A stretch of DNA of 50,513 bases. Source: Chromera velia (lineage: Eukaryota > Sar > Chromeraceae). The stretch lies in the NCBI GenBank assembly GCA_018398765.1, contig JAHBMJ010000121.1, forward strand, positions 5,459-55,971. The letters are read 5' to 3'. Shown here in pieces: positions 1-50,513 of the stretch. The notes beneath the pieces are model-generated. The model was given only the letters and a program-made list of their open reading frames with translations, did no database searches and was not told where the DNA came from. A program made the translations under genes and the position numbers. Every line of letters starts with the position of its first letter. Position 1 is the first letter of the stretch.

Positions 1-330
1 CTAGGGGGGGGGAAAGAATTTTTTTTTTGTTTTACAGTCATTTTCTATTGTCTGCGGAGCACTTTTAGGTATATGTTCAGCATGATGTAGCATGATGTGA
101 TATATTGGCTAGTTTAGTATTGGGAAGACTAAGACTTGAAGTAGACACGGTGACCCTTTTGTCACTATCGACAAGAGAAGGCCCTTCAAATTTGAATATC
201 TATGAATATCATTTGCATCATTATTCGTTCGAGAAAACTTTCCTCCGCGGCGCGCGCGGGGCGCCCTTTGGGCGCCTTGCGGCGTTTACCCATGCGCATG
301 AACATGCATACAAAAACGCTGTGAGCTTTA

Positions 331-800
331 TTTGACGCAAGTAAGCTTGCGAACGGCCCCGGAAAGCAAGAAAAATGAGAACTGCACGATTGACGTACGC
401 CGGCCATTGCATATGGTGCATGTATGGTAGCGCCGACCCCCCCCCCCCTTTGCAGGAAAAAAACAGTGTGGAAACCCCCCCCTCCCCGTAGGAAAAAAGT
501 CTGGCGGCCATCTGACGTACGTATGGTGCAAATCAAGCCTTTCGGGGCCGGGTTTTTAGTAAAAGACTAGTGTGCATGCATCTGACGCAAGCAAGCTTGT
601 AAACAGCCCCAGAAAGCAAGAAAAATGAGAACTGCACGATTGGCGTACACCGGCCATGCAACCTTGCGCCGATCCCCCCCCCCGCGGGAAAAAAGCATGC
701 GCGGAACCCCCCCCTCCCTCGGGAAAAAAACCTGGGAGTAAGTGGAGATCTGAGACCCATCTGACACATGCATGGCCCAAATTTAGCCTTTCAGGGCTGG
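331..800 (+). repeat. ~250-bp module, two direct copies
   Basis: Copy 1 starts near 331 and copy 2 near 581, an offset of 250 bases. Each runs: TCTGACGCAAGCAAGCTTG-like start, then a GGCCCCGGAAAG-like box, AAGAAAAATGAGAACTGCAC, CGATTG, a C8-13 tract, GGAAAAAA, a second C tract, a second GGAAAAAA, and a block ending in CCTTTCRGGGC. The copies differ by scattered substitutions and tract lengths. No coding capacity or target-site duplication was seen. A third copy lies inverted just downstream. Confidence 0.8.
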
Positions 801-959
801 GTGGCCCCAGAAAGTGAAGCGGGGGGCACTTACAAAACAAAAATACCCCAGCTCATACATGCAGTGTCTTTCGCCAAAAAAAGGCCCCGGAAAGATCCCG
901 CCTAACTTAAATGGTCCAAAAAAGCATGAACCCGACTTCAACCCGTCGCTATGCATGCG

Positions 960-1240
960 TACGTTAGATATGGGTGGCCCCGGAAAGCGACCGCGAAAAG
1001 GCTGAATTTGCGCCATGCGTGCATCAGAGCTAGTTAAAGCATACCCCGGGCTTTTTTTCCGGGGAAAGGGGGGTTCCGCAGCTTTTCCTGCGGGGATCGG
1101 CGTGACGGCTAGCCACCGGCCGGCGTGCATCAATCGTGCAGTTCTCATTTTTCTTGCTTTCCGGGGCCGTTTGCAACTTGCAAGCTTGCTTACATCAGAT
1201 TTTTGGTGAAAGACTCTGCATGCGTGCATGCACGCGTGGG
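960..1240 (-). repeat. Inverted third copy of the ~250-bp module
   Basis: Read on the minus strand, this stretch repeats the order of the two upstream copies: AAGCAAGCTTGCAA, a GGCCCCGGAAAG box, the AAAAATGAGAACTGCACG block, a C tract, GGAAAA, a second C tract, GGAAAAAAA, and a terminal block near 1000. The box GGCCCCGGAAAG also recurs singly at ~883 and ~973. Inversion next to two direct copies suggests a mobile or recombining unit rather than simple tandem slippage. Confidence 0.75.
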
Positions 1241-1834
1241 CTGGGGTCTATAACCGTCAGTCTTTAAATTTAGCTAATAGGTATAACTTATCTTCAGAGA
1301 TAAAATCGGTAGCTATGGCGAATTGGCTAGTTATCCAATTGTATTTTGTTTGCTAAGATAGGATAGGACTTTATGTTTCAGGAATCCCCTGCTAATATTT
1401 GTGAGGTTTGACTAGGCTAGTCAAACCCTTTCAGACTAGATAATGGCTAATGTGTATAGAGAGTTTCAGATCGAGGTGTGAATCACCGTGTGATAGGCAT
1501 AATTAAAGGTATAAGATATGCCTCTGCTACGGTCTGTATCCGTAAACCAAGTATAAAGACTATTTGCAAAAGCTTCTACTACTATTTGCAAAAATTAAAA
1601 TGATAGACAGCTAGGCCCGGGCTATGCATATCTAGGTACATATAAGGCTGCTCTAGGGCTAGCCCTAGGGGCTGCCCCACTACAAACACTGCCAAATTAA
1701 AGAGCTTTAATATGCATCATAATGCATGATTGATTCAGATTGAAAAATTATGAAAAGTTGTTGAAAACAAAAAAAAATGATAGTTTTGTAAAAAAAAAAA
1801 ACTATAGAACTAAGCTGAGAACAGCCCTATATTA

Positions 1835-2343
1835 CTTAATTGACCAGGTGTTTGTCTTTATCAAATTTTCTTCTCTCTTTACTCCTTCCTCATAAAAACC
1901 AGCTGATCATATTACGAGCATAAACTTGAACCTTTGTGGTTCCCTCTTCCCTTGTCAAGTTGGTGACTGAATTATAGTATTGATTGCTTCGATTGAGTTG
2001 CCACTTTGCCTTTGGGCGGCGTAAGCCAGTGTAGATCTTCGAAAGAGTCTGTCATTAACTCCGTTTTTTTCTCTCATCACCTCTCATCCATCCTTGCCTT
2101 TACTCTCTTTTCGGATTGATTCAGAATTTAATGTATGAATGTGGTGTGCGCGTGTACCGAGCGCTTATGTCTCCATGCGCCTCCGTAGATGTGGTATGCC
2201 TTAAGGCGAATCGATCTGATTGGCATGCAAGCTTCCTCATCCCCCCCCGTATGAATGTGTGTTCTGGGTTGTCCTCAAAGCCTTGTTAGTGGCTTGGGAT
2301 CTGGCGTCGCTAGATCTAGGATTTAACCCTCAATCATTATCAT
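1835..2343 (+). repeat. ~505-bp dispersed repeat, left copy
   Basis: This 509-base block is almost identical to the reverse complement of 49088-49590. By eye they differ by about a dozen substitutions, one 6-base indel (ATGCCT present here near 2200) and single-base tract differences. It begins AATTGACCAGGTGTTTG and ends AACCCTCAATCATTATCAT. It has no open frame, no terminal inverted repeats and no obvious target duplication. A TG...CA boundary like a solo LTR can be drawn, but that is not decisive. Confidence 0.9.
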
Positions 2344-2631
2344 ATTAAAACATTTAAATGTTACACATTTTTACCTAATTAATTTCTAAACTTTTCCTTC
2401 ACGTTTTTTTTATTTTAGACCGGACCTGAGCGGTGATTTCAATCATATTCATCTTTAAGGTTGAAAAGGTTCTATCATACATAATCATACAAACTTTCGA
2501 GCCATATTTGGAATCAACGGTTTTACTCTATGTTTTACTAAAAAGACAGTCAATATACTGCAGTCTCAGAAGTCTGAACCTAGGTCTGAACTAGGGAATG
2601 AACGGTAGACTGAACCTTTTAACCTTACTCT
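2344..2631. other. AT-rich spacer downstream of the PPR gene
   Basis: This is AT-rich sequence between the dispersed repeat and the stop codon of the minus-strand PPR gene. It probably includes that gene's 3' untranslated region. No other feature seen. Confidence 0.4.
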
Positions 2632-5600
2632 TCATTCGTCAGCGAGATTTTTGCCCTGGCCTCTCATGGCAGTTTGAAGCAACAAGGCTGCATGAATCGC
2701 ACTATGCAACTGGCCCTGTATTCGCATTTCCTCGAGGTACTGCAGGAGAGGATCCAAATCGGAGCCTGCCTCCCTCTGCTTTGCTGCGCCCTTCTTTATG
2801 GCATTCTCCAGCGCTTTGTACGTAGCCGTGTTCGGCTGAACCCCCCACTCATCCATCTCGTGAAACAGTTCAAGTGCCACCCTCCACTGGCAGCCACCCT
2901 CTGCCTTTTCCATCACACCAATCAACGCGTTGAACATGATCAGATCAGGTTCAACTCCCCTCCCCTTCATCTGATCGAACAACTCCACCGCCCTCTCCCA
3001 CCAACAACCACCCTCAGCCTTTTCCAGTGCCCTGACCAGGGCTCTGTACGTACCCTTATCAGGCTCCACTCCCCTCTCTTCCATCTCTGTAAACAAATCA
3101 AACGCCTTTGTCCATTCACTGCACCCCGCTGCACTGTTCAGTGCACTGATCAACGCACTGTACGTGACCTCATCGGGGTGCACACCCTTCTCCTTCATCT
3201 CCTCAAAGAACCCGAGAGCTCTCTTCCAATCACTACCTCCTGCGACCTTCTCCATTGCACTGATCAATGCAGTATACGTAAACAAATCGGGCTCAAAACC
3301 CTTCTCCTTCATCTCTACATACAATTCAACGGCCAACTCCCACTGACTCCCTCCCTCAACCCTAACCATTGCACCGATCAACGCACTGTACGTACGTGTG
3401 ATGGGCTGAATCCCTGACCCTTTCATCTCGTCAAACAACTGTAGTGCCCTTTCCCACTGACTCCCCTCAGGAGCCTTCCCCATCGCTTCGATCAAAGCAG
3501 TGTACGTGACCAAGTCTGGTCTCATGCCACTCCTCTTCATCTCATGAAAAAACGCAAGCGCTATTCCCCACCGGCTGCCCCCTGCAGCCTTTTCCATCGC
3601 ACTGATCAAGGAGGTGTATGTATGCATATTAGGCTCTATCCCCATCTCCTTCATTTCATCGTAAAGAGTGAGTGCCCTTTCCCATTGACTTCCCCCCGCA
3701 GCCTTCCCCATCGCACCGGTCACAGCATTGTACGTGATCGTCGTGCGCTCTATTCCTTTATTCTTCATCTCCTCAAAAAGTTCAATGGCCAATTCCCACT
3801 TGCTACCCCCCGCAGCCTTCTCCATCGCACTGGTCAATGCATTATACGTGATGGTATTCTGTTTGATGTTCCTCTCTCTCATCTCTGCGAAAAGCTCGAG
3901 CGCAGTTTCCCACTGACTCCCACCCCTCGCCTTCTCCAATGCCGTGAGCAATGCACTGTACGTCATCGTGCAGGGCTTAATCCCACTTTCCTTCATTTCC
4001 TCAAACAAAGCGAGGGCCTTTCTCCACTCACTGCCACCCTTTGCCCTACCCATCGCACTCGTCAGAGCGTTGTAAGTATACCTGTCGGGCTGAATCCTCC
4101 TCTCTTTCATCCGCTCAAACAGTTCAAGGGCAATCTGCCACTCGCTACCACCCTTTGCCTTCTCCATTGCGCTAATCAGCGCATTGTACGAGATCCTGTC
4201 TGGATTCAACCCCCTCTTCTCCATTTCTCCAAACAACTGAAGCGCCCTTTCCCACTCACTACCACCCCCAGCTTTTTCCATCGCACTGATCAACGAATTA
4301 TATGTGATCACATCAGGCTGAATTCCATCACCCTTCATCTCTTCGAACAGCTCAAGCGCCTTCTCCCACTGACTGCCACCCTTGGCCTTTTCCATCGCAG
4401 TGATCAACGAATTATACGAATACTTGTTGGGCCTCACCCCCCGCGACCTCATTTTGTTGTAAACAACAAGGGCTTTCTTCCACCTGCTCCCACCTTTTGA
4501 TTTCGCTAACGCACTGATCAAAGTACTGTACGTAAACGTATCAGGCTCTAACCCCCTCCTCTCCATCTCCGCAAACAAAGACAGTGCCATTCGCCAGCGA
4601 CTCCCCCCTTCAGCCGCTTTCATTGCACTTATCAACGAATTGAACGTCCGGGCGTCTGGCTTGATCCCTCTTTTCTTCATCACCCCAAACAAACTGAGCG
4701 CTCTTCTCCACTCCGTACCTTTGGGAGCATTTCCATAAGCACTTATCAAAGAATTGTACGTAAAAGTGTTGGGGCTCGCATCCCCCCCCCTTCTCCTCAT
4801 CTCTTCAAAAAGCTCATTCGCCTTTTTCCACCTGCTACCCCCCGCAGCTTTCTCCAACGCGCTGATCACCGCACTGTAAGTGAAAGTGTCAGGCGTGACA
4901 CCCCTTTCCTCCATCTCCCCCAAGAGCTCTAAAGCCTTCCTCCACTGACTACCGCCCGGCGCTTTTGCCAACGCACCAATCACGTTGGTGTATATCCGGG
5001 CGTTGGGCATGGGTGGGCCCTGCACTTTGTGCTTCCAGAAGTCCCCCAGGGTGTCCAGACCAACCGCGTCACCCCTTCCCGCGGCACACCACACACGGTC
5101 CCTCCACTCCTTCGCTTTTCTCTTCATCTCTTCAAAGACTTCAAGGGCCAGAGACCACCTGCCGGCCTTGCTCAAGACGTCGATGACTACTGCATAGTCA
5201 TGAGCGCTTGGAGTGATCAGGCGTTTGAAGTGTTCCAACGCCGCTTGCCAGTTGGCGTGGTTCCCCCGAAACTCTCCTCGCACCCCCACTGGTCTGCACC
5301 AACGAGAGAGAGCAAAAGAGAGAGAGAAAAAAGAAGGCCGTCACGAAGGAAGGAAGAGAAATTCGAAAAGAGAAGGAACGTCTCTGCTTTCACCCAGACA
5401 GTCCAGTGCATGCCACAACCACACACGTCTTTGGTGCGTGTTTCGACAAGAACGCACTGCCAGAAAACCAAGGAAAAGAAAAAAAAAACATGCAGCATGG
5501 AGATTGATAGACATCAGCAGGCAGCCAGCAGAGCGAGAAGAAGGGAAAGAGCGTGATGCACAGGACACGGGAGAGGGTGAAGCACTCAGGTGGGTACAGA

Positions 5601-6139
5601 GATGGGTGAGGCAGTCAGGTACTTGAGGGAGGGAGAAGGGTGCAGTAGGAGGAGAGAGTGAGGCGCGGAAAGGAAAAGTGACCAGGCGAAAGCGGGAGAA
5701 TGGACGGAGGGTTGGACATACATGTGTGGGTATAGAGGGAGACGGGGTCAATCGGTGGGGGATTGAGAAGAGAGAGGAAGCAACAAGGAAACCAGTTGCG
5801 AGGAAGAGCCCGCGATCAAAGCAAAGAAGCGGAAGCACCGAAACTGACAACTGACCCTCGCGATCTCTGTCGATCAGGCGGCCTGGTGTGGTGCCGTTGT
5901 GGAAACCGACTCCGTCCACGACAATGTCTCCAGTCTCCTTGATAGACCGACGAAGACTGGCCAGCCAGACGTAAAATCCCACGGTCCGACGATCGCCGAG
6001 TGCGTAAGTGGGAGGCTTGTGAATGACGAGCTCTATTGTGAGGACGGAATGCGAGTGCGTGCCTCCATTCGAGCAACGTCACCACAGTCCACAGGAGACA
6101 CAGTCGGACTCCAGCTTGCAAGCAACACAAGAGAACCAT
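2632..6139 (-). CDS. Plastid-targeted PPR protein, 19 repeats of 38 residues
   Basis: Model: complement(2632..5293, 5856..6139), 981 residues. PPR proteins bind single-stranded organellar RNA. Exon 1 opens with MVLLCCLQ, a hydrophobic stretch (LCLLWTVVTLL), then HALA|FRPHNRAR. That is a signal peptide whose predicted +1 residue is Phe, followed by a basic Ser/Arg-rich transit region: the bipartite leader of complex plastids. The next in-frame upstream codons contain a stop (TGA), so the first ATG is the start. The intron (5294-5855) has donor G|GTCAGT and acceptor GGTGCAG, both phase 2. Exon 2 carries 19 contiguous PPR units, about residues 207-930, each 38 long with pattern GGSxW..AL.LFEEM...G..PD..TYNALI.A. 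The usual length is 35. No PLS, E, DYW or SMR domain follows, so this is a pure P-class array. Function is by family; the RNA target is unknown. Confidence 0.88.
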
Positions 6140-6808
6140 CAACGGAAGAGCATCGAACGCATCTTTCTCCAGTCGTCCGGCATGTCAAGGCAAACAAAGC
6201 GAAAGGAAAAGATTCAAATGGAGTGAGGATCGAGGTCGCGGCTCTCGTGCCATACTGTAATCTCTGCAGAAGAAGTGAACTTAGTGAAGAATCTGAAGAT
6301 CCGGACCACACTTCCCGGCCGGCGACTGACTGTCACTGACATGCACGCAGCGGCCCAAAAATTTGCATGTTCATGGTCGGTCCCGGGCCGTTCGCGGGGC
6401 CGGCGCCGCGCGCCGCCAACTATCATGCAACTCTCGCGCGCAAAGCGAGCGAAATTGCATGATCATGAGTCCTTGCATGTACGCGTCCTTGCATGATGCA
6501 TGCATGATCATGCAGCACGTCACGCAGTCAGTCATTGCCGGTCCGACAGAGCTATCAATACATTGTCATACGCGGGCGCCATTCAGGTCGACACAGACGT
6601 GCTGATCTTGATAGTCGCGGAGAATAGACCCAGACTTTTCGCCTTTGTTGATAAACTTCACCCGTCGAGCAACACATGCCAACAGAAAGCTGTTGCTTGT
6701 AAGCTAGAACTTAGCAAATCCAAAAATAAAACGAAACACAGAGCGTCTCTTACCCCTTTCATCTCCTTCTATGTCCTCTAGATATTAGCATCACACAGTA
6801 GCGACAGG
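6140..6808. promoter_or_regulatory. Divergent promoter between PPR gene and gene B
   Basis: The two genes point away from each other, so this 669-base stretch must hold both promoters and 5' untranslated regions. The part at 6340-6520 is unusual. It is rich in short palindromes: GGGGCCGGCGCC, GCGCGC, TGCATGATCATG at ~6460, and TGCATGCATGATCATGCA at 6497-6514. TGCATGCA is a known target of apicomplexan ApiAP2 factors. No TATA box is evident. Confidence 0.5.
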
Positions 6809-9800
6809 ATGAAGATCGAATCCGTGGGACACGAGGTGCAGGAGATCTTGAAGGCTCTCGGCAACCCGTCGACGAGCACTTCCATGCTGGACGAAGAAAC
6901 GGCACAGCAGATCCTGAGACCCGAGAAGGCACTCCTGGGCGATGTTCTCCTTACTTTCCAGGTAAGAGAGAGAAAGATGCAGGAAGATAAACTTGGTGTA
7001 ACTGTGTTCGAATGTCACTGCACAATTTGCACGCGCACTTATATATTCCTCTGCAGGAAAAAAGCAGTACAGCGCAAGTAACTGTTGCCCAAACAGTTCT
7101 CGAGTCTCATGCCCTGCTAAAGCGGAGTGAGCAGGCGGAAAGAGGAGCAGATTTGGGAGTGCACTCTCCGCATCTTCTCCCTCTGAGTATTCAGGCAGCC
7201 CAGCATCCTCTTCTGGGTGCCGCCAACCGTACCTCGAAGGAAAACAACTCAGGTGCAACACCGAGCGGGTACGTTGCGGACATCTACAACGGTGAATATG
7301 GTCCTGGAATGCATTTGAAAAAAGCCATCGATAAAGGGACCGCTGAGGATGCCTTGAAAGCAGCAGCAGGAAACACTTCAGGGAAAAGCAGCCCCTCCCG
7401 AAACTCCCCTAACAAACGACCCTCGTCACCCCTGACACCCAAAGGAAATGAACGGGGGGGGGGCTTGAACCCAGCCAAGCTGAAGGCTTTGACCAAGATC
7501 AGCGAAGTTACCAGGGCAAAGATGCACCCGACTGTTGCAAATGAGAAGAATCCAAATGGGGAAGGATTCGCAGAAGTCTTGGACGCTCTCAGTCAGTCAG
7601 TAAGACAGTAAGTCAGTCTGAAGCCTGTACTCGGTTTTCCCTTCCATCTGTTGAGACGTTCACACCCGAGCCGCCTGAATTCCCTTCCCAATCTTGTACA
7701 CTTGAGCCGCTTGTTTCTATTCTTCTTCCTCTTTTTGTCTTGCTATCCTCTTTTGCAGATCCAATTTCATCCATTCTAACACGGTCTGTGCGAATACTCT
7801 TAATTTCCCGTAAAAAGCCCACATGTCTTTCCTCCTTCTGTGCCTCTGCCTGTCTGCAGATTCTTCCCTCCCATTGGACGCACAAGAAGGAGACACGTCC
7901 ATGCAGGCCCAACAAAACAACACAGAAAAGGACAGGGAGAACGATGGTGAGGGGGAGGGGGAGGAAGACAACGACGATGAGCAGGAGACGCAAAAGCAAG
8001 CAGCACCACCTGCACCGCCGCCACCCCCTCCCCCGATCGCATCAGAGCCAGAGGGGGACATCGAGCTTGAGCCCTGGCCCCCCTCCCCCCCTGTGACAGT
8101 GACAGTATTCCAGTTTGACCCCCGCAACGTGAATTTCAAGACCATCTCTGTCGATCCCTCAAGCGCACACCCGGCAAAACCGAGAAGAGACAGCAGAGAC
8201 GAAAAAGGGCGTCGTCAGAGTATCAGCTCAGAAATGGAAAGTTCACAGCAGGTTGTGCAATTAGACAGTGCGGTACGAGAGATGGGCACTCAGACTGGAC
8301 CCGCTGGGGAGTCCTCCCCCACCCCTGAGGGGTCAGCGGAAGAGGAAACAAAGAAAGAGGAAACTGAGGTGGATAGGGGACGGGCCGAGTCTGTGGCCCT
8401 TGCAGAGGATGCGCGTCCTGTCTCTGCGTCTGTTGCTGCCCTCACCGAGTTATTGCCAGTTGATGTCTCAGACCTGGCGGTTGCAAAGGAGAAGGAAGTT
8501 GAAAGGTCAACAGAGGGGAAGGAGGAAGAGAAGAAGGAGAAGGAGAGGGAGCGGGAGAAGATGGAGGAGGGGGAAAAGGAAATGGAGAAGGAGGTGAAGG
8601 AAGAAGAAGTACCCTCAGAGGCAAAAGAAGAGAATCGAAGGCCTTTCCGAAAGAGCGGGGGCGTCTCTTTTTTGGACGATCGTTCATCCTTTGTCACAGT
8701 GGCAGGGGAGCAGGGCGCTGCTAGGGTGACTGGGTCTCTTGCAGATATTTTGGAAGGGAACCGAACTGAAAATCCCCCCTTCCAGCCCACAGCTGCAAAA
8801 CCAAGAAGCAGCACAAAGGTGTCGTTTGCAACTGAAGGAAATCAACTGGTTACGCAGTCTCTCCTGCGTCTGACAGAGGAGAGGGAGGCTGAATCCGGTG
8901 TTGGTGGGGGGAACACGACGAACGAGAGGGATGTAATGTCAGAGAGCGGTAAGACGGCAGACTTCGGATTTTCGGAGGGGTCTCCCTCTCCCTCACACGC
9001 ACCTGCCCTTGGACCGTCAGACCTCGAAGACGAGGGGGAAGGTGTACTGGCGGTTTCTGCGGATGCCCCATCTGCTTTCTCACCCCTTCGCCAAGCAGCA
9101 GCCCTCAGCCAGCAACCCCCCCAAACATCTGATTCTGCACGAAAGAGCATCAGTGCGGGAGTGTCTGTCTCCGAATCGATCGCCACGCCAAAAGAGAACC
9201 GCGCTGAGGTAAGCGAAGAGGCTCAAGCACGTCCCTCCAGCATTCGGCTGCTGGATGTTGGAACCATGGGAGCCCTCCGCCCGACGGTCAGCCACTCCTC
9301 CGAGGATTCAGCACATCCCACTGAGGACTTCTGCGGCGCCCCAGCAGACCGCAGAGGACCCCCCCCCAAAGATGCCCCCACCCTCCCCCACTCCTCGAAG
9401 GCTGACGAGGAAAGGGAAGAGACAGACAGTGATTGGACAGTCGAGGAGGAGGAAAAAGAAAAAAATGGAAGAGGAGACAGAGAAGATGGTGAGGAAGAAG
9501 ACAGTTGGGACCTGTCTTCAAAATCTCATCAGGTCGACACCAAAGTCTCAAGTGACACTCCTGTGTTGCATCCCGAGCCCCGCTCCCCATCTCTGTACCG
9601 ATCTTCGTTCTCACACCGACTGCAATACCGTGGTCCCTCCAGGGCAGTCAGAGGAGGCCGAGGAGGAGGAGGAGGACATACAAGAGGACACCGCCAAGTA
9701 TCAGAGGCAGCCGAGAGACCCGGAGACCAGCCGGACCTCTTTTCGGCCCCCGCCTTTTTATGGCTTGCGCAACGCTCACGCTCCGTTGAGGTTTCGACGT

Positions 9801-12800
9801 TTGCAAACACAGGAACAGGCCAGCCGTCTGTTGCAGCAATGCACTTAGAACAGCCCCCCTCAGTAACACACCCATACAGACCCATTTCCCAGCAACAGAG
9901 CAGAGTGGATGGGGGAGGACAGAATTTGTTGAAGCCGCGTGAGGACCCTCCCCCCAGATCAGTCAGACCCGAAAAGACCTGGGCCCCCCCTCCCCGTTCA
10001 AACGTTTATAGCATACGAGGGGGACGTCCAGTCAGGGGACGTCCATCCTTCTGCCCTCCACAAAGAGGCAGCACGCTTACCAGAAAGGTCGCCCCGTCCT
10101 TTTCGGACACACGCAACTCACTGCAGGTGGAGAACCACCATACGATTCCTCCCAATCCTTTGCAGGCAAAGAGAGACGCCCAGTCTGTCCAAGAAGGACG
10201 CCAGGCTCTCTTGGCGTACTCCTACACTCAGCAGAAAGAGGCAGCTGAACAGAGTCGTCAGGAGTCACAAAGACTCCAATCTTTAGAGAAAGGCAGACGA
10301 GTCTCCTCAGCATCCTACGTGCACAGCTACGGGTCCGACGAAGTTCCTGTTCCTGTATTTCCCCTTCCTCCCGATGTTCCCCTCGGTCCATCTCGAATTA
10401 GAGCAGCAGAAGAAGAAGAAGACAATGACACAATGCACCCCAATCTTCCAGACACCCACACCGATTTCAGAGAACACGATTGGGATCCCTGGACGCAGCC
10501 TCGAGGGCCTTATGAGAACTTTCCGGGACCACTGAATGAAGAGGCCCCGAGAGTTTCCTCTGCCGTGCACCCCCATGCCGAACAACCCAAACCTTTTTCT
10601 TTCCCCTTTCCCCCCCCCTCCCCTGGATCCATCCCTTCGCCCCCGCTCCACACGCAGTGCTTGGGGTCTTTCGGACTTCCCCCCGAGAGACAGAAGAACT
10701 CCGGGGCTTCTTTTCAGAAAGGCCCAACAAATGCAATGTTCAGTGTACCCTTTGACAAGGGTACAGGAAGAGAGAAAGAAGACTCCCTGCCTCTCTCAGC
10801 AGGCAGGCCCCCCTCGAGGACGCAGTTCATGGCGAGACGATCGGACTCCACACAGAGCAACATGCAGACGCCCGACGGTCAGGGACCATCTGCTGTGAAT
10901 GGGAATGGCGAACAGGGCATTGCGTGCAGAAACCATCAGGCGTTCTCTCTCACACGTGCCCATACCGCAGATGGCACTGCTTCCCTTCCCGTCCGTGTCA
11001 GTGCGAGAGAGAGAGGGGCTGTGGGGAATGACCTGCAAAGGAAAGAGGATCCGTATGGATTTGCTCAGAGGGCAAACACGGTGCAATCCTGGAGTGGGGT
11101 GTCCAGAGAGTGCGCCCCCGGCGTGCGTTGTGCCACCAACTTCCCGCTGAAAGACGGTGATCAACGTCATTTTTCTCAACACCCGAACTTCTCACATTCC
11201 CTCGTGCAACAGGGTGCTTCTTTGTCGAAGTCCGTCCATTCAAGTTTTGGATCCATTTTTGTTTTCCTAGTGTGTCACTGCGTGAATTGATCCAGATAGC
11301 TCGCTGAATTATGACTTTCGTTCTTACGCCTTGGCTTTTTGTAATCTGTACTGTTGGCATTTCGTGTTTTGTCTTTTACAACATGCAAACTTCACAGTTC
11401 CTTTTGTGCATTTGCTTTGCCACACCAATAGATTGAATACGGTTTTTTGTCTTCTGGCTGACTGCCTGCAGACCTTCTGTGACGGCGAGTAATTTGTATG
11501 CGGAGCAACGTTTGCCAGAGGGCCGTTTTCCTCATGCATCGGCCGGCCCCTCTTCCCGGGGCAGAGCACCAGATATGAACGAGGACAGGCGTGCGTCAAC
11601 TTCCACCCACCCTCCTCATCGAGCTCTATCCACAGGACAAGGGATACGAGGAGAGGCACAGACAAAACAACGTGAGACCTCCAAACGGCACCCCCTCTCT
11701 CCTGAAGAGAACGAGGCCCTCTCTTCATCCTTCACATCCCTTCCTCCTGCATCCGGAGCTCCGACAGACATCAAGGAATGGGTAGAGGCATCACAGAAAA
11801 TGCTCTCGTCGTCTCTTGAGCGTCTCGCCTCACAATTCGCCCCCCCACCCCCAAGAAAACAACCCAAGGAGCCCTCCGTATACCCTTCCGACCTCTCCCC
11901 CCCCCGCGGTCCTTCGGGTCCGCCCAGACGCTCGCAAAGTCGGGGCCTGGTGGGGCGTCAAAAGGAGACATCGGCAGTGCATCGGGGCCTCTCTGTTTCT
12001 TCTCCTTCGAGTCAGTATCAGGAACTCAGTCAGCAGCTGTTTCTTTCTGAGCAAGAGCCTCCGTCTGTCTCTCCCTCTCTGAAAGGCAGAGGCGGGGAAA
12101 GCCTGGGGAAGAAGGGCAAGAGACCGGGTGGACGTTCGGTTGAACGGAAGAGAAAAGAAGAAGTCGAAGGAGAACCGAGAAGAGGGGCACAGCGGTCAAT
12201 CAGCAGAAACAGGGGGCAAAAAGGAAAAGCCCATTCCTCCAGACCTGCAGCTTCTGAAGTTCGTCGTCTGAGCGTAAGAGCCGCTCAAAACCCCCAACCG
12301 GATTACTCCCACTCGGATTTTTTGGAAGACCCGGATCCTTTGGGGCAGGTCGCCCTCTCCTCGAGCGAAAGCTTCCAAGCAAAGAGAATCCACCCCAACC
12401 AGAGTGTGGGTCCCTCTGCGCTGTTTGCTGAAGACTTGGAACCCAGAGACCACCTAGAGTACCGATTCATTGGGCCCTCCGACATTGAAGGTCAGTCCCC
12501 GACTGAGGGAGAAATTCGATTGCTTTGTTGAAGGAAAAAGAGGGAACGGACTGTTTTGTGGTGTTAGATATGATTGTCTGCATATGACTGCCAATGAGCC
12601 TTTCAATCAAATGATAAATTGAGAAGCAGAAAGGTGGATTTCTTAGCTACGGGTGCGAGTGGCTCGGTCAGTGAAAGAAAGACGCGCCGAACGCTTGTGT
12701 TGCCCTGTCTCTCTGTACTATGAGTCTCCTGGTCACTTAAAAGATTTGATTGGTAGCCAACTTGCGATCTTCTCTCTTCCCCTGAAAGAGTGTGTCTGTA

Positions 12801-13081
12801 CAGTGTCCCGTGTGCGTACCCCTTTTGCAGAATGGGGAAAGACCCAGACAAAAGGGTCTGAAAGCGCGGGAGGGCGCTTCGAGGAGAGTGTGATCGCTGA
12901 GGGAAGTGGTAAGAAGCTCCCGCATAAGCAAGGGCAGGGAGAAACATGGGGACGGGAATCTCTGGGTTTTTCTGTCAATGACGGTATTGCTGAGAGCCTG
13001 CACGGAGGGCCGTTCCCGTTTCTCAGGAAAAGCACGGGCACTGGAGGTGGGGTTCAAGGGTCACTTCAGGTTGCAGAATGA
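6809..13081 (+). CDS. Large disordered protein of unknown function (gene B)
   Basis: Model: join(6809..6961, 7057..7591, 7860..11229, 11472..12490, 12831..13081), 1,775 residues. All four junctions agree in phase. Donors are GTAAGA, GTCAGT, GTCCGT and GTCAGT; acceptors are all TGCAG. The exon 3 donor at 11230 is the least certain, chosen because only a phase-2 donor joins exon 4 and its sequence GTCCGTCCATTC is identical to the donor of the PPR gene at 14365. The exon 2 donor lies in a GTCAGTCAGTAAGACAGTAAGT cluster and could shift. I recognise no domain. The N-terminal ~230 residues (MKIESVGHEVQEIL...; LNPAKLKALTKISEV) look the most ordered. Later parts are Glu/Lys-rich (near 8500-8620), poly-Pro (near 8015), Gly/Arg-rich (near 9650) and Ser/Arg/Pro-rich. 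No transmembrane segment or signal peptide seen. Confidence 0.65.
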
Positions 13082-14098
13082 TCAATACAGTGATTACAAG
13101 TCTAAACACTGCAGTGAACGGTCAATCCCAGCTGTCAATCTTCTAATTCTAGATCTAATTCAATATCTTTGATAGATTGTTTTGTGCCATACTTCAAACT
13201 GTTTTACTGTTTAGTTTAGTATAGCGTTTTGTATAAAATTTTAAGATTTCATAGTACTACTGTGACTAGCATGTATGTCTTTGCATTTAGATATATTTAG
13301 AAAGGGATTTTTTTAGAAAAAAAAAGTAAAAACATTTCCTAACTAGACCATACAAAAAAATTAAGCAACATGCTAGAAATATCTTCAAAACATCTTTAAA
13401 ATTTAAATTCAATATAATTTAATAGAATTATTATAAAAGTTTTATTTTGATTTAGAAATCTGGTAAAATCTGGACCACATTTCTGTTTTTGTCATGTATT
13501 GTCATGTCAGAATGTTATAAACTTAATATTTTTTTTTTTAATTCATTTGAGGGCTAGTTTGAATGACTCAGAAGGACCATGCTGAATATCATTTTGCTAT
13601 CTGTGTGTGAAATCGATGGCTCATGTTACCGTAACAAACCCAATAAAACCTAAGCAGTAGAGAAGAGCAAACGCAGTTACACTGTAACCAATTTGTTGTG
13701 GTATACAAGAGCTGACATGCGAGCAAGTGCATGTGGGCTCAGGTAGGAGTTTGGTACAAGTGCCCCCCGCTTCGCTTTCCGGGGCCATTCCTGCATTTGT
13801 GCATGCTTGTGCACGTCGGTGACGGTCATGTGACGGTCGGTCACGCTATAGTGACACAGTTTCTTACACTTTCCATCGCTGCCAGCGAGAGTTCTTGATG
13901 ATTGAGGGTTGTCAATGTGAACTCATCGAGTCACGTGTGCTCAGTTCCGAGAGATCCCCTCTCGGTCCGTCGGTGACTTCGTTTTCCCGACAGTCTGCTT
14001 GAAAGCAACGCCCGTCGACAAAAACAAAACTGTTTCGATCCGCATGACACATTATTTCTTCCTCGTCGTGCGCAATCAACCAATAGAAGCCGTACAGA
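13082..14098. other. AT-rich intergenic stretch with a GC-rich insert
   Basis: Bases 13140-13680 are strongly AT-rich with T and A tracts and hold no gene. At 13760-13786 lies GTGCCCCCCGCTTCGCTTTC followed by CGGGGCC, which matches 803-829 in inverse orientation with two differences, so this is a second site of the GGCCCCGGAAAG-type element. Bases 13790-14098 are mixed composition and probably hold the promoter and 5' untranslated region of the following PPR gene. Confidence 0.5.
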
Positions 14099-17000
14099 AT
14101 GTGTGCCCTCCGTTTGTGTGCAAGATGCCTGTTGGTGCTCCTCTTCTTATTCACGATTGCTGCCATCCCCGGCCATTCATTTGTGTTGCTGAAATGCCGT
14201 TTCTTCCAAGTCCCTCGAAGGAGGACTGTGATTGACGGCGAGGTGGATTGGGATGGTGGGTGGCGAGAGTTAGCGAACCCGTCCTTTCAAACGGATCTTG
14301 CAGTGCTTCCAGAATCGGATCTTGAAGACCATGGGACGAGCAGCTGGGTCATGCCAGATGGAAGGTCCGTCCATTCGATCTGCTTCTCAGCTGCCGGAGA
14401 CGGCAGTTGCCGTCTCGTCAATCTTGACTTCGAATGCCGTCACCTCCCCGTCTATCTGCCTGCAGGGATCAAATGGAGAGCGCTGATCCTGCGCCCATGC
14501 CTTTTTCTCGGCGTATAGGTGGCCATGACAGAGATCTGCACCCAGACAGGGCATCTACCAAAGGATCTCCCCCTCCCCCTCCACACCACCGCCACCACAG
14601 AAGCACCACGCCCTACCGTCCACCTCTCGCCAGAGAGCTGTGGAGTCCCTACTTTCAAGAGAGACTGAAGAACATGAAAGAAGTGATCCGATTTGGCGAA
14701 GGGAAGAAGAGTCCGTCCATGGTGGTGACTTTTGAAGAAGTTGCGGCCCTTCAGAGAGAGATGGAGACACGAGGGTTCCTCCCAGATGCGCAGGAGACGC
14801 AGCTCCTGATTGAACTCCTCAGCAGAGTCTCGCCACCTGTTAACCGTCTCCAGTACGGTCTAATCGAAAAAGAGGCTTTCAGGCTGTTCTCAACACTCCC
14901 TGACTTGGACTGCTTGCGGCCCCGCGTTTCTGTCTATAACGCTCTTTTGACGATTCTTGTGAACGTAGAGGGAAGGGGAGGGGGTTCTCGGTGGGAAGCC
15001 GCTGCCGGGCTTTTTTCGGAGATGAAGAGGAATTGGAGTGTGCCCTCCCGGCATACATTTTTCCTTTTGTTCAAAGTATTGCACAGGAGGGGATGGGGGG
15101 AGGGTGAAACTGCAGAGTTGGCGTTCGATCTGTATGATGAAATGAAGAAGTTCAGGGTGCCTGCAGATACAGGACTGGTCAATACGGTTTTGGAGTTAGT
15201 GTGCCGAGCTGAGAGGGTGGATAAAGTCTTGCAAGAGAAAACAATGTGTTTGTTGAGAGAGGTGCGTGAAGGGGGGGTGGAGCTAGATGGGAGAAGTTAC
15301 AGATCGCTTCTCCGCATCCTCTCTGGCCCCCGGTACTTGGAGGAGACGAAACAGCTTAAGCGGGAAATCAGCGCAAATGGGGCTAGAGTTGTCTCTCCTG
15401 ATTTAGTAAAGGAGAGACCCAAGGCAGATTTCTATGTCTCCAAACTGCAGCAAAGGTTGAGACGGCAGGGGAGTAGAAACGGAGGAACACAGACGAGACT
15501 GATCTGGCCGAATATCCAGAGATTTCGAGATTGTCTGAGGGAGGGGGGGGTAGAAGAGGGCACCCAAGTCACTCTGTACCTTCTTCGTGCGTTGGCTTGT
15601 GTCGAGCGTGCCCCGTCGGAAGAAGCTCTGTCTCTTCTAGAGCGTCTCGCTTCCCTCGGAGTGTCTCGTCCGCCCTTGTGGGTTTGGTGTGCTGTGTTGA
15701 GGCACGTCTCCCAGGAGGGGGACTCGAAAACGTGTGAGAGAATTTTGGTGGAGATGGACAAGAGGGGGGTGCGTGTGAGTCTCCATGCATGCAACCTTGT
15801 TCTACTCTCGTTTGAAAGGCGGGGGAGGGTGAAAGAAGAAAGCAAGAGTTCGTCTGTTTTGTTCAATCACGTTCTTTCAACGAAGTCTTATGCCGCATTC
15901 GAAGACATTGAAAGAAAGAGAGGTCTAAGGAAGAATCTCAAATCCTTCCTTGTCATGTTGAGTACCCTCGAAATGGTGGGAGGAACGAGATCGTCCAGTA
16001 TAGCACTGGAGGTGTTCTCTGAGATGGTTGAGAGAGACTTCCCCCTTAGTTGGAGAGCGTCCTCTTTCCTTCGTAGGTTGTGCGAGGGGAGGGTTGAAGA
16101 GAAGGGAAGAGAAAGGGCACGCTCCATCTGGAGAGACGCCCAGAGAAGAGGGTTGATTCCTCCAACTGGGGGGCAGACAAGTGGGGAAGAAGTAGAGAAA
16201 GGGGGAGGAGATGAGAGTGAGGAGATATCCCTGCTCTCACCGCACTTGCAGCCGGATTCACCCCCTTTGTCGGTGAACCAGTACCGACTGTTGAAGAGCA
16301 AACTGTTTCGCGAAGGTTTGGGATCGAAAAAGGAGGGGATTGAAGCTTTGATTCGGATTCTCGGAAGGGCCGAGAAGGATCCGAGGGACAAAGCAGAGAG
16401 GTGGCGATGGAAAGAGGCAATGTCTCTCTTTGAACGTCTCCTCCATGAATGCAGTGGCAACAGCCAGCCTTCGTCTGCAGTCTACGTAGTGTTGCTGGAT
16501 CTGTTGTTGGCAGCGGAGGAGGTGGCAAAGGCAGTGGATTTTTACAGTGACATGAAACTTCGGGGTGTGGGGCTGGATGGGAGGAGGTCTCTTGCCCTTC
16601 TTCACAATGCGCTTTTGTACATAAAGAAGGGGTCTAGTGAGGTTAGTGCAGGTTTGGTGGAGGAGACTTTGTCTCTTTTTGCAGACATGAGAAGAGACGG
16701 TTTGGTGCCGGGAAGGCATGTGTTTGAGTCTGCCGTAGCGTTTGCATTGCGTCAAGGGGGAGTTGTTCGCTGTTTGCCTGTCCTGAAGGACATGCTGAAG
16801 GTCGGGTATGTGCCCTGTCGACGGAATGGACTCCTTGATGAGATAGCTGAGGGTCTTTCCAGTCAGCCAAGCGACATTAGAGCAGAGGGGGAGCGGCTGT
16901 TGGAAATAGCGTCATTGAAAGAGGAAGTTAGACAGAGAGTGTTGGGAAAGATCGGGGAGATGCTGCGTCCTCGTGCACCCCCCGTAATGTGGAGCGACGT

Positions 17001-20000
17001 GGAGGGTCTGCGTGCAGAGTTGCGTGCAAGGAATGTGCGGGGAGATCCTAGGTTGTGCATGGAGATGATTCGGACCCTAGGTCGGATTCCCGATCCTGTT
17101 GAATGGAGAGAGGGGTTGCAGCTTTTTAGGGAACTTTTGGAGTCTGGGTGTGACAACGTGCCTGAGGATGTCTTCTGCGTCCTGCTGAAGTTGTTGGCGT
17201 TCAACAATCAGTGGGCATTTGCTTTCGATATGTTTGAAGAAGTCAAGAGACGCGGTGTGTCGGTGACAGTATTCACATACAACACCGCACTTAGCGCTCT
17301 CTGCAAAAGGAAAGGTGGTGCTCGGTGGGAAGACGTGAAGTCTTTTCTTGGGTACATGGAAAGGCGGTGTGTGAAATTTGATATCTGTACACATAATCTC
17401 GTGCTGTCTGCTCTCAATCGCGCACAGGGGGGCAGTCGGTGGAAGGAGGCTTTGGAGTGGCTTTCAAAGATGAGAGAGGCAGGGGTGAGTCCAGACTTGA
17501 TCTCTTACAATACAGTCCTCAGCGCACTTGCGTGGGCAGAGGGGGGAGGGCAATGGAGACTGGCTCTTCAGCTTGTTGAGGAGATGAAGGCGAATGGGGT
17601 GAAACCAGATTTGGTTTCCTTCCAACGTCTTCTTCGCGCAATGGAGAAGGCCTCTCAGACTGAGCCAGCAAGTCTGGCAGAGGTGGCATTGGGGGTGTTT
17701 GAGGAGATGCTGTCTCTTTGCCCAGCTTCCAGGAATCGGGCCGTTGCCTTTCTGGACAGGTTGGCAAACCTTCCTGAGCTTTCTGATCCGTTGAAAGAAA
17801 AGGCCGACCGCTTGCTGGAGGCTTTCAGCTCACGAGAGGTGTTCTCTCTAGTTGAACAAAAGCAGCCGATTTCCCAACGCCGGAGACCCGCAGTTGAGGC
17901 AGAGTTTGATGAACGTTTGAAAAACCTCACCCTCCATACTGCCTCCCCAGTTGAGTGGAAGGAAGTGGTCTCATTGCGGGAGGAGATGGAGAAAAAAGGG
18001 GCAGATGGGGATGTGAAACTGTGTGGTTTATTGATTCAGTTGATGGGCAGAGTGCCAAGAGGAACGGCTGATTGGAGAGAGGGTCTCTCTCTGTACCGGA
18101 AGATGCTTGCACAGGGGTGCACGAAGCCAGCACGGAAGGTTTACTTGGAATTGTTCAGTTTGTTAGCGTATGCCGAGGGCGGGAGTCAGTGGGAGGTCGC
18201 ATGGGATCTTTTCAAGGAGATGAAAGAACGAGGGATTGAAAGATCAGCTTCCGTGTACACTTCTCTTTTTGTGGCTTTGTCGAAGGCAGAAGGGGGAGGA
18301 AGGGTGAAAGAAGCCAGCGATTTGCTTGAGGAAATGAAGGCTGACGGTATCGGTCTGTGCAACCCTGCCGTCGAGCCGTTTCTTTCAGTTCTCGAGAATG
18401 CACCTGGGGACCAAATGGATATTTCCATGCGGTGTGAGTTTGCCTTGAAGACCGTTGAGGAGATGAGGAGAGAGGGAAAACACCTGAGCCCAAAAGGCTT
18501 TGCTGCACTCATCGGCGTTCTCTCTTTGAAAGAGGACGATCGCCGTTCGGCAGTCCTCCGGAGAGTATACACTGAAATGAGGAACAGGGGCATTCCCCGG
18601 GATTCCGGGACTTATGCAGCACTCATCAGAGGGAGTTTGAGGAGAGATGGGGGGCTGGAAGGTCTGAGGGAGGCATTGAGACTTCTGAAGGAGTTATCTC
18701 GAAAGGAAATGTCCCTCAACCCTTCGACAGTCACTTTGCTACTCACAGAAACGGCAGAAAGGGGCCAGAGGGCAGAGCGCGAAGTTGCTGTGCGACTCTG
18801 GAAAAAGGAGAGACATTCCCGAGGAGGACTGGGGGAGTACTGTGCTCCCCTTCTCAAGATCTTCAGACAACATTCCTATGTGCAATTTGAGTCCCTCAGG
18901 GCAGCTTTGGATGATGCCGCAAGCGCGGGTGTCAAATTCTCTCGGTCGATGTATGCAGACGCTATCGCGGCAGCTGGCCGTGGAAGGGGGCAGAGCCGCA
19001 AAGAGTCCCGGCGGCTTCGTTGGCAGACTGCAGAGTCTCTTTTTGCACAGATGGAAGCTGAGGGCATCACCCCGGACGAAGAGACTTTCGCAGTCATGAT
19101 AGACGCGTTTTGGGGGGGGCGGCAGGCAGGGAAGGCATTTCGTATGTTTGAGGCAATGAGGGCGAGAGGGATACAGCCATCTGCGCAGACTGTGAGTTCG
19201 TTGGTGATGGTTTTCAGTCAAGTGACACGGGACACATTAGTTTCCCTTTCCTGGCAGACGTGTGTGCAACTGGTAAAGGATCTGAGAGGAGGGTGGCTGT
19301 CCCTTGACCCTTTTGTGATCACCCGTCTTTTCAAGCTTGCCGCTATGTCAAAGTCTGGGCACGAGGCAGAGACGGCTGTGCAATTGTTGGACCAGTTTGT
19401 TGAGGAGGGATACGAACCTTCTCGGAGGACTTATTTGTATCTGCTTCAAACGCTGAAAACATTTGCGGAGAAGAATTGTGTTTCGAGGGGTGGTGAGGGA
19501 GTGACGGGGAATGAGAGCAGAAACGAGTCGATGAATTCATGGATTTGCGAGACGGCGCAGCGTTTGTCTCGAGGTATGCAGGCGCAGGGAGTGGATTTGC
19601 ATGAATCGGCTTCGAGTGTGCTTGATGTTCTTGGCAGTGCTCAGGTATGCGCGCCGAGAGATTTTCTTTTGTTCCTGCTCAGAGCTGTTCAGAGCTGTCC
19701 AGACAAATTCTCTTTGAGTGTCCATAATCACCTCTTGTCTGTTCTGTCGAGAGCGCGTGAAGGCGGGATGTGGAGGGAGGCCATTGGGCACTTAATCGTC
19801 ATGAGACAAGCGGGGGTAGAGCCGGACAGTCACACGTTTCATGCCGTTCTCAAGGCCTGTGCCCGTGCAGAGGGGGGAAGCCAATGGCAGACTGCTTTGA
19901 GGCTGTCCGATGAGATTGAAGAGCCGAGCATGAGGACGGAAGTCCTCTTATTGGAAGCTCTTTCGAGAGCGCGTCTTGAGGAAGTAGGAGGGATGTGGGA

Positions 20001-20364
20001 GAGGGGCCTTGAACGGTTTTTCGGGTGGATATACGACCTCTCCACTGGAGAGAAGGAAAGTTCAAGCGCTGCCGATATAGGTGAGGGTGTTCTTTACGTC
20101 TTCAGACTTTTAAAGAAGGCCGGAAGGTTCAGTGAGTGGGAGAAGGCGCTGGACGTTTTTGAGAGATTGAAAGAAACGGAAGGGACTGTGCAGCCTGGGG
20201 TAGATTCTCTTTCCACTTTGATACATGTATTGGATCGGGCAGGCACCGTTAGTGGATGGGAGAGGTCGTTGAATGTCTTTGAGGAGATGGAAGCAAAGGG
20301 GATGGCTGCAGACGAAGAGACTCAGGAAGCGCTTGCAAGGGCATTGAAAAAAGCTACTGAATGA
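14099..20364 (+). CDS. Giant plastid-targeted PPR protein (2,054 residues)
   Basis: Model: join(14099..14364, 14466..20364). The intron is 101 bases, donor AG|GTCCGT, acceptor CTGCAG, phase 2 on both sides. Exon 1 begins MCALRLCARC, then a hydrophobic run (LLVLLFLFTIAA), then PGHS|FVLLKCRFFQVPRRR. This is a signal peptide with Phe at the likely +1 position and a basic stretch after it, as in complex-plastid leaders. Exon 2 holds scattered, often degenerate PPR units over nearly its whole length. The clearest are near 17260-17660, 18170-18350, 19010-19190 and 19720-19930, of the same GGSxW...EM...G..PD type as the gene at 2632. Spacer regions are helical and probably hold decayed repeats. No catalytic C-terminal domain is visible. 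Likely a plastid RNA-processing or stabilising factor; target unknown. The stop is at 20362-20364. Confidence 0.85.
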
Positions 20365-21156
20365 CACCGATCCAAAATTATCCTACAAGGCTATAAGCCT
20401 ATAACGGTAGTACACAACCGTGAAATAGCTTTAAATGTTTTTAAATGAAATTTTACCCCGAGCTTGAATTTTGTAGAGCTTTATAAGATGTATAAACACT
20501 GCTAATTTAAGCTCCTAACTCTTTCTAAATTGCGAGAAATAAGCCTTCAAAGTTTATGGAATTTAGTAGAATCTAAACGAGTAGATTCCACGGTAAATTC
20601 CACTAAAATCCACCAAATTCCACTAAATTCCAAGAGTAAATTCCACTAAATTCCATTAAATTCCACTAAATTCCCGAGGAATTTAACCTAGTTTTATAGG
20701 GGAGTCGTAATCAGACTACTGGGACTAGATACAAATCAGGTGTGCAAAGGTAGATTTGACTCTTAAAAATGTTTCTTTTCCGTATTTTGGCACTTATAAG
20801 TGCCAATAAAAAATTATAATTCAAATATAAAGTATAATAAAAAGAAATGCTATGTCCAGTTTTTTCCCCCTAATAGGACCCCTATATGTATGCATAGTGT
20901 CTATAGATAAGTAAGTGCAAGCCGATATCTGGTAGTAGACTAGGCAGTGGACCGCGGGGATTCGTGGAACATAAAATCCTATATAGTGCGGAACCTATCA
21001 ATCAATCAATATCTTATGATTCTTCTCCTATCTTACGAGTTTTATATCACTTCATTCATTTTAGTACGTAACTGTAGGATTCTATGAAGCTAGCTATGAA
21101 GTTAACAATTTAGATAAATTACAAAAAAGGTTAAACAAAATTATTGCATGCATGTT
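20365..21156. other. AT-rich spacer between convergent genes
   Basis: The upstream PPR gene and the downstream LRR gene converge here. The stretch is AT-rich and holds a 10-bp tandem array (annotated separately), A/T tracts and nothing coding. It probably contains both 3' untranslated regions. Confidence 0.5.
20584..20675. repeat. AAATTCCACT tandem array
   Basis: About eight degenerate copies of a 10-base unit AAATTCCACT stand in a row, with variants AAAATCCACC, AAATTCCAAG and AAATTCCATT and one short interruption. The array lies 220 bases past the stop codon of the PPR gene. Confidence 0.85.
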
Positions 21157-23379
21157 TCAGAAAATAAAGGTATTTAACCCTATGGGCTGGGTGTAGTCGA
21201 TGGAACGCAACTTGCCCCCCGCATGCGCCTCCGACAGAAGGGCTCTGCGTCTGGTTTCATGGACAGAGGTTGCAGAAAGGTCCAAGAACTCCAGCTTCGG
21301 CAGCGACTGCGGCTCGAGAGTCTCAAGAAAAATCCTGAGTCCCTCCTCGGTGATATCGACATTGCCATACAGAGACAGGTGTGTAAGCGGCAGCGCATCG
21401 TTTGCACGGAATGCTTCCGCAAGGAGACGCAAATCATTATTCGCTAGTCTGCAACTTCCAAGCATGAGCTTCTCCAAGCTCCCCAACTTCCCCGCCGCGA
21501 GGGCTGTCGGAAAAGTCCCCAGCCGGCCCCCACCAAATCTAAGAATCTTCAGAGCAGGGAGACCTTGCTCTGAGTCGGATACCCCCCTGCAGAACGCACG
21601 CATACCTTCCTCCCTAAACTCGTTATTGTCAAGTCGCAGTTTTTGTAGTTTTAACAAATGCCCTCCCCTCACGAGCTCTCCCAAAATACGCATCCCTTCA
21701 TCATTGAGCATGCACCAGCCAAGGTCGAGTTCAATCAAATTCGACATCTTTCCTGACCGAAGCACCCCCTCCGAGAAATCAATTCCTTTTCCTGCTTCCG
21801 TGACATACAGATTCAGAGATTCAAGAAAAGGAAGACCGGTTTCAGACTCTCCCACCCCCCTGAAAAAAAGACGCTCCATGCTATCCTTTGTGACGTCCCC
21901 TTCTGCTAGGTCAAACTCCCGAAGCGCAGACAGACGATCGACACGGAAAGCATCTTTGAGAACCTCCTCTATTTCACTTGTCGGGGTGACGAACAGACAA
22001 AGATCCTGCCAAGGAGGCGGCTCAGGAGCATTCAAGACTCCTTGAATGAACACAACCCTGTGGAGATCGTCAATCTCCACCCAGAAGCTCCGAAGGCAAC
22101 GGAGCTTGCCACTCCCCAACACTCGGGCGGTCTCTTCACACGGTGTGCTTTGATCGACAGCAAGACAGACGTCGAGATCGACTGTCTCCAGGGGGGGGGC
22201 CTCATCAGAGTTCAGGGCCGAAACTATAGCATCGGCGGCTTCCCCGAAAAATTTCACCCCCCTCATGCTAAGTGTTCTCAGGGAGGGTACTAGAGCTGCC
22301 CGCAACCCCTCCGCAAAAGCTTCTGTTGCTTTCATGCTGCCTTCATCACGATAGATTCCGTCTACCCTGTCCAAGCCAAGGCTCTGCAGCGAGACCAACT
22401 CTCCCTCTTTCAGCTTCTCTGCCAGTCCGAACAATGCATCGGGAAACAGATGACAGCGAGCGAGTTGCAGGTCTCGCAGGAAGGGGAAGGTTTCTTTTCG
22501 AAGCAACGAAGAGAGAGTCGCTTCTGCTCTGAAATCATTCGAGCTCAGAAGGAGGCTCTCTACTTTGAGGGGCTTTGCTGCTGCGAATGCGGTAGAGAGG
22601 ATCGCCATCTTCTCGTCGTTCAGGGACGTTTCAGAGAGGTTCAGCGCTCTCACAGAGGAGATTCTCCCTTCCTTGACTGCCTCTGCGAAGGCCTGAGTCT
22701 CTGCTATGCCGAGGGGATTGCCTGCACGTTCAAAGAGAAAAGAAACGACCCAGACGTCAAAATTCCTCTTTTCAGAAAAAGAAACAAACACAACTTTGGG
22801 CAGGGCTTGTGTGAGAGAATAGGAATCCAATGACGACGAGCTAGCTGAAAGCGAGAGCTCCCTCCAAACGCCTCCAAAGGTTGGCTGTGCAAAACATGAA
22901 GGAGACGAGAGAGCAGTGCAACTTCTGTAGCATTGGACTGTCCGCTCTCCCTTTTTATGAGGAAACGAGCAAACTTGACTCCTTGACGCTTCTCATGTGG
23001 AGAACGAACCGCAAAAAGATGGTGCGTTGGACTCAAAACAGAAGAATGATGCGAAAGAGAAAGCGTGAGAGTCTCGATCTTCTTTTCCGTTTCCCTCCCA
23101 ACAACTGAATTCGCACTCCTTTCCCCCATGCCTCCCCAACGGACCTTCAAAGCTCAGGGTCTCCAGGCAGCGAGGCAAAACCGAAAATACGAGAGGAGCC
23201 TCTGACGGGCCGAGTGAGTTTCCTGGAAAGAAAGAAACAAGGAATCGGGGGAAAGGGAAGAAAAGCGGCAGCGAGATGTACAAATTGATCTGGTTCTTTT
23301 ATCGCACTCCCATATGTAACTGCCCCTTTTACGTCACAGACTGACATGATACATTGACATTCATGCACGCACTCACTCA

Positions 23380-23425
<46 letters not shown>

Positions 23426-25817
23426 CTCGCCTGCCAGACATCTGACGGCCACTCGATCACGGTCGACGACCCATCTTTCACTGTGTTGGATCTGTGCTTC
23501 TCTTCTCAGAGTGACACACAACACTTCCTCTCTCCCTCCCCCTCTCTCCCGCAAGGTCTCTCATGCAGTTGCTGCTGGTTGTCTTCATGCAATTAAGCGG
23601 GCTTACGGGCAAAGCTCAGGCTTTTCAGACGCGGCCCTCCCTGTTCAGAAGGCGACCCGCCCACCCTCCGGAGGAATTGGCAGAGACGAGGACAAGCGGC
23701 GCCCCTCACAGCAGCAGCACCTGCAGAAATGACTCTTTTCATCTATGGTTTACGATGAGCATCCAGGGAAGCCATAGAAAACAGGTGGGAAGACAGAGAT
23801 CACTGCACTTATCTGTGCACACTGAGAACGGCAGCCACTTTCTTTGCTTCGAGGTGAAGACATACATCGGGACAACAAAACGCACCAAGGGAAAGTGGAA
23901 GCAGAAAGGCTCACGTCATACAAAGAGCCAATTTTAGTGAAGAGGGGGGAAACTTCTAAGAGAGAAAAAATTGAAGAGATAAAGAAAATGGACGAAAGTC
24001 CCAAGCATCCATGCTCACGATTGTCGTCTTCATCCTGTGACTTGAGGCAAAGAGGGGACACACTACTAAAAGGGAACGCAAAGAAAATGACTCTCCCCCT
24101 TCGTACTTTCTTTAACCCTCCTCTGTTCCGTCCCTCCCTCCCTCCCTCTGATTCCATCTCTTCCTCACTGACCCACCCACCCACCCACCCACCCACTTTC
24201 AGTTCCTCAATGGACCCCGGCAGACGATCGAGAAGGAAGAAAATGCTTCGGGGAGATAACGACGTGCAGTCTGCACACACACACGCACGCACCGCCAATT
24301 AAGGAAAAAAGAGATTTAACGCCAGCAGTCAAAAAAGGGAATCCGAGAGACACAGCTTTCTCATTTAGAGGTGAAGAAGATCCACTGCGCCTGGAGACTT
24401 TCAAGGAATCTGGGAAGGACAAACGAAGCAAAGCACGCCCCCCACTAATTCCTGCCTGACCAGACAGGTCAAGACGTCGAAGCGCAACTCCTCGAAGTTT
24501 CCCCTGCAGTCAGTGACAACAGGAGGAAGAGAGAGATGACTGAACAACACACTCCATTGTCAGCACGTCCGGCCTGGCAGAAAGACAAAGAAGGTCTCTC
24601 CTGATAAGTCGACATCATCTTGGGATCTCTCAAACCGTGCATAAAGGAACCCTCTGAGAGAAGCAAACTCCTCAACGAACTGTAAAATTGAATCAGCTAC
24701 ATGGCATCAGGAGTAGATTGGATAGCTCAAGCGGCGAGACTGCCTCGATCAACAATATCCTACATCCAGAAATCCCAGACTCCCTCAGCTCATGTGCAGG
24801 AAACCGCCCACCTTCTGTATTGAAGAAAGACCCAAAAATGCCATTCCGTATCCATCCCTCCCCGACGCCATCTCCGACACACCCTGCACGCACGACCGCA
24901 AGGGGGGACGGGGGACACACTCGGGAATGAAAGTTGTTGAGAACCGCACAGAAAAGAAAATACCAACAGAGGGATTGGAAGTACGTTTTCGAAGGAGGGG
25001 GTGAGCGGGGGATCTTCTTCACAGGCGGTCCATGAGCTCTAAAAGGGAACAAAAGGAAAAGAGCTAGGATCATAAAAAAGAATTCGAACGAAAGCCATCA
25101 GAGAACTTAAAATGGAGAGAGGGATTCATTGAAGGACGACAGAGGAAAAACGAATCTTTCGAGAGCCCATCCTCGCCCTTTCACCTCCAAACCAAAGTAC
25201 GGAAGGGGAGGCCGACCTCAGAAGTCACTCCCCCACTTGTTAACAGTTTGAGGAGGGTCTCTTCCTCCGTTGATAATTGTGAGGATACGCTGGGGGCTGT
25301 GCCATCCTCAGGCGAAGCCTGTTCTGCAAGCAGGAGTCGCAACGAAGGAAAGAGGGTGAGTCGAACGAAACAGTGCACGAAGCCAGAATTGGACTGGACG
25401 AGTGGCTTGCTGAGCCACAGTCAGTGTATCCCACCTTCCTCCTGTGGCACAGCTCGATCTGTGGGCATTTCCGAGACACGGGTGAAGCGATGAGAGGAGA
25501 CGAGAGGAGATGAGAGGAGAGGCGCAGGTCGGCGTGCTCAAAGGCCAGTCCGAAAAGATAAATCAAATCAAGAGTTATTCTACCATTGATGGAATGACAG
25601 CCAGGAAGACAACCAATCTTTCTCTAGAGAGAAACACCGGTAAAAACAAAATTTCAGCACCGCCAGATCCCAGTGAGGTGCTTTTCTGGCTAAAATCTGA
25701 GCTCCCTCAGCGACGTCTGCAATGAAGTCAAAAAAAACGAAAGCTTTTCTACGACATTCTTTTGCGATTGAACTCTGTTTTAGGTGTCCCACTTCGACCT
25801 TCTTCCAGTGGCACCAT
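21157..25817 (-). CDS. Leucine-rich-repeat protein (RNI-like), ten exons
   Basis: Model: complement of 25799..25817, 25661..25716, 25217..25318, 24812..24883, 24614..24679, 24461..24503, 24197..24270, 23922..23955, 23607..23720, 21157..22721; 714 residues, one open frame. LRR motifs cross exon joins cleanly: LRRLDLS|DCTSLSPRSIFFLL and LKSLSFA|RNPLGIAETQ. The last exon (521 residues) carries ribonuclease-inhibitor-type repeats (LxxLxLxxxxLxxEGxxxLAxAL), for example LIELDLGWCMLNDEGMRILG and LKLQKLRLDNNEFREEGMRA. Such proteins are protein-protein scaffolds; no catalytic domain is visible. The first two exons and the start (MVPLEE) are the least certain. The join into exon 3 could use 25323 or 25318, and a 24-base exon near 25430-25453 is possible. 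The open frame upstream of 22721 is intron read-through, ending in GAACGTGCAG. Confidence 0.72.
23381..23421. repeat. (AC)n microsatellite
   Basis: About 20 uninterrupted AC dinucleotides lie within the last intron of the minus-strand LRR gene, so the transcript reads (GU)n. Confidence 0.95.
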
Positions 25818-27698
25818 TGACGTGAGGAAATTCCTGCTTGGAACAGAGAGATGAATCGAGCAGAGAGAGTCGTCGGATGTCGTCAGATCGCGGTTGTCTT
25901 TAATTGGAGAGACGCGGGCGAGACGGGTTCGGGGATGTTCTGGCAGTGACGTGCCGTCTCATTGCCGTCTCGTCATAGCTTCCCGCGTGGGAGACGGGGT
26001 GAGACTGCATGTGGGTCGCCGCGGCCAGCACTCTCTTGCATCACATAAAATCGGTACGTATACGCAGCCCTGCACATTGAACTCTACACAGCTCAAACCT
26101 GCCCTCGCGGTAGCTCGCGGAGAAATTCAATCCCAGAGTATCCCAGAGGATAAAACAATGCAAATTAAGCCTTCAGTTTGCAAACTGTGAAGAGCTTTAA
26201 AACCATTAGATACCTCCAGACATTACCAGACATGATGGTTGAACCTGTTAAAATTAATCTAAATTGAGTCACATATAGTCACTAGTATATACTAGTATAG
26301 TCATATAAGATCACTTACTTACCTGTTTAAGTATGTGTTTAAACCATATGATTCGAAATTTAACTATAAACATATATAAACTTAGAAACGCTAATTAAAG
26401 TCAAATTGAATTGAATTGAATAAAATTCATTAAAATTCATGAACAAAACTTTACAAAACTTTTTAATGACACTTATAGTAAAAATAATAGTTTAAATTGT
26501 GTAACAATGTTTTTTTTTGTTGTGGACTGAGAAAGTGTTCTCAGACATAATTCATTAGCATGCATTATTTGTTCCCATGAATGTACATTAATTTAAGCAA
26601 ATATCTAGAAACTTGAATGTTTAGAAGTGTCTAAGTTTTCTAGATGATAGACTAGATCTCTTTTTACCGGTCATAAATTGAAATATAAGATTAAAAAAAT
26701 AATGCGCGAATTCTGGTTTGAATTTGAAACAGCATAAAGCTCCGACATGCATCTAAATTGGTTTGTGCAAAGATTCACAGGGCTGACGTTCATGCATAGA
26801 CGTACCCGGGGACAAAGCATTCAGGAGTTTACATGCAATTGCATCAACTGCATAGCTATTGAAAGCAGAGAAAGAAGAGCAAGAGAATGCAGGGTCTTCT
26901 GAAAGTTGGGAAGAGCCAGGGAGGGGTGTGGAGGAACCAAGAGAAGGACAGCTGCAGCTCGGAGAGCGGAAAGAAGCTGTACTTAGAAACACGCATGACA
27001 GAGGAAAAAACGACGTAGAAAGAAAAAGTGGAAAATACAAGACGCTCTTTAAATAGAAAAGGAAAATGCAATCGCAAAATGTAGGCCGGGGAGGGGAGAG
27101 AAAAGGACAGCCTGAAGAAGGATGCCACTCGGTGGATAGAGCGCGACGATCCTGCATTCTCGTGCTCTTTTTTATGGATGGTACATGAAACAACAGAATG
27201 ATCATTGGGACACTTTGACAGTCGTATGTGAGGGAGCTTGGTGGGACGGACGGAAAACTAAGCTGTAGCGGATCCAGCAATGCTTCTTTTAATTTACAGT
27301 AACTTGCCTCATTGCATAATAAGTTAAAATAGCTTCAGCCAAACTTAAGAGCAGACGAAAAATGGAGTCCTGCATTCTCAAGCCAGCTTGGTCACTTCTC
27401 GGAGTGGGGGAAATTCATGGTAAATGGGCACAAGTGCCACTTGTTAATTTGAGATGACCAGGTGTTCGTTCCATAGAATGAGCAATTCACTTGCTTCTCC
27501 TCTTCGATCCGACGCCCTCTTGTGCAAACCGGCCAAACGACCAGGTACCAACACGTGCCAACTCCCACGCAAAGCGAGACAAACTCTACTACCCGTCTAC
27601 CTACCGGCCTGCGTGTCTGCGGTATCCGTTCAGCAAGCACATGACTCGCTGTAAGCTGATTTTCTTCCAAGCTCTCCGCATATGCGTTCAGCCCTCTT
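25818..27698. other. Gene-free stretch, promoter side of the LRR gene
   Basis: Bases 25818-26200 are mixed composition and include repeated GAGACGG/CCGTCTC words (25905-26005); they probably hold the LRR gene promoter and 5' untranslated region. Bases 26200-26740 are strongly AT-rich. Bases 26750-27290 are purine-rich on the plus strand, and their minus-strand open frame is a low-complexity pyrimidine artefact. The frame at 27392-27811 (-) overlaps the small gene in another frame and lacks coding character. No RNA gene seen. Confidence 0.5.
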
Positions 27699-28390
<692 letters not shown>

Positions 28391-30943
28391 ATGCACTCCT
28401 GTGAGCCGTTCCGAGCTATGAAGTCGAACCAGCTTCTGAGCTTCATTGCCAAACATTCCGAAGCCCAGATTCAAGGTGTCGGCACGCCGACGACCTCTCT
28501 CTCAGTCGATCCACATAGCAGGTCTCACAAAGTTGCAAAGCCACAAAGACGTCCGACTTCTTCTCCTCTTCATGGGAGAGCCGAGCCGCCGGGACTCAAT
28601 TTCCAAAGGGGTCCTCGGAGACGGCTCTTTTTTTGGAGCAAAAACAACTGATCAAGTTGTCGTCAACCTGGTCTTTTGGGAGCGTTTCATGCCTTCATTG
28701 GAATAGAATTTAGATCTGCAATGGAGCGGCGGGGTGATCAGGCCACTGCTGTGCGACAGCGCAAGCAAAAGGCCCAAGACAAACTTCGCCACTCCTACGA
28801 ACAAGCTGTCCTCCACTTTCGAGTTCGGATGGAGGGCTCCAAACTCATTATTCTTCTGCGGTAAGCTGCCCCACGTGTCTTCTCCCGGTAACAGCACATC
28901 ATCCACTTGCGACCTTGGATACCTGGATCATGCTTCCCCTCCCTGTTCCCGCCTGTCCTTGCGTGTATGTGGATATGTGCCTGCAGGCGTGGAGAGAAGG
29001 TCACAGTGGACGCGCCCTCGGTGTTCATGTGCAGCTCCCCGGGAAGCAAGCTGAAGACGAGTGAGTAGGCATCCGGCACACATCTCCGGAGAAATTATGC
29101 CCAGCGTCTTACAACTTTCTGTCTTTTCTTGACACTCCAATCCCTCCCTCCCTCCCTCACTGGCTGACTCACTGCAGATCTCCTCCCGAAGGTTTCGACC
29201 ACCCTGACCGCCCCTGGCGATGACGAGAAATCTTTGGTGGGTTCGTTCGTTGGTTGGTTGGTTGCTCGGTTGGTTGGTTGGTTGGTTGCTCGGTTGGTTG
29301 GTGGGATTGCGGGCCTGCCGTGTGAGAGAGAGGCAGGGAAGTGGGAAGGGAGAGGGTTTAAGCTCCACATGAGAAACAGAGAATGGAGACGAGCTAGAGA
29401 CAGGCGTACATAAAGCCCTGGACCGTCCAGGCAAGAAATTGGGACGCAACTTGTCCCTGAGGATAGAAAGGGAGGAAGCAGATGCAAAAGGAGGCAGGCT
29501 GAAAGTGCAGCTGGTAAAAGGAAGAAGAGGTGGACGAGAAGGGTACGAGCCATAACAGCTTTCTGGATTTTTTCGCGTGCACAGCGCTGAAGCTCAGAGG
29601 ACATCAGAAGAAGAGAGACAGAGCGAGGTCAAGGTCCCTTCTCCGGAGAAGAACTCTGGATGAATCCTGGATCGAGAAAATGGATCCCTCAGGAAGTGGG
29701 GCGTAAGGAAAGCGAAGCCGTGGGAAAGAAAAGGAAGCGAGAAGGGTTTTTCAACAACAGAATATCTCCTTCGCTGACAGAGAAACAACAGATGTATGGA
29801 GTTGGTGAGGGGAAGGTGAATGCCTGGAGCCAATGAAGAGAGAAGAACGAGAGGAAAGGAGAGACGGATAGAAACACGAGGCAGAATGATTGTCGTGGAG
29901 AAAAGTCCAGCAATCTACTTATGCATGTGGTGTCGTATGGCATGAAAGACCCGAAATATATGCTGTCCTCGTCTGGGGTGTCTGCATGTGCAAGCGCAAG
30001 AAGGTGAGGAGGCTTCTGGATTGATTTACTGCTTCATATGTGTCCTGCCTTCCTACCTGCCTGTCGTGTTTTTCTGTCTGACTGTCCGCAGGTAGTCGTG
30101 GACGCCGCGTCGTGCCACCACCAATTTGTTCCTCTCCGTCTGGCCGCTTACGGAACTCTGTACGTCCACCCGAACGCCTCATGTGTTGTGGTGGGATCCC
30201 CTGTGCAGTCCCGGGTGTCCGCCCCTGGTCTTCCCCACAGCCAGGCTCAAAAATTTGAATTGCCTCCGGGAAGGAGGGCAATTTCCCTGGCGAGTCTGCG
30301 GACTTCTTCCTCTTCCTCCTCTTCCGCAGGGGGCAGCTCTGGGCCTCAGATTGCCTCGTCAGCAGACATGGGCGTGGGCGTTGGTACCCCGATCAGCTTC
30401 GATGAGGACGTTGTTTTCCTGAGAGCCGATCCTTCGTTGTACCGCCACCGAGTCGTTAAAATAAAATCCGTCCGTCGGCGTATCTCCGAATTCTCAGCTG
30501 CGGTGGCTGCTGAGGAGGAGGAGAAGGAAAATTCGGAGACGGCGAATGGCTCCAAGATCTCACGGAGACGTGGGGGTCAGAGGGGACAGCAAAATGGAAC
30601 TCGGACAGGCGGGAGCGAAAGCGAAGGTGACACCGAGTCAGCAGGGGAGGAGTTCCCAGGTCCTTCTGGCAGCAAATCACCGAAGGGAGAGAATGGAGAC
30701 GGACGCTCTGCCGTCTCTCCCTCTGTACCTATTCCACCATTGCCCTTTCTTCGTGAAAGCGCCTTCCTTGAGTATTGCAGAAAACTGAAGGTATACAACC
30801 ACGAAGTGGTGGCGTGGACAGGCGGCATTCGGTTTGAAGTCAAAAGAAGCTGTTGCGGTGTGTTCAAGCAGTTGCAAACAGTTCGGGGTGACGGGTATGT
30901 TTGGCTCTGCAGTCCAGACTGGAACAGGCGGATGCATTTATAG
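28391..30943 (+). CDS. AIM24/TRAP-like domain protein (tentative)
   Basis: Model: join(28391..28521, 28714..28860, 28987..29060, 29178..29236, 30092..30943), 420 residues; a second in-frame ATG at 28418 gives 411. Junctions agree in phase; donors are GTCTCA, GTAAGC, GTGAGT and GTGGGT, acceptors mostly GCAG. The exon 1-2 join is the weakest. Three blocks resemble the AIM24 fold: KLIILLRRGEKVTVDAPSVF near the start of the domain, GTLYVHPNASCVVVG in exon 5, and a terminal EVVAWTGGIRFEVK...RGDGYVWLCSP. AIM24 proteins act in mitochondrial inner-membrane organisation in yeast; bacterial relatives are of unclear role. An acidic, Ser/Gly-rich insert of over 100 residues (30290-30720) splits the domain. 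No targeting peptide is obvious. The family call is by pattern memory and may be wrong; the gene itself is well supported. Confidence 0.55.
29241..29308. repeat. (GGTT)n microsatellite
   Basis: GGTT repeats with occasional GCTC interruptions lie just inside the 855-base fourth intron of the AIM24-like gene, beginning five bases after the splice donor. Confidence 0.9.
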
Positions 30944-31830
30944 AAGCTGTGAACTTTTACAGTGTGTGATTAGTATTTATTTTAGATTTTCTTAAGCTTA
31001 ATTGATTGATTGATTGATTAATTAATTAAATTATTATATTTGCATATATCATTGCTCTACTATAGGTTCTGCTAGACGGTTGCCGTGATGCTGGATGCTT
31101 TTATTGTTTCAATGGGTTGGTGTGTGCAATTTTACGCCTTTTTATATTGTGTAGACATGATGGAGACTCGGCTTAGGCTAATTAACATGCAATGACCCAG
31201 AACCTAATACTTATATTTGTTTATCTACTCAACTGGACAGCCTAGGACAGCCCTAGCTTATACAGAAAAGAGCTTTCTGGTTTGTTGACAGAATATGACA
31301 GAATCCGGCGGAGAAGACATGCAGGCGGAGGACTTATGTTTTAATTCTTCAAATTCATTTTGAGGCCGAGCGAGGCCGAGGTTCCTGCAGTATACTTCAA
31401 GAAGTTCAAGTCGGGAATCCTTCCGGCGTACCGCCGCTATCTCGACCCAGCTGAGGTTTGGCGCTCTTGGCCGAATTAAATTCAAACCGATACAGCTTTT
31501 CGTCCCCAACCGGCTCCACGTACACGCATGAATCAATCATGCCTGCATGCAGTGCGTCGACGTCTGCATGTTCACAGCAGTGTCGACTATAACCGTCTAT
31601 CTGTGATGTGGACTCACGACCTTGATGTATATGCCTGTCTCCAAGCATTCATAGTACGACTGTTAGCGGCATTTGCTGGCAACGCTCAATAGGCAGAGGC
31701 TGCTGCATCGGTTTTGGAGGGCACGCGCCACATATTTGTACAGAAACACACAATAAATATGGCAATGCTCACTGGCACAGCTTACTCAGCAGAGGCACAT
31801 CTTGGAACGTGACCTTCTTGATTTTGTACC
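30944..31830. other. Intergenic spacer between tandem genes
   Basis: An AT-rich first part includes an ATTG/ATTA tetranucleotide run near 31000-31030. The part after 31300 is mixed in composition and likely holds the anoctamin promoter. No coding exon recognised; minus-strand frames here look random. Confidence 0.5.
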
Positions 31831-32350
31831 ATGAGTTGGGGTGAGTATGAGCCTGACGTCTTGCTTGACGGTGCAGGAAGAGGTGGGGAGAAGGAGACGA
31901 AAGATACCCCGGATGTGGCTCCTGTGCTGGAAGAATCTGATCTCAAGAAGTGTTTCTGTGGCGTCCTAGATCCTGACGTCATCCGAAAAGTCAGCTCACC
32001 AAGCTCTGCATTGTTTCTCCTTTTCTTTCTGGTTATGTCCCTGTCCCACCCCTCCGGGCTTTTGGATGGCCGACTCGATCATTTTGCGTATGTGTGTAAA
32101 TCTGCATGCATGCGTCCATGTTGCTTTGCATGTACATGTGAGTCAGTCAATCTGATCATTTTTGGGTCGGGCCTTATTCAATCAACCAGCATGATCTGGA
32201 AAGCATTTCTGAAATGTCCAATGTCTGACGACCCTCCCCGAGTCCAACATTCTTTTACATGAGCAACACAGGCAGGCGGCAGCCAGTTAGTGAGTCAGTC
32301 CGTCAGTCAGTCAGTCAGTCAGTCTGTCTGTCTGTCTGTCTGTCTGCCTA

Positions 32351-32396
<46 letters not shown>

Positions 32397-35323
32397 AGTC
32401 AGTCAGTCAGTCAGTCAGTCAGTCGGTCAGTCAGGCAGGCAGGCAGGCAGTCAGTCAATCAGTCAATCAGTCAGTCAGTCAGTCAGGCAGGCAGGCAGGC
32501 AGTCAGTCAGTCAGCCACTCTGTGCGTGCCCGCAGAAAAGACTGGGGTGTACAGATCAACACGACGCCAACCACTTTGACTGGCAATTCGTCTTGGTGAT
32601 GCCGAGCGGAATCCCCCCTCCAGAAGAAGAGGTCAGAAGACAGCAGGAGGCCGGGGGGGGGAAGGGGTGAGGGACAGCGAAGCAGACGGCGTCGGCTGAA
32701 GAATGCAGAAAGAAGCTAAAGACACGGACTGCGTATCGAGAGTATTTTTGTCAGACGGAGAAAGAAAGTGCGTCTGTCTGCTCTCATCCCACCTTCAAGT
32801 ATAGAAGAGCCTGCCGCCACGGTTTCCCCTCGGAGCATGCATGACACATCTCGACAGCATGCATGACATAAGAATCCGTCAGATCGCCTTTCTTGCGTCC
32901 CTGATCTGGGATGCTGCGGCCTAAGGCCTGTGCATTTTGTGTTTCACATTGCAGCAAGGAGAAGGGCAGACAGCAATCGACTTCAAAAAAGCGTGTAGAA
33001 TCTTCGATGATTGTTTTCGGGTCCGTCAGCCTTCTTTCTGGAAAGAATCAGAAATCTGCTGATTGATTTCCGTCGTCTGAGCCTAATCGTTTCTTTGTCG
33101 ATTTCCTCTCATGAGTATTGATCCTTCTCCTGTCAGTGTATTTTCTCCACAAATTAAAGTTTTTCTGTTGTTTTTTTTTATCTGTTTGAAAAAATGCGTT
33201 TCCAGTCACCCTTCTGTTGTTGCACTGGTCTTCCTTCCTCACGTTTTAGTTCCTTTCCTTTCCATTCCTCCCTCCCTGCAGGGAGAGGAGGTCGTGGAAG
33301 CAGGGAGCTCACGACAGGAGGAGAGGACCGCCATTGAGAAAGAAGCGTTTCTGGACGCCTTCCAAGAACTCCCGGCCTTCTTTCCCAAATGGCGTCTCTT
33401 CGATCCAGACTGGCAACAGAAAATCCAGGAACACAAAATGCGAAGAGCCAGAGCTGCAAGACAACGCCCCCGTATGAACCTGACGAAGCAAATCAACGGA
33501 GCCCGCACCCCCAGGAACCAACGTCACAGATCCCCCAGCAGGGCACGAGGGACGCCACATGCACACGGAGGTTCCGTGAGGGGTTCTTTACGTTTTTCTC
33601 CCCAGGTGGAAATAGCGGGAGTACACCAGGCACCCCCTCCCCCCTCCCCTCTTGATATGGAAGAAGAAGCCGGGAGCAGTTGCTGGGGAGATGCCACGCA
33701 GAGTCACGGGGGGGGTGGAGGGAGCATGAGCCGAGTAGGACGAGACTGGCCCTCGGAGAGTGCTGGGTGGCCAAGCGAAGGTCAGGCCAGTGCCAGACAT
33801 TGGCCCGACGAGAGACCCTCAGCACAAGGAGTCGGTCAGACCGTGGGGGGGGGTTGGCCTAGTGAAGGTTTGAGTCGCACTCTCTCGGGGGGAAGGGGAC
33901 AGTGGCCCGACGAGGCGACCGGAAGCTCCAATTTCCGACGGGGAGGGACGGTAGATGACGGCTGGGATGCGTGGGGGGGGGCAGACGAGACGGTGGCCCC
34001 GTACGCCCACCGTGGAGATCCGGAAAGAAGCATCCGGAATGCTGGAGGGCCGAAGGCGGAGCCGGTCAGCGTGATGACTCCGGGAATGGGCAGGCAGGAT
34101 TCGGTAGGAGGGTATGAGGTGGTGACTGGAATAGGAAAATTGGGAGTTGGATTTTCGGATGTTTTGGGTTCTTCTTCTGTTGTTGGCCCTGCTCATTCAG
34201 GAAGAACCTCCGCCCTCCGACAGACCTCCTTCCGACAGGACGAGGGGGGTAGGAGAAGAGGAGGGGGCGCAATGGATCTGGAGGAAGTGGAAGAGTTGAG
34301 GCGACAAGTCGAGGACACTCTGTTCCCGAATGTCGTCTCAGAACAAAATAAATTGCGTACAGGTAGGCGCGCCCTCCGTTTTTGAAGACAGTTCGATCCT
34401 GCGGGAATTTTCAATGTGAAAACATGTGCACGAATCCTTGGTGGTTCAACAGGCCGATTGAGATCTGCTGATGAATCTTCGACAGTAACAACTTATCCCA
34501 GCATTGCTCACCCTCTTTCTCTCTCGCACTTCTTAATGCAGACAGGTCTCTCTCCACATGAGATATGCGCCGTGCGCTTTTTGTGCATGCGCATCTGTTG
34601 ACGTCAACCTGTGTGCATCCGAGAGCGAGTATTACTGTCTGCTTCTGTCAGTAAGTATGGTGTGAAATCAAAGCAGGGTGATTATTTCTGTACGTTTCTA
34701 ACCCTGCTTCACCTGTGTGCTTGCAGGACTTCCCCTGGACGTACAGAGAGTGACTGACGAGAGCCTGAACAGAAACTTTCAAGATCTGATGCTCAGAGTC
34801 GTTGTGGCTAAATTGAGTCTCCACTGCCAACTAGATGTCAGACCTGTCTTCTCGACAGACAAGAGGTAAGGAGGGAAAAGAAACCGAGAACGCTTCACTT
34901 TGCACCCGGGGCAAAGACACGGAAGTAGAAAGTTTCCTCTATTGTATATTTGACGTCACGGCTGCGAGAAGAGAGAAGACGCGCGGAATTTTCCAGGAGG
35001 GGAGTCTGAGTCCGCTTCTTGTAAGATTGCACTGTAACCTTTGTTGTGGTGGGTGTGAGTGCAGGAAGGTCTTTCTCTTCATCCGAGCCGACAGCGACGA
35101 CTTAGAGAGGGAGGCTGCTAGAAGCTCAACTCTCACCGAGGTCCGTCTGATGGGAAGGAGCTCTCGCTGAGCCTTCCTTCCTTCTTTGTGTCTCTAATTG
35201 TGGTGCATTCTTGCCCCTCGATCATTCTGCCCCTTTTATTGTTTTTGGAGCTCTCTAATCTCCATGGTTTTCATTCCTGTGGGAAATGTTTCTGTTCACC
35301 CGCGCGCGCGCGCGCGTGCGTGC

Positions 35324-35362
<39 letters not shown>

Positions 35363-37511
35363 AACTCAAATGACGCATCAAAAACGTTTCACCCCAACCT
35401 GGCTGATTGTCCTGTCCTGTCCTGTCCTGTCCTGCTGCAGTTGAAGGCCGCGCAGTTCGATGGAGATGCTCTGGAGCCCTGCACGTCGGAATTTGTCCCT
35501 CTGAGAGAGGCCGTTTTATCTCTTCTGGCGAGGAGGCCGGTGAGGCGCCACTGCCTATCTTTTCGCTGGTTTGCTACCCCACCTCTCTCTGTGTATGTGT
35601 AATGGATCTGCAGCTACAACGTGCAAGTTTGAGGAAAGACATTGATGCAGAAAGAACATTTAGACCGCAGCGGAAAGGTTGTTCGCTTCGGCCATTTCCA
35701 CAAATCACATTCTTTCGTTACGGTCATCAGTCGCTTTTGTAGAGACAATCATCCACACAGAGTCCCATCCTCGAGCCTCTGCTCCTTGCAGGAACTTCAA
35801 GACAAGTCAGAGGTCTCAGGCATCCCTCCTTTGCTCAAGATGGTTGCGGCATCCTTCCAAAGGGTGGCCGATTCACCAGCTGTAAATATGGCAGACCTGC
35901 CTCACGTGAGGTCAGCAAGACAAATCCAATCCAACAGCTGCAACATGAGGGTCATTGGCGATGAAGAGAATGGAAAGCACCTCCATGCATCGGCGTAGGG
36001 CAAAGAGTTTCGCTGTCAAGAGCGTAACCAACAGATTGCACAATACGGAACACCAGCTGTTGTGTCCCTTGCCCCTCTTTCGCCATAGCAGGTGTCCTCC
36101 ATGCAGATTAAGTCATGCAGAATACTCTGCTCGCCTGCTGTATGTTTGCCTGCTTCTAGCTTCAAGTTCTTCCTTGTCTAATCTTTTTTTTGTTGGCCTC
36201 CTTGCCTGCCCTTACGGTTTGCATATGCACAGCATCTTTTTGGACTGGTGGGACATGACTGGCCGAGCCGAGGTGGAGCAGTTGGGAGATGCTGCGGTGT
36301 TGGCCTCCGAGAAGCGGCAGTTTCTCTCTGTGCTGAGGGGTGCTGAGAAAGAGGCGTTGAAGATCAAGGAGCAGGAGGCGAAAGCGGCACAGAAACTTGA
36401 TGCCTCGGAGAAGAAGAGAGAGCAGGCAGCTCTCGACAAAGACAAAGAGAAAATGCTGGGTCAGCGCAGGCAGCAAAGAAAGGGCTTTCAAAAAGTTTTT
36501 TGCTAGGAACTCTTTGGCACCTGTGAAAAAATTGCTATGCGACTTGACCTGCATGTCTCTATTGATTCCTTCTGCATGCAGGCTTGACGACCGCGCTTCT
36601 GCAGACGGTGAGCCACCGAGACGCAGAGACGAGGGAGGAATGGCTAGAGGAATGGATGGACGAGGTTCGGGACAAAACGGAAGCTCAGAAAGGTCAGTCA
36701 TTTTGCGGAGTACTCAAACAGTCAGATACTGGTTCTGTGCCATTGTGCGTCCTTTGGACCCCTTCCATTTGGCAGGCTGAGAATCCACCCAAGAAAGAGA
36801 AGTCCAGCACAAATGTTCATGCACAAATCCATCGTCGCTGCTGGGAAACGAAGACTTCTGAGCAAACCCCATAATGCTCATTCTGACTTTGCTGCAGGTT
36901 GTGCAACACAGATGCAGTTGCGATGCAAAAAGGTTTCAACGAAGGGGTCCTCGGAGGGAGCCGCAGGTATCGAAGAGCCGGTGAAAGTGGAGAGGACAGA
37001 TCGCGAGGTTCTCAACACAGCAAAAACATTCAAAGGGTATGAAAGAGGGGAGAGAGAAGGGGGTCTGATCAACAAGCACGGTGGGACAAAATTCTCCACG
37101 CGAGAGACTGTGTACTGCTGCCTTTTCTCCTTCTTGCAGATTCCTTCGCCTCCTTGTTGAACTCCCTTCTCTGGGTTACTTTGAAGCACTCACTGCTGTC
37201 AGTCGCCTTCTTTTGAGCGGGGTGCACATTGACTTTGAGTGCTTTCAGCCTCTCCCTGAAGAGAGAGAGAATCCTGCGACTCAGCTGACGCATGACACTA
37301 CTCCTTCTCTTTCTGGCTTCCTTCCATTAATGAGGACTTGGTGTCTCTCTCAACTTTGAGCGGCACCTTCGATTTGTGCCTTATGCAAAAATGACTCATC
37401 GTGCAATTCAGATTCCTGCTGTGTTTCTGCATGCAGGCCAATGTGGAGGCAGAGAGGGAAGCCTACAAGATTCGGAATCTCTGGGGACACCTGGCATTTC
37501 CTGTCAGTGGT

Positions 37512-37549
<38 letters not shown>

Positions 37550-37631
37550 GTGTGTGTGTGTATTGCGTCCGCTTTGTTCTCGTCTATCTCGAGGTGTTTG
37601 TTCGCCTAATTGTTTTTCGTACCGTGTGCTG

Positions 37632-37687
<56 letters not shown>

Positions 37688-40600
37688 TACGTGTTCACTT
37701 GTCAATCTGTGTGTGTTTCTCCATGTGCACGGTTGCGGTGTGCACAAGTCGTTTTCTCAAGCTGTCGGCCTGCGAGCTCGCTCCACACAACTGTACTTCT
37801 GAGTGCTGTCGATATTTTACCCTTGCCTTCTCCCCTCTGTCGAATCTTTCTGGCCAAATCGTTGCAGGAACCTCCCCCCGCTTTTGCACCCTTCAGCTTC
37901 AGTGAGAAGCTCGAACCCTTGTGGAAGAGGGAGACTGTGGATACAGACGGAGACGGAACCTTCCTCGCCCTCTGGACACCCGGTCAGAAAGGGGTTTGGT
38001 GGGTGGGTGAGTGGATCGAGGAGTGAATGGGTCAAGGAAGGTGGGGAGGGAAGCTCGTACCCCCCCCCCAAGAAAGCCGATGCTTTCTGTTTGCGTGTGC
38101 ATTCATTCCATCGTATTCCTGATGCATGTATGCCCCAATGGATGGAGGTTTGTCTTTGACACTGCATGCATGTGTGTTTGACTGACCTTCGTGGCTTTAC
38201 ATGCAGCTGGGCGTCTGAAGATCCTGAGTCACCTGATAGATCGACAAGTGAAGATACCCAGGCTCCTCCAGCACAAAGTTGCAGAGGAATTTTTCCCTCT
38301 GGACTCCTATCACAAATTCGAGAGCGCGGTGAGTCGCTCAGATAGGAGTGCACCGATTCAAATAGACAGACCGGCAGAAAGGTAGTGGTGACCCGAGTGG
38401 ACAGAATGAACAATATGTTTTGCTCCTCGAAGAATCAAGGGGCAACGCTGATTTCTTCTGCTCGTGGTAGCTCGGCTCTCCTGTTTTGGGTTTGCATCTT
38501 CCAGCTACAGAACTCCCTGTTGGTTGACTGGCTCCAAAACTTTTGCAAGATAGACGTAGGGCCCAGTTCTGTTCACATAGCTGCTCGCGTGTATTGCCTT
38601 CTGCACCGCAAACTTGGTTCAGTGCGACCATGCAGGAAAGCTGTTGTACTAAATTCCTCAACGAAGCGGGGTCTTCTCGCAGCTAGCTTTCATTCACATA
38701 CTCTTTGACTGTTCTTCCCACTTGATTCGCAGGGCCTGGTCCACTTTTGTTCGATCGATTCCCGCCTGTGGCCCCTGACCAAGCACATGACCAGCCAGAG
38801 GGAGGCCTGGCTGAAGGGCGACAAGGAGGGAAACATCGGGCGTCAAGCCCACTTTGTCAGCACGGGAAGCAGAAAAAACAGGAGTGAACCTGTAGGGGAC
38901 AGCGAGGAAGGCAAAACAGCGGCTGGGAAGCGGGAGAGAGAGGAATCGAAAAACCTCATCCTCGCTGAAGACCCTCCTTATCCTCAAGAGATGACGGCAA
39001 ACGAAATCGCAGACTTTGTCAGTCCACTATTTGCGATGCGACTCTTCTGCTCTGAAATGCTCTGCTTTTCTGAGTTTCCTCTGGGCCTAGCGCCCTTGCA
39101 GAAAGCACCCACCTAGTGGTCGGTTCTTCTGCTTGCAGTGAACGTCGCTCCGTTTTCTATCTATCTGTCTATCTTCCTTCTTTCCTTCCGTCCTTCCTGC
39201 CTGCCTGCCTCACCTCGTTCATTCTCACACTCCCTTTTCTATTCTCTGAAAAGGTTTAAGCTTCAGTGTGTCATTTTGGGATGTCCAATACGCATTCCGA
39301 CTCTCTTACAGAAGGGAGAGAGGAGGTCTGATGTTCGGTTGCATAATATTATTGTTTGCAGGTAGACCGACAGCCTAAGAGGAATTTCATGATGGCGACT
39401 TTCGACTTTGTGAGAACGATGACCATCCACACGCCTCTCGATGCCTTCCGTGCATACTTTGGAGAGAAGGTAAGCAGAGTGTGCAAGATACCTGAGACAA
39501 GAACATGTTTGACTGAATCAAAATGAGCAAACTGTGAATTCAGACGAGGATTGTGCAAGAAAGTCCGCAAATTAACTTTCCAACAGTAGCCTGGTGCCTC
39601 TCTCTTGGCAGAGCAGCATCAATTGCTCCCCCTCCAAGACCAAGAGAGGTTCTGTCTTTTTGAATGACCGTCCGTCAACCTGCCTCAGAAAGCCCTGAAT
39701 TTCTTATTTTTTGTGCTTTCTCTGTTGTGCTGTTGCAGGTGGCTTTCTACTTTGCTTTCTTGGTCAGTCAGTTTTTCGGACATTTCTCCAGATCTCCAAG
39801 TCTCAGTTTTTTGGGCAGACACAAAAAATTTGAATTGAGAAGGGAGCAGCGACCTCCTTCTCAAGTACATTTTGAAAATGAGCCGGGAAGAGAATTGAGC
39901 AGTATTTGAGGCCCTAAGCGCACTCTCGTTTCCCTAAGTTCCTCTGCCAACGTGTGTGTGTACGTGTATGTGTGTGTGTGTGTGCCTGTTCGCAGGGCCA
40001 TCTGCCGGCGACTTTACTATCAGCTGGGTATCTCGGAATGGCGGCTTGGATCATGCAGTTGGTGATTCCAGACAAAACGGACGGAAGGAGGAGGGCTGTG
40101 GACATCGGCTTTTCCTTTTGCGTCGTTATCTGGGGGGCTTTCTGTCAGTTACCTTCTCTACCGTTTCTGCATTCGTTATCGTCCTGGACCTTCCCTTCAG
40201 TTTCCTGTCTCCGCTGAGTCCTGCACTGAGCACTCTTGACGCCTCCTTGCCCGTCCTTTTGCCAAATAGAATGCACGGACAAAGAGCTCAGCAAAGCAGA
40301 GAAAGAGGAGAGAACGAATGACTTCTCACCCCCTCTCCCTCCTCCTCCTTGCAGTCATCTCCAGCTGGAGACGGGAGGAGAGATTGTTGGGAGACAAGTC
40401 AGTCGAGGAAGGAAGGAAGGAAGGAAGGAAGGAAGGAAATTGCATGGGGTCCATGTCGTTGTGGGTTCCTTCCAGGCAAAGCCGTGCAAGTGAATGAACA
40501 TGAGTAAAGGCCGACAGAGATTATGAGGGTGCGTATACTACCTTTCCCGACTCCACTTCAATTCCTGACCCCATTCTCAAACTATAGTTTCTTGAGCTCT

Positions 40601-43600
40601 TGGATGTTTTTCAACGTCGTTGCGCTCTTTCATTTACTCACCAAATCTTTTCATGTGAGACTCCATTCAATTATGCTTTCTTCGTTTTGTTGGACCAAGA
40701 AAAAAGACTGGGGCACAGGCAGAATGCGTGATCGATGGTGCAACTGTGCGCAGATGGGGCATGTCAACTCTCTCGAAGGTCCAGAGGCCAAGACCGGAAT
40801 TCAAGGGAGAGACCAGGAGATCACCTGTGAATGAGACTGAGACGGACATTTTCTTTCCGACCTACATCACGTGAGTGTTCCCGAAGCTTTTCCCTTTCTT
40901 TTGTTTCTTATTGTCTGCATGTGTGCCTTCTAAGTGCCTATCGCTCCGTTGGTCTGGCTGTCTTTTGTGAGGACCTTCGTGTCGATGGGTCTCTTCTATT
41001 GTGTGTCCGGCTTTGGATGTGCTCCAGATCAGATGGGCATCGATGCTCTAGACATGTCTGAAGCTTTTATCTTTCCACTTTCGCTGTGGAATGAATCGTG
41101 AGGTATCGTTTGATTATGGATCTTCCCTTCATAGCTTCCACTTGCGAAACTCCATCCATGCAGCTTCTGTCTCTCCTTTTTGTGTCTCCTCCTCTTTTTC
41201 TCGCTTTTTCTCTTCAGACTCCTCCGGATATCCGTCGGTGCGGCGATCATCGCTGTGCTTGTGACCAGTTCGGGTCTGTCGAATGAGGGTCTTCCGCTTT
41301 CTTTCAAAGGGGTCTTTTGTGCGGGTACATCTCGACATTTCTCTTTTCCCTTGTCTTTTCAGGTGGAGTGCTTCGTGTGTGGCTTTTATAAATTGTTCTT
41401 GTCGATGCCAGCTGGTGGTTGATGAGAGGTTGACCTCTTGTCGTCTGATGTTGCGATCCTTTCTTTGGCTCTCCTAGACGACCATCGACTCCATGCATAA
41501 AAAATGAATCTGGTTTTGGAATCCTGTTGCTTTCTTCCTTCTGCAGCCACAATTTCGTACTGGCTTGCGATTTTGCGAAGTGTCTGGACAAAAGAAGTGG
41601 AGGACGCATGGAAAGCATACAACGATGGGGGGCAGGAGGGGCCCTCTCCTCGGGAGACAGTGAAGTGGTATATCGCGAAGGAGAACGCAACGACTGTGAC
41701 GAGTGTCATTGACTCTCTTTCAGGAACTGTATTTACAAGTGGAGGGGGCATGCTGGTAATTGCACTTTGTGACTGGTCCGTTGACATGTAGATGAGTTGT
41801 TTTCATGGTTTCAAGAGGGTATCTGATTAGTCTTTCGCTCACATTGTGCGCTTTCAAAGCGGTGACAAGCTTTGGCCAAGCTGCTGTGAGTTTCGTTGTG
41901 GCATATTCGTGAAGGGTTTGACACTCTCTCAGACTCTCAGGGAGAGGCACGCAGAAAGCGAGGGCTCTAGAGATAGAGCAAACCAGTGCAAAAGCGAGAC
42001 GGCCACATTGAGAGAGACCAAATAGGAAGATTGAAAAAGCGGGGTGTTCTGACGATGAGCAAAAACAAAGTCATCGATCCCAAAGATGCAGGCGAGTGTG
42101 AATTTCTCAAAGTGGACGGAAGTTCGAGGCCGATTGACTTTACGAAAACACAATCAGAAAGTCCTCATTGCACCCTGCAGGTATAATGTCAAGTTCAAGA
42201 CGACCTACGAGGCGCTCCTCGCTTACGAAGCGTTTGCCATTCAGGTGACGGTCAAGTTTTGGCCTTTCGTCCTCACCGCCTTTTTCAAGCCGGCCATCTC
42301 GGTCAGTCAGAGAGCCACCACAGGCTCTCACTGATGGCAGGCGGGCAGAAAGGCGTATTTGTGAAATCCTTTTGACGAGAAAAGGTCGACTTATTCTCGA
42401 GAAGAGTGGAAGGAAGATTCTTGCACACTCCTTGGCTTTCTTTCTCTGCTCCCTTTTGCGTTCAATTTGCTTCTCTGTCTGTCTGCATGCAGGGCTGCAT
42501 CGTTCCCGAGACAGAAACTCCTTTTGTCAGCTCGACAGAGTTGGTGTTGCCAGAGGACAACCCCAGCTGCCTCCACGAATTGAGGAATCAAATCTTCACT
42601 GCATTCATCACTCAGGTCGGACGTACTGAAGTCTCATTTGTTCGTGCATCCATCCATAGCGTCCGTACAGAAGGCAACAGGAAGGAAAAAGAAGCCCCTA
42701 CTTCCCATCCATTGCATCGTCACGGAGAGGGAGGCCTTTCTCATTGATGAGTCCCCCCCTGTGCATGTCCAGAGGAATTTCCACGATTAAGTGTCGTTGA
42801 AGAAGGCTCGTACTACGATGCTGTTCCTCGCTTGCGAGACACGTGATTCTTCCTTTTCGGTAGACCAAAGTCTGTGAATCAATAGGGGAACCCCGCGAAA
42901 GCTACATTGCTTGCTGCCCCTTAGCACATCTTTCTCCTTCACACCCACTTGACAAGAGTTTCCTACCAGTGGCTATTTGGCTTTTTTTTTGTCTCTGCAG
43001 ATGTCTTTGAATCTGGTCGAACTCGCAACCCCTTACGGGACCTATTTGTTTCATGAATACTACAGGGACTGGCGCTTTTGTGTCAGAAGGAGAAAGCAGG
43101 TAGGCGCTTTTGTGTCAGAAGGAGAAAGCAGGTAGGCCCTCTCTTCTCGTGTCAGAAGGAGAAAGCTGGTAGGCTTTTTTGTGTCAAAAGGAGAAGCCAG
43201 GTGGCAGGGGAGGGCCCTTCACAAAAGAAAAACCAATCACAAGAGCTCCTCTTCCACACCCACACGTCAAAACACCGAAGGAAGAACTTATCGATAGTAG
43301 GAGTAGTGCAGTCTCTCACTCTTGAGAGAGAAAGCAATAGAGAGAGAATAAATCCATGCAACACAGGAGACAAATAGAGTTGCAACCCCATTGGTTGCAC
43401 GCCAACCTCCGCCCTCCGCTTCCATCTGCAGGTCCGGGAGAGCCTCGCAACTCAAAAGCCGCTCCCGCCGGACCTCAGCGCTTTCGTGTCCGTTCCCCTC
43501 GAGCAGAACGCCTCTCGTGTTCTTGACCCTTCTGTGCCCTCTCCCCAGGATGGAGACGGAAGAGCGCAAGCGCAGGTCTGCCTTCAAAGTGCAGCACAAC

Positions 43601-46600
43601 AATCATCATTCATGAACTTATAACAGAAAGACAAGAATGCAACATCCTGTTGGTGGAGTAGGCTTTCTTCGAATCACTTTACTCAGCTGCTTTGCCGTCG
43701 AGGGGTGCGGCCCTACAAGACTGACATTGATTGTGCAATCGTGAATGTTCGTTAATACATACGCAGGCGGCCCCCTCTGCTGCCTTCCCTTCTCCTTCTT
43801 CGCCTCCGACTCTCCTGAGGGCTTCTCTAGAGTACGCAGCCAGCCGCCAGTTGCAGCAGCCCGTGTACACGACAGGAAAGCTTGACGGGGCCTGGTCGGA
43901 CTACAAGGAGGTCAGCTGTGGGAGGGCAGGGTCAAACATGAAAGCCACTGAATTTTTGCTGCTGAGTTGCTTTTCCAGACGGCGCTGCGGATAGCCAGCC
44001 AGCAGCCAACTTGAGCTCCTTGTTTGTGCCGAACGGTTTGTCAAACTTCGAGTTCAATGTTGGTTTGGATCGAGTGATTGCGAACAATTCCAATCAGCAT
44101 GGTTGAAGCAGAAAAGTTGCTCCAATTTCTCTCTCGTTTGGTCTCAAGCGGTCTCTCATCTTAAAAAGCAACGAATCTGCTGCCTTGTTCTGGCTGACTG
44201 CAGCTGATGGACCTGATCTGTTACATGTCACTCTTCGTCGTTGCCGTCCCTGCTGCTCCGTTTGTCTGCTTCTTCTTCTTTCTCCTGGAGGCAAAGGTGG
44301 GAGAGATCGGTTGGAATGGAAGGGAGGGGAGGGGAAGAAAAGGGAAGGAAGGGGAGAGAGAGGGTGCACAGCGGAAAGAAAGGGAGAACAAAGAGACATT
44401 CATTGATCTTGAATCCTGTAGGCGGGGGAAGTCTGTTTCTTCTTTATCGTTGTCGCTTTCTTTCTCTTGCGACAGGGTCGGATTTTCTTTTTGTCTTCGT
44501 CACTCTCAGCGCCAAGCTAGGCCTGAGGTCTTATCGGCCTTTTGTCCTCCTTCCTTAATTCCCTGACTTCATTCCTTTTGCGAGTAATTGCAGGTCGATG
44601 CCATCAAAGTCTTCCACCTGGTTCGAAGACCCACGCCCGAAGATGCAGACAGCATTGGACCGTGGATTGTTGTCCTTGACGTGGGCCGTGTGCATTCATC
44701 GGGTTGATAGGGGGGGGGCAGAGAAGCGATAGTTGACACACTTGTGTCGAGGCAGCTGTGACTGTCTGAAAGGAGGTGAGTGATGAGGGGGATAAACGAA
44801 ATCTTCCAGAACAGTTACAGTCAGCAAGCAACGAGAGAGAGGTGACAGAGTCACTTAGAGTGGTATTCTGTCCTTCATTGAATGACTCTCGGGTGTTTGT
44901 GTTCTTGCAGGCAATATTTGTTCTGGCAGTCACGTGCAATGCCCTTTTGCTGGTCTACGTCTTCGGGTCAGCTGAGCTTTCTTTTTCGCATCCAGTCTGC
45001 TCCTTTTGTGTGTGGTGTGTATTTTTGAGCCAGTAATCTGCAAGTGCGTGTTGTTCTATTCTAGGCTCTGGAAGCGTGACACATGCATATGCACATAGAC
45101 AAGGGAAACAGTGCATTGCCTAAGAGGAAATATTGATTTGCATGCATGTGCTCCCGTTTTGATCAAGTCGCCTCTTTTTCGCATTGTGTCATTCGGCAGG
45201 CCTCTCTGTTTTTGCTCTTTGCTTTCAGCATGTCAATGTGACAAAGTCACGTTGTGGCTCTGTGCGTGTTAGTAACCATGCAAAGAGTGTAAAAAACAAC
45301 CTGGACTGGGTCATAGCATGATCATCAATCGTGTCTCTCTCTCTCTCTCTTTTCTTTTTTTTATCCTGCAGGTCCCTGGACTTCCTGATCTGGCCTCGCC
45401 CCGGTCCGGGTCGGGGTCTGTTCAACCAGGACACGGGGCGGCATGCGGCCTTCGCGTTCCTCTTGCTGGTCTTCTGGGTGGTCTCCAAGATCACGCAGTA
45501 CAATATCGACCCCACATTGGAGGTCGGCATGCTGAATGAAGATTTGCTCCGGTCACGTGAGAAATGAAACAGAGATTTCATAACCGGAAAATATCTAGAA
45601 AAAAGTTGGGGGTCGTTAGACAAATGCACCGCAAGTTGAAAGAAGCACGTTTGTCCCTACGGAGTTCAACGTCCATTTTCCTTCCACCTGGTTGGATGAA
45701 TTGATTGATGGGGAACAGGAACGTCGACTCTTTCCGGAAGGAAGGAAGGAAGGAAGGAAGGAAGCGAGGAAACATTCATGGACATGGCATTGCATGCATG
45801 CGCAAGAGGGAAGGGGAAAAGTCCTTCTGAGATGCAAACAACCATCGAGCACCCGGTTGCAAGAACACTCTGCGACTGCTTGAGGAAGAATAAACTGTGC
45901 CTCTTGCAGTCCTTCTCGGCAGATCTTGCCCTCGCTTGAATGGACCGACAGTCAACTGCAGAAAGACAATATGGAACAGTATTCGCAAACGCCTTTACCG
46001 CTCCTTCTGTTTGTGTCCTCAATGCAGAGATTGGAGGTCGCAGCAAAACGGTCGGAGGCCCAGCTGACTTTGTGGGAGGGAAAGAATTTGAACGTCAAGA
46101 AGAGGAGCGACGCGGGCGTGTTCTTGGAAGGTGAGTGTCATACAGTAGTCGGGTGCTCTGGAGGGGACCTGAAAATAAATGAAATCGGTGTTTTTATGCG
46201 CTGTCCAGTACTTTTGTAGAGATTGAGCTACACTTAGTTGAAGAATCTTGCGAGTTATTTGTCTTTCTTCTGTTTCTTGACTAGTTCCTCTTTCTCTCTC
46301 TCTATCTTTGTCGGTTCTTCTGTCTGTGCAGATCCCGAGACGTCACTGAGGGCCCCTCACAGACTGCTCGTTGACCCCCATCAGTACGCTCTGAGAAAGC
46401 AGGCCATAGAACAGTAAGTCGATAGTGATCGGCCACAGCCTTGCATAGCCGGTTGCATTCTTACTGGTTTTCTAGAACTGCTTTGTCTTTCGGTCTTGGA
46501 GCTGGTGTGATCCCCGCGAACGGAAGCTTCCACACATCTGTTTGTCAATTCATACATTGGTTCACTGGTTTTAATCTCCTCCCTCTTTTATCAAACCCTT

Positions 46601-46742
46601 TTCACCGATTTTGTATTTTGTATCGCCTTTTTGCAGGCGAAAGAAGGCCGAGGCCCGTCGTGCAGCCTCTGCTGAGAAGATCTTACGGGAAGAGCAGCAG
46701 AGGGCAGGCAAACAACCAATTCCAGCACAAAACGAAGTTTGA
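31831..46742 (+). CDS. Anoctamin/TMEM16-family membrane protein, 36 exons
   Basis: Model (1,684 residues): 31831-31989, 32536-32631, 32955-33020, 33282-34362, 34727-34865, 35065-35140, 35441-35539, 35792-35910, 36233-36459, 36582-36692, 36898-37036, 37140-37197, 37437-37502, 37868-37982, 38207-38328, 38505-38555, 38733-39017, 39362-39469, 39739-39762, 39996-40143, 40355-40397, 40754-40870, 41218-41273, 41547-41787, 42181-42301, 42493-42615, 43001-43099, 43432-43575, 43767-43910, 44204-44296, 44594-44680, 44911-44966, 45372-45522, 46028-46130, 46330-46411, 46637-46742. Anoctamin hallmarks in order: AYFGEKVAFYFAFL before TM1, RPRPEFKGETRRSP after TM2, LAYEAF...FKP, NLVELATP (TM6), DYKE...VPAAP (TM7), EAKVDAIK and IGPW (TM8), FAFLLLVFWVV near the end. 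Family members are Ca2+-activated scramblases or chloride channels. Five of six Ca2+ ligand positions are kept. The ~1,000-residue N-terminal part is unusually long: a 360-residue disordered exon 4, a charged coiled coil in exon 9, and a DTDGDG loop in exon 14. Exon 8/9 and 16 boundaries are slightly less sure. Confidence 0.87.
32286..32513. repeat. (GTCA)n/(GTCT)n microsatellite in intron 1
   Basis: About 225 bases alternate between runs of TCAG and TCTG, with short AGGC and AATC patches. The run ends ~20 bases before the acceptor of anoctamin exon 2. The long Ser/Gln/Val/Cys open frames across it are repeat artefacts. Confidence 0.95.
35301..35361. repeat. (CG)n(TGCG)n(TG)n microsatellite
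   Basis: The run grades from CG to TGCG to TG dinucleotides within anoctamin intron 6. CCTGT pentanucleotides follow at 35409-35434, directly before the exon 7 acceptor. Confidence 0.9.
37510..37687. repeat. (TC)n, (TG)n and (AG)n microsatellites
   Basis: TC repeats at ~37510-37551 pass into TG. A second (TG)n(AG)n run lies at ~37637-37687. Both are inside anoctamin intron 13. Confidence 0.9.
40409..40438. repeat. (GGAA)n microsatellite
   Basis: Seven GGAA units lie just after the donor of anoctamin exon 21. A similar GGAA run is at 45738-45765 in intron 33. Confidence 0.9.
43072..43200 (+). repeat. Tandem duplication of exon end plus splice donor
   Basis: Four copies of a ~32-37-base unit stand in tandem: GCTTTTGTGTCAGAAGGAGA then AAGCAGGTAGG. 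Copies 1 and 2 are identical over more than 30 bases; copies 3 and 4 have diverged (AGCTGGTAGG, AGCCAGGTGG). The unit covers the last ~28 coding bases of anoctamin exon 27 together with its 5' splice site, so potential donors follow 43099, 43131, 43168 and 43200. Only use of the first keeps the frame to exon 28. Confidence 0.9.
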
Positions 46743-49087
46743 GTAAAACAGCGGAAAGTATCAGAAGGTGTAGAATTGTGTAGCTATAGTAAATAATTAT
46801 TTCAAAAATCTATAGCTTATATTAATCAATATTTAAAGTCAAAAAAAAAAATTTCTACTTGAGCCACATGCTAGGCCACAAGTTATAATTAAGTAAAATT
46901 ATGTAAAACTAGATCAAAAACCTAAAGCAAAATGATATACGTACAGCGTAATAAAAAATATTAAAGATGATGATAAAACTATTAAAGAATAAGCTTCAAT
47001 AAAGAATAAAATTATCTCTGCATGAAAGATTTTAAACTTCAATCTTCAAGTTAAGGTTGATATGAGCTCCGAGTCCCATAAGTAAGTTCAAATATTTACT
47101 TTTATATTAAAGATCGAGTTAAAAAAACAATGGCCCAGGTGATATGGGACTCACATCATTGGCGGGTGCATGTTTGAACGCTAGTTTGAACATTTATAAT
47201 CTAGTCTATAATTTTATTAGGCATGGACTTTAGTTAGTTAGTCAGTTTAATAACTTTAGTTTATGACCCTATAGAGAACTAACTAACTAACTAAACTAAC
47301 TAAACAGTTTTGACCTATTTAGGTACTACTAGTTTGACTCTAACATTTGAGCAGTATTAATTTATACCCTTCCCCCCCCCCCCCCAACAATGGGCCAACG
47401 GTTGGACTTAGTGTGGTTTGAGGCACAAGGCCTCCTTTTGGATGGGGTAACACACCGTTTTCTGTTTGCGGCAGGGAGTCAACGTCATAGTACTTCACTC
47501 TTGCCTCCTTCGCAACGATATTGGTGGGGCTGACGCGGATGAGTATGGCCCTCCCTAGCTTTTCCTAGCTCTCTCAGTTGTCCTAGGCGGTCCTGGGAGG
47601 AGAGGATCACGCAGTACTGTTGTAACTGTTCTGCTGCGTGCCAGAGCTTTGTCTGGCCTCTGCAGTACAAGCGGGTGTGCAGAAGCATGTGGGGCCTCTC
47701 TGTATACTCTGTCTCCCAGCTGGCTCTGGAGGCCGCTGCTTTGCATTAATTCCCTGCCTAACTAACTTTAACTGACTAACTGATTAACTGACTGACTAAC
47801 TGACTGACTAACTAACTAACTGACTGACTGGTGGCTCTATACATGAAGCTATATGAACAATTTTGAAAGTGTTTTTTTGACAATGTCTAAATTATCATTT
47901 TTATGATTCAATATCATGTTGGTTTATAGTGTTATAACTTTAAAATTCTGAAATTTTTTGATTTAACATCGTAGACTTTTCTAGTAAATTTTTACTAGTA
48001 GATAGTGATTCAGACTCGGAGCTTCCCATGCAGAGAAGACGCCTTCGACGGGCGCTCGTTAAGTCCAACTCAGACTAGTAACTCAGACAATGCTAGCAGA
48101 TAATGAGTAATCAAACCTTTTACAGTTTAACACATCAAACTAAACTAACTAAACTAACGACCACGTATAACTAGTTTAGTTCATAATTTAGTTAGTTAGT
48201 TTAGTTTTCTTCTAGCTTTTTTTGGGAAATATCAACTAACTAAAGAACTAAACTAACTAAAGTCCACGCCTAGTAATTTTAGCTATGAGTTCCAAAACAA
48301 GAAACACATTAACATAGGGGTCTAGATATGAGGGGGGGGGGGTGGTATAGTATATAGAGACGTGCCTAGGGGCTACGCCTTAAGCGCGTTGTATATAAAG
48401 GCGTTTTGCCGTACGGGTAATGCCCTTAGGGTGTTATGTTATATATATAAGGTCTTAGACAAGCTATACCTCTAGCTATACTTCTTCATTGACAAAAAAT
48501 TGAGTTAAACTCACAAATAATTATATTGTGCTCGCTAGATTTAGCCAGCTTACATCAGCCTACGCCCTTTAATATATTAAAATCTGGTCATTAGATCAAA
48601 ATCAAACATGATTCATTCATTCTTGTCTGTTGTGGAAGAAGGTCCTTGTCAGTATTGAATGCTCCCATGCATCGCCCTAGAAAGCGCTGAGCGCTCTCCC
48701 AACACCCTCCTACGACCTGCTATGCCCCTGTAGGGGCGTTGTATATAGCCGTCGGCCGAAGGCCGATGCCCCCCCCCGAGGCGCTATATACACGTAATTT
48801 GTGACGTAAAGCCGACAACGCCCTTTCATAGGGTGTTGTGATAGCAATTCTAGACCCCTATACATGAACCACTCTGTTAATTTACTTGAATCGTCATTGC
48901 CCCCACTATCCCCTAGTATATATCCAGCATTCTAACTAGCATTTAGGCTAGCATAATAGTAGTATTCAATATCAATTATCCCAATCTTTAAATAGAGTTT
49001 TAAGAAATTAAGATACAAAAAAAATCTTGTTAAAAATCTCTTAAACTTTAAATTATAAAAAATAAATAATGCTAGAAACAATGTTAT
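46743..49087. other. AT-rich gene-free stretch with AACT-type repeats
   Basis: No coding exon is visible across 2.3 kb. Features are (AACT)n/(AGTT)n runs at 47273-47306, 47757-47832 and around 48130-48260, a C14 run near 47372, a G9 run near 48335, and GC-rich hairpin-prone DNA at 48370-48440 and 48715-48860. A moderately GC-rich island at 47390-47750 has open frames but no protein character; I cannot assign it. Confidence 0.6.
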
Positions 49088-49590
49088 GATGATGATGATT
49101 GAGGGTTAAATCCTAGATCTAGCGACGCCAGATCCCAAGCCACTAACAAGGCTTTGAGGACAACCCAGAACACACATTCACACGGGGGGGGATGAGGAAG
49201 CCTGCATGCCAATCGGATCGATTCGCCTTAACCACATCTACGGAGGCGCATGGAGACATAAGCGCTCGGTACACGCGCACACCACATTCATACATTAAAT
49301 TCTGAATCAATCCGAAAAGAGAGTAAAGGCAAGGATGGATGAGAGGTGATGAGAGAAAAAACGGAGTTAATGACAGACTCTTTCGAAGATCTCCACTGGC
49401 TTACGCCGCCCAAAGGCAAAGTGGCAACTCAATCGAAGCAATCAATACCATAATTCAGTCACCAACTTGACAAGGGAAGAGGGAACCACAAAGGTTCAAG
49501 TTTATGCTCACAATATGATCAGCTAGTTTTTATGAGGAAGGAGTAAAGAGAGAAGAAAATTTGATAAAGATAAACACCTGATCAATCAAG
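49088..49590 (-). repeat. ~505-bp dispersed repeat, right copy (inverted)
   Basis: The reverse complement of this block matches 1835-2343 nearly base for base. It lacks the ATGCCT hexamer present in the left copy and has minor substitutions (for example GTGAGCATAAAC versus ACGAGCATAAAC). It ends 67 bases short of the stop codon of the partial gene at 49657. Confidence 0.9.
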
Positions 49591-49656
49591 TATATACACC
49601 CAAACATACATACAAACACCAAAAACGCATCACCGAAAGCCCAATCGACCCAGGGC

Positions 49657-50513
49657 CTACGGCCATCTCACAACGTACTCGCAGATCTTTTGATGTGTTT
49701 GGAAGACCGTGCTCTCCCATAACTTGGGAGTTCCGTCTCCATCTTCGACAATCAGACGAGTCATTCGTCCTTCTGGCCCAACGCTTGCATGAGCCGTGCA
49801 GCCGTGTTGATTTGCCAGATAGTCCAGCATGGCAACTGCCGTCTCTTGCACGAGGAGCGGGGAAAGAGAAGAGCTGTCTCTTGTTGGGTTGAAAGAAGAA
49901 ATGTCTTCTCCTTCAAAGGCTGGCTTCACAGGCTGGTTACACAAGAAAACTATAAAATTCTCACTACCAGCTTGCTCCTCTTTTGCCTTTTTCTTCTTTT
50001 TCTTCTTCTTCTTCTTTCTCTTCTCTGTTGTATGGCCCTTCCCCTCTAGCTCCCCCTCCTCCAGACCCTCATATTCCTTCTCTGATTCAACAATGTTTTC
50101 ATCTGAGGGGGAAGCGGTGTTTGGAGGGGGACGAGCTCTGCAAGCGTCTGAGAGGGAAGGGAGGCTGGATTCTTTCGGAAGGAGACGAGAGCCGCAAGCG
50201 CTAGCGCAAGCGTCTGTAAGAGACGGCGAGGTGGAGTTGTTCGGGGGGGGACGAGTGCTGTAAGCGTCTGCCGAAGCTACAGAGGCTTGTACAGAGGTGG
50301 GAGAGGCTCTTGTTTGTGGGCATGGAGGCGGCAAGGCTTGTATAGAAGTGGGAGAGACTCCGGGGGGACCTGCTTGTAGGCACAGAGGCGGCAAGGCTTG
50401 TGCAGAGGTGGGAGAGGCTTCTGCTCGCAAGCACGGAGGCGGCAAGGCTTGTGCGGAGGTGGGAGAGGCTTCTGCTTGCAGGCACGGAGGCGAGATGGCT
50501 TGCGCGGAGGTAG
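49657..50513 (-). CDS. Pro/Ala-rich repeat protein, 3' part
   Basis: The frame is open from the window's right edge to a stop at 49657, so the start lies outside. The visible N-terminal part is a tandem peptide repeat of about 17 residues: ALPPPCLRAEASPTSAQ with variants ALPPLCLQAGPPGVSPTSIQ and ALPPPCPQTRASPTSVQ. Then come a Ser/Pro-rich spacer, an acidic stretch (SEKEYEGLEEGELEGK), a run of ten lysines, and a compact C-terminal ~100 residues beginning ENFIVFLCNQPVKPAF and ending ICEYVVRWP. I do not recognise the C-terminal domain. Low complexity upstream suggests a flexible tether. Upstream exons or regulation cannot be seen. Confidence 0.6.
   Translation of the reverse strand, partial: TSAQAISPPCLQAEASPTSAQALPPPCLRAEASPTSAQALPPLCLQAGPPGVSPTSIQALPPPCPQTRASPTSVQASVASADAYSTRPPPNNSTSPSLTDACASACGSRLLPKESSLPSLSDACRARPPPNTASPSDENIVESEKEYEGLEEGELEGKGHTTEKRKKKKKKKKKKAKEEQAGSENFIVFLCNQPVKPAFEGEDISSFNPTRDSSSLSPLLVQETAVAMLDYLANQHGCTAHASVGPEGRMTRLIVEDGDGTPKLWESTVFQTHQKICEYVVRWP

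Follow-up and report, generated by a model that had tools for sequence, protein, structure and literature searches.

Canonical U2-type donors (GTRAGT) have a purine at the third intron position (+3). It is commonly put down to U1, although the same base is held against U6 during activation. The next base, +4, faces m6A43 of U6 in human structures. According to the available text of a 2025 review, position +3, where A or G is the rule, contacts U6 G44 only weakly (PMC11732430). Two lineages with altered splice signals offer the closest comparisons. In Saccharomycotina, +4 has shifted from A to U with the loss of METTL16, a shift also tied to SNRNP27K in the part of the report available (PMC10581693). 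Amoebophrya, as described in the accessible sections of its report (PMC7789003), has mostly non-GT-AG intron ends, some introns that form repeat families, and no detected U1. Here we describe the donor sites of an anoctamin gene within a 50,513-nucleotide stretch of Chromera velia DNA (the window), and of further genes elsewhere in the genome. C. velia is a photosynthetic alga related to Plasmodium and Toxoplasma.

At the 5' splice site C. velia follows the consensus AG|GTNNGT; C is the commonest +3 base and occupies that position in about half of the introns examined. Among 97 introns pooled from four genes, +3 is C in 54, G in 20, A in 17 and T in 6. These introns resemble canonical GTRAGT introns in their AG|GT junction, +5 G (96 of 97), +6 T, canonical U1 and U6 and apparent GT-AG ends, but differ in that a purine stands at +3 in only 37 and A, still the top +4 base, in just 47. 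All 97 are GT...AG, the aligner having permitted GT or GC starts and AG ends only. Exon-end AG and +5 G are both frequent in C. velia, as in GURAG donors; however, GURAG donors require a purine at +3, whereas C. velia has mostly C despite AG and +5 G. The likeness to Saccharomycotina, as far as the available text of that report goes, is a lineage-wide change at a single position of the 5' splice site, attributed there to U6 ACAGA pairing over U1; the C. velia shift, in contrast, is at +3, +4 A is still commonest, and both a METTL16-type domain and SNRNP27K have matches in C. velia. With Amoebophrya, judging from the accessible sections, C. velia shares being an alveolate with unusual splice signals, but its U1 was found and GT-AG fits 31 of 31 introns of its published anoctamin, for which the aligner penalised other ends. 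A majority of C at +3 alongside standard U1 and U6 separates the roles of the two RNAs and offers a natural test of which one decides +3.

Donor sites of the anoctamin gene

Spliced protein alignment maps the C. velia UniRef anoctamin (P0001) to the window. Our re-derived model has 36 exons and encodes 1,680 amino acids with no internal stop (Table 1); the published model has additional exons that reach upstream to at least 29001, and it starts the part common to both models at 31877. An earlier note on this DNA, made by hand from the sequence, had counted C 21, A 8 and G 6 at +3 of 35 donors. The majority of C stands: the re-derived counts are C 22, A 7, G 6 and T 0, with GTCAGT (8), GTCAGC (5) and GTCCGT (3) the leading hexamers in the order first given. 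The +5 G, described there as often retained, proves invariant (35 of 35), and 32 of 35 acceptors again end in GCAG in the re-derived intron list. The published protein yields 31 introns on the window, with +3 C in 19, G in 7 and A in 5, and +5 G in 30 of 31.

Table 1 Anoctamin coding region and donor hexamers (positions in the window; Both, same donor in the re-derived and published models)
Feature	Sequence	+3 C	Position	Strand	Basis
Anoctamin (TMEM16) coding region, 36 exons			31831..46742	+	Re-derived model and published C. velia protein
Donor 1	GTCAGC	C	31990..31995	+	Both
Donor 2	GTCAGA	C	32632..32637	+	Re-derived; published model skips exon
Donor 3	GTCCGT	C	33021..33026	+	Both
Donor 4	GTAGGC		34363..34368	+	Both
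Donor 5	GTAAGG		34866..34871	+	Both
Donor 6	GTCCGT	C	35141..35146	+	Both
Donor 7	GTGAGG		35540..35545	+	Both
Donor 8	GTCAGC	C	35911..35916	+	Both
Donor 9	GTCAGC	C	36460..36465	+	Both
Donor 10	GTCAGT	C	36693..36698	+	Both
Donor 11	GTATGA		37037..37042	+	Both
Donor 12	GTCAGT	C	37198..37203	+	Both
Donor 13	GTCAGT	C	37503..37508	+	Both
Donor 14	GTCAGA	C	37983..37988	+	Re-derived; published model has GTGAGT at 38007 instead
Donor 15	GTGAGT		38329..38334	+	Both
Donor 16	GTAGGG		38556..38561	+	Re-derived; published model skips exon
Donor 17	GTCAGT	C	39018..39023	+	Both
Donor 18	GTAAGC		39470..39475	+	Both
Donor 19	GTCAGT	C	39763..39768	+	Re-derived; published model has GTCAGT 4 nt downstream, next exon skipped
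Donor 20	GTCAGT	C	40144..40149	+	Re-derived; published model skips exon
Donor 21	GTCAGT	C	40398..40403	+	Both
Donor 22	GTGAGT		40871..40876	+	Re-derived; published model skips exon
Donor 23	GTCTGT	C	41274..41279	+	Both
Donor 24	GTCCGT	C	41776..41781	+	Both
Donor 25	GTCAGT	C	42302..42307	+	Both
Donor 26	GTCGGA	C	42616..42621	+	Re-derived; published model skips exon
Donor 27	GTAGGC		43100..43105	+	Re-derived; published model skips exon
Donor 28	GTCTGC	C	43576..43581	+	Both
Donor 29	GTCAGC	C	43911..43916	+	Both
Donor 30	GTGGGA		44297..44302	+	Re-derived; published model skips exon
Donor 31	GTGGGC		44681..44686	+	Both
Donor 32	GTCAGC	C	44967..44972	+	Both
Donor 33	GTCGGC	C	45523..45528	+	Both
Donor 34	GTGAGT		46131..46136	+	Both
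Donor 35	GTAAGT		46414..46419	+	Both

Other genes and an arbitrary genome sample

Three dynein genes, all on contigs other than that of the anoctamin, were aligned with a protein-profile spliced aligner that scores the donor for GT alone (GC penalised) and nothing further. Thirteen of 75 dynein junctions were dropped because their support exceeded that of the best alternative by less than 5 bits; this cut-off was picked after the list had been seen, and the 35 anoctamin introns were exempt from it. C stands at +3 in 32 of the 62 introns kept; gene by gene, it does so in 22 of 35 for the anoctamin and in 14 of 34 (G 13), 7 of 10 and 11 of 18 for the dyneins. Pooling without the cut-off gives +3 C in 63 of 110 and +5 G in 105 of 110. 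The introns of one dynein (C1340) were inferred from proteins of relatives rather than from RNA-informed models: none of the 120 matches listed, many of them nameless, is labelled C. velia, and the best identity is 71%. In the pooled set +3 C co-occurs with +4 A (33 of 54 versus 14 of 43; p = 0.008, uncorrected, from a series of 28 tests). Across the 97 introns, positions -3 to -1 of GTC donors do not differ significantly in a way that could offset the U1 mismatch.

These alignments bear on whether the +3 C is an artefact of hand selection, a bias that the earlier note had itself raised. Both hand models chose among several GTs, and only 20 of the 35 anoctamin introns have a single GT in a compatible phase in the 30 nt that precede the stop (15 GTC, 3 GTG and 2 GTA), in line with the note's remark that several donors lacked an alternative. 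However, +5 G was recovered unasked by an aligner without donor scoring, which counts against such an artefact, and the published model and the automatic alignment of other genes give the same pattern. Hand bias is thus refuted for practical purposes. The +3 C excess, the +5 G and the stereotyped acceptors are genuine and extend beyond the anoctamin gene.

A gene finder blind to +3 was applied to 17 of 20 arbitrary stretches on other contigs; its coding and site models were trained on the four genes, and its penalties were strict, set by judgement and untuned on +3. It predicts 150 introns in real versus 24 in reversed sequence, and 70 of the 150 carry +3 C. C is the top +3 base in all six real runs under six settings; per locus (n = 16, with small counts), it is the sole top base in eight, tied in three and behind another base in five. 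An earlier run on random loci was discarded because reversed sequence yielded as many introns (455) as real sequence (433); its +3 counts were C 159, G 138, T 83 and A 53 in real sequence and A 144, C 126, G 113 and T 72 in reversed sequence.

Spliceosomal RNAs and the origin of +3 C

A whole-genome U1 family search combined with a DNA search using C. velia U1 finds five U1-like loci. The three with the 5' end kept all read ACTTACCTG, so that in none of them is the base opposite +3 changed to G; in the two others the similarity sets in only at base 12 and at base 6. All seven U6 loci found have an intact ACAGAG box and keep the G that would face +3. The compensating changes in U1 and U6 for which the earlier note proposed to look are thus not seen at these loci, and the genome holds the canonical U1 5' end and U6 ACAGAG of a U2-type spliceosome. 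By rough fixed-register energies, which leave out pseudouridine, m6A and proteins, a change of +3 from A to C costs about 3.4 kcal/mol in pairing with U1 and gains about 2.9 kcal/mol in pairing with the ACAGA box.

We favour, at a probability of roughly 0.4, the reading that +3 is read by U6 more than by U1. U1 would still pair with -3 to +2 and with +4 to +6 and tolerate C opposite its sixth base, and +3 would be selected at the later hand-over to U6, where it would face G44 of the ACAGA box, a contact that we transfer to C. velia from human structures. C could form a Watson–Crick pair with G44 whereas A and G could not, so each GTC donor would trade U1 pairing for U6 pairing. The favoured base can thus pair with the ACAGA base that faces it in the register given in the available text of the 2025 review (PMC11732430). 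C is the top +3 base in each of the four genes and in the genome sample, with canonical U1 and U6, which supports this reading; T, which could wobble with G44, is the rarest +3 base (6 of 97), which counts against it. The estimated energies, the co-occurrence of +3 C with +4 A and the METTL16-type and SNRNP27K matches also speak for this reading; the lack of an offsetting difference at -3 to -1 in GTC donors and the five sampled loci led by another base speak against it. The note's suggestion that U6 pairing could dominate thus survives in a sharper form, as a +3 C/G44 pair, although the A-to-C shift itself is partly compositional. Other accounts place the cause in U1. A second, compensated U1 with G facing +3 (5' end ACTGACCTG) would explain the GTC donors directly, and a copy could be missed if diverged or in an unassembled part; the five loci described above make it very unlikely. 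With a canonical U1 RNA, tolerance of C needs another source, and an altered U1C, LUC7-like protein or other U1 snRNP part might free U1 binding from the +3 pair. There are two matches to a U1C-type zinc finger in C. velia, and indifference at +3 would fit the retained pairing at -1, +5 and +6; nevertheless, this would account for tolerance and not for the preference of C over G, and we consider it improbable.

The close rival of the U6 reading is a compositional origin, which is quite possibly correct: TpA depletion would have lost the GTA donors, four-base slippage (GTCA, GTCT) would supply GTC, and the spliceosome would be indifferent at +3 given +5 G. TpA occurs at 0.52 of expectation in sampled sequence, which disfavours GTA, and the third base of 1,784 other GTs in the same introns is C in 558, G in 598 and A in only 193. 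C follows GT more often at donors than at these sites (54 of 97 versus 558 of 1,784; p about 2 × 10^-6). After correction for this background A and C are equally enriched at +3 (p = 0.89), so part of the C majority is composition. Against a compositional origin stand the excess of C over G (54:20 at donors versus 558:598 elsewhere in the same introns; corrected p = 3.6 × 10^-5) and the depletion of T (C over T, corrected p = 4.7 × 10^-8). Slippage has its own evidence in four-base arrays at intron starts: +3 is identical to +7 in 52 of 97 pooled introns (31 expected), GT recurs at +5, +9, +13 and so on, and ACTG and ACAG rank second and third in frequency among the tetranucleotide repeat units of the 20 sampled loci. 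C follows a +5 GT in 32 of 61 cases, as often as at the donor; splicing alone would not lead one to expect this, except where the unit has been copied. However, C is retained in 38 of 71 introns without a copied NN pair and in 35 of 64 with low-repeat starts, so arrays are unnecessary for +3 C; an origin from arrays alone is kept as a rival because they explain part of the data. Composition may also have contributed within the U6 reading, TpA depletion helping to purge an ancestral +3 A and leaving C as the favoured replacement.

A more extended version of the U6 reading is doubtful as a whole. It holds that C. velia moved +3 from purine to C genome-wide with U1 and U6 untouched, since U6 G44 reads +3 at the hand-over, and adds that donors may have seeded phase-locked GTNN arrays offering in-register backup donors every 4 nt. 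In practice, a gene finder or splice predictor that has learned the GTRAGT consensus would probably overlook introns in C. velia.

A separate observation concerns both intron ends: C. velia introns begin and end in four-base arrays phased to the splice sites.

The anoctamin gene and its published model

The anoctamin gene, rebuilt exon by exon using the listed frames and GTs, encodes 1680 residues in 36 exons without an internal stop. Its best match is P0001, the UniRef anoctamin of C. velia CCMP2878, which was spliced onto window positions 29001-47000 by protein-to-DNA alignment and aligns from residue 53 through its C-terminal end. The alignment score of 6392 is the value for 1660 matching residues and 31 introns; thus, there is no mismatch between P0001 and the window. 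The DNA therefore comes from C. velia or from a source that cannot be told apart from it in this region. According to PMC4501334, the C. velia gene models are Augustus predictions; the program was trained on curated models and on models from Cufflinks, and introns that TopHat2 had mapped from RNA-seq served as evidence. The published model is independent of both the earlier note and our rebuilt model.

The published model shares 26 of its 31 donors with the 35 of the rebuilt model and uses two alternative donors. Its shared part begins at 31877, after further upstream exons (window 29001-31876), so the first rebuilt exon (from 31831) is not the published start. It skips seven rebuilt exons (2, 16, 20, 22, 26, 27 and 30), all open and in frame. 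Some of these carry what we take to be the conserved anoctamin core, and the published model is therefore probably incomplete.

The earlier note had described mostly GTC donors in this gene, with +5 G often kept, and both models bear this out: C occupies +3 in 22 of the 35 rebuilt donors (A 7, G 6, T 0) and in 19 of the 31 published ones (G 7, A 5), with G at +5 in 35/35 and 30/31, respectively. Its count of eight GTCAGT donors was reproduced in the rebuilt model, in which +4 is A in 22/35. In 20 of the 35 introns, the 30 nt preceding the stop contain just one phase-compatible GT, which is GTC in 15 of these 20.

Donors in dynein genes and in a genome sample

Dynein heavy chains were located in the genome and stretches of three contigs (C1340, C3589 and C18) were taken; the dynein profile was built from 35 of the 120 relatives listed, the named sources including apicomplexans, dinoflagellates and ciliates. 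The spliced aligner accepted any GT as donor (GC penalized) and any AG as acceptor, leaving the rest of the site unscored. The base at +3 was C in 15 of 35 introns in C1340 (G 13, T 4, A 3), 8 of 13 in C3589 (A 2, G 2, T 1) and 18 of 27 in C18 (A 6, T 3). G at +5 was near-invariant although unscored (34, 10 and 26 introns, respectively), which argues that these junctions are correct. Each dynein junction was then re-aligned with its donor forbidden and kept if its support was at least 5 bits. Together with all 35 anoctamin introns, this gave a pooled set of 97 of 110 introns, with C at +3 in 54 (G 20, A 17, T 6), A at +4 in 47, G at +5 in 96, T at +6 in 62, G at -1 in 82 and TGCAG at the acceptor in 70. 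Without the filter, +3 C is found in 63/110.

The assembly (4040 contigs, 177.8 Mb; the window is C121:5459-55971) was sampled as 20 stretches at regular contig numbers, and the analysis used the 17 that contain fewer than 5000 Ns. Run with a donor model flat at +3, a gene finder predicted 150 introns in 16 loci; their +3 base is C in 70, G in 41, T in 24 and A in 15. Reversed sequence gave 24 introns, with A and G in 8 each and C and T in 4 each. With the model flat from +3 to +6, the gene finder predicted 171 introns (C in 67, G in 49, T in 37, A in 18) against 40 in reversed sequence, and recovered +5 G in 92/171 against 8/40. A higher-order coding model behaved similarly (for example, n = 156: C 66, G 49, T 23, A 18). 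C was the sole commonest +3 base in 8 of the 16 loci, tied in 3 and behind another base in 5. These predictions include false introns, so the +3 shares are only rough.

The open-access literature searched, including PMC4501334, PMC7789003, PMC10581693 and PMC11732430, yielded no description of the 5′ splice site of C. velia; the main text of PMC4501334 has 'splice' 0 times and 'splicing' once. As a logo can be drawn from public annotation, these donors may already appear in a supplement or database.

Composition, arrays and pairing at +3

In the window and 20 loci (L015-L034), TpA occurs at 0.52 times and CpG at 0.70 times the expected frequency. The third base after 1784 other GTs of the 97 introns (+9 to -45) is G in 598, C in 558, T in 435 and A in 193. 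Against these, +3 C is enriched at donors (p ~ 2e-6; dyneins alone, 32/62, p 0.0013), over G (p 3.6e-5) and over T (p 4.7e-8); A is favoured over G (p 0.006) and does not differ from C (p 0.89). Donors thus prefer A or C to G or T at +3 and, with TA scarce, C is the commoner of the two.

The introns start with degenerate arrays of 4-base units in phase with the donor and, at the 3′ end, carry T every 4 nt in phase with TGCAG. The arrays were followed in the 97-intron set, drawn from the window and loci L037-L041, and in sampled introns of L016-L034. In the 97, GT occurs in phase 61 times at +5, 26 at +9, 21 at +13, 17 at +17 and 15 at +21, against 0-11 at each other offset up to +24, and T peaks at -5, -9, -13, -17, -21 and -25 before the acceptor. 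Among the predicted introns of the genome sample, the 137 that are 100 nt or longer have 32, 20, 17 and 23 GTs at +9, +13, +17 and +21, against 3-13 at other offsets from +10 to +24. The C1340 dynein has the strongest phase, and the anoctamin a weak one. On a per-intron count, the excess amounts to only 45 versus 28 on the donor side (p 0.06) and to 62 versus 31 on the acceptor side (p 0.002); the 59 introns in which both ends lack perfect repeats give 37 in donor phase versus 15, 21 and 22. Interior GTNNG sites are tandem as well (162/573 perfect, versus 18/97 donors); the arrays are thus a general feature of these introns, phased at splice sites.

Composition together with array slippage could be the origin of +3 C, an account that we hold possible and only slightly less probable than the U6-weighted reading given below. 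The base at +3 equals that at +7 in 52/97 introns (31 expected), and both NN bases (+3/+4 at +7/+8) are copied in 26/97 (10 expected). Arrays alone do not explain +3 C, which is found in 38/71 introns where NN is uncopied. With modified bases and proteins left out of account, nearest-neighbour energies in a fixed register, taken as means over the 97 donors, were -7.89 (A), -4.46 (C), -7.76 (G) and -4.71 (U) kcal/mol for U1 pairing by +3 base, and +3.82, +0.96, +3.39 and +3.13 kcal/mol, in the same order, for ACAGA pairing. Association tests in these introns (28, uncorrected) link +3 C to +4 A (33/54 versus 14/43, p 0.008) and to C at position +7 (p 0.013). The association of +3 C with G is negative at +4 (p 0.02), at +6 (p 0.01) and at +7 (p 0.002), and none is seen between +3 C and exon positions -3 to -1. 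C is able to pair with G. On these energies and associations we tentatively prefer, at a probability of roughly 0.42, a reading in which +3 would be read with weight on U6, its C pairing with the G of the ACAGA box.

U1, U6 and splicing proteins

A U1 family search of the genome gave one locus over the cut-off and two below, and a DNA search with the C. velia U1 gave five U1-like loci. Compensating changes, raised in the earlier note for both RNAs, were seen in neither: the three U1-like loci that keep the 5′ end (3/3) read ACTTACCTG, the other two matching only from base 12 and from base 6 on, and all seven U6 loci over the cut-off keep ACAGAG (7/7). The C. velia U1 starts AAACUUACC (L001 1501-1511), with A at position 2, where the Rfam consensus has U. 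One U6 copy (L009) reads ACAGAGT and the others ACAGAGA.

The U1C zinc finger has two matches over the cut-off, a putative SNRNP27K is also matched over the cut-off, and the METTL16-type methyltransferase domain has two partial exon matches over the cut-off. The assignment to METTL16 is tentative, since its family, PF05971, also matches control prokaryote genomes.

Other features of the window

Differences between the anoctamin models are tabulated with two long open frames and an AT-rich stretch.

Features of the window and their coordinates
Feature	Position	Strand	Remark
Long open frame, 902 aa	2632-5340	-	presumably a PPR-repeat protein, by eye
Long open frame, 1978 aa	14428-20364	+	presumably a PPR-repeat protein, by eye
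Published upstream intron	29061-29177		outside rebuilt model
Published upstream intron	29237-30091		outside rebuilt model
Published upstream intron	30660-31876		outside rebuilt model
Rebuilt anoctamin	31831-46742	+	35 introns
Published alternative donor	38007
Published alternative donor	39767
AT-rich stretch after anoctamin	46760-50513		runs of ACTA/TTAG repeats
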